Shown here one piece after another: positions 1-64,000 of a stretch of 64,000 bases of DNA. The position numbers were made by a program, and so were the translations under genes. Within the stretch, counting starts at the first letter, position 1, and every line of letters starts with the position of its first letter. The notes beneath the pieces were generated by a model. It did not search any database, had not been told where the DNA came from, and saw nothing but the letters and a program-made list of their open reading frames with translations. The DNA is from Pseudovirgaria hyperparasitica (Eukaryota > Ascomycota > Dothideomycetes > Acrospermales > Acrospermaceae), in NCBI RefSeq assembly GCF_010093815.1, contig NW_022985559.1, positions 523,770-587,769 on the forward strand, given 5' to 3'.

Positions 1-794
1 TCTTTGTAAGCAGCAAGGACTTGGGTATTGATCTCATTGATGAACTCATGAATTCGCGGTCCATTACAATACAAGTCATGTGCTGGTTGGTATGGACCAG
101 GTTTGGTGACTTGCACATTTGGAAGGCCTTCTGGCTTGGAAATCATGTTAATGACATCCATCCTGAAGCCTCCAATGCCTTTGTCTAGCCAGAATCTCAT
201 GTCATCATGCACGGCTTTCCTTGTATCCGGATTCTCCCAATTGAGATCTGGCTGCTCCGAAGCAAAGATACGCAGATACCATTCATCCGTGAGTTCGTCA
301 TAGGTCCAGGCACTTCCTTTGAAGAGGCTCTCCCAGTTGTTTGGCGGCCTGAGCTCAAAGGTCCCGTCTGGGTTGGTCTCTTTTGTGCCCTTTCGCCAAA
401 CGTACCAGTTCCGCTTTGGGTTGTCTTTGCTTGACCTAGACTCCTTGAACCAGGCATGCTGATCAGAGGTATGATTGACCACCAGGTCCATGAGAAGTTT
501 GATATTATGTTTTCCAAGCTCTTTTATCAGCGTCTCAATGTCTTCCACCGAGCCATATTTGGGATCGATCTTGCGATAGTCGCTGATGTCGTAGCCCATG
601 TCGACAAGGGGCGACTCGTAGCAGGGCGAGAGCCATACTGCGTCGACACCGAGACTAGCAATATATGGGACTTTTTGTATAATGCCTTGGATATCGCCTA
701 TGCCGTCGGCGTTGGAGTCTTTGAAGCTGGCTGGGTAGATCTGGTAAACAGAGGCTCTATGCCACCACTGGGGCGATTGGCCGTTAGGAGACAT
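1..794 (-). CDS. GH13 alpha-glucosidase / maltase (partial, N-terminal part)
   Basis: Hydrolyses terminal alpha-glucosidic bonds of maltose or isomaltose-type sugars; no signal peptide is visible, so it is probably cytosolic. The start is the ATG at 794, and the frame runs open off the left edge, giving about 264 of the roughly 580 residues usual for the family. Seen: an N-terminal WWHRASVYQIYPASF block (residues about 10-24), GH13 region I DLVVNHTS (103-110), QPDLNWENP (181-189) and region II GGFRMDVIN (208-216), whose Asp213 is the expected catalytic nucleophile. The acid/base Glu would lie beyond the window. No intron is seen in the visible part. Its neighbours are a MAL-activator-type regulator and a sugar permease, which fits alpha-glucoside use. 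Exact substrate preference (maltose, isomaltose or sucrose) cannot be read from this part. Confidence 0.93.
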   Translation of the reverse strand, partial: MSPNGQSPQWWHRASVYQIYPASFKDSNADGIGDIQGIIQKVPYIASLGVDAVWLSPCYESPLVDMGYDISDYRKIDPKYGSVEDIETLIKELGKHNIKLLMDLVVNHTSDQHAWFKESRSSKDNPKRNWYVWRKGTKETNPDGTFELRPPNNWESLFKGSAWTYDELTDEWYLRIFASEQPDLNWENPDTRKAVHDDMRFWLDKGIGGFRMDVINMISKPEGLPNVQVTKPGPYQPAHDLYCNGPRIHEFINEINTQVLAAYK

Positions 795-1309
795 TGCAGT
801 ACAGAGCTGTAAGAAGGTATAGTTGTGATCTATGGTATGACGAAAGTCACAGCGCCGTGCAGCAGAAGGACACTATGAGTCGGAGAAGATGGACGAGCCA
901 TTGCGGGCGAAGACGGCGTATATGCTGTAGCAAGAAATTGACGTCGTAGGAGCTGTATTCTAGTGGGGTAGACTAACAGCTCTCGGGAGGAGCGTGAGCG
1001 TGTCCCATCCAGCGTTTGGATTTGATAACTTTGACAAAAACGGATATGTCCGACTGGGAAGCATATGCTGGCGAGTCTGATGATGAGATGCAGCGAGAGA
1101 AAGTATGGAGAATCTATGCAGGTGAAGGTTGCTGTGGACAACAACCCACAAGCGATACAGTAATAATTGACTACGACTACCTAATGCCTGCCCTGAAGGA
1201 TTCCTGGGCGGCATCGACTGGAATCCGAAGATCGGCCCCGCCTACCCCGGCCATCCTTTCGAGGCCTTGTTACATACAGTACTGTACTTGTACTGTACTG
1301 TACAGGTTA
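795..1309. promoter_or_regulatory. Upstream region of the alpha-glucosidase gene
   Basis: This gene-free stretch lies between the glucosidase start codon and the left end of a DNA transposon, so the native promoter is cut to about 515 bp before transposon sequence begins. It holds one CGG-N6-CCG inverted triplet pair (listed separately). A short run of overlapping GTACTGTAC palindromes lies at 1277-1303. No convincing ORF was seen. Confidence 0.5.
1041..1052. promoter_or_regulatory. CGG-N6-CCG inverted triplet, candidate Zn2Cys6 site
   Basis: The sequence cggatatgtccg is an inverted CGG pair with a 6-bp spacer, about 250 bp upstream of the glucosidase ATG. Inverted CGG triplets are the usual target form for Gal4-class binuclear-cluster regulators, and such a regulator is encoded next door. 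Binding is inference. Confidence 0.35.
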
Positions 1310-1365
1310 AGTTGACGTACCCACTAATGAGCCAACCCACTAATGAACCACGTGATTTGAGTACG
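1310..1365 (+). repeat. Left terminal inverted repeat of the DNA transposon
   Basis: It is the reverse complement of 2605-2660 with one transition difference. It begins AGTTGACGTACCCACTAATG and follows a TA dinucleotide. Confidence 0.85.
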
Positions 1366-1638
1366 ACTCCAAACGCCTATATTAATAACTATATACTTAA
1401 AACAGAGGGAATTCATATAAACAAGCCTTATATGCCTCCTTAGAGACTATCTATCTAGTCTATAGTAATTAAGTCCCTAATTCCTTAAGCTTTTCCGCAC
1501 GTTTAATGGCTCGAACTACCTCTACTACCGCCTCCTTCTTCTCCTTATCTATAGCCTTCTTTATATATATAATATTCGTAAATTACTTATTAAGATCTAT
1601 TTTAACCTTCTTCTATTTCCTCTTTTAGACTAGACTAT

Positions 1639-2163
1639 TATAATAAATTACTAGCTAGAGCCATAGAAAGATACGTAGACTCTAGTATAAGTAGCGTAAG
1701 AGATAGTATAATATATAGAAGAGAGGCCTATAATATAATAGATAGCCTTAGATAATAATCTAAGACTAAGGTAGGTATCTATAGGGGGAGCTAATCATAG
1801 ATACTTAGAATAGATATTCTAAGTAACCTAGTAATTAGGAATAGAATATTAGTATTCTAAGTAACGTACTAAACGCTTAGAATAAGTATTCTAATTAGAG
1901 GACCTTAGTAGAACTATATAGACCCTTTAGACCTAATCTCTAGAGATAGTTCTATAGTAATTAATTTAAACTTATACTAATATAATTACTACTTTACTCG
2001 CCTACTAGCTAGTTACTATTTATACTCTATTAATACTTACTATAAATCTACTTATACCTCTTAGAGCCTTCTAAGAATCTTTACCTTTAGAAAAGCTAGG
2101 ATACTCTATAGAACGGACTACTTTAGGGATAAGCCGTACCCTTATTAAGGAAGGTTTATTATA
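1639..2163 (+). repeat. Solo LTR of the Gypsy-1 family, nested in the DNA transposon
   Basis: About 525 bp match the reverse complement of the 530-bp LTRs at 18004-18533 and 24514-25043 along the whole length, including the TATAATAAA / TTTATTATA ends. No internal retroelement sequence accompanies it, so it is a solo LTR left by LTR-LTR recombination. The 5-bp flanks do not form a clear duplication. It is a fossil with RIP-like composition. Confidence 0.85.
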
Positions 2164-2604
2164 GAGCCTTACTAAGGAGTATTTTAACACATGTATTCCG
2201 TATTAGGAACTTTATAATCTATCTCTTACCTAATTTAACTATTACTCCGGATATAGCCGTGATTTTAATTACTATATTATAGATAATCGTATGGCTTAGG
2301 GCTATCTATATCTAATCTAAGTAGATTATCTAATTATATAGGTCCTTCTCTTAATTAGGAGATAGTATTTAAAGATAATAATTAGCTACTTAGCGTGAGC
2401 CTTACTATCTATTAAGGCGTTTTTAAAGAGTAGAGTATAGAATACTATAGGCGGTAGCGACGGCCTAGATTAATACATAGAGATAATAATAGCGATAGTA
2501 AATAGCCATTAAGAGATTATCTTCTAAATAAGGTATTATAAGAAGGTAGAGGAGGCGTGGTTATTAAGTATTTTAAGATTAAAGATTGAGTATGCGTGTA
2601 GACG

Positions 2605-2660
2605 CGTACTTAAATCACGTGGTTCATTAGTGGGTTGGCTCATTAGTGGGTACGTCAACT
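2605..2660 (-). repeat. Right terminal inverted repeat of the DNA transposon
   Basis: It mirrors 1310-1365 and is followed by TA (2661-2662). Confidence 0.85.
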
Positions 2661-2662
2661 TA

Positions 2663-3040
2663 CAGAACGTGGAGCCTGGTTCCCAATCTGATCCCTTGTC
2701 CACCCGGGAAACTGGAGGGCAGTCCACCCGCCCTTAGCCAGCGACTCTCGGGCCACTACCCAGCCAACCTCCCAAGTTCCTGCCAACGACACCACACCAC
2801 CACTTACTCACCACCTCCACACCACCTACCTATACACCAGGATCCATGGCATCTGGTGTACATAACTACCTACTGTAATTAGTTACATACAGTATGTACG
2901 TAAGGTGACCAGCCGTACCTAGGTAGTCCGCTTTCCCTTCACTCCACTCCCTTCTCTCGTTCTCACCACCACCACCACCCTCCCTCTATTGCAGCGACCA
3001 TATCACCGCCAGATATCCCGAATATTGCGCCAACCTTATC
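2663..3040 (+). promoter_or_regulatory. Promoter and leader of the Zn2Cys6 regulator gene
   Basis: This 378-bp unique-sequence stretch lies between the transposon and the regulator ATG. It is rich in CCACC/CACC pyrimidine-type repeats, as in many fungal 5' leaders. No ORF of note was seen. The transposon boundary limits the native upstream sequence here. Confidence 0.5.
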
Positions 3041-5229
3041 ATGAGCCCGCAGCATTCCTCGTCGTCTTCATCTGCCAACAAGGAACTGCCGTGTGATCAG
3101 TGTCACAAGCGCAAAGTATGTCTGTCTGTTTGTGGTTCTCCCTTCCGCCTCCCCGCTCTTCTTGTGTGTGCTTAGACATGATGTACATGGTCAGAGGAAG
3201 CAGCCGCTCCGCCTGCTCAGAAGACGCAAGAAACAGGCCATCTGACTCTTGCTGCAGGTGAAATGCGGAGGTGGGACGCCTTGTAGTCGCTGTGTCGACT
3301 CTGGTCTGCAATGTTCCCGTAATATTGTGCGTAAGAAGAGAGGTCCCAAAAAAGGTCACGGGGCCGTCATCTCCAGACTGCGAGCAGAGTCGACCTCGTC
3401 ACAGCCGCCGGAGGACTTTGTGCCTCATACACATCCTCCTCCGCAGTCGACAAGTCATCCTGCTAGCCTAGTCGATCACCCGTCGACTGGCTTGCCCGTG
3501 TCGTCGTTGCTCAACGATGTAAGCTCAAAAGGATGTCCAGTAAGAATCTGGAGTCCTATGTGCTGACGGTCTGTAGCCTCACGATGTATCTCATCCGCCC
3601 CAACAAATCCCAGGACTAGGAGATCAATTTATCACCCTAAATGACTTTGCTCAGCACATCTTGAGTGCGAACAACCTGTTTGGTTCTCAATCTCAGTATT
3701 TTGCTTCTCACACTGAGCCTACCTTTGGCTCTCCGCTAGCCTCTAGCTCGGCTTCAAACAGCATCGAAACGTTTCCGAAGATTGAATCGCCTGACGATTA
3801 TGTGACTCCCATCATGATGGACACCCAGCTTAACCTGGGATCTCCTGCTTTCTGGGCGCAAGGCTCCCCAGAGAGCGAGACACTATTACACAAATGCATT
3901 AACCTGTTCTTCCAAAACATGTATCCAATTTTTCCTTTAGTTCACGAAGCGACTTTCCGTGCAAAGCTCGGTAATCCTGGTGAACTGGAAACCATCGACA
4001 GGGTCCTGATACTTGCCATGTGCGCCTTGTCCATCATACAGGTCTCGGATGTCGCATGGGGTAACCTCAGCCATGACTCGCGCATGACCAAGGGCAAAGA
4101 TCTCATACGACAAGCTTTGGAGTTGCGACTCACGTGCGACTTCACTGAGATGAGCTCACTCGCCGGTATCTTGACATCTTTGTTCCTACAGACTGCCTAT
4201 TTCGAGCTTCGCAGGAGACGATCATCATGGTTCTACTTACGTGAAGCCATCACACTAGCTCAGGCAGCGAGATTACACGAGGCATCTGGCTATGAAGGTA
4301 TGGACTATGTGGAGCGGATATGTGCTCAAAGAATATATGCTATACTGTTCATAACTGAGCGCGGCGCCTCGATTCTTAGTGTGCTGCCGGTCAGCATAAA
4401 ATTCGTTCCCGTACTACCAGCAGATATACTTCCTGGCGAGGATCCAAGTATTCTATCTGGCTTGCAAAGCATATATACTTTATTCAGCCTCTTGGACGAA
4501 AGCTTCGTGGAGCTCTGGAATGCACCGACTGAGCCTTTTCCACAGCGACAAGGTCACGTCAATATCGCTGCAATGCAGCACAAACTAAAGGCTTTAGATC
4601 TCGACACCATGGGGCTTACCGTTATCCAAAGCGCTGACATTCGGGTCACACAACAATGGCTGAGACTAGTCTTCTGGCAAGCTGCGATGCGCCAAGGGTT
4701 GGTCTTCCGACGTGTGCCCCATAACGTGTCCACTGACATTTCTTGAATAGTCTGATTTCGAGTACTGCGGAGGACTCAGCTTTCACTTACGATTTTCCTC
4801 GTGAAATCGGTCATTTACTGGTCAATATTCTCAAATCTCTACCTCCAGCGGCGATCCAGGCACATGGACTTGGCATAGTAAGTTTGTCCTACGAGCATAG
4901 TACCTGCGAGAACGCTTGTGGCGCTGCGACTGTTCCCAGTACAAAAAATGAATACTGATATGCTAGTATAGTTTGAGAAGCAGTTCGAGGTTGCTTACTC
5001 GCTTCTGGACAACTTGACGCTGTCCCAATCAAAGTCACCAGAGGACTACGAGAATCTACGATTTATATTCCGATGCTTATCAGCATCGCCTAGCTCAAGA
5101 GATACCTACGTGCGTGCATTGGAAACAAAGATGGACAATCAACGACGACCGTCGAACACTGCTGGTATCGAGTTTGTCGTTAATTGGGATCTAAGGACTC
5201 ATGAAGGTCGTCGCCTCTCTGTCATCTGA
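3041..5229 (+). CDS. Zn2Cys6 transcription factor, MAL-activator-like
   Basis: The model has five exons: 3041-3115, 3258-3518, 3577-4697, 4751-4877 and 4972-5229 (613 aa). Seen: an N-terminal binuclear zinc cluster C-x2-C-x6-C-x5-C-x2-C-x6-C (residues 18-44), interrupted by an intron right after CDQCHKRK as often in this class. A basic KKRGPKKG linker follows, then a fungal-specific transcription factor middle region (about 180-500) ending in the WQAAMRQG-LISST block across intron 3. The KKRGPKK linker is typical of maltose/sucrose regulators (MAL activator and SUC1 type), and the gene lies beside an alpha-glucosidase and a sugar permease, so local control of that set is likely (inference). 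Intron 3 (4698-4750) uses a weaker GTTGGT donor but has a good CTGAC branch and TAG end. It acts in the nucleus. Confidence 0.85.
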
Positions 5230-5675
5230 GCGAGTTCGTATAATTTCCCCGCCTCTCTTCGTCACATTATTATTCCGCACTCATCACGGAACGAATATAA
5301 AAATCGGAGAAAAGATGAGCTTTCGCCAATATCGTCATCGTATACCCGTAGGATACAGCCAATCAGCAGAAGGCGACAAGACAAGGTAGCGTTCCATTGG
5401 GCATACGCCCCGCAACATGCACGTGCTCGTGCACGTGCATGCTTTGACCATGATCTCAATTATCGACATACGAGTTCGACTTTTCCAAAAGCATGCATCA
5501 ACTGTCATTGACGAAGCCTGCCACGATGGAGAATACTTTACAAAGTTCGTTCCATCGTCGTTGTTGCCTTGATTGACGCTGTATCTTCACAGTGGCGACC
5601 ACTCATTTTTCGAGTATTCTTAGTCGTTGAGTTCTTCGACATACCCACCTCATCCTGTCTAGATCCTCGTCCATA
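5230..5675 (+). promoter_or_regulatory. Promoter region of the sugar permease gene
   Basis: A 446-bp gap holds a CCAAT box (AGCCAATCAG, about 5355) and a pair of CACGTG motifs inside a near-palindrome (listed separately). No gene was seen. Confidence 0.5.
5420..5437. promoter_or_regulatory. Twin CACGTG (E-box) motifs
   Basis: CACGTG occurs at 5420-5425 and again at 5432-5437, inside an imperfect inverted repeat. CACGTG is bound by bHLH factors in fungi; which factor acts here, if any, is unknown. Confidence 0.4.
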
Positions 5676-7286
5676 ATGCCAGCTGGATCAGCATCTACTT
5701 CCAAGGGTAATGATGTCTACAAAACTCTGGCAAACAATACCAACGCATGTTGGTGGAAGGATCCAGGTCTACGACGCCTTAACATTGGTATCATCCTCAC
5801 TTTTGCCTCCGCAACCGCCAATGGCTTCGATGGCTCATTAATGAATGGCTTGCTTGCCATCCCAGCTTTCAAGATCGACATTGTGAATCAAGTGAGCACG
5901 AATGTGTTGGGTCTGATTATTGCCGCGATCTCACTCGGAGGTCTACCTGCTCTTATCCCAGCTGGCTATGTCTCCGACCACTTCGGCCGGAAGAAGTGTA
6001 TTGGCTTGGGAACTTTCATAATGGTCGTCTGCGCTCTCACACAAGCTCTCACCAATGGCCCGTGGGCCTTTCTAGGAATGAAGGTTGCATTGGGTGTTGG
6101 AATTGCCTTTGTCCTCATCGGCGCACCACCTCTAGCCACAGAAATTGCTCATCCACGAATGCGCGGTCAAGTCTCGGCGACATTCCAGACGACATTCTAT
6201 TGGGGCGCAATTGTCTCTGCAACCGCGACACTCATTGGTTTGTACGTTCGTGGATCCTGGGCATGGCGTATGCCTGTCATTCTGCAAGTCTTCTTCCCAG
6301 TGCTCCAGATCATCGGCCTTTGGATCGTACCTGAATCTCCCCGCTGGCTTGTTGCTAACAATCGCCTGGATGACGCTTTAGCGATGCTCTCTCGCTACCA
6401 CGCCAATGGCGATACGTCCGATGCCCTCGTCCAGTACGAATTCAAAGAGATTCAAGAAGTCGTTCGCGCTGAACTCGCCACCAAAACATCCTCCTCGTGG
6501 GCAGATTTTCTTAGCACATCTGGAAATCGTCGCCGTCTCGCCATATGCATCATGGTCGGCTTCATGATCCAATGGGCCGGAAATGGGATCGTTAGCTACT
6601 ACCTCGCGCCCATCCTCGCATCCGTAGGTGTGACAAACCCCATGCAACAGGCCAGCATCAACCTGGGCCTTCAAATCTGGAATGCAGGTTTTGCGCTCGC
6701 TGGTGCATTTGCATCGGAGCGCTATGGCCGTCGTCCATTATGGCTCACATCTGCCATCGGCATGTTGGTGTGCTTCATTCTGATCACGCTCCTGGCCGCA
6801 CTTTACGACGAGCACCACAACACCCACGCCGGCACCGCCGTCATCCCGTTCCTCTTCTTCTTCTTCGCCTTCTACGACATCGGCTTCACGCCCATGTCTC
6901 TGAGCTACCCAGTCGAGATCTTGCCATACAAGCTCCGCAGTCGCGGTCTCTCAATCACCCTCACGACCGTCTTCGCCACTGGTTTCTTCAACCAATACGT
7001 CAATCCCGTTGCGCTGGAGTCGCTTAGGTGGCGCTTTTATTTCGTCTATGTGGCCTGCTTGGTCCTCTTTATTTGCGTCATATATTTCTTGTTTCCGGAA
7101 ACGAAAGGACGTACTTTGGAGGAGATTGCGGTCGTGTTTGATGGGCCTGGGGTGGGGAGTCAGGTGCAACGGAGGGTCAGTGTCAGTGGCACGCAAGAGG
7201 AAGAGATGGATGTAAATGGCTATACAAGTGAGAAGGCGCAGGCGTTGATGTTGGGGACCGAGGAGATGCGGATTGCTAAATTGTAA
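5676..7286 (+). CDS. MFS sugar transporter (lactose/maltose-permease-like)
   Basis: This intronless gene encodes 536 aa of the sugar-porter family with 12 predicted membrane segments, a plasma-membrane sugar:proton symporter type. Seen: the GFDGSLMNGL block in TM1 (about 49-58) typical of the fungal Lac12-type clade, DHFGRKK between TM2 and TM3, PESPRWL after TM6, RYGRRP in the second half, and PETKGRTLEE after TM12. The cytosolic C-tail is about 50 residues. Start choice: first ATG of the open frame, about 30 residues before TM1. It lies in the same direction and 446 bp downstream of the MAL-activator-like regulator, with an alpha-glucosidase further upstream, which points to uptake of an alpha-glucoside. 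Lactose or a hexose remains possible because the clade is broad. Confidence 0.92.
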   Translation: MPAGSASTSKGNDVYKTLANNTNACWWKDPGLRRLNIGIILTFASATANGFDGSLMNGLLAIPAFKIDIVNQVSTNVLGLIIAAISLGGLPALIPAGYVSDHFGRKKCIGLGTFIMVVCALTQALTNGPWAFLGMKVALGVGIAFVLIGAPPLATEIAHPRMRGQVSATFQTTFYWGAIVSATATLIGLYVRGSWAWRMPVILQVFFPVLQIIGLWIVPESPRWLVANNRLDDALAMLSRYHANGDTSDALVQYEFKEIQEVVRAELATKTSSSWADFLSTSGNRRRLAICIMVGFMIQWAGNGIVSYYLAPILASVGVTNPMQQASINLGLQIWNAGFALAGAFASERYGRRPLWLTSAIGMLVCFILITLLAALYDEHHNTHAGTAVIPFLFFFFAFYDIGFTPMSLSYPVEILPYKLRSRGLSITLTTVFATGFFNQYVNPVALESLRWRFYFVYVACLVLFICVIYFLFPETKGRTLEEIAVVFDGPGVGSQVQRRVSVSGTQEEEMDVNGYTSEKAQALMLGTEEMRIAKL

Positions 7287-7933
7287 AAAATACGGCGTCT
7301 GGCACAGACGCATAACTTGTTGTACCTATACGTAAAACTTTTGACACAACTAACGGCGTTTTGGAGGTGGGAAACTGACTGGGGCAAGGGATGGATATAA
7401 AATGTACACACGGACATATCAATGCGATGTTTGAACCAGTTCCTCACAAAGAAGTCTCCCTCTTACATCTACAACCGTACCACGTATCTGAGTTCAGCGT
7501 TCTAGGGCACCAGTAACAAGAATCCGCCAGATGAACAAAATGTCCCGATGTTAGATATTGAAAGCCACATTAAATGCTGTGTGTGTAATTTGATATAGTC
7601 TATAGGACAATGTGGTCGCTATACAAAAGAGATCAGGCCTGTTCGGATCCTCTTGTTGGGGTCCTGTTAATGCTGCCTGCCAATGTCTGAACAATGTCTG
7701 GTAACGGACAGCGATAACTGCGCGATGCCAGCCAGTCTAAGTGCTAAATTGTATCGATTGGTGTGTTTGTTTTGGGGGGATATCACTCATACAACTTCGT
7801 ATTCTGCCCATTCGACTTCGTCTTTTCCTTCTCACTGAAGAGTACGAGCTTCTGCTTTCCGTCTTGGTATTTTCTTTCCTTTCTTCTCTCGGCTCCACTG
7901 ACCAGAGTCTCGTCTGCTTTCTTGTAAGCCCAA
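7287..7933. other. Convergent 3' intergenic region
   Basis: About 650 bp between the permease stop and the stop of the convergent minus-strand gene. No supported gene or repeat is seen. It probably holds the 3' untranslated parts of both neighbours. Open frames on either strand here lack protein-like composition. Confidence 0.5.
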
Positions 7934-9071
7934 TCACGCTGCACTTCCCTCAACCAATCTCCTTCTCCACCCCTCACAGGCCTCCTCAAATCCCCTTACC
8001 ACACCTTCACACGTACTCTTGCCCTCCCGATCCGCGAGCTTCTTCTCCCACCCGCCCTTCTCGATATACCGTATTCCCTCCTCCTTTGCCTCTGCCTCGC
8101 GTCGCCACTCTGCAAGCGTCTCCCGCACGCCGCGTAGTCGGCGCTGTGCCGTGGCTTGATTTTGTCGCGCCATATGAAGGCTATCTGTGAGTAGAGAGAG
8201 GGTTTCGAGGAGTTCGGTCGACGATTGTGAGAGTGCATTGAGGCTGTGGAGTGGTTGGGAAGGCGCGGTCGGGATGAGCGGGAGTGTGGATTCGATGAGT
8301 GGAATGAGAGCAGCGAGGATGTCTGCATCGAGGGGCGGTGCAAGCGGAGAGAAGAGGGTCGAGGTGAGGGATGTGAGGGTACGGGTTTGGTGGGTTATGT
8401 GGGATGCGAGGGCAGTGTGGGCTGTCGTTAGACTGTCATACAAGATTAGCATTTGAGCAGAGATACGTATACAGAATGACACACCGAGACGCACTGCTCT
8501 CCACGCCAGCCTGGCTGCCCAGGTCACGGAGTGATGCGGTGACGCGAGACACGACACCGTCGTTTGCGCTGCCGTTTTCTTCGAGACCGCGTCGTGCCAG
8601 ACTCTCTACTTCTGCGATCTGGCGCTCTAGACCCTTGCTCATATTCTGGTCCGCCTCCAGGTCGTCCTCGTCGCCGTAGTCGCTGCCATCATACAGGCTC
8701 TCATTGCGCCGATGTGCATTTCCTGGCTTTAGACCTTGGATGTCACCTTTTGTCCTGTCCGCCCCCAGGATGGAGGAATCGTTCGCTTCGCTTGCAATCT
8801 GTGTTTCGTCCTCTACGGCATCTTCGTCGGAGTCCCATTCGCCGAGTTCGTCTGCTAGACTACCCAGACCATTTCCACTACCAGCGGCAGGGACGTCGTG
8901 TTCGCCATCAAACTGAGGCTGGGTCGGGGATCCGATGGGTGAGAAGTCTTGGTATGAGGAGGACTGGCGGCTGTGCTGGTATGAGCGTCGGCGGGCGTTC
9001 TGGGCGGAGGTGGAGATGTTGGAGGGGTTGCGGCGGTGAGATGTCGTTGGGGATTGTGGTGGGGATGACAT
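7934..9071 (-). CDS. Hypothetical protein, acidic and coiled-coil
   Basis: Two exons (8485-9071 and 7934-8432 on the minus strand) joined across a 52-bp intron with GTGTGT donor and a GCTAAT branch give 361 aa. I do not recognise the family. Seen: a Ser/Arg/Gln-rich, probably disordered N-terminus (1-50), a SLADELGEWDSDED acidic block (about 72-85), further acidic stretches to about 145, a helical middle region rich in Leu and Thr, and a C-terminal charged helical region (about 280-345) with repeated W-R and E-K pairs (AEWRREAE, EEGIRYIEKGGW) that looks like a conserved coiled coil. No signal peptide or membrane segment. The layout resembles scaffold or vesicle-trafficking accessory proteins, but no function is assigned. 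Confidence 0.7.
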
Positions 9072-9787
9072 CGAGATGATGTGGGTGAATTTAACTTTCT
9101 ACCCTTCTTGATGCGTCCAAGACAATATCGTCGGTACGATTCTGATACTGACGTGGTGAGCTATGCGGTGGAAGTGTTTTGTGGGTAGTCTGATGGAATT
9201 ATTTAGACTGGTCACTGCCGATACCGACGTGGACCGTTTCGACGGAGCACAAACACGCTAGCGTGTATACAAGTCTTAGACAATGACCAAGGGCTCTTTC
9301 AGTGTGATGCTGATATGGCTGACACTTGGAGTGCAACAGTGAGTAGACGAAAGAAACACTTCTCGCTGAGGTAATTTAATGTGGTTCCGTTCCCGCATGG
9401 TCGTGGGTTTAGGGACCCTGAAGTCGCCTCGGCCTAGCCGTTGTTGCCGTGACGGTCATCCTTGCAATAACTATTAATTATCACAAGCTTCATGTACCAA
9501 GAAACGAACATAGCGAGGCATATGTTGATGTTCAAACATTTCCGTTCACTAAAAGACAGACTTTATTGCTACGTATGTAGTATCGAGTCCCGTCTATAAC
9601 GACAGTTTGCAAGTTACAGCCGACTTTGTGAGCCCTGTGACCCCCATCCATGCAGGCTAGGGCCGTGGTCCTAACATTGTCTCCTGTAACGACGCGCATG
9701 CTGGTTACTGTAGGTGTTTCAACCCGTAGACACCAGCTCGCGCACTTGATTCTTGCCTGTGAATAGTCTCCGCTCATCGCAATGGTC
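9072..9787. other. Intergenic region between two minus-strand genes
   Basis: About 715 bp containing the promoter of the acidic coiled-coil gene next to 9071 and the 3' region of the gene ending at 9788. The open frames overlapping 9532-9882 run antisense or out of frame to the neighbouring exon and are not supported. No repeat or RNA gene was seen. Confidence 0.45.
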
Positions 9788-10529
9788 TCATTTTCCCTGC
9801 TCTGCCTTTTGAACTTGCAGCGAAAGCTGCGACCAGAAATTTTGTCCGTTTGCCATGTTCTTCGCGTCAACTTCTGCATCACTGTGAGCTCCCAATTTGG
9901 TATAGCTTGGCAGGTGAGTTTTACGATTCTTGGTCCATACGCCGCTACTTCGCTTTGATACCGAGTCCCCTTGCACTTTCATATGTGGATCGCCTGTCCA
10001 GGAATCAGCTACAAAGTGCGCGTGAACTTGATGATGGCTTACCGGAACCCGAGCCAATGGCTTCTTTGTAGTCTATAACAGTGTCAGCGTGTCAGCGATG
10101 ACTATCGTCGTAGCACCAGCGAAGTCCAAGAGGAGGCTACCTACTCTTTGTGAGGAAATTTTTGACTTCAGTGGAGTTGAAGCCTCTGATCGGCGCATAT
10201 GCAGGCGCGCCAGCTTTACCGCTTACTTGCGGTGCAGCCGGCACTGGTGTACTTCTGCGGTCGCCTCCTGCAGCGGATCCGCTCCGCGAATTTCTGTCCT
10301 GTCCGGCCCAAGCATTACCGGAGGACGAAGAAGGTATGGCTTGGCGACTAGTATCTTGACGGTTGGGTGCGTTCGTGCCAGAGCGGTCTTGCGTCGCGTT
10401 CTGGCCTTGCTGTCTGTTCTGGCGCTGCTGCTGCTGAGGGCCGCCCCGGGACCAGCTGTGTTGTCAATAAAGACTCTGTTGATGGGGTGCAACACGTGAA
10501 ACTTACCGATTCTCAGCCGCTGCGCTCAT
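9788..10529 (-). CDS. Hypothetical low-complexity protein (189 aa)
   Basis: Four exons on the minus strand (10507-10529, 10145-10455, 10043-10072, 9788-9993) fit canonical GT-AG introns of 51, 72 and 49 bp and leave an uninterrupted 189-aa frame. Seen: a Gln-rich stretch (GGPQQQQRQNRQQ, about 11-23), a Ser/Gly/Pro-rich disordered middle, then a more conserved-looking second half with RGFNSTEVKNFLTKNYKEA (about 98-116) and a C-terminal MANGQNFWSQLSLQVQKAEQG helix (about 165-187). No signal peptide or membrane segment. I recognise this as the pattern of a small conserved fungal protein of unknown function but cannot name it. The very short first exon (8 codons) makes the start the least certain part. 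Confidence 0.6.
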
Positions 10530-13500
10530 TGCAAGAGGGGCTCTGAAGCTTTGCGGTGTGGTGAGAGAGCACAGAGCTTGAGCTGGTCTGGACTGTAAGT
10601 ACCGAGCTCCAGTCTGAAGGTGTGTTGGATATCGTGGTCCGTGCACAGAAGCGGAGGAACGGAGGACTAAGTCCGGCTTTCCCGTTCTCATCTACGGGCT
10701 GCTGTCATTCATGTATTTTGAGTCCATACCTGTGCCATTCCCGTAGCTTTGTACTTGAAGGAACGATAGAGCCGTGGTTGAGCAGACAAGCGATACGACT
10801 CAACCCTATCCACCATACTAAGCGCTCTGTAATACGAGTCGTCTTCATATCAACTCTCTTCGCATACTCCACTTCAACCTTCTCATTAGCCACAAGATCC
10901 AAAGCGTTCCAGGCACAAATTTCTGATAATATTTTAACATTCTACTGACCATAGTAACCTTCGATCGTTACTTCCTTCTCAATGTCTCCAAATACCCACC
11001 TTTCATTCATGTCGTCAGTTGAACACATGGTGCGAAACACTATAGATATCAGCTTGCATTTTTCACCACCACAGTCTTCACGCGACAAACATGACGAAAT
11101 CTGCCAAGATCTCTGACCGAATTACAGCTGTTCTTGTACATTAAAATATTCCAATAGCCACCCACTAGAATTACAGCACGCCCAGCAGCATATACTCCAG
11201 TGATCGTAGACACTCTCCCAATCATTCTCGGATCTGAACGATATCGTCCCTTATCTATACATTTCATTCGATGCCCATCTTTCACCATTCTCTAAGCTCT
11301 GGATGTGTATCATTATATCAACGGTCCATACCTGCGCCCATACACACCCCGAACCCACAGTAGTCCGCTGCCAACGCCATATGATCGAACGTGGCGTGTA
11401 CCGCAAGAGCCACTGTATGTCCAGGAACTGTCAGAAGAAGACTTGGAGGAGCTTTGAACGGTGTGAAAAATGTCAAGACCTTGATCGAACAGCGACAATG
11501 GGGATAAGAGGGAAAAGAGGGAGGCGAGAAGCAGTAAGGAACTGGGCGCGTGAGCGGTCTATGGGGAAGCTCTGGTCTGTAAAGAGATAGACTGCAAGGC
11601 ATATGCAAAGATACGAGAAAGACGAAATGAGATGAAGAAAACGGCACCAGATGTATGCAGGCGTATCGAGTCGTGAATTTTGAATGCTGATGATAGCAAC
11701 ATAAGGGTAGGGTATCTGTATTCTCTCTTGTGTGCTAATCGCACATTCGACATCCTTTTTTTCTGCTTTTCATTCTTTGCTGTGCCATGTTCAATTCGTC
11801 GTCTCGCATCTCAACCATCTTGCCAGTGTTTTCCAATCGTCCCTCCCTACGGTGGCTTACCGATCTCTTCGGCTCTCCGTCAAGTATATAGCGAAGCTAT
11901 CATGTATCATAGAGTGAGAGTGCGGTCTTCTGCGGCTCAGACTCGTGTGTTGTATCCACTCTGGAGTCGACACTTGGAAATAATACTCACTATCAGCGAC
12001 ACGTAGTCCCCAAATCTTTTTCTCACCCGGTGTAAGTGTGCTGGCTCTCAGAATCAATTATAAAGCTACAGTGTGCATTGGTAAGATCAACGACATATCC
12101 CTCCCTTTGAAGCTCTAGACGAATACCGATGCAACCCTTGAGTAGCTGCAAGGTCCTGTTCCTGACATGACAATCGTTTAACTTCAGCCTCAACTCCGAT
12201 TTCATCGATAACGATTGTACCTGTTATAGTGAGGTAAGACCCTTTAAGGCCCTCGATTTTCCCGTGGACGCACCCGTGTGGAAGTTGAAACAGTAGCATC
12301 TCCGCGAAGGCGAGGCTTCGATCATCACACAATGTCTCATGTCTCGGCCAGTCCACAGCCTTGCAAGCTTTCTTGAAGTAGCCAGGAAGTCGATCGTCAA
12401 CATTGCTGGAACAACTTCCGCAAGAATGCATTCTTTCCCGGGCAAATATAGTCTACGCTCCTTGTCTTCTCAGGTAAAGTGTCGGAGTTGCAGAGGGTCC
12501 GCTCCTGAGTTTGGCGCGCTCAATACCCTCAGAGATTAGAGTTACTGTGACGACAAGGGGTGTTGGAAGGGTCATTACCTCAAGGTAGGTGAGTAGAGAT
12601 TGCAGTACTGAGGTTGTATTTCTCTGGCTCAGTCTGCTCGTATAGTACTTCTCGAACGACAAGCTCGATGTAGCCGCGTATGACAGTACCGAATGTGAGT
12701 TCTTCGAGTGCTTTCATTGCTCTTTGTCAGCTTCTATTTATGATCTAAATCAGAGGAAGCTTCGTTCTCGTACTGTTATCAGACTGCTAGTCCTTCACCG
12801 TGATCGATCTTGATTGGTTGTGATTATGGAGTCAGCCAGCAAGAGGCTGAAGTAGTGAAGAGGGAGAACATAGGTGTGTGTGAGGAACGGCAACACTTCT
12901 TCAAGTTTCAGAAAGTCAGATGAAAATGCTGTGGCGAAGAATAGTAAACGAGGCGGACGAGATACGCCCTAAGGCAAGTGGTTGGTCACATGCGTGTCGC
13001 CGGTGCGTGCGTGCTTGTTGGGCCTATCTGCGCTTCTAGCAAATTTCACCTTTTATATTTTCAAAAAAGTCAGCTACTTTCAGTCAGCGGCACTGATGGC
13101 TTAACTGCCTCCAACGCGCACACAATCTCGCTCAAAAAACCACGCTAGTCCCAAGCGCAGGTTTCTGCAAGAGATCCCAGGTTCAATCCTGGGCCCTGCA
13201 GTTTTGTTTTGAATATACATTGTCGCGCTAGGCCTAATCGGGAGATTCCAAGTGAATTCAGGGGTCGTAATTTTTCCGGTTCGTAGAAAGCGATAACAGA
13301 CTTCATACTAAGTTAGTACTAATACTTTTAGATAGTGTAATATAAGAGTAGAAAGAGGACACTGTATCAGTAAGCGACATGACAAGTCGTAGGCAATGAT
13401 GCGGCCGGAGAGCAAGTCACTTAGACTATGATTATGTTGGTCTGGAACGAGTGAGCCATCAAACTGTGTCAGGTGAGGAAGAAACGTCGTTGAATAGGGC

Positions 13501-13957
13501 GTAGGGTGTAATGCATTATAGTCACTGCGAGAAGCTATCATGCAGTGTTCCATTGCTAGAAAAAATCTTTTGTCGACACGAGGAAAATTAAATATCGAAG
13601 TACATTTGTTGCGAAGCTCAGTCACCTTTAACTGAGATACAGAACATAAAAGAGAATAAAACATGGCGTATGACCTGATGGGGATCCTGCAGCCCAAAGA
13701 AGAAGCAGCCCATCAGCGACTACAGCACACATGTACTAAAGAAACAGAGAAAGACGAATAGATTTGCAACTTGTATGAAAGAGTCACAAGTAGTCGCTGA
13801 AAGAAGAAGACGATAGATAGCAATACAGCAGTATCTCACGTACAGTAACATAGACCATACATCTTCCAATACCACACCATCTTCATCCCAAGCTACATAT
13901 ATTCACACCTCTCCGAACCTTCCTAGGACCTCTCGAATCATCTCGTCGATGTCCTTC
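10530..13957. other. Gene-poor interval
   Basis: About 3.4 kb with no gene that I can firmly support. It holds the promoter of the gene starting at 10529, a degenerate MYND-like frame near 12.3 kb (listed separately), a minus-strand frame from an ATG at 12716 that stops after about 45 codons, and a tRNA-T-arm-like hairpin near 13.18 kb (rejected as a tRNA). Base composition is near the genic average and there is no RIP-like signature. Confidence 0.4.
12087..12431 (-). pseudogene. MYND zinc-finger-like fragment
   Basis: From an ATG at 12431 the frame reads SCGSC near its start and then KKACKAVDWPRHETLC, which resembles the second half of a MYND finger (C-x3-C-x6-DW..H-x3-C). One usual Cys is absent: the YC of the family reads YF. 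The first Cys pair was not found in a connected exon. The rest of the frame (about 70 residues) shows no family. It is either a broken MYND gene or an exon whose partners I could not place. MYND proteins bind other proteins through this finger. Confidence 0.3.
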
Positions 13958-14339
13958 TCACGGACACAGCGATTGGAACTCATCCAAAGCCTCTATACAC
14001 ATATCAGTTCTCCTCTCGTTGAAACCACTCTCATCTGTCCTACGCTTATCAAACGACAGTGAAAGGGACTTGCGCTGCGCATCCTCCGCACTACATTCTG
14101 CCACAACACACGGCCCAGCGCTATCACCAACCGCTTCTTTATTGTCGCAAATGCATTGGACGTCGTTGGACAGACAACCGACAGACGAAATTGCGGCAGC
14201 AACGCAGGGTTGCTGTTCCCATCAGTGAAAGAAAGTAAGAAACGGGGATATAAAGACGTAAACATACCGCGCAGTTGGGAACTTGGGCAGCAACAGTAGC
14301 GACCAGGATGGCCAGAGTAGCGGGAAGTAAGAAGTGCAT
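13958..14339 (-). CDS. Small secreted CFEM-domain protein
   Basis: Exon 1 (14268-14339) gives a clear signal peptide, MHFLLPATLAILVATVAAQ, followed by VPNCA. A 55-bp intron (14213-14267) leads to QPCVAAAISSVGC, the hallmark spacing of CFEM domains. Cysteines continue as QCIC, GPC, AEC and a last LCP, giving the eight expected. A further in-frame 51-bp intron at 13993-14043 (GTAGGA donor, ACTGAT branch, TAG end) is likely, giving 91 aa; without it the product is 108 aa. CFEM proteins are extracellular or cell-wall proteins, some haem or iron binding, some effectors in plant-associated fungi. No GPI-anchor tail is visible, so it is probably freely secreted. Confidence 0.85.
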
Positions 14340-15039
14340 TGTATGTTCTAGGTCGAGGCTATGAATTTTAAGCCAAGGAAGAAGGTGAGGAATGATATGT
14401 TATGGTGTGTAACGAAACGTAGAGGTGTGGCATCATATATAGTCATCGCTCGCGGCGTATTTCAGCTCGAAAAAGGCAGAGATATTGAAACAGAGACATT
14501 CAAGCGCGTTAATGTCGTGTTTGCGGTCAGTAGAATAGGTTCTTGTAAGCGAAAGCGGCGATACGTAACCCAATCAAAAACATCAATAACAGATGTGGGC
14601 TCGGTATTTTGCACGACTTTGAAACCTCTCTAAGGAGCAAACTAAGACAATGAAGTCATGGTGGTCCTCATTCGTGCGTGTATTGCTGAAAGTGGACTTG
14701 ATAGGCACCAGTAAGCGATAGTGCTGACATTAGACAGGGGTCAATGTGATTGCCTGAAACGGCGGTTGGCGAGAATGCGATAAATTAAGCGAGCGAAAGC
14801 AATGCTGGTTTGTGTCTGAGAGCAGGAAGCGAGAATAGCATTTACTGTTCAAGGAGAGATCAAAGATTATGACGCCAGCTCACGAGTATTTTGTGTTTGT
14901 CAGGAAGTTTCTCGGGCGATAATACGGCTTGGCTATACGAGGCTGAATTCGGACTGTCGCCTGAAACCTGAAATTAACGGACTACAATAATTGACGGCGA
15001 ATGATGCTCGAGTGTTACTATGGTTTATGTAGCATCGAA
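14340..15039. other. Intergenic region upstream of the CFEM gene
   Basis: 700 bp holding the CFEM promoter (minus strand, next to 14339) and the 3' region of the xylulose kinase gene. No supported ORF or repeat. Confidence 0.45.
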
Positions 15040-16905
15040 CTATGATCCCTGGGCAGCGATTCTGATGACCTCATTTTCTACCATCTCGAAACCAGTCAAT
15101 GCATTTCCATATTGCTCAAAGACCCCTTCCGTGTAGCCATCCGCGACCCTTTTCACGAAATCCTCCTCTTTCCATCTCGCTTCTACGAAGTCCTCAAACG
15201 TCTCTCTTCCCTCCCTCCTGCATCCCCACACTGCCTTGTACGCACTGCCCAGAGCACATGCATTCCCCCCAATGTCCAACTTGAACACGCCTTCGGAGCC
15301 ACCAAGCACCTCGCCCGCGATTTTGGCGATCGCGTCATTGTTGCTGCCACCGCCGACGAGGTACACACGGCGCGGCTGCGCGGGAAGGAGCTTTCCCGTC
15401 TCGGTTCGTTGTGGGTGTACGAGATTGTGTGAGCGTAGACGTAAAGAGAGGAACTGTGATTCCACAATAGCGCGGGCGTCGGCTGTGGCGCTGGGCCATG
15501 AGTCTGTACCAGGTTCTACAGGTTTTAGGTCCTTGGATGTAGAGTTCCAAAGATAACGCCAAGAACCGGCTTTCACATTCGGGACAATTTCAGGGCGAGG
15601 GAAGAATAGACCAATGCGAGCGTTATCCTTCGAGGAATCCTTCTGGCCAAGAGCAGGGGTGCTGAGGAGTGTTCTGTTGAACGCGGCCCATATGTTAGCG
15701 TCTTCTGAGGATTCGAGGTCATTAATGGCATCGCGGACGTGCTCACGGGCGAGGCCGCCATTCTTATAACACAGCATGAACATATAGAGACCGGCTGTAG
15801 CTGGGTGGTTCATGAAGTGATATGAGGGATCTGGCTGGTACTGCGGGGTAGACATGAGGAAGGTAGTCGAGGTCCCCAGCGATACTATGGCATCAGAGGC
15901 CTGGAGAGGGAGAGCAAGAATGGTGGATGGGTTGTCGCCAGTGCAAACGATGACGGCGCAGTCTTTGCGGAAGCCAAATCGGTGAACAAAGTAAGGCGAG
16001 ATCGGTCCAAGCGTTTCGCCACCATCTTCAGGGACGGGGCCAAGCTTCTCCTTCAGTCCTTCCGACCCATCTTCACCAGCAACAAGAGCTAGGAGATCCT
16101 CCTGCCATCGGCCTTTGCTGACGTCCCACATGTTCATTCCGCCGACATCGCCAATGTCGATTGGCGCTATCTTTCCCATGAATATCGAAGCAATGAAAGA
16201 GGACACGAGGGATATGCGAGCAGTTTTCTTGTAGTGTTCAGGGTACTTGGTGCGGAAACGAAGAATTTGAGGTCCACTGAAGCGCTATCATGGATATCAG
16301 TAGTATGTTCGTTCCAGCCGTAGAACACTCACATGATGCGCCTTGCTACCAGTGACCATAGCCAGCCTTCCCGGGCTCCCTAGATGTAAATCGAATATCT
16401 CACATTGCTTCTGTGTGCTCGCATCTTGCCAATTTGGACTGTGTGGATGACTAAAAACACCGCCAGCCTCATTGCTATGCTCCGGACCCATCTGCTCCAC
16501 TAAAGTCTTCGCCGGATTTAGCGAGCTCATGATCTTCTCCGCATCTGTGCTCCAGAAAACAGTGCCATGCTGCATGCCAGCACCAGATATGCCTGCGATC
16601 CTCGAGAAGTCCAGTCCCTGCGCCTTTAGACGCTGAAGCACTAAGTCAAAGGCCTCAAGCCACATGTTATTCGGTGCGAATATCTCTCCCTCGGAGGGGT
16701 TGGTAAGAACGCCTTTAGTGATGCCATATTTTCTAAGGTCGGCATCGAAGTCGACTTTTGCTTCAAAGACGAGCTTGAGATCTGCCTTGACCACGATACC
16801 TGCATAGTTTGTCAGCGCTGTGCCCCAAGTTTGGGACCTTGTAAGCGCACCTTTGAGCTGTTGGGTACTCAGGTCGAATCCCAAGAATAGATCATTGTCA
16901 GCCAT
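15040..16905 (-). CDS. xkiA: D-xylulose kinase
   Basis: ATP-dependent phosphorylation of D-xylulose to xylulose 5-phosphate, the entry of pentoses into the pentose phosphate pathway; cytosolic, EC 2.7.1.17. Three exons (16851-16905, 16333-16799, 15040-16284) give 588 aa, close to the fungal norm of about 570-620. Seen: the FGGY-family start [14 protein letters not shown], split by a 51-bp in-frame intron, then [30 protein letters not shown] (about 95-106), the NWQDAST block, DVGGMNMWD with the likely catalytic Asp near 228, TGDNPST and [10 protein letters not shown], and [10 protein letters not shown] plus [11 protein letters not shown] near the C-terminus. Start at 16905 puts [11 protein letters not shown] at residue 6 as in homologues; an upstream in-frame ATG at 16938 is less likely. 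The frame is intact. Confidence 0.95.
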
Positions 16906-17344
16906 TATCGATATGGGTAGGGCATGTAAATCGTCCAAGCATATGTAGGACAGAACATGGGATCAGTTCAAAGTAGAAGAGAATGATCGAAGGGCGCATT
17001 ACGTTCAATTGGGCCAATAATTAATTGGGCGCAAGTTGAGACGCGGTGTAAGGTGGCAGGAGCTCCCCGGCGGGTTCAAAGAAGTGGGGCTTAGTGTCAA
17101 CTGCTTGTAACGTCAGGGTCCAGCGTGGTAGCGTTGCGCCAAGCCTCGTGGGATGATATTACCCGGTGTCCCAATCATCTATCAGCCTATACCTGTTCTC
17201 GCGTTTGGCTTAGATCGCCAGGCTCGTCGACACATTCATTTTTGTTGGAATATTCAAGGCATCCTTATTAAGTTTAAGTTACAACCTACTAACCTTAGCC
17301 TCTTAACCAAGATAATACAATGATAATCTAAGATTCATTAACTA
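16906..17344. promoter_or_regulatory. Xylulose kinase upstream region up to the retroelement block
   Basis: About 440 bp. The first 300 bp are of normal composition. From about 17250 the sequence becomes AT-rich just before the Copia LTR at 17345, so RIP-like decay seems to spill a little into unique DNA. No gene seen. Confidence 0.45.
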
Positions 17345-17504
17345 TATTATAAGAGAAACGGAGACGTAATTAAGGTCATTAAATATATTCTATAATTATA
17401 TAAAGAACTAAGTTCTAGGAGATAGAGTCGAAGCTATTTAACCGTTTAGACACTAGTTCTATTTAGAAAATAGTATCTCTTACTTAAAGTACCTTCTAAT
17501 AATA
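17345..17504 (-). repeat. Copia LTR, left copy (3' LTR)
   Basis: This 160-bp direct repeat matches 39013-39172 end to end. The left copy is decayed along its full length. Confidence 0.85.
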
Positions 17505-18003
17505 CTCCCCTATACTAGATATATATATATATTTAGTAATATTAGAATAAAGGAAAGCTTAAAGTAAGTAATAGTAAGAGATAGTACTAGAAGAATAAAG
17601 GAGAGATATAACTATAAGAGAAATAACTCTACTATAAACTAATTATTATCTTTATTTAATCTAGTAGTAGTAAGGGTAGTCCTTTTATTTCTATATTAGT
17701 AATATTATTATAACTTATAATATACTATATAGATATAACTCTATTAGTAAATAATTCTTAAATTATATAATAGTATATCGTGATATATTTAGACTATACT
17801 ATAATTTACTAGTTTTAGATAAGGGCTATAGTAGCTTAATTATCTATAAGAAGATAGAGAACTAGAATATTATAACTTATAAAGATCTCTTTTATATCTA
17901 GTAGAGCCTACTATAAGTAACTTATAGTCTTTAAGTAGACTATATACTCTACTTCGTAGGTTGACTTAGTAATATATAATTACCTTTTACTATTCTAGAC
18001 TAT

Positions 18004-18533
18004 TATAATAAACCTTCCTAGATAAGGGTGCGGCTTATCCCTAAAGTAGTCCGTTCTATAGAGTATTCTAGCTTTTCTAAAGGTAAAGAGTACTTAGAAG
18101 GCTCTAAGAGATATAAGTAGGTTTATAGTAAGTATTAATAGAGTATAAATAGTAACTAGCTAGTAGGCGAGTAAAGTAGTAATTATATTAGTATAAGTTT
18201 AAATTAATTACTATAGAACTATCTCTTAAGGTCAGGTCTAAAGGGTCTATATAGTTCTACTAAGGTCCTCTAATCGGAATACTTATTCTAAGCGTTTAGT
18301 ATATTACTTAGAATACTAATATTCTATTTCTAATTACTATATAGATTACTTAGAATACCTATTCTAAGTATCTATAATTAGCTCTTCCTATAGGTATCTA
18401 TCTCGGCCTTAGGTTATTACCTAAGACTATCTATTATATTATAGGTATCTCTTCTACGTACTATACTACCTCTTATACTACTCGTGCTAGAGTCTACGTA
18501 TCCTTCTATAGCTCTAGCTAGTAATTTATTATA
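18004..18533 (-). repeat. Gypsy-1 LTR, left copy (3' LTR)
   Basis: 530 bp, collinear with 24514-25043; differences are mostly transitions. The same family occurs as a solo LTR at 1639-2163. Confidence 0.9.
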
Positions 18534-21500
18534 TAATGCCCCTTCTAAGGTACTTCGTCCCGAAGTACTTTCGTAGTTACTTATAAGTAGAGGGTTATCC
18601 TAATTTTCTTTAGTAAGGAACCCTTCTTCTTTTTCTTCCGTTATACCTAGAGTTATAAAATTAGTTAAGTCTTCTAAATCTAATCCGGCGAAATAGAGAG
18701 TTACTTTATCTATTTTAATTAATTATAAAGGTAATAAAATACCTTTCCCTTACTTATTCTATAAGAAATATAGTTTAACTTATAGAGCGGTATTCGTAAA
18801 GTCTAATAAGTGTTTAGAGTATATTTGGCGGGGTCGCTCGGTAAGTAAGTATAGGATTAAGGCTTTAAGTAAATTATCTTATAAGTTCCCTTTCCTCTTA
18901 TTAGGGCTAGTAAGTAATATTTCTAGATAAGAAGGTTTATTCTAAAAAGACTTATCTTAAGTTAGAGAAAGAATATACGGCCGCTACTTAGCGAAAAGCT
19001 TAGTAGAACGCTTAGACCGCCTTTACGCGTCTAGAGCGTCTAGAGAAATAGTAGAAGCTATTAGAGTATCGTTAAAATAATATACTTTATTAGAATCTAT
19101 TAGTAATAGACCTTAAGGAGGAGAAGGAGCGATTTAAATAATAACGGAGAGTTACCGTTAAGGAGGTTCCGAATCCTCCCTTAGGTTTTAATAATTCTTA
19201 GCTTAGTATAGAGGACTAGGCGAATCTAGGTTTATTTAATAGAACTTCTATAATAGTTACTAGTAGTTCATTAAATATTCCCTAGGTTCCTAAGTATTTA
19301 ATTCGTATCCATAGCTCTTCTATTTAATTAGGTATTCTAGTATTTTATTACTAATTCTAGATTCTAGAATTCTTTTAACTTCGAATTCTTCGTCTATAGC
19401 TTTAATATTAGTTTTAATTTTTATATTATATAGTGCTGGTTCTAGTAACGAGATATAAAATACTAGGTATATCCTTATATTCTAAGGTAAGAATAGTTTA
19501 TAATTAACTTCTAAAATTTTTCGTTTTATTCGGAAAGGTCTAATCTTTTTAAAGTCTAGTTTACTATTTAGTCGTTATATCTTAATATTTTTCCGTATAA
19601 GGAATACTAGGTCTCCCCCCCTTAGGGATAGTCCCTTTATTCTCTTTTAATTTATATATTTTACTATTCTTTTATTTATAAAAGAAAGTTCGGTCTATAG
19701 CTCCGAGTATAGCTTATATAGCTATTCTACCTTAATCTTTACTTTCGGTATAGACTATTCTAGTCTATAATTATAGCTAGCTATAGAGTTAAATCCGTAG
19801 TTCGTGTAGAACGGTAAGGTTTTAGTTATTAAGGTTATCACGCTATTATAGGCGAATTAAGCTAGTAGTAGTAGTTCTATCTAATTATCTTATTATTTAT
19901 TAATATAGTATTAGAGGTATTATTCTAGTATCCTATTTAGAATCTCTATTTATCTATCTATCTATAGATAATAGGCTATCGATAGTTAGTAGTTCGTTCT
20001 AAGCTATTATACTAGGCTTTTCTAAAAGTTTAATATAAAGAGCTTATCTCTATTAGATATAATACTATTAGATAAACTATAGTTCGCTATAACCACCTAT
20101 AGAAATACATAGGCTATTTCTTCTACATCTATATCTTTCTAATAGGGTATAAAGTAGGCGTACTTCGTAAGCTTATTAACTACTACTAGTATAGCATTAT
20201 ACTATACTCGCAAAACTAGTTCCCTTAAGAGTAGTAGATCTATTATAAAATCTATAGAGATTATTTCCTAAGCACATAATAGTAGGGGAATTAGTTAGAG
20301 TTCTCCATATAGTTTATATCTATTAGATTAGCTTTTATTATATAAGATATAGTCTTATATAACTTCCTTAATAACTTATCTTTCCTTATAAGTTATATAG
20401 TATCTCTTAAATCTTTTATAAGTTTTTATTTCTCTTTAATATACGTGTATTAGATCTTCATAGAATTCTTTAATAAAATAGTAGACCTCGTCCCTTAGGA
20501 TTATACTCCTTCCCTTAGGGTCCTTAAATATAAATTCTTTCCGTGTTACTATAATATATCGCGTTAGTCTAAGGTTTCTATCTTTAGTAATCTCTAATAT
20601 AGTCTATTCTATAGTAGGTTCTTTTTACTCGTATTCCGCTTATTAGCTAAGGGCGTTAGCTCTTCCGTTTTCGGATCCTTTATAGTATATAATTTAGATA
20701 TTAAATTCTATAAGAAGCTCGTACTAACTAATTTATTTCTTTTAGAGTTCTTTCGTGGTAGTAAAGGTAGTTAGGTTTTTATAGTTAGTATATATCTTTA
20801 CTATATAGCCTAATCTATAGAGGTAGCTTCTCTATTTCTTAAGGTATTTAATAATAGTATAGAGTTCTTTTTTATAGATTAGCTAGTTTATTTCTAACTC
20901 TCGGAACTTTCGGGAGTAAAATACTATAGAGTATCTTTTCCCTTATTTATCTATCTAGGTTAACTACCCTCCGATAGTAAATTCTAATATATCTATCTCG
21001 ACTTTATAGGGTTTTCCTATTTAATATATCTTTAATATAGGTTTAGTTATAATAGACTCTTTTAATTATTAAAATACTTATTCTTACTTTAGTCTCTATT
21101 TAAATATTATATTTTTCTTTATAAGCTTATATAGTAGGGCCGTTTTCATAGAATAGTTATATATAAATTTTCTATAAAAGTTCGTGAATCTAGTGAATCC
21201 TTAGATTTCCTTAACTATCTTAGGTTACTTCTAGTTTTTAATAGCCTTAACTTTCTTTAGGTCTATTTATATTTCTCTAGGTATAATCTTAAATTCTAAA
21301 AATATAACTTTCTATATATAGAAGATACTCTTCTTTAACTCTACTAGTAGATTTACTATCTATAATTTCTAAAGTACCTTATATACGTGTTCTCTATACT
21401 CTAATAGGTTTCTTAAATAAATTAATATATCGTCTAGGTAGACGATTATAAAGTAGTTAAGGTATTCTTATAGCACGTTATTAATTAGTACTTAGAATAT

Positions 21501-24500
21501 AGCTAGTATATTAGTTAGTCTAAATAGTATTACTAGATATTTATAGTAGCCGTATTAAGTCCGAAAAGCTATTTTCTATTTATCTTCTTCTACTATATAT
21601 ATAAGGTTATAGACTCCTTATAAGTCTATTATAGTAAAGTACTAAGCTTCTATAAGTTAGTTCTATAATTTATTAATTTAGAGTAGAGAGTATCTATTTT
21701 TAATAGTAATATTATTTAAGTATTAATAGTCTATATAGGGTCGTTCACTCCTATCTTTCTTTAGTATAAAGAGTATTAGATATCCGGTAGGTGATTTAGA
21801 GGGTTAGATATATCCCTTTACTTCTATTTTTTTAATATATTATCGCGTTATCTCTAGTTATTTTTTAGTAAGTTAGTATATACTTTTTAACGTGGGTACT
21901 ATTCCTAGTTAGAGTATTATTATATAATTATACGGCCTACGCTTTAGTAGTCCCGTCTTAAGTTCTTCTTTAAAGATAATATAGTATTAGTAGTATTCCT
22001 TTAGTACGAGTACGTCGTTTATTTTTTAAATCTATTTATTTATGGGCGTGCCTTATTATACTATATATTTCTTATATAAGGGTCTACTCTTTACGTTACC
22101 TTACTTATCGTTAAGCTTCCGAATATAGTAAATAGACTTTCTAGTTATTAGCGCCTTCACGGGTTTATTAATCTCTACTTCTTCTTTAATAGTTTCTAAG
22201 GGTCTTAATATTCTCTAGGGTATAATTTCCTTAGTTTTCTAGTTAATTATAGGATTAACTTCTTTAAGCTATAGTATTCCTAGGATTAAGTTATATTATT
22301 CTAGTTCCGCTATATCTAGTCGTAATTACTAGTATCCTACTATTAAGACTAAATCTAGGGGTTCTATTTCTAAGTATACTATTCTATTAGTATATTCTAT
22401 ATCGAGTCCTTTAAACGTAGATAGCTTCTATAGTTCTTCTTTACTATTATAAGGTATTTTTAGTTTATCTACTATATTTAGAGAGATAAAATTAGACTAT
22501 ACTCCGCTATTAATTAGTACTTTAATAGAGTATCTTTAATAGAGCTAAATTTTAAGAGATATTTATGTTTCGTTATCTAAGCTACTAATAGATATAAGAG
22601 ATTTTCTTTTTAGCTTAGCTACTTCTCTTAGTACGTCTAGTCTTCCTAGTTTTTTTATAGCTTACTAAGTTCTTATTCCGTTTCTTATATAAGTTAGATT
22701 ATAGATTAAACTCGTTTCTTGATTTCGCCTAAGTCTACTTAAAGGTTATACTATATAATAGTCTTAGATATTAAATAGATTCGGCACGTAACGTCCGGGC
22801 ATTAGGTATATCGGTTCTCTAGATAAATTTCGTTTTCTACCCGTTTTAATATAAAGTAGTTTTTATTAGCTTCCTTAGTAATTATTTTATACTATTATAT
22901 ATCTTCGTCTCTAAAGGCTTTTAGAATCGCTTGGTTTTAATACTATTATAGAAACTATTTCTAGGTTCGCTTCTTATAGAGGTGGCGAAGATAGTTATTA
23001 TAGATATAAGTAACCTAGGAAGTCTTACCGTGTTCCTTGTGGTAGGGTAAAATAAGTTAGTTATCTTCTAATTAGATTTCCGCGTCTCTCCTAGGTAGAT
23101 CTCTATTATCCTTATCTATATACTTTCCGTAGTAATAGATAATATAGTAAGTAATAGGGTCTTATATTATTATTAACTTATTATATAGTTCCTCTATAGT
23201 AAGGGTTTCTTCCTCGCTATCTTCTTTTATAGTACTTCCTTTAATTATTACTTCTTTAGATACTATTTCTTTAGTTAGTTTAGATCTTCTTATTACTTCT
23301 AAGTGTTTCTATAGTTCTACTTTTTCGTGAAGCGATAGGGGTTATTTACTAGCTATTAAGGCGTTTCTTTTCTTTAGATACTACTCTATACTATCTTTCT
23401 CTAACTTATATATAAAATAGAGGTTATTAGTATAACTAGTCTATAATATAGCTATATAAGGTACTTCTTTCTTTTCTATAGCGAAGTTCCCTTATCTTAG
23501 TACCGGGTCTTTAATCTAGTTTTTCTTATTCTTATTTTTCGGGTATTCTCGTACGTAGTACCCCTTTTCCTTATAGTAGAGATACTTATCTTTCTTCTTT
23601 AGTTACTCCTTTTCTTTATTAGATAGACGTTTTATCTATAAGGCGCTAAGTTCTATAGGTGCGGGTCCGTTATAGAATCTCTTATATAAGTAGTTTAGGG
23701 CTTTATTAACGTAGCCCCTCCTTATATCTTATTTAAGTATAGGTTAAAAGATCTTCTTCCCTCTTTTCTTATAGTATCTCTTATATAGTTAGTTATTAAT
23801 CTAGACTATAAGCTTAATATACTCCTAGAGATTAGTAGAACGGTCTCTCTCTCTAGAGATTTCGTTCTTAATATCGTTATATAATCTAGTATAGAACTAG
23901 AGGATTAGGGGTTTATCATCCTATCCTAGCTAACTAGAGATTTATTAGAATTTAGAGGTGTAGTTAGACGCGGATTTCGTTTAGACTATTTACTAGATTT
24001 ATCTCTTAGCTATCCTTTATTTATCTATATCTCTAAAGGTTATTTTAATATATTCCTTAAATTCTTCGAAACGTTTAAAGATCTTAGTAGTATTATTCTA
24101 TTAATCCTACGGATTATTTTCTATAAAGTCCCTTAAGTAGGGCTTAAACCACGCGAGTGCGTCTCCCTTTAGTAGTCTAGTAGTAAATATAACTTATTTC
24201 TCTAGGTTCTAAATTTAATAGGCCTAAAGGTATATTCTAATCTATATTAGGAATCCTTAGAGTTTACTTTACTTACCTTTAAAAGGTTCTAGGATTTTTC
24301 TTTTAAAGCCCTCTTTAGCTTTTCTAAGTTTAACGTTTTCCCTCCGGAGCTCTATAACTTACTCTCCTAGTTCTATAATAAGATATCTAACTTATTCTAT
24401 AGTTAGTACTTATAGGGCGGTTTGTAAAGATAAGGATTATCCGTCGTTTACTATTTTACGTTTAAATAGATAGCGTGAATACTTACTTTAGAGTCTAAGA

Positions 24501-24513
24501 CGAGTAATTAAAC

Positions 24514-25043
24514 TATAATAAACCTTCCTAGATAAGGGTGCGGCTTATCTCTAAAGTAGTCCGTTCTATAGAGTATTCCGGCTTTCCTAAAGATAAAGGG
24601 TACTTAGAAGGCTCTAAGAGATACGAGTAGGTTTATAGTAAGTATTAATAGGGTATAAATAGTAACTAGCTAGTAGGCGAGTAAAGTAGTAATTATATTA
24701 GTATAAGTTTAAATTAATTACTATAGAACTATCTCTCGAGGTCGGGTCTAAAGGGTCTATATAGTTCTACTAAGGTCCTCTAATTAGAATACTTATTCTA
24801 AGCGTTTAGTGCGTTACTTAGAATACTAATATTCTATTCCTAATTACTATATAGGTTACTTAGAATACCTATTCTAAGTATCTATGATTAGCTCTTCGTA
24901 TAGGTGTCTATCTCGGCCTTAGGTTACTATCTAAGGCTATCTATTATATTATAGGCACCTCTTCTACGTGCTATACTACCTCTTACGCTACTCGTGCTAG
25001 AGTCTATATATTCTTCTATGGCTCTAGCTAGTGATTTATTATA
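24514..25043 (-). repeat. Gypsy-1 LTR, right copy (5' LTR)
   Basis: 530 bp, collinear with 18004-18533. It is followed by GCTAT, matching the ACTAT on the left flank apart from one transition. Confidence 0.9.
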
Positions 25044-26048
25044 GCTATTAAGCTTCTATTTAATTAAAGTATATATATAGAGATAGACTTTATAGTATTA
25101 GGGTCTAAACCCTAAGAAGTATCTAAGAATATATTAATTTCTATTATACCTTTAGATTTCTTTAGTATAAGGCATTAGTTAATAGTATACTTAATATATT
25201 ATAATATACTAAAGGCTATTTAAGTATATTATTCTAATAGATTTATATTAAAAGTAGTATATATTCTAACTATAAAGGTAAGATCTAGATATATACTAGT
25301 GATAAGATAATTAAGTAATCTAATTAGTTATATATATATAAGCTAGTATTCTTAATTAATAATTTCTTCTAATCTTATTAGAAAGGTATTTATATTAACT
25401 AGAGTCTTTCTACTATTATAATCTATTATACTAAACCTTTTTAGAATATATTAAGAGTAAGCCTTTTAAGAAAGCTTAATTTAGTCTTCTTAAGATTAAT
25501 TAATCTTAATACCTAATATTAAGCGCGCTTCTCTAAGATCTTTATATTTTATATATTTTATAATCTATTACTTAAAGTATTAAATATAAGGTTTCTCCTC
25601 TATAAGTAGTAGATTATTAATATATATAGTAATAATAATATATCTAATAAAGATATATAGATTAAACTATAACTATTAGAATTTAAGAGATTAAATGAGG
25701 TTATATAAGGTATAAAACTATTTCTAACTAGATTATTTTAATCTATAAATTACCTTTTAGAGCTTAAGAATCTTATCTAGTTTTTTAAATCCTAGCGGGT
25801 GCCTTATATAGATATTTTTAGATAGACTACTATTTAGATAGATAGTATTAAAATTAATCTAGTAAATATACTTACTATATTATATAGTCTATTAGAGTAT
25901 AATATAAAGAGAATTATACTTAATAATAGATATAAAAGTTTTATTATAATTAAGACTATATTTCTACGTAAAGCCCTATATAATAAGATATACCTTATAA
26001 ACTTTAGTATTATCTATAGTAGTCTTAATATTAAATACCTATCTAGAG

Positions 26049-26198
26049 TATTATAGCTATAGTAGTAGCATATACCATGTATAATTAATGTAGGTAGTTG
26101 CGAACCGGTCGTTTATATAAATATAACTAACCGGATACGTATATAGAAAATAGTATACTTTATAACTAATATAACTTAACTTATTAATAATCTTAATA
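26049..26198 (+). repeat. Gypsy-2 5' LTR
   Basis: 150 bp, collinear with 35446-35595. It is preceded by TAGAG. Confidence 0.9.
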
Positions 26199-29100
26199 AA
26201 GTAGTAGCTAAAAGCTAGTACCTACTAGTTTATATACTTCGAATACTAAGTCCTCTTTACTAGGCTATCTTAGTCGATATAGTAATAATAGAATAATCGC
26301 TAGTTTAAGCGACCTCCTTCTTACTATACCACCTATACTAACTACTTTATTATAGGCTAGTAAAACGTCCTCCTTCTAGTATACGGTATAAGTAGAATAG
26401 ACTCGTCGTATTACTATAAACTTAACTCTCTAGAGCTCGAGAACGCTCTATTTACCGGTTACGAAACTATATATAGATCGAACTAGGTATCTATAACTCT
26501 ATCGCTTCTATATCTTACTATTTAGCTTAAAAGTTTTCCGTTATACGCCGGACGCTAGCGATTTTATATTTCCTATACTCTTACTAGCCGCTTATAATAA
26601 TAGCTTATATCGCTACTAGAGGACTTAGTTCTCCTAGGGTATTAACTATTTAGTTATAGATAAGTTAATCGATAGGCGTTTAGAAATCTACTACTACTTA
26701 AGATAGTACTTAATCGTCTTATTACTAACTATCTACCGCCCTCTACTCTAGAATGTTCCTTACGAAGTAGAAGGCTAGCTACCGAGCCTTTTCTACCGTA
26801 GTAGTTAATAAATCGCCTAGCGTTATAAGAGACGTATAACTCGTTCCTAAATAACCCGTTAATTCAAGCTTAGTACCCTTTAACTACTAGGCTTTCTAGG
26901 GCTTTCTTAAGCTCGTCGGACTCGGTTAATTATATAGTAAGCTCTAGCATAGACGCTACTATATCCGACTACCCTAAACGTGCTAGCACTTTAGTAGAAT
27001 ATACTATACTACGTTAGATAGATATAGACGCCGGTAATAGCGGCACGCTAGCTAGGGCCCTAACGACTAATAATAGGGACTTTACGGCAAGGTAGTAAGC
27101 TATAATTATAGCTATAATCTAGTAGACTCTTACTTAGTAGGCGGGTAGTTCACGAGATAACGACTAAAACCTAATAGATAGCGGTAAAAATCTACTATTT
27201 AACGATAACGAAGACGGTCGAGGGTTTAGAATATAAGAAATTAGATTCTTCTAACCCGACTTAGATTATAGCTTCGGAGACGGAGATATTATTTTTACCG
27301 GTTAGAACACGTATATATATAGCGTGTATATTTTCCTTAACCGGATTAAAGACGCTACTACGGCTAGAGGAACCGAAACTATTAAGTTAAAAATCTCTTA
27401 GTATCTATAAGGATATGCCCTCGAGTGGTTTATATTAGGTTTATCTAATCTTAAGAAGGAGGCGCTCCGTTACTTACCTAGTTTAGACGCCTAGACTACG
27501 GCCTTAATTAAGTAGTTTAAGTAGCTATTATCCGACGCTCTATTATCCCTTATAACGCGAAGATATACTCTCTAATAGACCCGCTCCCAAACCGACGTCG
27601 CTTTATATATATATACTATAGCTCACGACTATAGTGCCGTATAATTATTAGGCCCTTCTAGCTAAAACGCTTAGATATTTACATAGAACGGTATTAACAT
27701 CCTCCTTTACTAGGGTCTACCTCTACTAATAGAATCTACGTCTCTAGTCTAATTTATATAAACTCTATAGATAAAACGCAAAGAATAGTACTAACTCGCC
27801 TACTATTACCTCGGGGGTACGTAGCGCGATACTTTAAGTTAATTTACTTAATAAGGAAGAGGAGATAGTTAATATAACGGCTCTTATCGCTATAACTTAC
27901 CTTAACTATTTAGTAACTCTTAAGACTAGGGCTAGCCTAATAGCCGTTATCTTATAACTAATTAACCCGATTAACGCTATAACTCGTACTAGCCCCGCCC
28001 TCTATAATAGTTCTAATAAGGGTTAGAAGGTTTAGATAAAGGCGGTCGAAAGGCATTAGCTAACGCACGTTAGCTACTAGCTATAACTAGCGCTTCTATA
28101 GGTTATTCTACCGGTTCTAGAACGACTAATAAGCTCTATACTAGCTAGCCTCGGTCTCTCGGTAATAATAGACGATTTACCTAACCGCTACGACCGTTCT
28201 ACTAGGCGTATAATATTTAGAAAGAATTATATAACCTAGACGTTAAAGATACTTACTATACGGGGGTCGAAGAAGCTTTCTTCTACCTTAGGCTAACTAA
28301 TATAGATACTATTAAACTCATATAGTTTAGTGACGAAACCGGCCTCGCTAGCCTTAACCCGCCGCCTAGCGATATTGACGAGAGTCTACCTTCGTAGTTT
28401 ATAGCGTGCTAAGTAACTAATGCACGTCTAGTACGCTAGATCTAATATAACGTTTATAACGAGGTATTTCTATCGCGAAATAAGCTATTTAAGTACCTTA
28501 AGAATAGAAAGTACCTTAAGACGATAGTAAAGGCTAAGGTTCCCCTACGTAATCGTATAGTCCTAAGATCGGACGTCGTATATTATAATATCTAGGGTAA
28601 TATAGTACTATTATTAGTTAGTAATCTACTAGGCACCGGCTAAGCGTATAAAGGATCGTATTATATCTAAGTCGAGGCCTCGCTTAGTCTTAACGGCCCC
28701 ATTGAATATATCTACCTAGATATAGGAAGCGTGGTAATACTAATCGACTAAGCCTTTCTTAAATAGTAGAACTCTAATACCTAAATACTTATCTAACTAG
28801 CTATTTCTATTTAAGGAGTAGAGGGAGTTAAGTCTATAAAGTCGACCGAGTTCGCGGTTATTATACTATTTCTCCTAGGCCGAACGTCCGACGGTTCGAC
28901 CGCTATAATTATAAAAGTAATATACGAAGTATATATCCTTAACTATCTATAGATAGGTCTCCTTCTCGGAACCGACGTTATAGTACCTTAGAAGATAGAT
29001 ATCTATATAAGTACGTATATAATAACTATCGGTATATATGGCGGGATTACTATACTAACCTTTACTACTACTATTTAACTAGTAGTACGCCGGGGAGTAA

Positions 29101-32100
29101 CCGTTTCGTAGTATACCGTCCTCTAGCCACGAATACTTATACTAGTCCCGATTATAATCTATTACTAGTATAAATTAGTCGTAGGAGATTACGTGTTTAC
29201 CCTAACGTACGTAAGTATAAGGCTTAGTTAGAGCGGAGGCGTCTATGTATATCTTACTAACTAAAATATAGCGTATATATTTATTATAAACCGTGGATTT
29301 AGATTGGTACGCATAAATAAAAATATAAGACTTAGTATATTAACGGACGAAATAGACGCCCTCTATATATTTTAGACTAAAGTAGTCTCTTTAGATAGTA
29401 CGGAGGAATTATCTATAAAGCTTACTCGGCTTAATAAAGTTAAATAGATAGGCGCGTTTAGTATAAAAATTTACGCTAAAGACGAAGTAACTACCTAGAT
29501 ATTTAATAAGATCGTCCGAAGTTACGCTATCTTATTTTATAATACTAGACTCGTAAATATTCTAGAGAAAGACTAGATGCGTATCCCTCTAGTAAGTGAC
29601 TAGAAAACGGCTAGTATAAAGCTAAGCTACCGCATCTACCCGTTAGGAGCGAGCGGTAAGGCCATTATTAATAAGATATATAATAAGCTTTATATATAAG
29701 GTCGTATAGAATACCCGATATAGATAATACCGTTCGGTTTCCTAATATTTATTATATACTCTATAGTAAAGTTACTTACCTAGATATTACGCGAGGACGC
29801 TAGTCGGGCAGTTAGAGATATAAGAGGCCTAAATAAAATTAGTATTAAGGACTCCTACCTATTACTACTCTAGGGCGATATTATCTAATATATAGCCGGA
29901 AAGAAGTTCATATCTATCGTTAATATAGCTAGCTTCTTCTACTAGTGGCCGGTTACTAAGGAAGACTATTATAAACTAATATTTATATCGTACCGGGGCT
30001 AGGAGTAGTTAAACGTCGTTCTAATGGGTTTCTATAACTCTCTACCGTACGTATAGAGGTAGATTAATAAGATCTTACACGACGCTAGATACGAGGCGTT
30101 TACTATGGCATATATTAATAATATTCCCGTATTTAGTAAGGAACTTAACGAGTATCTTAACTACCTTTAGCGGGTGTTCGCTATACTATAAGTAAGAAAC
30201 CTAACGCTTAAAGGTAAAAAGTATTACTTAGGATACCTATCTATTACCCTACTTAGTTAGAAGGTCGACGCTTATAGACTCTCTACTATAGCTGAGAAAT
30301 TAGTAGCTATACGTAATCTCTAGTATCCTAAAACGCTCGATAAGCTCGAATACTACCTTAGACTAACCGGATAGTTATAGTAATACGTGCTATATTACGC
30401 TTAGCTTACCTAGGATCTATAGGCCGAGAAAATGCGTCTTCTTAAAGAAGTACCTTTAGCGAGATATATATATATAGTATACTATAAACGAATAAAGATC
30501 GCTCGAATAGACTAGCTATTAGCGTTATAGAAGGGTATTTAGGCCGCCTTCGCGGACGAGACTAAGCTCGTCTACTATAATCTAAAATAATAGCTCTACG
30601 TAGATATCGACGTATTAAAGTACGGCTTTAGAGTCTTCGCTTACTATATTAAAGAGGAAGTAGGCGATATTATAAAGATTAGATAATTAGATATCGAGCC
30701 TATTCTATACCTTAGTAAAGAACTCTCTATAGCCGAGTCGCGGTACTAGCTAATAGAGCTAGAAGTAGTAGCGGTCGTGTAGACTATACGCCGAATACGC
30801 TATATAGTTAACGGTTTAGACTAACTAACGATTATTATTACTAACTATATAGCCACGCCGAGTATCGTTTAATAGATAGCGCTTATAAGCTTATTAGTTA
30901 ATAAGCTAAATCTCCGACTAGTACGGGCCTTATAGTATCTATTCTAGTTTAACCTAGAGCTTAAATATAGGCTAGGTAAAGAACACGTGGTACCTAACGC
31001 TCTTTCTCGGCTCCGTTAGATCCACGATAGAGCCTAGCTAAGAGACTTAGATATCCTTAAGAAGCTCTCGACGTTTAACGTCGTAATAGTTAAAATCAAC
31101 CTAAAATTCGTAAGGTAGCTAGCTAACGCATATAATAATAATAAGTACTAGGTAAGTATAAAAGCTATAGTGCTAGACTAGGATAACGATGTTACCCGAC
31201 TAATTCCTTTTTAATTTACTAATAGTATAGTTTATTACATCGATTAGCTTAACGGACGATATTAGATCTACGTGCTAAAATCGCTTAATAGAGATATCTT
31301 TACTTAATTCTATAATAAAAGCGCTTATATAGGATTTTTCCGAGTATACGATCGAATTCGTATAGACTACTTTATTTATCGGCTTATAAAGCGCCTAAAG
31401 CACTATATTTAGTACTATCCCACCTATAAAACTTACTAGATATAAAGATATACGCCGTATAGCGAATTAAAGCTAGTCTAGTTACCGCTAATACCATTTT
31501 ATACGGTTATAATAGACTTTATTATTAGACTACTAATATAGAATAGGCTTAATACGCTACTTACTATAACGGATAAGTTTACTAAGCAAATCTACCTCGT
31601 CCTAGGCCGGAATAACTAGACTACCACGTAATAGGTAACTACGTTTAGGAGGAGTATACTACTAGAATAGAGAGTTCTAGCCGTAATTATTTATAATAGG
31701 GACCGAAAATTCCTATTATTATTTTAGAAAGGAATTTTTAAGGGTATTAGTACTAAAATCCTAGTATTAACCGCTTATTATAAATAGAGTAACGGTTAAA
31801 GTAAACGCACGAACTAAACGGTGGAGATTGCCCTATATTTCCTTATTTTAATATCACTAGCCATAGGCTAGACGACCTATATCCTATTAGTCTAGCGGCT
31901 TATAAATAATTTAATAAACGCCTCGATATAAAAATCTCTAAATAAGATAGTATACGGCTTCCGACTATCTAAAGGCACCCTATTTAAGAAGACTAGTTTA
32001 ATAGAAGCGAATAATTACGCCCGAAAGCGTAATATGAACCGGAAAGAGGCGTTAGACGCGCTAGTATTCGCCTAGACGCGTATAAAGAAGCGTTTTAATA

Positions 32101-35100
32101 GGCGCTATACGTCTCTACTAGACCTCGCTCCTAGTAACTAGGTCTATATTTAACTATATAAAGGGTATAAGATTCTAGGCGCTTATTATAAGCTTAGCTA
32201 ATAACGAGTCGGACCGGTACTAATTAAACGCGTAGTAGGCCGTTAGACGTACGAACTAGAGCTACCGGAGATATAGAAAATATACCTAGTAATATCTATT
32301 AAATAGTTAGAACTATTTCTAAAGGATCGCGACCGTTTCAACCATAGAGAAGATATACACCTACTTACTATTATAAATAAGTAGATGGCGATAGCTATCT
32401 ATAATCGGTACCATGTTCGAATTAGGCGTAATTATAAACTAACTATCGAATACTAGGTAACGGTATATAGCGATAGTCTAGAATTCGGTTAGTAGATACG
32501 GCGAAGCATACTCCTATTAGACTTAGTTAAAGAATACGACCTTAGATAAGCCTATAGAAATAGTCTACTAGGAGCCTAGCTAGGTTAACGACTACTTAAA
32601 GTCGCGATATCTATCCGCCCCTAGCCGTTATAGATAGAGAGCCGTTAATATCTATTATAATAAGCGGCGTTATAATATATATATTTACTAAGCATCCTAC
32701 GCATCTATAACTATTAAGTACTTCCTTACGTTATTTACTTAAAGGTTAGTACCGGACCTAGATCCGTTAACTAAAGACGACTACTACGGTTAAGCTAACC
32801 GCACGGCCTACTATTCGTAGTCACTAATCTATAAATATTCTATAATATCGACTAATTACTATATATAACTAGCTTTATCCTTACTAGACCTAGTATATCG
32901 ATTTAGTAGACTTGTAATAGTTATATTTAATCTAAACTAACTAATATTCTCCTACGTCTACGTCTAAAGATAGGCGAAAAGTACTACTAGTAGTCTATAG
33001 AAAAGATTTAGGCGCGAGTAAATATCGACCTAGCTAACTAACTATTCTATATAGCTCTATACGACGTGATAGCGAACTAGGTAGATTCTAAGAGTTTTCC
33101 TAGCTTATTAAAAGCTTTTCTACTAATTCTTCTAGAATATATGGTAATAGGATACCCTTCGTCATCGGCTCTACCTATATAGGTCTCTAGCGACGGGCTA
33201 GTAGTAGGTAATTTCTCTATAACTAAATAACGGTACCTATTAAAATATAATTTACAGCCGTTTTATATAGATTATTCTATTAATATTATAGAGGACCGTA
33301 TAACTTAGCCGTCTATAAATATCTAGCCGTCCGACCGAGTAAAGTTACTAATTATTATAGTAATAGAGTAACGGATTATAAGGAAGGGTACGGTCGGTAT
33401 CTAATAGCCGGCCGTATTCTTAAAAGAAGGATAGTTTTAGGACGGTTGTCTCCCGCGCGGAGCCCCTAGCGTTTTAAATAATAAGGTCGCGATTATCTTT
33501 AATCCATTTATACTTAGTAGAGTAGCGATATTACCGCTATATTATTAGTAGATTCTAGAAAAGACTCGTCCTAAGCCCTAGGTAATTAAAGATAAGCTAT
33601 TTATAGTAAATGAAACCGACCGTTATACTTAGGCGGTACCCTTAGATATTAATCTAATATATGGGCACGAAGATAATAATAGCGGTATTTTAGCTAAGCG
33701 ACTATTAAAGATTATAAGCGCTATATATCCGACTATAAAAAGTCTAGTAGGCGATCTAATTTTAGCCTGATTACGATAAGTAGATTATATACGTACTACG
33801 TTACTTATATCGCTAACTACCGCTAATAATTCGGACTTTAGCTCGCTATATAGTTAGTTAAGTAGATAGTAAATAAACTTAGGTAGCTTAGTACTAAACG
33901 TTAGTAACCTATTACTATTCACGTCTAAATCGAGTCGGGTAATTAATTTCGAAACTAGTACGCGAAGATTTAACCCGATCGCAATTCTATAGAAAGATTA
34001 GCCGAATAATAAGGAAGCGACTATATTAGATATCTACGTGTATAACCTTAACGTAGTCGAAAGAATCATCGACTAGTTAATCTAGGCCGACGCCTATCTT
34101 ACCGATATCTACTAATAACTATATAATATAACCTCGTCTATTAAGGTAAATATAGTTAACTAGAGAACCACGGTAGCTACCTAGGTATAATTTTTAACGT
34201 CCGTTCTAATAGCTACCGGGAATAACCTACGCGTAATACTTCTCGAGTAAGCTAAAACTCTTTATAAACTTATTAGTAATAAAGGTATTAACTTAGTCGA
34301 AAATAGATATAAGCGATCTATATTTAAGTATACTATTTTAACGACTAAAGACTCCTTCGAAGTTAAGAGTAACCTAGATATATATATTATATTATTCTAG
34401 GACTTTCGGTAGAAAGTAAGCACTACTAAAAAGATATAGGGCCTTAATAGAGTAGTTATAGGAAGTCTAGTTTTTCAAAAACTAACTATTAAGAGGGACC
34501 CCTATATTATCTAACCTAAGCTCGTAAAGGAACGAGTTATTATCTTGTCTAATAAGGAAGAAATTAATAGTAATTTTACTATAGTATAGCCCCGCCCGGT
34601 TATAAAGACAACCTTAGCTACCTTAAAAATATTATCTCGGTTATTTTAACGAAAGTCTAAGTAGCCTAATTTAGTCGACCGTCTAGGTCTCCTACCTAGC
34701 CTAAGTAAGTTAGCTTGTCCTCTAGCCGACTATAGAGAACTAGGATATTACTCGTACTAAATAGGTAAGCTAATTAAGCGACTAGAGCCTCTAGGGGAGG
34801 TAGTTAACCTCCTTAAGTCTATAAAGTTAATTTATAAGTGCGATAAATACGCTATAAGGTCGTTTAATAACGAAATTAGCGAGTATATATAGGAGTACCT
34901 AAACCGTACCTACGACGCTAAATATAAGTTTTATACTAAGGAGTTAAGACTAAAGTAAATGGTTAAATACTACTAGAATATCTACCGCTATTATAGCTTT
35001 AGACTCGAAGACGCTACTACGGCTATTTATAGTTACGAGTAGTACGAACCTTACCTTACTAAAATACTACCGAATAGACTATTATATTATAAGACGTACT

Positions 35101-35445
35101 AAAAGGTTATAAAGCTAGTTTTTCTAGATAATAACTCTAATAGCGTATAAGGTAAGCCTGTAATAGCTTTACACGAACTAACTAGCGTACTATCTACCGG
35201 TAAAGTATAGTAAGTTAACTAGGATGATAATAAAGACGTTAAGGTTACCGAGCCACTAGCTAAGCGATAAGGTCGCCCTAAGGGGACTATAAAGTATATC
35301 GTGCCCGCTAAGGAACTTCCTAGCGTCGGTTTAGCCGTAGGTCGACCGCGCCGTAGTGTCTATAAAGATATAAACCCGTGCCTAGCTAAGCGTCCCGCGT
35401 AAAGCCACTAAGGGTAGTAGCGGGTTTTCTTAAATTCGGGCACCT

Positions 35446-35595
35446 TATTATAGCTATAGTAGTAGTATATACTATATATAATTAATATAGGTAGTTACGA
35501 ACCGGTCGTTTATATAAATATAACCGACCGGATACGTATATAGAAAATGGTATACTTTATAACTAATACAACTTGACTTGTTAATGATCTTAACA
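35446..35595 (+). repeat. Gypsy-2 3' LTR
   Basis: 150 bp, collinear with 26049-26198, ending TTAACA. It is followed by TAGAG, identical to the left flank. Confidence 0.9.
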
Positions 35596-36341
35596 TAGAG
35601 CTAACTATTATAGGGATATTTATAGTAAGTAGAGCTTTCTACTATAATTAATTAATCTTATAACTTCTTAGCTCCCTCTTAATAGCTATTTACTACTAAT
35701 ACTAATTAGAAGAATTTCTAGCCTCTTTTAGATTTAAAGGAATATCTATATTAGAGGTAGTATTAACTAATAGAGTATAGATTATTTCCTTCTCTTCCAT
35801 ATCTATAAAATTTATAGAGTTATTAAAATAAATTATATACTTATATTTCCTCCTAAAATAAGATATATTAGAAGGTAATCTTAATAGATATAGATTTTTA
35901 TAAGGTAGGTTATAGCTAGAGGAAGATTTAAATTTTAGTTAATTTACCCTAGGCGTAGTAGAAGGCGTCCTACTATAAGAAAGGGTAGATAATCTTTATT
36001 AGGGTATCTTAGTAAGATTTATTATATTATCTATATAGGGCTAGAGATTCTATATATTTTAGATTATAACTAGTATATTATAAGATACTTCTCTATTATC
36101 TAACTCTTCTTTAGAGCTATCTCTTTCTATAATAATTAAGGAAAGAGATTACTATAGAAGTAGTCTTAGATTAAAGGGTATAAAAGTAATATCTTATAAC
36201 TTAATAATAACCTTATAATTAGAAATATAGTACTTATAGATTTTATCTAATTTACTATAGCTAACTAGAATACCTTTCTCTAATCTATAAAGGAGCTTAC
36301 TATCTAGCTTTTATACTTCTTTTAGAATATATATATAGTAG

Positions 36342-36493
36342 TATCAGGCACGTGAGGAGCACGTGGCCTGCCAGTTGATTCTACATGTGTGTAGCAGTCG
36401 TATATAAGCAGTGTGCTCCACCCTTGAAGCAGTAGCTTCAAGATTCGGTCCTTTTGGTGTAGTTGGTTGGTGCGTGGAGCCCGCCTCCTTACA
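36342..36493. repeat. 152-bp solo LTR lacking the RIP pattern
   Basis: This island of normal CA/TG content lies inside decayed Copia sequence and is flanked by a perfect AGTAG duplication (36337-36341 and 36494-36498). The ends TATCAGG / CCTTACA form a short imperfect inverted repeat of LTR type. A TATATAAG box lies at 36401-36408, as in an LTR promoter, and two CACGTG motifs lie near the left end. No sequence from an internal retroelement region accompanies it. It resembles no other repeat in this window, so the family is unknown. Confidence 0.7.
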
Positions 36494-39012
36494 AGTAGAT
36501 AACTCTAAATAGATATAAGTTTTAGATAGAAGGCTTCTTACTAAAGAGAGTATAATATAGTATATTAACTATTAGAAGAGAGGTATATAGTATAATATTC
36601 TTAATAAATATTATTATATAAATTACTTTAGTCTAGAATTTTAACTTAGTATTAGAAGAGAGAATAGATCTTACTAATATTTAAACTATATAGTTAAACC
36701 TTTCGGCTATTCCGTTTAACTTATAAGAGTAGATAGAAGAGATAATATAAATAGTACCTGTTTTATAAAAGAAGTCTTAAAGACTTTTAGTAATATATTT
36801 ACTACCTTAGTTAGATATAAATTCTTTAATATCTATATTAAACTACTTCTTAATATATATAAAGAACTATATAATAATATTAGAAGCTTCTAATTTATAC
36901 TTTATAAAGCGGACTTATATAAAGTAAGTTAATTCTTTAATAAAGGAAATATAGTACTATAATCTATTTAGAGACTTATATAGTATTTTACTAGAGAGAT
37001 CGCTATAAACTCTACTAAACTATATCTTATATTATCTATTTAAGCTTAAAGGCTTCTTATATATAGATTTAGATATACTATAACTCTTATAGTAGAAGTT
37101 ACTTAGCCGCTTAGGAATTATATTAAAATCTTTATAAAGTCTTTTAGAATTTATAATATAATAATAACCTATAGTATAATAGAATTCTTTATATAATATA
37201 AAGTATACTATAGTATATAATAGAAGTAGAGGAGATATATAGCGTAGATGAATCTTTATAAGGCCCTTATAAAATTTTACCTATATTACTTTAGATCTAT
37301 AGTAGTTATATAGAAAGAGATTATTCCCTTTTACTCTTAAGCTATACCTTTAATTCCTAATATATAACTAGAAGAAAAGATATATAGAATTTAGTTACTT
37401 ACTAAAAAGGATATTAGTAAGTTTAACCTTTTTTATAGAACTATCTAAGAGGATATAATCTAAGAAAACTATTCTAATACTATTAATTAGAATCTTCTAA
37501 TAATTTATAATTAATATATTATCTAAGTTACGCGGTTCTAGAGAGAAGAAGTTATCTATATAGCCTAATATATATCTTAAGGCTCTAGAATTAAAAATCT
37601 AATTATAGATATCTATAATAATATTAGAATTTATAAGAAGTCTAATAGCTTTAATATTAAGGTCTAAAAGAGTTACTAAATTAAGAAGAGGACTTACTAT
37701 ATAAGATCTCTTACTATTTATATTAGCTATAGTAGTAAAGAAACTAATAATATTATTATCGGAGTTAGAGTTAGATTTAGAATCTAAAATTTTAATAACT
37801 TTAGTCTTATTAGCCTTTTATTACTTACTTAAGGAGTCCTTTTTAGAGAAGGACTTAGAAGCCTTCTTACTTTTAGACTTATTATCTTCTTTAGAGGCTT
37901 TAAGTTTATAATAGTCTTAATACTTATAACCTTTAGAAGAGAAGCCGCGTTTCTTATACTAGGTATATTTAACGTTAGAGGTAGAGGCGGAGATAGAGAA
38001 GTTAGACTTCTTTAACTTAGAAGGCTAACTAGACTTACCCTTATAGCTTACTTTATAGCTAGTAGTATTAGATTTAATACTATATTTCTTAGCTAGGTTA
38101 AGTATCTTTAGCTCGATATCTTAAAAATATAATATATCTTAAGTTAATAAATTATTAATAATATAGTCTATAGTATTAGGTAATAAAATAAAAAAGAATA
38201 AGCCCTTAATCTCTTTAGACTTAAAGATTAGATATATTACTTTTATAACTATATAAGATAAAGTAGTATATCTTTTTACTATTTATATCTAGATATAATA
38301 GAAATTATTAATATATTTATAGATATCTTCTCTATCTTTATAGTAGAGGTTAGTAAGTAATCTAAATAGATATATTAAAGAATTATCTATATTATAGTTA
38401 AAACGTAATAATAGATAACTCTATATAGCTACTACTATATTATAGGAAGTAAGATCTATAATAAGATCTTAATATATTAATAAGAGTAATATAATTATTA
38501 TCTTATTATCCTTTATATTCTAATCTATTATATCTATATATAAATCCGTAACTCTAGTACTAAAGGGTCTAATAACTCTACTAGAGACTATTATCTATAA
38601 TTATATATATTTAAATATAATTATCTAAGCTAATCTCTACTTAGGGAAATTTTCTTCTCTTAAAGATAGCTTAGATAGAGAGAATAGGTTAAGTTTAAAG
38701 TTAATAGATATATTTATTATTAATAAGTTCTTTAAGTTCCTTCTCTTTTCTTTATATAGAACTTATTCTAACTCTTTCTATTTATTATATATTTATAAGG
38801 AAGATAGTAAAGATAAAAGAGGTAGAAGAATAGTATAGAGAATAATATAGAGGCCAGGAGTTAATAAGATAGTAGAATTAAAGTAAAACTTTAATAAGAT
38901 TAATAAGATAACTAAGTTTTAGAGAAGGGACTTACTTTTATTAAAATATAATAGTTTTTATTAATAAAGAGGTGTTTTAAGGCTTTTATAGTAAAGCGCT
39001 AGGCTTATAATC

Positions 39013-39172
39013 TATTATAAGAGAAACGGAGACGTAATTAAGGTTATTAAATATATTCTATAATTATATAAAGAACTAAGTTCTAGGAGACAGAGTCAAA
39101 GCTATTTAACCGTTTAGACACTAGTCCTATTTAGGAAACAGTGTCCCTCACTCAAAGTGCCTTCCGACAACA
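39013..39172 (-). repeat. Copia LTR, right copy (5' LTR)
   Basis: 160 bp, collinear with 17345-17504. The last 60-80 bp next to unique DNA keep CA/TG dinucleotides, unlike the left copy. Confidence 0.85.
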
Positions 39173-39448
39173 GACTGCGGGGTTGACTGTATGGTGGTTA
39201 AATGGCAAGATTCTAGGAAAAATCGGTGTTTATACAGTCTTTTGTGGCCTTAGGCCGAACCAGAGTATATACAGGAGTTGAACCAAGCTCTGATATACAC
39301 CATTTCAGAACGCCATTCATGCTTCACGCCTCTCCACCGCCCAAATACGCCTCGTAGTGTGTCAATATATGGCCTGATGTATTCAGATGTCTTAAGATTT
39401 GTAACGCCAGTATAGTATTAAAACATGTACAATGTTGCGGTCGGTCGC
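39173..39448. other. Unique DNA between the retroelement block and the CDF gene
   Basis: About 275 bp of normal composition containing the 3' end region of the metal transporter gene. No feature seen. Confidence 0.5.
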
Positions 39449-40979
39449 TTATTGCCTCTTGCTGATAGATTGGGGTGCACCATTGCTGTGTGGATGATTG
39501 TGGTCGTGGTCGTGATCGTGGTCGTGATCCGCTTGTAGCTCACGCGATCGCGGATCGAAGTTGATGAACTCGTCGAATACGTTTGGATCGGTATTATCTG
39601 CAACGAATCGGACACGTAGTCTCTTAACACCCTTGATCTTCTCGCCAATCCTTTCCCGCACTATTGTCTCGACTTCACGAGTCTTGGTGATGGTCCAGCT
39701 CTCTGGCACAGCTAATTCAATGTCCATCAGGTAGTTCTGGCCCGACTTGACACCCTCGACGTTCCGTACACCAACCGATGATTCTCCGATGCTCTCGAGT
39801 GCCTGAGTTGCCCGCCCCCGTACGTTGTTTACCATCTCCTCCTCTACGCCGACATCTGCAAGTTCAAGAAGTGCGGCTTTGGTATTTCCGTAACCTGCCT
39901 GTACAACCATGAGAGAGATTACAAGGCCGCCGACAGGGTCTAGCCAGGAGGCGTTTGTGAGAAAATTCGAACCCCCAATCATGAGAAGGGCCACGAATGC
40001 TGTGAGTGAGTCTACACGATGGTGGTATGCGTTGGAGGCAAGGACAGAGGATTTGCGCTCGTTGGCGACTTTGAGAGCTAGAAAAAAAAGTCAGCAGGGT
40101 CTCCTCGACTGGATGGTGATGATTTTGTTCCTCACTTGCTCGATACAGCCATTCTTTGATCACGATGGAGCCTGCCGCTAGCCATATTGCGTTTATATTG
40201 GGCCCCAATTCTTCCACTCCGTGATGGTGAGAGTGTCCGTGTCCCATGATTCCCAGATTCGATGCCAAGTCGGCAAAGTCTGGGAAGAATTGTTGGCAGA
40301 TTGCAGCCAGTGCGGCCCATCCCATCATCAATCCTCCTCCTACGAGTAGTCCACTGACACCAAGAGAACCTAAGCTCTCGAACTTGCCATATCCGCCCGG
40401 AAAGCGAGTCGATGGTGGTTTCAGCGACCAGGAGATGGTTGCCAGCGTCATGAAGTCGCTGATAAGATCCGTCAGGCTATGAATTGCATCTGCTAGTAGT
40501 GCTAGAAATATTATCAGCTCAAGAGGTCGTGGGAAAGCCTTGTGATGCCATAGTCACGTACCTTGGCTGTTGAAGAAATAACCCCCTACCCCCTTCCCGA
40601 TGGCCATGCCAAAGTTGACATACAGGCCAATTCTTGTGATTTTTACGCCAGCATCGTTCTTATTCTGTGACAGGAGATATGTATTATCGTGATGATGGTG
40701 ATGGTGCGAGTGGCCAACATGGTGCCTGATCTGCGTTATGGTACTGGTAGCCATGGCGGAAGTTGGACGAGGTCGGAGGGATGTCGAGTGAGGATTATGC
40801 AGGACAAGTGATTTATGTAAAGAAGGACGTAAGCAGAGTGCGTCAGGACCGGTGCGGAGTACACGAAACTGGTGGAACCGATATAGTGAAGGGGTAGATG
40901 AGGTGTGGTAGATTGTATGCAGTATTGTACTTGTCCTCCGAATTACGGGTGAGCCGCCATGGATGGGCGGCAACATCAA
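39449..40979 (-). CDS. Cation diffusion facilitator, Mmt1/2-like mitochondrial metal transporter
   Basis: CDF transporters export divalent metals (Zn, Fe, Mn) from the cytosol or an organelle. Three exons (40562-40979, 40136-40501, 39449-40077) with 60- and 58-bp introns give 470 aa. Seen: an Arg/Ser/His-rich N-terminus without acidic residues for about 40 residues (mitochondrial-presequence-like), a GHSHHHHHHDN metal-binding stretch (about 90), the membrane domain with DAIHSLTDLISD and NAYHHRVDSLTAF (the paired TM2/TM5 metal sites), YGKFESLG as in the Mmt group, and a GHGHSHHHG loop. A cytosolic C-terminal domain ends in an HDHDHDHDHNH repeat. The first in-frame ATG (40979) is chosen because it adds the presequence-like part; the alternative start at MATSTITQ would give a shorter protein. 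The gene ends about 275 bp from the retroelement block and is intact. Confidence 0.9.
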
Positions 40980-42216
40980 GGCTGGCGCGACAAGGCTAAT
41001 GCGACGGTCAGAGCCAATTTACGCGTCTTGATGTCGCAAGAGAGAGTACGTCGAGAAGAAGTCCAGGGCAATACAGCAATGACAACAACGTTCGTCTCGA
41101 GTTGATAGAGTCGTCGCGGGAACTGTAGGTTCTCTCCATCGCCATGCGCGGGCAAAGCACCGAAGCGTGGATGTGGGGATGGAAGGATGGATCGTTTAGT
41201 GGACCGACCGGCACACCGAACGCTGAATCTACTTCACCAGGTTCATGCCTATCTATTTTGACGATACATCCGTCTCGTCAAGCTTTACGCTTCTTTTCTT
41301 GGCTACGTGACCACCTGCTATCTCGGTGTTGTTCCAACTCTAGCTGTGATACTTGCTTCCGGTCGCTACGATATCCTTGCCACGGTGCCTGGCTGAACGG
41401 GGTAGCAAGTGTCGAAATAACATCCTGCATCGTTTCATCGAAGCCCAAAGGAGAAACGAGCTTCCATGACTCGACCTGCCTATTCTCTCCGGGATCCATG
41501 ATTAAAACATCAACGGCTATTGGTTTCGGGGTTTGCAGCAGATCAGTGCGGGAACATCCGAGCATGGACTGCACTCTACTCGGTGCGCGACGCGTATGCG
41601 CTGATCTGAAACTATTCTAGCGATGAAGACAAAGTGAAGCCTTCCCCAGATCTCACGCCAGAAACTGGAAAGTCTAGATCGCCCCTTGGAATCGAATGAT
41701 GCCTTCAGATTTCAGACATCACGCAGTACGCGTACTTGCAAGACCGGCGTAAGAGAAAGCTTAGCTACACGACGACGGCCTGCACTTATGCGATAGCACG
41801 ATAGTTTGGACGTATATTTGAAGCTCTAAGATGCCGAGCGCACTGTCATTTCAAACCTCACTAACATTGCGAAGCATGAAACTAGGTATGGGTACTCTCA
41901 TTGGAATTTCAGCGATGACTACCATCAGATGAAATTTGAAACAAATGAAAATCCCAAAAGATCGTCGCCCTCACGTTCACATCCGCATGTTCAGAAAGAG
42001 ACTAAGTTTCAGGGCAAGATGAAGCGACCTCATATCTAGCCCGGCACATCTGTAGTATGTTTTACCGACACATAGTGAGCGCTAAGGCACGTCATTCCGC
42101 TTGCTGTAGTACGAAGAGCAGATGCCGACTTTCATGTTTCCAAGTCAGTGACACATTTGGTAGATCCAGACAATTTTCTCATACTCATCCAGGTTCATCC
42201 TTCCAAGTCAATCAGC
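40980..42216. other. Intergenic region between the CDF and aldolase genes
   Basis: About 1.2 kb holding the promoters of two divergent genes and one weak minus-strand frame (listed separately). No repeats or RNA genes recognised. Confidence 0.45.
41278..41565 (-). CDS. Uncertain small ORF (95 aa)
   Basis: From the ATG at 41565 the frame encodes 95 aa with protein-like composition (KPIAVDVLIMDPGENRQVE; WKLVSPLGFDETMQDVISTL) and a basic KKRKA end that could be a nuclear signal. The frame stays open upstream of this ATG to about 41620, ending at possible intron acceptors (TAG), so it may be the last exon of a longer gene whose earlier exons I could not place. No family recognised. Confidence 0.25.
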   Translation of the reverse strand: MLGCSRTDLLQTPKPIAVDVLIMDPGENRQVESWKLVSPLGFDETMQDVISTLATPFSQAPWQGYRSDRKQVSQLELEQHRDSRWSRSQEKKRKA

Positions 42217-43173
42217 ATGTCAGCAGGCTTCTTCCCGAAAAGCGAGTCACTCGAAGTCAACGAACTGTGGAAAGGCCTCATCACAGCTTCTCATATATTG
42301 CACTATCACCGTGTCCTTGATGCTTACGGTCACATCTCAGTCCGCAATCCAGATAATGCAAACACATTTTACATGACCCGCAAAGTTGCTCCAGCACTCG
42401 CAAGTCGAGGCGAAGACATTGTAGAATACAAGGTAGAAGATGCAACACCTGTACAATCCAATGCGCCAGACGGTTTCATCGAGCGATACATCCACAGCGA
42501 AATATACAAGCGCTTCCCGTCGATGAACTGTGTTATCCACAGTCACTGTCGCGAAATCTTGCCGTACTGCATCAACGACATCCCCTTACAGGCAGTCATT
42601 CATCAAGCCGGATTTATAGGCAGCCGAGCCCCAGTATGGGATATCTCAAGCACATACTCGACGTTCTCATCCTCCGATCCGTATGACCTACTTGTCCGAA
42701 ACACCTCTATAGGCAGTTCTCTCGCCGCTGAGTTCAAGCCTTCCACGTCTGCTGGATTTATCTTCTCACAGATGAAATCCGCGCTGCCGAACATCGCCGG
42801 GAAGTCGTCGAACAACACTAGCGTTCCATCCTATGCAGTCGTTCTCATGCGTGGCCATGGTTTCACAACATGTGCTGAAGGCATTGAAGCTGCTGTGTAT
42901 CAAGCGATCTATACTAAGGAGAACGCCATCGTGCAGACTACGGCACTGAATATGAAGAACGCAGTCAGCGGAAGCACTATTGAAGGCAAAGTGGATGTTG
43001 AGGGCAGCGGAAAGATCAAGGATGGAAAGTTGAAGTCTGACAAGGGATTACGTGGACTGAGTGATAAAGAAATTGCAGATACAGTTAAGATGAATCAGGA
43101 GTCAATGATGAGGCCATGGGAGTTGTGGTGTCGAGAGGTCGAGGTGCAGCCTCTGTATATCAACGAATGTTAG
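42217..43173 (+). CDS. Class II aldolase / adducin-domain protein
   Basis: A single exon of 318 aa in the Aldolase_II fold (fuculose-phosphate aldolase / ribulose-phosphate epimerase / adducin head superfamily). Seen: an N-terminal helical part with HRVLDAYGHISVRNPD (about 30-45), the zinc-ligand pair in CVIHSHCREILPY (about 108-120), and a third ligand region in VLMRGHGFTTCAEGIEAAVY (about 210-229). The C-terminal 60 residues are charged and end in RPWELWCREVE. Start: the ATG at 42217 puts the domain at the usual distance; an upstream in-frame ATG at 42148 is possible. Catalytic members cleave or epimerise sugar phosphates using Zn. Many fungal homologues have unknown substrates, so the reaction is open. 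It stands alone between the CDF gene and a gene-poor gap. Confidence 0.88.
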   Translation: MSAGFFPKSESLEVNELWKGLITASHILHYHRVLDAYGHISVRNPDNANTFYMTRKVAPALASRGEDIVEYKVEDATPVQSNAPDGFIERYIHSEIYKRFPSMNCVIHSHCREILPYCINDIPLQAVIHQAGFIGSRAPVWDISSTYSTFSSSDPYDLLVRNTSIGSSLAAEFKPSTSAGFIFSQMKSALPNIAGKSSNNTSVPSYAVVLMRGHGFTTCAEGIEAAVYQAIYTKENAIVQTTALNMKNAVSGSTIEGKVDVEGSGKIKDGKLKSDKGLRGLSDKEIADTVKMNQESMMRPWELWCREVEVQPLYINEC

Positions 43174-45583
43174 ACAGATTGAACACGCAGGTCTGGGCTA
43201 TACAATCTGGGATCTCTCGCGACAAGATGGTTAACACGATATCTGCACGGACAAAGTAGTTTTCCATCTGATCTATAACCTAGGTTCATTCTCGATTAAG
43301 TGTTCATATTATATTAATACTTTATTAAACATGAAAGCTTTAGCGCGCCGTCTCCTTGCGTTCTCCATTTATACCATCGGGCTTAAAAATTTCTTCTCAT
43401 CGTTATACGAAATGGTTGATAAGTATCATTATCTTTCCATGCGCCACAGCTAACTGTGAATGCTGATATGTTGCGTTAGCCGTCAAAAGCTACCATACTT
43501 GGTAGTCAAGGTCGGAGCAGGCATAAGTGATACCTCTTATCGCACAGTAAAAGGTGTTGGGTATGTAGCAATGAGAGCGCTGGAATGTGAGTGCCAGGTA
43601 TGTAACCTTCACAATGCTAATCTTACAGTGACGGTTATGCCATCCCTAACTACATATACCTCTGCTTCCTCTGCCCAAACCTCTCCCCTTACTTCTTCTG
43701 ACGGCTTAAAATTGAATCGACGCCGCTGCTAATATCTGTCTCATCAGAATCCATGATATGCCCCTGCTTGAATTTGACCGAGCAGTTGCGGCTGTGCGGT
43801 CTTTTCTGCAAACGCGGCCCTTGATGTGTCTTCGCGCAGTATTACTCGTGGGGATGCTCATCGTCCAGAAGACAAGGAGATGGTGTGCATAGGAGCAGAG
43901 CCACAGCGCATGCATTGAGCTTCGCAAGCACTGACATGGAAGAAATTGCGCAGAGATATGTATATTCTATTTCATTCTTTGCCCATAATGCAGTATATTT
44001 ATATAGAAACGGAGCATGTTGATACCTGAGGACGAGCATCGAGAGTCATGTGTTTTGGTCGATCTTACCTGCATACTTATTATTCCTACGAAGAAACATG
44101 ATCAGTATTCTCAATTGGCAATCTGGCTTCCAGTGTTTGAAAAGGGTCGATCTGTTAGTGCTATTGACCATTGTTCGCATCACACGATGATGGACGTTGT
44201 TTCAGGAGACGATGACGCGAATCTGCGCCCATGAGGGAATTCTGGCGCTGATCGGGTCCAACAGTTATCATTCATAGCTTTGGGCGCTTGTGCTCAGCGG
44301 TCAGCTCGGTTGCATGATGTTCTGCATGGAATGGCTGAGTGTCATGTTTGGACAACAGCTCTTGCCGCTCAACAGTACATGTACGCCGGCGATTGAATGT
44401 CAGATGGCACTTAGGGGAAACGACTACGGTAGGAGTATATCCTGTGTGGAATAAAACACATGGGACTGCCGGGTCGGATTGAACGAATGTATAAATTTCA
44501 CTGTGGAGGTTCAGTGGCGGAGCTTTCACTGGCCAAGCTTCAACATCATTATCAGTATAGGGAAGCACTGCTACTCCTGATCATCGTCTAAACTTTGATC
44601 AACGAGAAAATCGACATTATCTGATGCACACGTCATTTCCCCTAACACAATGGCTAATTCATAAAGGCTAGTTCACAAAGCTCAGTTATACATATACATA
44701 GCTTCAAGTAAGAATACTCCTCTCTGCTCCACAGGCGCACCCAAGATATTCCTTCCTCCACATCTAACAACTGGAGGTGCCTCTTTTCGTGGTTCGTGCG
44801 GTGCAACTCATCATATCTAGCTCCAGTGTACGAGACAAGCCCTGATGACTCGTTTACGTCACATTATTCACTAAATCCTACCTTACGCACTGTGATCTCG
44901 GTATGATGATGAATTCTAGCACGTTGGAAGGCCAGTGACGTCTATCGCCATGTATACAGTCGCATGCAATGAAGTATTCAAGTTCTTTGACGTGATTCTG
45001 AACCGGGAATACATAGCTACGCTAGATTAAGGGACACGGATTAGACCTATCATGCTTATGGTCTGGAGTTGTGACGAAGCGAACATGATGCTGGAACAAC
45101 CCTACGGGCTCGAATTTGCTGGTAAGTTGGTGTCTGAGGTCCAGGAGGTGAACAAGGGCTTAGTTACGGCAACGTCGTCTCTACTTATAGGAGTAGAGCG
45201 TCGATGAACACAATTCAGATGTGCCGAGTAGAAGAGGTGTGAAACAGGGGAATAGAACCTTCACAGATGGACTCACAGAAGCTATCTGACATTGGCTTCA
45301 ATTGCTGGGCTGTGAGCGTGTGACCTTTTTAACTTCGTCATGTAACGTAAGTAGTGTCAAGGTCTGGGCGATCGTGATGTTTTTTCTAGCTTGATAAGCT
45401 ACTCTTGTATTGCATCTTCGGGATTACCAGGCACGATAGTGGATCTGGCTGAGTCGCTTGAGATAGACTTCTCGTTGATCATGTACCTGTGTCATCTTTA
45501 TGACTAAGATACACCATATCTTTGGCCTATGGCATCTTTCCCAGTTCTGCCTGTGAGTATGACGTCATGCAATGTGTGTCTGT
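43174..45583. other. Gene-poor interval
   Basis: About 2.4 kb without a firmly supported gene. A minus-strand frame at 44272-44550 has protein-like composition (SEIYTFVQSDPAVPCVLFH) but no ATG at its start and no family. No repeats, RIP-like signature or RNA genes recognised. Confidence 0.4.
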
Positions 45584-47857
45584 TTAGAACATCTCATTAA
45601 CATCGAACGATCCTGTTAGACTCTCCAGATGCTCGAAACCTGGCATCCAAGCATCCACACCATCGTCATGATCAATCCAATTTGCCAATTCCATGACCAT
45701 CCTCAATGCCTCATCACTCCCTGTCCCGTGTTGTACAAACGCTTCACTAGCAGCCACGATACTGACATGAGCTGCTGCTGTTCCCATTGACCTCTGCGAT
45801 CCCGTAGCCATAGTGCTGGAAAAATTTGCGTCTGGACTCTGCTCGGTCTCCGCATCTCCACCAACCTTTTGCATCGTTGCATTGACTAGGATCTCGAAGG
45901 CATCGCGGTACTTGCGCACCCAATCCGCGCGCTCGCCCATGACGAAAAGGACCGAACTGCACGCGCGGATATCATTGCTGAGTGTAACAGACCAGACTTT
46001 GTGCGAGCTCGTCCATAGACAGTACAACATCGTGATTCCTGCCACAAATACCGTCTGCACGGCGATAAAGCTATGGCCATATTCGAAACTCTGGTGCAGT
46101 CGTTTGTGCGCTTGACAGATTTGGCCGGCTGCGCGAAGACAGGTCTGATAATATGGATCACCGACGGGAAGTAGCAGCAGGAAGGGCTGTAAGAGCAAAC
46201 GTAGAGCTTTGTGGTAGTGTAGCATGGGGTATTCAAGATCATCGTTGCAGAGTCGTGTGTGGGCACTGAGACGCCATTCCTCAAGATCAGCATACAGACG
46301 GTCGATCTTGGGGCGAAGGGAGCAGAGAGACCGATCGTTGCGGTAGATAGAGTTATAGATGCGTGATTCCACACGGCGGAGTTCGTAGAGGGTAATGGGG
46401 TAGGAGAGAGATGATAGGAGGGCCGGGGAGGTGGCGGTTTGGGAATGAGCAGACGGGAGTGGAAGGTCAATGTGACGGTCAGAGATGCTGCAAGGGCGAC
46501 CGAGGGATATTGATATTATACGTTCTAGTGAGTAAGTAGACCAGAAGAGGAGTCGGCGTCGTTGGATGCCTTCAGGAGAGTGGCTGATCTCTGACGTTGC
46601 TCGGTGCATGCCTAGATCAACGCAGGTGCGCATGGCAAGACCTGACATATACCAAAGACCTTGAGTAGAAGCAGATCGCAGATGATATATGATCAAGAGT
46701 AACATAGCCTCTACATTTTGAAGGCACCGGGGCTCTCGTGCTGCGGATATGTGTTGGAGGGCAGTCATGTAGAAACTCTGACAGAGCCACGTTAGAAATT
46801 TGGCTTCGTCATAATTTGGATAAGATCTCACCTCTGGAGGAGAGCTATCAGAGAGCCTCTCGGTCAGCTGCAAGAGCATGGCACCAATCGCATAGACCAT
46901 GTACATCTTGAATATCCCAAACCGTTCTGAGCTGCTTAGCATCTTGACATCAGTGGAAGATAGACGCGACCGATTTGCATGTAGCGTCCATATTGATCCT
47001 GGATCTAAGAAAGGATATCGTATGTGTAATCTTTGGAAGTATGCATGTATCAATTTAGTACCCAGTTGATCGTCTGGAGGAGCTGAGCTGTTGGCTTGTA
47101 TATCTTGCACCATGATCCTAGTTCGTTCTTGCGAATGGCTGGATAAGTATATCTTATCTACTATTGGCGTGCCTTGTTGAATATCATCGTCCCGAGGTGG
47201 TGGCATCGCTTTATTCCACACAGTCGCCTGAACCATTTGCCCAAGATTCAGAGCCAATGGAAGACCAGATGACGAGCCTACATAAGCAGGAGCTTCAAAG
47301 TTACCCATGTGCAGAGCATCGACAACATCTCTCAGGGCGTCTTCAATATGCGATGCATCATGTTGATCACTCCGTGGGCCTGCTATACTGTTCACCGCGA
47401 TTGGGTGTTCAATACCAACATTTTGGTGCGTTCTTGAGAGTTCGATCTCGAGAGCTGCAACACGTTCCTCTAAAGCATGTGTATATCTGCATGCTACGTG
47501 AGTCGTTTTGGTGATAGTAAGGAAGATTGCGGCTGACGCTGTCGGTAAAGGCTCACCAACGAGGCTCTTGTCACAGGCATTGCCGCTTTTCTCGCAATTT
47601 GAACACGTCGGCCATTGGCTATCACATTTTTGCTTCCGGTTCTTGCATCGTGTACATGCCGTTCTTGGTCGCTTCATTGGCTTATGTCCAAGTGGTGATG
47701 TTCGCAAGGGTGAGTTCTCATTCAATTGACTCATGATAGATGTTATGCAATCTGCAGATATGTATATTTGCTGTGGACGGCAATCAAGCGTTGATAGTGA
47801 TTTTGAACAGGGCATGTCACATTGTTCAGTCGTCCGGCTGCTCAGTGTATCGCTCAT
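45584..47857 (-). CDS. Zn2Cys6 transcription factor, candidate regulator of the adjacent accessory set
   Basis: Two exons (47557-47857 and 45584-47493). The whole span is open, but a 63-bp in-frame intron (47494-47556, GTGAGC donor, TAG acceptor) removes a foreign-looking insert between CDKSLV and ACRYTHALEERVAALE. Product 736 aa, or 695 aa from the ATG at 47734, which lies nearer the zinc cluster as usual. Seen: a C-x2-C-x6-C-x6-C-x2-C-x6-C cluster (about 68-95), a coiled-coil dimerisation helix, and a fungal-specific transcription factor domain with WSTYSLERIISISLGRP (about 400-420). It lies beside the P450, hydrolase, amidase and permease genes on the same side of the gap, so it is the obvious local regulator. 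CGG-N4-CCG sites in that set fit this class of protein (inference). Confidence 0.88.
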   Translation of the reverse strand: MSDTLSSRTTEQCDMPCSKSLSTLDCRPQQIYISADCITSIMSQLNENSPLRTSPLGHKPMKRPRTACTRCKNRKQKCDSQWPTCSNCEKSGNACDKSLVGEPLPTASAAIFLTITKTTHVACRYTHALEERVAALEIELSRTHQNVGIEHPIAVNSIAGPRSDQHDASHIEDALRDVVDALHMGNFEAPAYVGSSSGLPLALNLGQMVQATVWNKAMPPPRDDDIQQGTPIVDKIYLSSHSQERTRIMVQDIQANSSAPPDDQLGTKLIHAYFQRLHIRYPFLDPGSIWTLHANRSRLSSTDVKMLSSSERFGIFKMYMVYAIGAMLLQLTERLSDSSPPEVRSYPNYDEAKFLTWLCQSFYMTALQHISAAREPRCLQNVEAMLLLIIYHLRSASTQGLWYMSGLAMRTCVDLGMHRATSEISHSPEGIQRRRLLFWSTYSLERIISISLGRPCSISDRHIDLPLPSAHSQTATSPALLSSLSYPITLYELRRVESRIYNSIYRNDRSLCSLRPKIDRLYADLEEWRLSAHTRLCNDDLEYPMLHYHKALRLLLQPFLLLLPVGDPYYQTCLRAAGQICQAHKRLHQSFEYGHSFIAVQTVFVAGITMLYCLWTSSHKVWSVTLSNDIRACSSVLFVMGERADWVRKYRDAFEILVNATMQKVGGDAETEQSPDANFSSTMATGSQRSMGTAAAHVSIVAASEAFVQHGTGSDEALRMVMELANWIDHDDGVDAWMPGFEHLESLTGSFDVNEMF

Positions 47858-48148
47858 ACAGGGATTAGGATAACAAGGACATGTGGCGTAAGCTGCGGGG
47901 GACCTAGCACAATCTTCGTGACTCGTGTCATCACTTGTGAGTAATATGACAGAGTTTGCGTGAATCTTCCCATCATCTATAGATGCCAGGTCAGAAGAGT
48001 TGGATGAAGCTCAGATGTTTGACAAGATGACAAGAGCTATCGGTCTTAAGCAGATCCGTGAACACTTTAGCTGGTCTAATATGCATATTCTCTGCATGTA
48101 ATGAGTATGCTTCCTGCTCCGACTGCGAAGATAATGAATGCATTGCAG

Positions 48149-50024
48149 CTACCTAGCCACGCACATAAGACGTACGGCGTCAGCGTTCTTCATCCTCAAT
48201 AGCATCTCCATGTCCACATCGTTGATGGTTCTTCTGAGTCTCTTCAGGGTGTCCAATGCAATCTCGCCATCAGCGGCTCTGGGCTCGAGTCTGTGGTCTC
48301 GGAAGAGATGTGCCATCACTGCAACAAATTCGACTTCGGCAAACTTCTTACCAGGGCAGTCCTGTGGTCCATCAGACCAGGGGAAAAATGTGTTCCTTGC
48401 TGGTGTGTGAAACTTTTGACCTTCCGTAGAAGCCTCTATCCAACGCGAGGGTTTCCATAGTAATGGATCAGACCAGCTGCTGGAATTAGTGTGGCAAGCT
48501 AAAAGACTCATGGTAGTTGTTGTATGTGGAGGTATAATTATGTGTTTCCCGCGGACATTGAGGGACTGTGATCTATCATCAGTACCCTTAGGTAGTGCCA
48601 TAATAGGCGGATATAACCGTAGCGTCTCGTACTATTGAGATATTTAGTTTTAGATATTCAAGAGATTCACAAGTCAAGACATACGAGTATTGCTTTGCAT
48701 CGTAGAAGCTGTGGGAAAAACTTCTTATAGCTCCCGAGTTCAATTGTCGAAGTAGTGAAGACTTCTCTGATCTCTTCCCATATCCAGTCTTGTACTTCGG
48801 GCTGGGTAGCTAGTAGTAACATTGCGAAGGCGAGTGTGTTTGCCGTTGTATCGTGCCCAGCGAAATTAATGACAAAGATATTACCAAATATTTCATCAAC
48901 TGAGAGTCCTCTCGGGAGTCTCCCAGCTGGGTCTTCAGCTCGATCATTGTTACTTTGATTTGCATGATGCGCATGTATAAGCGATGTCATGAGCCCACCC
49001 GAACCGGACTTATTAAGCTCGTGTGCTCTCAATTCTTCGTGAAGCATCTCATTCATGTACTTCTTGAATAGACTGCCTGCCTGGCCAATGCGAGCCAATC
49101 TCCTAGGCATCAAAGGAAACATTAACACCTGGTAAGGTAGAAGCATAAGTAATATGACGTTGTCCAAAATAGTCTGTAAAGCGTCTCTATATGTTCCTGT
49201 TCCGACAACGGAATCGTCCGCTGAGCCGATGAACCTATAAGTCTTACGAAAGCCAGTCGCGGCAAGTATATTCAGCGATAGCGATCGAGTGTCCCGTTGA
49301 ATGCTGGGAATACCTGTCCGCTCAGTGCTTGGTCTTGTCCAGGACTTCAACATGCCCTGAGATTGACGCAGAGATTCGTCCCATACGAAGCTCATAATAC
49401 TCTCATTAAAGGGTGCGGCAAGGGCTTTCCTGTGGCGAGGCCAGTTTTCTACATCTGCTGTCGATATGCAAGGGCCGAAGACTTCTAATATCTCTGTTGA
49501 ACGTCAGCAAAAGTTATGAAACGTTACTACAGTGCCAAAACACAATTCTGACCCGAACCAAGTACAGGAGACTCCTCGAGGTACCACTAGACTCATGTCT
49601 TGTTACAGTATGTGGAGATAATTCTATGCTTACTGTAGCCTTCAATCGGTCTTACGAAGTCGCGCCGGTGAGCAAAAATGTGACCAATAGCCTCTGGATC
49701 TGATATATGAACATCGATTCTGACTGGAGACACCAGTGCCCAGATCGGACCCAATCTATCGTGATCTGAAGATTTCTCGTGAAAGTGCCATCCTCGACGA
49801 AGGTGTCGAATCGATGCTGGGTACGATGTCCAGTCGAACGGCAAGCTGTCCAAAACTGACCAGATGAGGTGTCCGAAAACCTGCCAGAGTATATTGTGGG
49901 AATCTATAGGTAGTCGAACGCAGGGAATGCCCATCCTGGACGCCACGCGCATGTTTATCTCGAGACATGCCAGCGTCCATGAGCCGTACGCGATCAGCAA
50001 ACCAAGGACGACTTGGAAGAACAT
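48149..50024 (-). CDS. Cytochrome P450 monooxygenase
   Basis: Haem-thiolate monooxygenase, probably ER-anchored by the N-terminal hydrophobic helix (FFQVVLGLLIAYGSWTLA). Three exons (49634-50024, 48685-49493, 48149-48631) with introns of 140 and 53 bp give 560 aa. Seen: I-helix AGHDTT (about 342-347), ExxR in ETLRLYPP (402-405), and the haem loop PWSDGPQDCPGKKFAEVEF with Cys492. Two haem-loop positions differ from the common FxxGxRxC pattern: Trp where Phe is usual and Gln where Arg is usual. PWSxG-type loops with Trp do occur in some fungal families. The first intron is longer than the others but has good ends. It lies about 340 bp from the hydrolase gene. The substrate is unknown. Confidence 0.92.
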
Positions 50025-50366
50025 GTCCGTGTGCTACCAACGTCGAGCGACCTCTATAAGTTTACTTAGAGGTGTAACACCGAAGATAGATGTCTTGTAG
50101 GGCCCTGGGATACTCCTTATGTAAAAGCTCGCATTAGAACTTAGGTCTGTTGGTTGCGAGATCAGACGCGCTGAAACATTTGAGTATTAATTAAGTTTGG
50201 CCCCGAACCAACACAGACCTAGGGGATGTGTCGTCTCACCACTAGTCTTAACCCGCTCTAGCGTAAATCCCACTCTGCTTAAGAGCGTTAAATTACCTCT
50301 TACTTAGACTACAACTACTGTCTGTTATCTACATCGATGTGGCTTGTTTTATGCGTGACCCCCTGA
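50025..50366 (-). promoter_or_regulatory. P450 upstream region
   Basis: About 340 bp between the P450 start and the stop of the hydrolase gene, both on the minus strand. It contains two HGATAR-type GATA motifs (near 50094 and 50326). No CGG-N4-CCG pair seen. Confidence 0.4.
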
Positions 50367-51526
50367 TCATTCTTTGCTCATCCAGGCCCCATGCGGCTTG
50401 TATGGGAACTCTTCATGCATGTGTCTCGCAATCTGCTCTCGTGTTGTCACCCAGACATCTTCTTTCTCCGAAATATACATCATGAAGTTTCGCAAAGCCT
50501 CGCAGCGCCCGGGCTTGCCAGTAATCCTGGTATGTAGGGGAATGGTCATCATCTTTCCAGAGCTCGCACCCTCACGGTAGAGCATGTCAAACGTATTCTT
50601 CAGATATTTCTCGTAAGTCTCGGCAACAGAGCTACCGAATCCAGGTGCCATGTGGAACTTCCCATCGTTGCAATCATAGTTGTATGGTACGAGGAGCATT
50701 CCCTGTCTTTGATCCTCTGGCAATTCAGCTTCCCAAGGGAGGTCAATCCAGTATGGTACGTCATCCTGTCATGTTGGTCACATGGCATTCAGCTACGGAC
50801 ATCGCGTCTAATGACTTACGTTGTATACTTCTGAAGAGTAAAGAAACTCAGCATCTAGTTCTTTCCAGACTTCTGGAAACAACGACGGGGTGTTGGGTGT
50901 ACCACGTCCAAAGTACGCACCCGTGGGCATCCTACCTGTACCCAGTCAGCAGATGGCGGTAGGATCTCACGGAAGTAGTAGTTTACCGGTCACCTCTTTC
51001 AGTGTCGTGAGCGTCTTCTTGATGTACTCTTTATCTTCCTCGAGACCATAATCCCATATATCGAGCCATCGATAACCGTGGGCGCAGATCTCGTGACCAT
51101 CTCGAACAAGTGCCTGCGCAAACTTTGGGTTCTTTTGCAAGGCTAAAGCTACCGCAAAAGTGGTGAAATTCCAACCAAACTCCTTGAACAGACGGATAAA
51201 ACGCCATGAAGCTGTGCGCGATCCATATTCAAAGTCCTGCTCCGCATTTAGATATCTGGCATTCTTGCGGAAGCCTCCCGATGAGCCTTTCTCCCAAAGA
51301 TATGGCTCTGATATTTCATCACCATCTAGCACGGATCTTTCACCTCCCTCTTCATAGTTCAGGACGAATGATACCGCGATCCTAGCACCGTTCGGCCATT
51401 TTGGATCAAAACTGTCCTCTCCGAAACCTAGGTCAAGTTAGCAATAGTAGTCAAAGCAAGCGGAATTGATAGGAACGGACCTTCAAAGTTTCTCGGTATC
51501 TGCAGCTTCTTCTCTATGTGAACCAT
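50367..51526 (-). CDS. Polysaccharide-deacetylase-fold hydrolase, PuuE / cyclic imide hydrolase-like
   Basis: Four exons (51481-51526, 50987-51427, 50820-50935, 50367-50765) with 53-, 51- and 54-bp introns give 333 aa. Seen: PNGARIAVSFVLNYEEGGE (about 27-45), SRTASWRFIRLFKEFGWNFT (about 85-104), DGHEICAHGYRW (125-136) with the metal-binding His pair of the fold, and GAYFGRGTPNTPSLFPE (about 168-184). This layout matches metal-dependent amidohydrolases of the PuuE allantoinase / cyclic imide hydrolase group, not chitin deacetylases, and there is no signal peptide, so it is intracellular. It is divergently paired with an amidase. In Aspergillus nidulans the nicotinate pathway uses a cyclic imide hydrolase followed by an amidase (hxnM, hxnN), so a ring-opening role is the best inference. 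The substrate is not proven. Confidence 0.85.
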
Positions 51527-51708
51527 ATTAATACTTCCAAGAATGGAGAATTCCAGTAAGCTTCGATCGCTACTTTGATTGCTAAGCTTTATAGAGAGGC
51601 AGTCAATAGCGACCCCTCCTAGTGGATATGGTGATACACATCCATGTGAGATCTTTATTCGTCGCGATCTAACCCCGTTACGAGACAAAACATGACTCGC
51701 AAACCCGC

Positions 51709-51720
51709 TCGGACGTCCGA
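51709..51720. promoter_or_regulatory. Perfect palindrome with CGG-N4-CCG, candidate Zn2Cys6 operator
   Basis: tcggacgtccga is its own reverse complement and holds an inverted CGG pair with a 4-bp spacer. A close relative, CGGAC-N2-CCGA, lies at 56320-56330 upstream of the NCS1 permease. Confidence 0.55.
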
Positions 51721-51772
51721 TCTATAAAGTGGAGAACTATCTCAATAAGCAAGGAACCCGACAAGGGCATCC

Positions 51773-51791
51773 GATAAGAACCAATCTTATC
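51773..51791. promoter_or_regulatory. Inverted GATAAG pair flanking a CCAAT box
   Basis: GATAAG (51773-51778) and CTTATC (51786-51791) form an inverted pair with CCAAT (51781-51785) between them. Both halves fit the AreA/NIT2 consensus HGATAR, and paired GATA sites are the stronger targets known for these factors. Confidence 0.55.
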
Positions 51792-51986
51792 AGACCCTTA
51801 CCACAGACTGTAAATGCGGCAGGCCTTGACACATGATAATATACCGCATTAGTCTTCTGAGTCGTTAAGTTGTCGCTGCTACGCGATGCACTATATGACA
51901 CCATGTTATGAGTAGGAGTAATAAAGATTTCTTGATAAGACGTGTTCGTCCATTTGAAATCAGACGGTACTAACGATAGTTCAGCC

Positions 51987-53739
51987 ATGTCGGTCTTTTC
52001 GCTAGAGGTGAAAGAATCTAATCCCGTCACGTCGCAGACTGTGGATGAGCTCTGCTCCCTATGGGGCGTCGCAATCAACGATGAAGAGAAAAAAGACTAT
52101 GAGACACTCTTGGCCGTATTCCATGACTCTGCGGATGCTATGATGAAATTACCAGGTAATTGGATGTACATGACTCCTTTGCGTACCTCTTTCTTACAGA
52201 GTGCAGAGTATAGCCCTACTGTTGATCTAGATCGCTTCCCACGCCAACATGTTCGGTTGCCGAATCCTGAGAAGAATACATTAGGAGCGTGGGCCTGGAA
52301 ATGTGAGATCATAGACCAGAGAGGGCCAAATGGAGATCTTTCTGGTAAATCTGTCGCCCTGAAAGACAACATTGCTGTCAAAAATGTTCCGATGTTGATG
52401 GGGACAGATATGGTCAAGGGTTACGTGCCAGTAAGATAATCTCAGACCAGGTATTATCATATATTAACAAGTCCATAGGCCATAGATGCGACAGTTGTCA
52501 CAAGAATCCTCGAGGCTGGTGGTAGGATAACTGGCAAGGCTGTCTGCGAGAATTTATGTCACTCTGCAACTAGTTCATCAGCGGCCACTGGGCCCGTTCA
52601 TAATCCATATGCGAAAGGATATAGCAGTGGAGGGAGCTCAAGTGGAAGTGGTGCCCTTGTTGCTAACCATGATGTTGACCTAGCTCTTGGAGCTGATCAA
52701 GGTGGCTCTGTCCGCGTGGTGAGTCCTGTTTCTCCCCTGAGCGCTTGTTTGAAGGCTAACAATGCAGCCTGCCGGGTGGTGTGGCATATATGGTCTCAAG
52801 CCAACCTTTGGTCTAATTCCATACACTGGTTGCGGCAGTAACGAGCCTACAAACGACCATCTGGGGCCCATGTCACGCACAGTGCTCGACAATGCCTTAC
52901 TCCTCCAAGCTATTGCCGGAAATGACAACATAGATGACCGCTCCTTTGCAACACCCTCACCCTCCCGGATCCCGAGATACCACACCAGATTACTCGAAAT
53001 TCCTAATCCCACTGATCTAGCTGGTGTTCGCATCGGTGTGCTCAGCGAAGCATTCACCCAGCCCGCTCTCGACTCACGTGTGGTCGAGTGCGTCCGTTCC
53101 GCCATCGCCGAGTTCATACGTCTCGGTGCCATAGTCGAGGACGTGAGCATTCCAATGCATACTCACGGTGCATCAATCTGGACCGCTGTCAGCAAAGTAG
53201 GCGGGTACCTCGCCAAACAAAATCTTGCATTCGGCCGCCGTGGTCATGCCATGAACGATCTTGCAAATCTATTTACACCGCTTACACAATCCTCGTGGGA
53301 CGCTGCATATGTCAGTACAAAGAATATCTATCTTAACGGCGCGTATGCTGTCAAACACTTTCCTAGTCTCCTGGGCCATGCGACAAATCTTTCACGCCAA
53401 CTGCGAGATGCATATGACGTAGCGTTGGAAAATTATGATGTTCTAGTCCTGCCAAATCTACCGTATATAGCGACGAGTAATTTTGATAAAGAGGATAAGC
53501 CGTTGGAGAAAATTAGGAAGCAGGTGGGCTTGACCGGTAACACGGCATCGTTCAATCAAAGTGGACACCCGGTGCTGGCAATGCCGATTGGGATGCTGGA
53601 GATTCAGGAGGGCCCGTTGAAAGGGAGTGGAGTGAAGTTACCTGTGAGTATGCAAGTTGTAGGGAAGTGGTGGGGTGAGGAGCGTGTATACAAGGTAGCA
53701 TATGCGTGGGAGAAGGCATGCAACTGGAAGAGTAGGTAA
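51987..53739 (+). CDS. Amidase (amidase signature family)
   Basis: Hydrolyses a carboxamide to acid plus ammonia. Three exons (51987-52430, 52479-52718, 52768-53739) with 48- and 49-bp introns give 551 aa. Seen: the catalytic Lys in [10 protein letters not shown] (Lys126), the GGSSSGSG loop (199-206) with the cis-Ser, and the nucleophile Ser225 in [15 protein letters not shown]. The C-terminal [11 protein letters not shown] and [16 protein letters not shown] blocks are typical of the family. No signal peptide or membrane segment, so cytosolic. It is divergently transcribed from the ring-opening-type hydrolase gene across a GATA-rich spacer, which suggests the two act in sequence. Homologous fungal amidases act on acetamide, nicotinate breakdown products and others, so the substrate is open. 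Confidence 0.93.
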
Positions 53740-54163
53740 GGGTATTTTTGTAGACAGATAGAGTATGTATTTATACAGTGCTACATAGGCCATGACCCTC
53801 GTTTTAAAGCTCTTCTATCTGCTGTAATATACAGAGAATAGAATTTATGCTCTATAGCTAGCAAATCGTGTTTCAGCGTTCGTGTAACCTAGTGTGATAA
53901 TCTCTGCTGCCACCCTTTCTAACAGTAGAGAGAGTGTAGTGAGAAAGTGAAATGTCTGGTGCTGAAATAACCTTCACCTGATATGTTGGTTTTGACACAC
54001 TGTGCACCTCACTTGCGCTTCTCTTCTCCTGTGCTTTGTCTTCAGTAGTATAATCATAGGCTTTCAAAAACAAAGTGTAAGCTTCTCTAAATGATTTGAA
54101 CAATTGAAACGGTCATTTACTCAGTCGTTCGGTAGCGGTACTTATAGATACAGATATTAAATC
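53740..54163. other. Convergent 3' intergenic region
   Basis: About 420 bp between the amidase stop and the stop of the convergent permease gene. No feature seen apart from presumed 3' untranslated sequence. Confidence 0.5.
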
Positions 54164-56061
54164 TCAAACTATACCCTTCTTCTGTTCTCCTCTCACAATC
54201 TCACTCATGGTATCGTCATCCGTAGTACTAGCGATACCCACTACTCCCATACTATTTTTGATGCTGTCGACACTCTCACCACTAAAGAATCCCTCTGTGG
54301 CTGCCATATACTCGAAGGTCTTCTCAGCATTTCCAGCTTGTGATGCCGGGTACACAGGCGTAGGCCAGATTAGCGAGAGGCAGTAGAATATTACTGCACC
54401 CATTGCAAAGCTAAGGAAGAAGCCCAGTTTATACATATTTTTACTCGACTGGTTCACGGAGTCTGGATCAAGGCTCCCAGCAATGCCATGCACAGTGAAC
54501 GCGACGCCGGCAATCCAAGCGGCAATTGCGCGTAGGTTCCATCCATGGGTATATTCGTATGGTGTTCCCGACTTCTTCTCGTATAGAGATGGAACGTGGA
54601 AATTGCCGTTTCGAAGCACCCAGTAGTCAACGATCATAATCCCCACAATAGGCATCAGGAAGACGGTATACGAACCAAGGAAGACTAGGAACGAGGACGC
54701 ACTCGAAATGATTTTCCAGGGGACACACAATGGAGCAAGAAGTGCACATACGACCTGACCGCGGACGATGTTGACGTAACGTGGAAAGAGGCCAGAGGTG
54801 TCTGCTCCAACAGGGAGTGAGTTTGATCCGGCATTTGTTGCTAGTATCGCGAGGACCATGCTCTATGCAAGTTGTTAATATAAACAGTGGAGGATGTAAT
54901 TGTTGGGAAACGCACTAAAGCTACGAAGAAGATGCCAGCACGAGCTGTGGAGTTCCAGTATTGGTCTAGGATTGCGCCATACGCATCCCACACGTTCCAG
55001 TAGCTCTTTCCAAGCACCCCTGTGGTAGCAGAGGTCGTGGCACACGAAATGAACATGACGAGCACTTTGCTGATGAGAATTCCGAACGCCTGGCTCCATG
55101 TTGCTTGGCTTGGGCGGGCTGCGTACCTAGCTACATCGGGCTGGTTAACTAGGATTGGACAAAGTGCTCCACATACAGAGTTGATAGCTTGAATCATAGG
55201 CCAGACCAGTGCAGATCCTGTGAGAACTTTTTGGTCTGTAAACGCGAAGCCACCGATAGTTCCCCCGTTCTTGGAAACTGCCCAGCCTAGCATGCCGAGA
55301 AGGGCTGTGGTGGTGTATACGGCTTTGACGACGAAGAGATGGCGAAGCACCGTGGGATGCAAGAACATGACGGGCAGTTGAATCAACCAGAAGATGAAGA
55401 ATGCTAAGAGATTGCCAGACGTAATTCCTGCAGACACCGGAAGGTGGTTCGGAATTCCGGTCCAGTGATGGCCAAAGATTGCCCGTAGGCAGACAGACAT
55501 TAACATGCCACCATAAAAACTTTGCGTCGCAAAGTAGATGACAGCAACGCTGGCACGGACTCCAATGAACAGCCTCGCGCCGCCAAGGCCACTAGATGCT
55601 CTGACGTAGACAGGGAAGCCAATATGATATCTACTAGCTCCACGGGAGTTTAATATCACGATGATGGAAAGGAATACTGAGCCGATGACAGCTGCAATGA
55701 TCCCATGCCACCATTGCTAGAAATAAATCAGCTGACTAGGAAAATGTATTAATTAGACTGCATGTGAACCTACCAAGCCCGTGGCGATCAAAGTGGCTCC
55801 AAGGTTGTATGACCCTGGTGAGAATGTCTGGGTTAAGTAGTACGTGAAGAAATGTACCATATTCCATTTTCTGTGCTCTAGCAACTGAAGATTAGTTAAG
55901 TATGTCAAGAAGACTACGGTAATCGTACCTAATCGCGTCGGAAGTAGGTCTTCATTGAAGTATGCCTTTCCTTTAGCAGGAGCTTCTTTGGTTCTCACTA
56001 ATCGTTTGAAATCGTCAATGGACGAGAAAAGATTCTTGACAGACGTCAAGCCAAGCATCAT
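54164..56061 (-). CDS. NCS1-family nucleobase/hydantoin/allantoin-type permease
   Basis: Plasma-membrane proton symporter of the nucleobase:cation symporter 1 family, which imports uracil, allantoin, hydantoins, cytosine/purines, thiamine or nicotinamide riboside. Four exons (55929-56061, 55774-55877, 54916-55716, 54164-54862) with 51-, 57- and 53-bp introns give 578 aa, the usual length. Seen: NEDLLPT before TM1, TQTFSPGSYNLGATLIATGL in TM1, NSRGASRYHIGFPVYVRASS (TM2-loop), SVCGALCPILVNQPDVARYA (about TM6), NAGSNSLPVGAD (TM8), and IVDYWVLRNGN followed by a Y-E-K loop in the C-terminal half. The start is the ATG at 56061, as no ATG lies upstream in frame. It lies beside the amidase and hydrolase genes, so import of their nitrogenous substrate is a reasonable inference. 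Which NCS1 subgroup (Fur or Fcy) is not certain; the motifs look Fur-type. Confidence 0.92.
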
Positions 56062-56319
56062 GCTAACTCGAAGTATCAAATCGGGCTGTGATGGTGCCTG
56101 ATGATCTGCAAGGATTCAGACTATCCTAAATGTAGGTTTCGACTCTGCCAAGGTACGACGCAGCTACCTGTGTGTGATCTGCGTGGGGTCGCCGATGGGT
56201 CAAACAACGTGTGTTTAAGTCACCGCTACCACGTCAAAGCGAATGTACATACGCATGATATACGCAGTCTTCCCATGATTGAAATATTCAGACAGACACT
56301 AGAGTCATTCGGCAGGTGG

Positions 56320-56330
56320 CGGACCACCGA
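56320..56330. promoter_or_regulatory. CGGAC-N2-CCGA site, candidate shared Zn2Cys6 operator
   Basis: cggaccaccga lies about 260 bp upstream of the NCS1 start codon and matches the 51710-51720 site (cggacgtccga) at all but the two central bases. Confidence 0.5.
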
Positions 56331-56489
56331 CAATGTTTCGGAGTATCGATGGGCGAAATGACATGGGTTATCTTGGGATATCATGGTTCCTGTCATGATG
56401 GGAGAAACCCGCGTCGAAGGTGGGATATTAAAGTGGAGATGTGCTATCATGTACGCATGTATGAATAGTGCAAGGGGTTGTTTTCTTAT

Positions 56490-56747
56490 CTATGGATGAT
56501 CACAAAATCTCTCATTTTCCTGGCGTCTTGGAAGTCCCCACCTGTCTCGGTTGCTCCGTGCAGTGCGATCTGTGCACTCTTCCGAAAAACCTCCGCGCCG
56601 GGCCGGCTGCCGGGATGCGAAGATATGCACGAACTCGTTCCCTTCATCCACAATACACTTGATTTGCCCATCATCAAACCACCCCTTCGCCGTAGACGGA
56701 CCGCCAAAACGTCTCGGAAGCTTGTTCATCCATCGTGAACTCAACAT
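56490..56747 (-). CDS. Uncertain small ORF (85 aa)
   Basis: A frame of 85 codons from the ATG at 56747, with protein-like middle part (RFGGPSTAKGWFDDGQIKC, IVDEGNEFVHIFASRQPARR) but a low-complexity, Arg-rich end. The frame is open upstream to about 56795 without an ATG. No family recognised and no clear introns. It may be a remnant exon or a chance frame in the divergent promoter. Confidence 0.25.
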   Translation of the reverse strand: MLSSRWMNKLPRRFGGPSTAKGWFDDGQIKCIVDEGNEFVHIFASRQPARRGGFSEECTDRTARSNRDRWGLPRRQENERFCDHP

Positions 56748-57260
56748 GGTGCCTCTTGCTAACGTTGCCAAGATGTCCGCCTTGCGCAAGTCCACATTAG
56801 CTAGTGGGCGTGTTTGGTTGTTGTCGGCCTCAGCATCTCAGCACGTGTTTTTCATCATCCTTAATTACGACACGCTGTGGATGCTAAGGCCTTCCGCAGT
56901 CTTGGGACGGTGATTGCAAACCATAATATTCACCGAAGCTAAACTCTGGGCAAATGACGCTGTTTCATGCCCTTGTTCTGTACATTCCATATCATCTATA
57001 TATGTGCTTTCCCGTTCGTTATGGACATGCCGAAGCTCTCAAAGCCCACAGTGGTGGTACCATACTCAATATCAAGACGATCACTACAGCATAGATCTCT
57101 CACTGTGCACTGCATAGACTTTTCCAGTTTCTAGTCCTAGTAAGACAGCAGCTTTATCATTAGCCTGCATGCAGTGCTAATATATTCAAAGTAACACCTT
57201 GGTGGCAACTCAGAAAGCCACTCCTCGATATTCAGCCTATTTCGGTTCTCTCCCTTCACC

Positions 57261-59101
57261 ATGGGTGGAATGATGAGAGAGAATGCCGCACAGATGCGTG
57301 CAGAGCGCGCCCTGACCGACCAAATGAAGATCCTCCCCAAGAGTCAACTATACGCCGTGACATCCATACTTTCCATTGCAATGTTGGCCACATACATGGA
57401 TCAAAACGGTGTCAGTGTTACTGTCCCAATCATTGGCACCTCCCTGGGGGCCGAAGATACCATATCCTGGGCAGGTACGAGCAGTCTAGTAGCCAACACC
57501 GTATTCAGTGCGCTCTACGGACGGATGAGTGACATATGGGGCCGCAAAAGAGTTTTCATATCCGCGCTCGTGGTGCTATCATTTGCGGATGTTATGTGCG
57601 GCTTGTCACAGAATGGACCAATGCTCTACTTCTTCCGTGGCGTCGCCGGTGCAGCTGGTGGCGGCGTGACGAACCTGACAATGATGATCCTCTCTGACGT
57701 TTGCACCCTTGAGCAACGTGGGACATTCCAAGGCATTATAGGCAGCATGGTAGGCATTGGGAACGTCATCGGTCCATTCATCGCCGCTGCGTTCCTCAGC
57801 ACAAATGTGAATAAAGAAGAAAGCCGTCTAGGCGTCGGCTGGAGAGCATACTTCTACTTCCTAGCACCATTGGTGGCTGCAGCTGCAGTTGTGTCTGGGA
57901 TATTACTTCCGAATCTACAGAAGGAGAATAAGAAACTGGATCACAAGTCCTGTGAGAAGAAAGTCTTGACTGCGTGGGAGAATGTCCAGATGTTCGACTG
58001 GGGCGGTCTTGTTCTTAGCGCTGCGTCGATAATACTTATCCTGATCCCCATATCCGGTGGTGGCGCATATTTTCCGTGGAATGGCCCGGTCGTCATATCC
58101 TTCCTCGTCATCGGAAGTGTCCTTCTCGTCGCACTCATCCTATATGAATGGAAGGTCGCAAGATTGCCTATGATACCTGGTACATCCCCTTTATGCTCCA
58201 ACACTCTCACACATGACAAAAACTGACCAATCTTGTAGTAACCCTCTTCAGCAATACCGCCATAGCAGTAGTGCTCGCCCAATGCTTCCTCATTGGCTTC
58301 GTCTACCAGACATATATATATTACCTACCTTTATACTTCCAAAACGTGCGCCAATTCTCGCCTATCGTCTCTGCGGCCTTGATCTGCCCGATCGTCGTCA
58401 TGCAAGCCACGTTTTCTGTGGCCACGGGCCGATACATCTCTTATCGCAAGCGCTATGGTGAAGTTATCATTGTTGGCTTCATTCTCTTCACTCTTGGTGC
58501 AGGACTGACAGTTCTGTTTGATGTGGATACATCACCTGTGGCGATAGTCTTCACCCTGGGCTGCGTCGGCATCGGCGTGGGATGTGTGTTCCAGCCGACG
58601 CTGATTGCGCTGCAAGCTCATAGCCCAAAACCAAATCGAGCAGTTGCAGTATCAATGAGGAATTTCTTCCGATGCCTGGGCGGAGCGATCGGGCTGGCTG
58701 CTTCTGCGGCTGTGCTGCAGGCGACGCTACGCAAGAATCTCCCAGAGGAGTTCAGCAGTTATGCAGACCATACATACAGTCTCAGCGGCGCCGGGAAAGA
58801 GGTTAGTCCGGAGAATTTTGCGAGGATCAGACATGGCTATATGCTCTCGAGCCGCGCAGTGTTCATTGTACAGGTCCCGCTTATGTTCCTTTGTTTGCTG
58901 GGCTGCTGGTTTGTCAAAGATAGAGGATTGGAGAGGCCAGATGAGCGCGAAGAGAGGGAGAGAAGGGAGAGATCACAGCAGACAATGGTTATGGAAGACA
59001 CGGATATTGAGAAGGCTGTTCGGCAGCTTGATAGTGAGATGACAAGTGATGATGAAATGGTTGACAGTGGTAAGAGCAGCGAGGAACAAGTCCGATCATA
59101 G
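57261..59101 (+). CDS. MFS transporter, DHA2 (14-TM drug:H+ antiporter) type
   Basis: Two exons (57261-58179, 58239-59101) joined over a 59-bp intron give 593 aa. Seen: a soluble N-tail of about 30 residues, TM1 with AMLATYMDQNGVSVTVPII (the DHA2 D1 motif, Asp46), motif A GRMSDIWGRKR (87-97), motif C-like GIGNVIGPFIAAA, the 14-TM layout with a central RLPMIP loop, and an acidic, Glu/Arg-rich cytosolic C-tail of about 75 residues. Members export drugs, toxins, amino acids or siderophores, usually at the plasma membrane or vacuole. It is divergent from the NCS1 permease and the last gene of the accessory set, so it may export a pathway intermediate or a toxic substrate (inference). Confidence 0.92.
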
Positions 59102-61174
59102 GCGCTGCATGGGGTTGGAAGACTTTGATGATCATGACTAAAAGTATATAGAGCCCAAAACCATAGACGAGATAACGATGCATAGAATCATGATTTACTT
59201 GCACCTTCAATCTTTCATACTGACTACTGAACTGATAATTTGCAGCGCATCGAGCAGAAGAGAACCAAACCGACGAGAATCATAAGCTCGCACAAGACAA
59301 ACCTTTCTTGTAAAAATCCCCGCGCCTTGTCGGCTCCTAGCATCTCCAAGACGATTCCACGCTTAGCATGGCCCTCACCGAGACCTTAACAATCTTGTCC
59401 GGTTCTTGGATGACCATTTTACGTCTGCAGGATCACTGACCACTTCGTTTCAACATCTATAGGCTAAAGTTATCCCCTTGTCAAGGATGTCACTAGAGTT
59501 GTTTGATGCTTGGTTCGACACGTGCGATCGACAATGGAGATCATCGGACAAGTTTATCCGAATCTTAGGTGACCGTACCAACCATTTGTCTAAGCAAAAC
59601 TTTGATCTCGTGAATAGAATCGCCTGTCAATCAGGTCAAGTGAGGATAGTTACAAATTAATTAGACTACCCTACAAGACTAAACGCGCCAAACATTCCTC
59701 GATCTAATGGACTATCTGAACCACGTTTCGCACTTCGACGGACAATTTCAAAATTCCTCGGAAAGTTCCATAGTCAAACCCATTCGTATTCGGAACGATT
59801 GGGTTCCATGGCGAGGTAGGAGAGGCTGACCTAAAGTTGATGCATACACAAGGCATTGTGATATGTCAGCCCTTGGTTGAGCTGGCGTGTGGAATAGTGA
59901 ACGTAATAAAAATTATTCTATAAGGCGAGATAGTGGAGAAGCCGATGATAGGTCTTCAAGCGAAATACGGAGACAATGAATGCATTCGACTAAAGTTCCA
60001 GAATTTGGCTTCATTGCTGGTTCTCGTGTTCGCAATCACCGCTGTCGTGCATATAAAGCATTCCGCCCACAAAAATTACTTGATAAGCACCCAGACACTT
60101 TTATCTCTCTACTATTTTTGCAATAGTGACAGTAGACTAAGCTTATACAATACACCTTTAGCATTCTCTGACGCCTCACACGCAGATTCATGTACGCTCA
60201 TAGGCCTAATACGAACCCATGTGGAGGCGACCAAAGTATGTGTGATGTTTTCAGTAGCAATGATTACGATCCATCAGTCCTAATGTCACAATACAGTTGC
60301 GGCGTGTCGAACATCTGGCTTTGGTGGCCTCAAGAGTCGAGGGATTTTTTCAAAGATCAAGACTGGCAGCTGGAGAAACCTGACTGATTGCCTTCGCAGT
60401 TGAGAGTGTTAATGTTACAGTAGGACTCACGTATAACGGCATGATCAGGAAGAAGACATACTTAGTCTACTCTATGACGTGTTCTATTTCACTGGCATTT
60501 GATTGTCAATGGTTTTACTCAAGCCTGAATCCCAATCATTCCATCCCGTCTCTTCATATTCGTATTCTCAAAGGTTAACCTACGAACTACACTTTGCGAT
60601 ATATGTGTAAAAGCTGATATTCGTCGCGTGCTACATCACAAGACTTGATGAGGAAGGGCCCCGTTGAGGGTATCTTGCAACTAATAAACTTACTTACCTA
60701 CAATGTAGCTCTCACTAATGAAATATATGGATATTTCTTAAAGGATGCCTACAAGCACCATTATGATACAGTTTTCCGTGAAATATGAATGTATATTTCG
60801 ATACTGAGAATTGCGATCTATGCCATATGACTGGTCAGAATGATTGCGCTTGATCGAAGGGCTCTAGGTTTCACAAGTCTAGCATTGGGAGAGGTATGGA
60901 CTTTGGAACGCATAATATCTCACTCAGATTAGGACCTCATATAGCGTCATCCTGTATTTCATGCAACAATAAGTTATAGAATGGAAGGTTTATAGTTGCC
61001 GGACGTGAATGTGACAAGAGGTGTTATGGTATCCCGATCGATGGCAGCATCATACATTTTGACGATCCATGTTGCTGGCCTCCTGGTGCCGATCGAAGAT
61101 TTCTATCACACTCATGAGGTTTTTTTTTCATTCAACTCCTCCTTAAAAGAATGCCACAGCAATATTTACCGGCT
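59102..61174. other. Gene-poor interval
   Basis: About 2.1 kb in which no gene can be supported. A short plus-strand frame at 59487-59660 (MSLELFDAWFDTCDRQW...) has good composition but only 57 codons and no family. No repeats, RIP-like signature or RNA gene recognised. Confidence 0.4.
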
Positions 61175-62018
61175 CTACGAAATAATGGAGGTAGCTCTGA
61201 TATAAGTTCCACGTCGTGTCCAGTGTTGGCTGATAGGTATCGCAAGGATCCTAAGGTGTGGCAAAGCCCAACCCAGTTGTCTAGTCGATGAAAGATCAAA
61301 CCACTGTGCCAATTGAGTACACTCGTCTCCAAAGATTATGACCAGTGTTTTGACTCTGTTGATTTCAGGTAATCTTTCTGCGTACGGTAGCTTAAGGGAG
61401 TCGAACATACTTAGCTTGTAAAGCCCCTTGGGACGAGGTAGGAAGCAGTTCCACGACTCTTGAGGAGAAAATACGGCCATCTTCAGTTCAATATCATCAG
61501 AGCCTGGTCGGTCCCAGGTCTTGATCAGGTCGAATAGTTTTGTGACTTGTTCGTGGATGTGGTCGTTGTCAGCGTCACGCATCCACTGTATATACTTGAT
61601 CTGACTTTCCTTTCCGTGGCTTTCAAGGTATACTTCGAAAGAGAGCCTTGATAGAGCTTGCTGACGGTGCTCGTACCGAAAGTACTCACAGAATTTATCC
61701 CATGATAAAGCAGAACTCTGTAGAATGAATTCTCTGTCAGGGAAAATCTTGCGGAACACCATGGTTTCGATGATGCTGAGCCAGGACTGGGACACGAGAC
61801 TATACTTGCTGAACTCGATCGCTGCTGAAAGATTCTGTACACCAGCCTCGCCTGTTTTGTCATTCGTCAGCCTTTGTTCCATAGAGTGAAAAGATGGATC
61901 ATTCTTGAGACATACAAGCAGCTTGAGAAAGAGGTATATCTCCAAATACATTTTCGAACAGTTCTTCAAACACCATGAGTTTCAACTCTATCGGGATGTC
62001 TTCAAATGATGCCATCAT
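61175..62018 (-). CDS. F-box-like fungal protein
   Basis: Exon 1 (61950-62018) and exon 2 (61175-61834) joined across a 115-bp intron give 242 aa. Seen: an F-box-like start, MMASFEDIPIELKLMVFEEL, continued after the splice by EFSKYSLVSQSWLSIIETMV and FRKIF, the usual F-box to substrate-region order in large expanded fungal families. The remaining part has SWDKFCEYF and long helical stretches without further known domain. F-box proteins recruit substrates to SCF ubiquitin ligases, but many lineage-specific fungal copies have no known target. The intron (GTATTT donor, GTGTACAG acceptor) is longer than most here. Length is short for such families (often 350-500 aa), so the C-terminus may be truncated. 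Confidence 0.65.
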
Positions 62019-63708
62019 TTGAGTGCCCGTCAAGCACTGGAATTTGAAGGTCAAGGTTCAATTAACTTCGAAGCTCGATCAGAACACGATCTTTTTCCAG
62101 TTCAGAGATCTATCCGAATTTTATTCCAGTCGCTAGAAGCTCGCTAACCTTGCAAGTGTGACGAAGTAGATTCTGAGGTGGAGAGAGTGAGTCAAGATTC
62201 CTGGCAGATTTCAACCATGTGATGAGTTCTGGTGTGCGCTTTCGCGTTGTACCTGCTACTGTTTTGCGTCGTTTTGATTCAACGCTAGTCCTGAACTTGA
62301 AAATAAAATCGGATTTCTACCATAACACAGAAGGCAGCAGCTAGAGGAACGTGACATCGATGTATAGCCTTAATCTTTATATATGATCGAGGTCGTACCT
62401 ACTTCGAAGTTATGTGTAGCAGTCTGCAACTTGCTCATAGCTAGATTCTCGCTCTAGACTTGGGAATTTGTATAATATACAGGTCACCACCTCTAAACAT
62501 AGCATACAGGCCGACATGAAAGCGAACCATACTAGCTACATCCAGCATCCAGCTTTGCAGACCATGAGTACTAAAGCTTGTACAGTGCCATGCGTAGTGA
62601 GTTATCGCTGTCAGCCGTTCTGATCCTTTAATGAGTATAACCCAAAATGAGCTTGATCCTCTTGTGTCAGCGATCGCCGAAGTCATCGTGCAAGTTTTGC
62701 CGGTCACTGAGATTAAGAAGTTGTTTACGTATGACAAATGACACATGGATACGTGGGAAGCACTCAAACAACATCTAAAGATGACAATGTGTAAATCAAC
62801 ACTGGATTTTGTTGGGTGCGATGATTCGTAGAGAACCGAAAGCTTTCTTACGATATGTAAGTAGCCTCGGAACTGTCATGCGCGTTATCATGAGAGCTCT
62901 ATTGAAATTGGCAGTGCATGCATTGGTTATATTTTGAGATATGATCGGACATCCGGGGTCTCTATCTGAGTCCCAGTGTCTTGGTGTGGGATACCGTCGA
63001 CAAACAAGATGCTGGACGCCGCTCACGTCAACTCGAGTTTTGGCACTTACTTCGTTCTCTCTACACTGAAGACATTTATTATGACCGGCTGTTGAGAGTC
63101 GAAGCGACCGCGGAGTGCGACTCGAAAGACCGCGCAAAAGTGCATCACTTGAACCGAGATAGGTGTCAGAATACATCCTCTTACAGCCCGTCCAGCAGCT
63201 GACTTTGCTTATAGGCTACCACGCGTATGTATGTCGTTGGTGTCATGCATGTCTGGCACTAGACCAACTAGGCTGCTTAGGTAATTTGCCGACAGCATGC
63301 GATTTACGTTGCTATATATATGCGAAAACTTCATTCAATGAAGCTGGCGCCATATTGCAGATGAACTGTTCGACGAAATGATCCTGCAAGCAAGTGATTT
63401 CATGGAACTGCATTTCAACGATTCTGATGTCCAATCTGCAACTTAGACGCTACAAAGCTTGGCTGGACAATATGATGTTTCAGTTCAGATCATCGGAGTT
63501 ATCCTAAGCTTTTTTTATAGCTTTTGTTGTGGGAATGTTTCTCGGGCTTTGTCCAAAGCATCGATGTGAGTGGCATCTTGATATAACTGGTTTCGACCGA
63601 ACATTGACACCCGTTTGGTTATTACAGTATCGATCAGGTAGGATTGGTGTGGTATAGTATATATCACCAAATGATGTGAAGGAACAGAATCTAAAGGTAC
63701 CGATGACT
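62019..63708. other. Gene-poor interval
   Basis: About 1.7 kb with the F-box gene promoter at its left side. The open frames at 62441-62767 and 62796-63176 (minus) show no domain and irregular composition. No repeats seen. Confidence 0.4.
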
Positions 63709-63963
63709 TCAACCATCATCCAGTAAGGAGTCTATCAATTCCCGATTGGCTCCACTTGAAGCGGCAATGGATTGAAGGGCGGCGTGTACAGCGCGGCTTT
63801 CTGACCTGACACTTCGTAGAGCTTGCTCGAGAGCTGAAACACGGCTGTTTAGTCGAGTATTTTCTTGAGAAAGGTGTCGATACCGTCCAAACTTGTGTTC
63901 GGAATCACTGTGTCCTTTGCGCTGTTCTAATGGCTCATTGTGAGCGTCTGGATCTTGACTCAT
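63709..63963 (-). CDS. Small coiled-coil protein (84 aa), possibly partial
   Basis: From the ATG at 63963 the frame encodes 84 aa: a polar start (SQDPDAHNEPLEQRKGHSDS), then YRHLSQENTRLNSRVSALEQ and further heptad-like Leu/Ala spacing to about residue 65, ending IDSLLDDG. It looks like a bZIP-type leucine zipper without an obvious basic region. The frame is open to the window edge, so it may be the last exon of a longer gene starting outside. No family assigned. Confidence 0.4.
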   Translation of the reverse strand: MSQDPDAHNEPLEQRKGHSDSEHKFGRYRHLSQENTRLNSRVSALEQALRSVRSESRAVHAALQSIAASSGANRELIDSLLDDG

Positions 63964-64000
63964 ATTGTAAGGTTGTAGCACGGGTGACACGAGAGTATTA

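What the first reader, a model, noticed from the sequence alone, without database searches (positions are those of the whole stretch)
45584..59101. Candidate nitrogen-heterocycle or cyclic-imide catabolic gene cluster
Six adjacent genes form a coherent pathway kit: NCS1-type importer, P450 oxidase, PuuE/cyclic-imide-hydrolase-like ring opener, amidase, DHA2 exporter and a Zn2Cys6 regulator. Ring opening followed by amide hydrolysis is the chemistry known for nicotinate breakdown in Aspergillus (hxnM, hxnN), but here it is paired with a P450, an NCS1 permease and a Zn2Cys6 regulator in place of the usual hxn partners. I know of no described cluster with this exact set. Substrate candidates are hydantoins, glutarimides, pyrimidine products or a plant or xenobiotic cyclic imide.
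Basis: partly seen in the sequence, partly recalled or inferred. Interest (0 to 1): 0.78.

Follow-up and report, generated by a model that had tools for sequence, protein, structure and literature searches.

The report
Fungal cluster for ring-opening nitrogen scavenging
A fungus that lives on other fungi carries a group of neighbouring genes that looks built to import a small nitrogen-containing ring molecule, open it and strip off its nitrogen; parts of the set also sit together in other fungi, but what it feeds on is unknown.

Summary
The six genes are real and at the stated coordinates (Pseudovirgaria hyperparasitica, a Dothideomycete). The hydrolase is not HxnM-like: it is a PuuE (allantoinase)-type enzyme without the metal site, in a fungal clade that differs from bacterial PuuE at fixed positions. 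The amidase keeps its Lys-cisSer-Ser residues. Hydrolase and amidase lie on the same contig in seven other fungi. Two mis-joined public gene models show the hydrolase beside the same kind of regulator (Talaromyces) and of DHA2 transporter (Didymella); in A. nidulans the hydrolase AN3354 is two locus numbers from an NCS1 gene, AN3352. The P450 is the odd one out: none of 119 listed homologues shares a contig with listed hydrolase or amidase hits, and Talaromyces joins hydrolase to regulator without it. A second, divergent NCS1 + PuuE-like + (decayed) amidase group lies on another contig of this genome. Best reading: an uncharacterised nitrogen-scavenging cluster that hydrolyses a small cyclic imide or ureide in two steps, the P450 being a lineage-specific addition. 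The substrate is untested; an intact canonical allantoinase and an allantoicase elsewhere in the genome argue against allantoin.

The parts
45584..47734 (-). Zn2Cys6 regulator, 695 aa, exons 47557-47734 and 45584-47493
   Evidence: Zn_clus + Fungal_trans; next best match in its own genome 48 bits, 28%; 44% identical over 222 aa to the part joined to the hydrolase in Talaromyces P0002
48149..50024 (-). Cytochrome P450, 560 aa, 3 exons; probably a lineage-specific addition
   Evidence: p450 144 bits, identical to public P0241; linkage not seen elsewhere
50367..51526 (-). PuuE-type ring hydrolase, 333 aa, 4 exons; public name 'putative chitin deacetylase'
51527..51986 (.). Shared divergent promoter of hydrolase and amidase; 6 HGATAR sites and one CGGACGTCCG palindrome
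   Evidence: Markov mean 2.5, P 0.037, uncorrected
51987..53739 (+). Amidase-signature enzyme, 534 aa, exons 51987-52155, 52207-52430, 52479-52718, 52768-53739; K109, S184, S208 in place
54164..56061 (-). NCS1 (Fur-type) permease, 578 aa, 4 exons
   Evidence: TIGR00800 314.7 bits, below its 353.1 cut-off; Mhp1 hydantoin transporter is the only relative found among solved structures, 49 bits
57261..59101 (+). DHA2-type MFS transporter, 593 aa, 2 exons
   Evidence: MFS_1 170.5 bits; EmrB-type 146.4 bits, below cut-off; 48.5% over 202 aa to the MFS joined to the hydrolase in Didymella P0051

Best explanation
A dedicated nitrogen-scavenging cluster. The NCS1 permease imports a small, flat N-heterocycle (inferred). 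The PuuE-type hydrolase opens a -CO-NH- bond of the ring without a metal (family chemistry; inferred here), and the amidase then cuts the exposed amide or ureido group to give ammonia and an acid (inferred). The Zn2Cys6 protein switches the genes on, and the DHA2 transporter exports excess substrate or a toxic intermediate (inferred). The most likely substrate class is a five- or six-membered cyclic imide or hydantoin-like ureide other than allantoin. The P450 joined later in this lineage and is not needed for the core steps.
For: Shown: same contig for hydrolase and amidase in 7 other fungi, with consecutive locus tags M1834_001735/001734 in Cirrosporium; hydrolase joined to an orthologue-like regulator in a Talaromyces model and to a DHA2 MFS in a Didymella model; AN3354 hydrolase and AN3352 NCS1 (passage) in A. 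nidulans; a second NCS1 + PuuE-like + amidase-like group on contig C3 whose PuuE-like and NCS1 genes are the closest matches to the cluster's own in this genome; amidase catalytic residues intact; in both trees the Pseudovirgaria protein groups away from the main Dothideomycete set, as expected if the two travelled together; six GATA sites in the shared promoter.
Against: No substrate, expression or knockout data. Same contig is not adjacency: the seven contigs run from 0.27 to 2.2 Mb, and only the Cirrosporium tags show neighbours. NCS1 linkage elsewhere rests on locus numbers (homology of AN3352 to this NCS1 was not tested) and on the C3 copy; regulator and MFS linkage rest on one fused model each. 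The C3 amidase is a remnant with stops, so that group may not work as a pair here. The 80 bacterial hydrolase loci hold no amidase match and an NCS1 match in only one. The GATA enrichment is weak: 11 of 1177 windows of that size at 40-64 kb and 31 of 825 at 0-16.5 kb also reach six.
Confidence: 0.6

Rival explanations
1. The hydrolase is simply a fungal PuuE allantoinase, and the cluster is an alternative allantoin route fed by an allantoin permease.
For: Best PDB sequence and fold matches are PuuE types; the 16 aligned fungal proteins keep the PuuE letters in the former metal site; Fur-type NCS1 proteins can carry allantoin (PMC8306328, passage).
Against: The genome has a canonical-type allantoinase in two adjacent open pieces of 209 and 334 aa (C4; 180 and 253 bits to TIGR03178, neither alone over the 357.85 cut-off) and an allantoicase (C19). 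TIGR03212 score 305.5 is under its 424.6 cut-off. All 26 rows of the cluster clade have Pro at 277, two residues before His279, and Glu at 198, where all 80 bacterial rows have Gly and Asp; the C3 paralogue has Gly and Asp. Allantoate is not a known substrate of amidase-signature enzymes (recalled).
Confidence: 0.15
2. A detoxification cluster: the DHA2 exporter and P450 meet a plant-derived or microbial cyclic imide or lactam, and hydrolase plus amidase destroy it; nitrogen gain is secondary.
For: DHA2 transporter beside the hydrolase here and in Didymella; P450 in this species; both trees suggest transfer or patchy loss, a pattern also known for xenobiotic clusters (recalled).
Against: An NCS1 importer in the set argues for uptake as food; the P450 is not seen with the set elsewhere; GATA sites hint weakly at nitrogen control.
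Confidence: 0.2
3. An hxn-type (nicotinate) pathway segment: HxnM-like ring opener and HxnN-like amidase.
For: Same order of chemistry, imide hydrolase then amidase (PMC9304392, sections 12 and 13 read).
Against: HxnM is 64.2% identical to a P. putida cyclic imide hydrolase homologue and structurally nearest to 3qbu; this hydrolase scores 33 bits to 3qbu against 265 to PuuE. No oxidative hxn-type enzyme other than the unrelated P450 lies among the six genes.
Confidence: 0.03
4. The hydrolase is a chitin deacetylase, as the public record says.
For: Pfam Polysacc_deac_1, 50 bits.
Against: The former metal triad reads Glu-His-Trp (Asp-His-His in true chitin deacetylases is recalled); other authors flag such fungal proteins as PuuE/allantoinase-like (passages).
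Confidence: 0.02

Closest known systems
PuuE allantoinase (Pseudomonas; PDB 3cl6, TIGR03212)
   Different: Below the family cut-off; 34 alignment positions differ at 85% or more on both sides, 6 of them gaps; neighbours are amidase and NCS1; a canonical-type allantoinase is present elsewhere
A. nidulans hxn regulon, HxnM + HxnN (PMC9304392)
   Same: Hydrolytic ring opening followed by amide hydrolysis that frees nitrogen, in a regulated fungal gene set
   Different: Different hydrolase subfamily; NCS1 importer and Zn2Cys6 regulator; no oxidative hxn-type steps among the six genes
Rhodococcus sp. N-771 amidase (PDB 3a1k; strain name recalled) / PRK07235
   Same: 317 bits over residues 85-544 of my first model; Lys-cisSer-Ser residues kept
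   Different: 495.9 of 545 bits for PRK07235; bacterial relatives on plasmids are 39-41% identical in the 30 rows listed, so substrate cannot be carried over
Fungal NCS1 Fur transporters and the Mhp1 hydantoin transporter
   Same: NCS1 family; Gln121 and Asn318 of Mhp1 (recalled as ligand contacts) align to Gln144 and Asn360
   Different: Trp117 of Mhp1 is Tyr140; only 49 bits to Mhp1; the Fur subgroup was not resolved

Membership tests
PuuE allantoinase | TIGR03212 score at or above cut-off | tested here: not met
   305.5 of 424.6 bits
PuuE allantoinase | Former NodB metal triad replaced (NYEE, H...W) | tested here: met
   Invariant in 16 of 16 aligned fungal proteins; same letters in the three bacterial rows printed
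PuuE allantoinase | Allantoinase activity | not testable with these tools
   No assay
HxnM / cyclic imide hydrolase (HpPgdA-like) | Nearest to 3qbu among solved structures | tested here: not met
Amidase-signature family | Lys-cisSer-Ser residues | tested here: met
   K109, S184, S208 aligned with 3a1k (3a1k numbering of the triad recalled)
HxnN orthologue | Falls with HxnN in a tree | not tested
   HxnN sequence not at hand
NCS1 transporters | TIGR00800 cut-off | tested here: not met
   314.7 of 353.1 bits. The full-length match and Mhp1 homology still place it in the NCS1 superfamily (inference)
CE4 chitin deacetylase | Asp-His-His metal triad | tested here: not met
   Glu-His-Trp
Conserved gene cluster | Hydrolase and amidase linked in other species | tested here: met
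   7 shared contig lengths besides this genome's, among 120 and 120 listed hits; distance on the contig not seen
Conserved gene cluster | P450 linked to hydrolase or amidase in other species | tested here: not met
   0 of 119 listed non-self P450 hits share a contig length; 595 hits passed the threshold but only 120 were listed, and only the longest contig per protein cluster is visible
Conserved gene cluster | NCS1, MFS and regulator linked in other species | tested here: inconclusive
   One indication each (with 28; 27; 40); no database search was left for these three

The most novel reading that the evidence does not exclude
A widespread but undescribed fungal pathway in which a metal-free, PuuE-derived imide/ureide hydrolase and an amidase-signature enzyme, fed by their own NCS1 importer and run by their own Zn2Cys6 regulator, use a natural cyclic imide or hydantoin as nitrogen source; two diverged versions arose with different substrates, the second with an old-yellow-enzyme-type reductase and an aldehyde dehydrogenase beside it.
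Probability: 0.45. Interest if true: 0.62.

Novelty: new variant of a known kind. Interest (0 to 1): 0.5.

Why it matters
Fungal proteins now labelled 'chitin deacetylase' would be re-read as small-molecule ring hydrolases, and a linked pair in A. nidulans (AN3352, AN3354) would give a genetic model in which to find the substrate. It would also add a second fungal solution, beside hxn, for taking nitrogen out of N-rings by hydrolysis.

Tried and rejected
HxnM/nicotinate reading: disfavoured on sequence and structure scores. Chitin deacetylase reading: rejected on the metal site. Plasmid records: amidase relatives 39-41% and hydrolase relatives 39-46% identical in the 30 rows listed each; their neighbourhoods were not read. 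Metagenome amidases at 65% identity looked like a possible bacterial source but read as N-terminally shorter fungal-type proteins (by eye). A shared regulator motif: CGG-N4-CCG occurs once in each of the two divergent promoters, but also five times elsewhere in the window, so it is not claimed. Class II aldolase at 42217-43173: the only copy found in the genome, no evidence that it belongs. Whole cluster DNA against plasmid records by megablast: no match, as expected for fungal DNA. Paper searches showed no description of this gene set in their listings (20 of 1,434 shown, 20 of 34; two searches returned no paper); the library holds open-licence papers only. The structure comparison did not separate the three PuuE-type chains (Z within 1). 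Loops of low confidence (16-18, 42-73, 75-79, 232-247) were not interpreted. Whether HxnM exists elsewhere in the genome was not settled: of the Polysacc_deac loci, C2 and C7 read by eye as deacetylases with the DD motif, C3 is PuuE-like, and the C4 locus was not examined.
Full report
What is there. The window is contig C11:523770-587769 of a 35.0-Mb genome. Its hydrolase is identical to a public protein of Pseudovirgaria hyperparasitica on a contig of the same length, 1554694; this is a Dothideomycete of the Acrospermales. Between 45584 and 59101 lie six genes: Zn2Cys6 regulator (-), P450 (-), PuuE-type hydrolase (-), amidase (+), NCS1 permease (-), DHA2-type MFS (+). Hydrolase and amidase are divergent over 460 bp; permease and MFS over 1.2 kb.

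The amidase. The nearest solved relative is the amidase 3a1k (317 bits). The position that is Ser in 3a1k and Ala in its variant 3a1i is Ser208 here; Lys109 and Ser184 are also kept.

Linkage. The protein searches list the longest contig of each hit, and the 120 lengths are distinct within each list. Hydrolase and amidase lists share 8 lengths: this genome's and those of Stachybotrys elegans, Mytilinidion resinicola, Clohesyomyces aquaticus, Massarina eburnea, Aspergillus spinulosporus, Colletotrichum orbiculare and Cirrosporium novae-zelandiae. The contigs are 0.27 to 2.2 Mb long, so this shows linkage, not adjacency; only Cirrosporium has consecutive locus tags. Of 10 species that I picked by eye as named in both lists, 7 share the contig; in A. 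falconensis, Aureobasidium pullulans and Friedmanniomyces endolithicus it differs, which may be strain or assembly. In Mytilinidion and Massarina the second-clade hydrolase lies on another contig than the amidase, a useful contrast. Two public gene models are mis-joined neighbours: Talaromyces P0002 is the hydrolase followed by a regulator 44% identical to ours over 222 aa, and Didymella P0051 is the hydrolase followed by a DHA2 MFS 48.5% identical over 202 aa (only these two of 360 proteins match two of our genes). The regulator's next best match in its own genome is 48 bits at 28%, so the Talaromyces match looks orthologous. In A. nidulans the hydrolase is AN3354, and AN3352 is listed as NCS1 in PMC5371717 (one passage); its homology to this NCS1 was not tested.

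The P450. Its best relative is 55-56% identical, and none of 119 listed non-self hits (of 595 over threshold) shares a contig length with a listed hydrolase or amidase hit. For 11 species picked by eye from both kinds of list the contigs differ in all 11; in three of these (Mollisia, A. ambiguus, Pestalotiopsis) only a second-clade hydrolase was there to compare. In Talaromyces hydrolase and regulator are joined in the order and strand seen here, with no P450 between, though a gene hidden in a mis-predicted intron cannot be excluded. I read the P450 as a late addition.

Second group. On C3 the genome's other PuuE-like gene (2257698-2258789) lies beside an amidase-like stretch (2259560-2260024, the best amidase match outside the cluster, 49% over that stretch) and the closest NCS1 paralogue (2261416-2262984, 42%). 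The amidase stretch has two in-frame stops and no C-terminal part in the alignment, so it is a remnant. An aldehyde dehydrogenase and an FMN oxidoreductase (old-yellow-enzyme family) lie on either side. No regulator or MFS like those of the cluster was matched there. A rough chance for one of the 3 other NCS1 loci to lie within 5 kb of a given gene is 0.0009.

History. In both trees the Pseudovirgaria protein groups with Eurotiomycete and Sordariomycete proteins and not with the main Dothideomycete set (classes of the rows recalled, not looked up). In the hydrolase tree this is a set of 11 rows at 99 that also holds Neophaeotheca, another Dothideomycete; in the amidase tree the 20 Dothideomycete rows form one side at 99 and Pseudovirgaria's own placement has 94. 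This fits joint transfer or joint loss elsewhere; I cannot tell which.

Function. A canonical-type allantoinase lies on C4 in two adjacent open pieces of 209 and 334 aa (180 and 253 bits to TIGR03178; neither alone reaches the 357.85 cut-off), and an allantoicase on C19, so the cluster does not seem needed for allantoin. Importer, ring hydrolase, amidase and regulator fit nitrogen scavenging from a cyclic imide or ureide. The shared promoter has 6 GATA sites against a Markov mean of 2.5 (P 0.037 before correction for the six regions looked at); 11 of 1177 windows of that size at 40-64 kb and 31 of 825 at 0-16.5 kb also reach six, so this is a hint only. Every catalytic step here is inferred from family chemistry; none was measured.

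Limits. The three protein searches went to hydrolase, amidase and P450; NCS1, MFS and regulator were not searched in the large database.

Noticed in passing
G000 contig C3:2255800-2265400 (L113, L114): A second NCS1 + PuuE-like + amidase-like group with an aldehyde dehydrogenase and an old-yellow-enzyme-type gene beside it; the amidase is a remnant with stops.
   Followed up: partly
window 18000-39000: AT-rich block (GC 25-36% in 2-kb steps), RIP-like by eye, ending about 3 kb before the aldolase gene and 6 kb before the cluster.
   Followed up: no
window 42217-43173 (+): Intronless class II aldolase/adducin gene, the only copy found in the genome; weak match to 3,4-dihydroxyphthalate decarboxylase (40.8 of 200 bits).
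   Followed up: partly
window 15040-16284 (-), 5631-7286 (+), 3577-4746 (+): FGGY sugar kinase-like frame, sugar transporter and a Fungal_trans regulator, possibly a sugar-use neighbourhood.
   Followed up: no
window 39449-40090 (-): Cation efflux (zinc transporter-like) frame with a His/Asp-rich stretch near its end.
   Followed up: no
L007 (C40:6041-9194): Holds the only 5.8S rRNA match listed; the small-subunit sequence at its start looks unusually AT-rich by eye.
   Followed up: no
P0001, P0004, P0015, P0046, P0104: Fungal PuuE-type proteins named chitin deacetylase in public records although the metal site is replaced in the alignment.
   Followed up: partly
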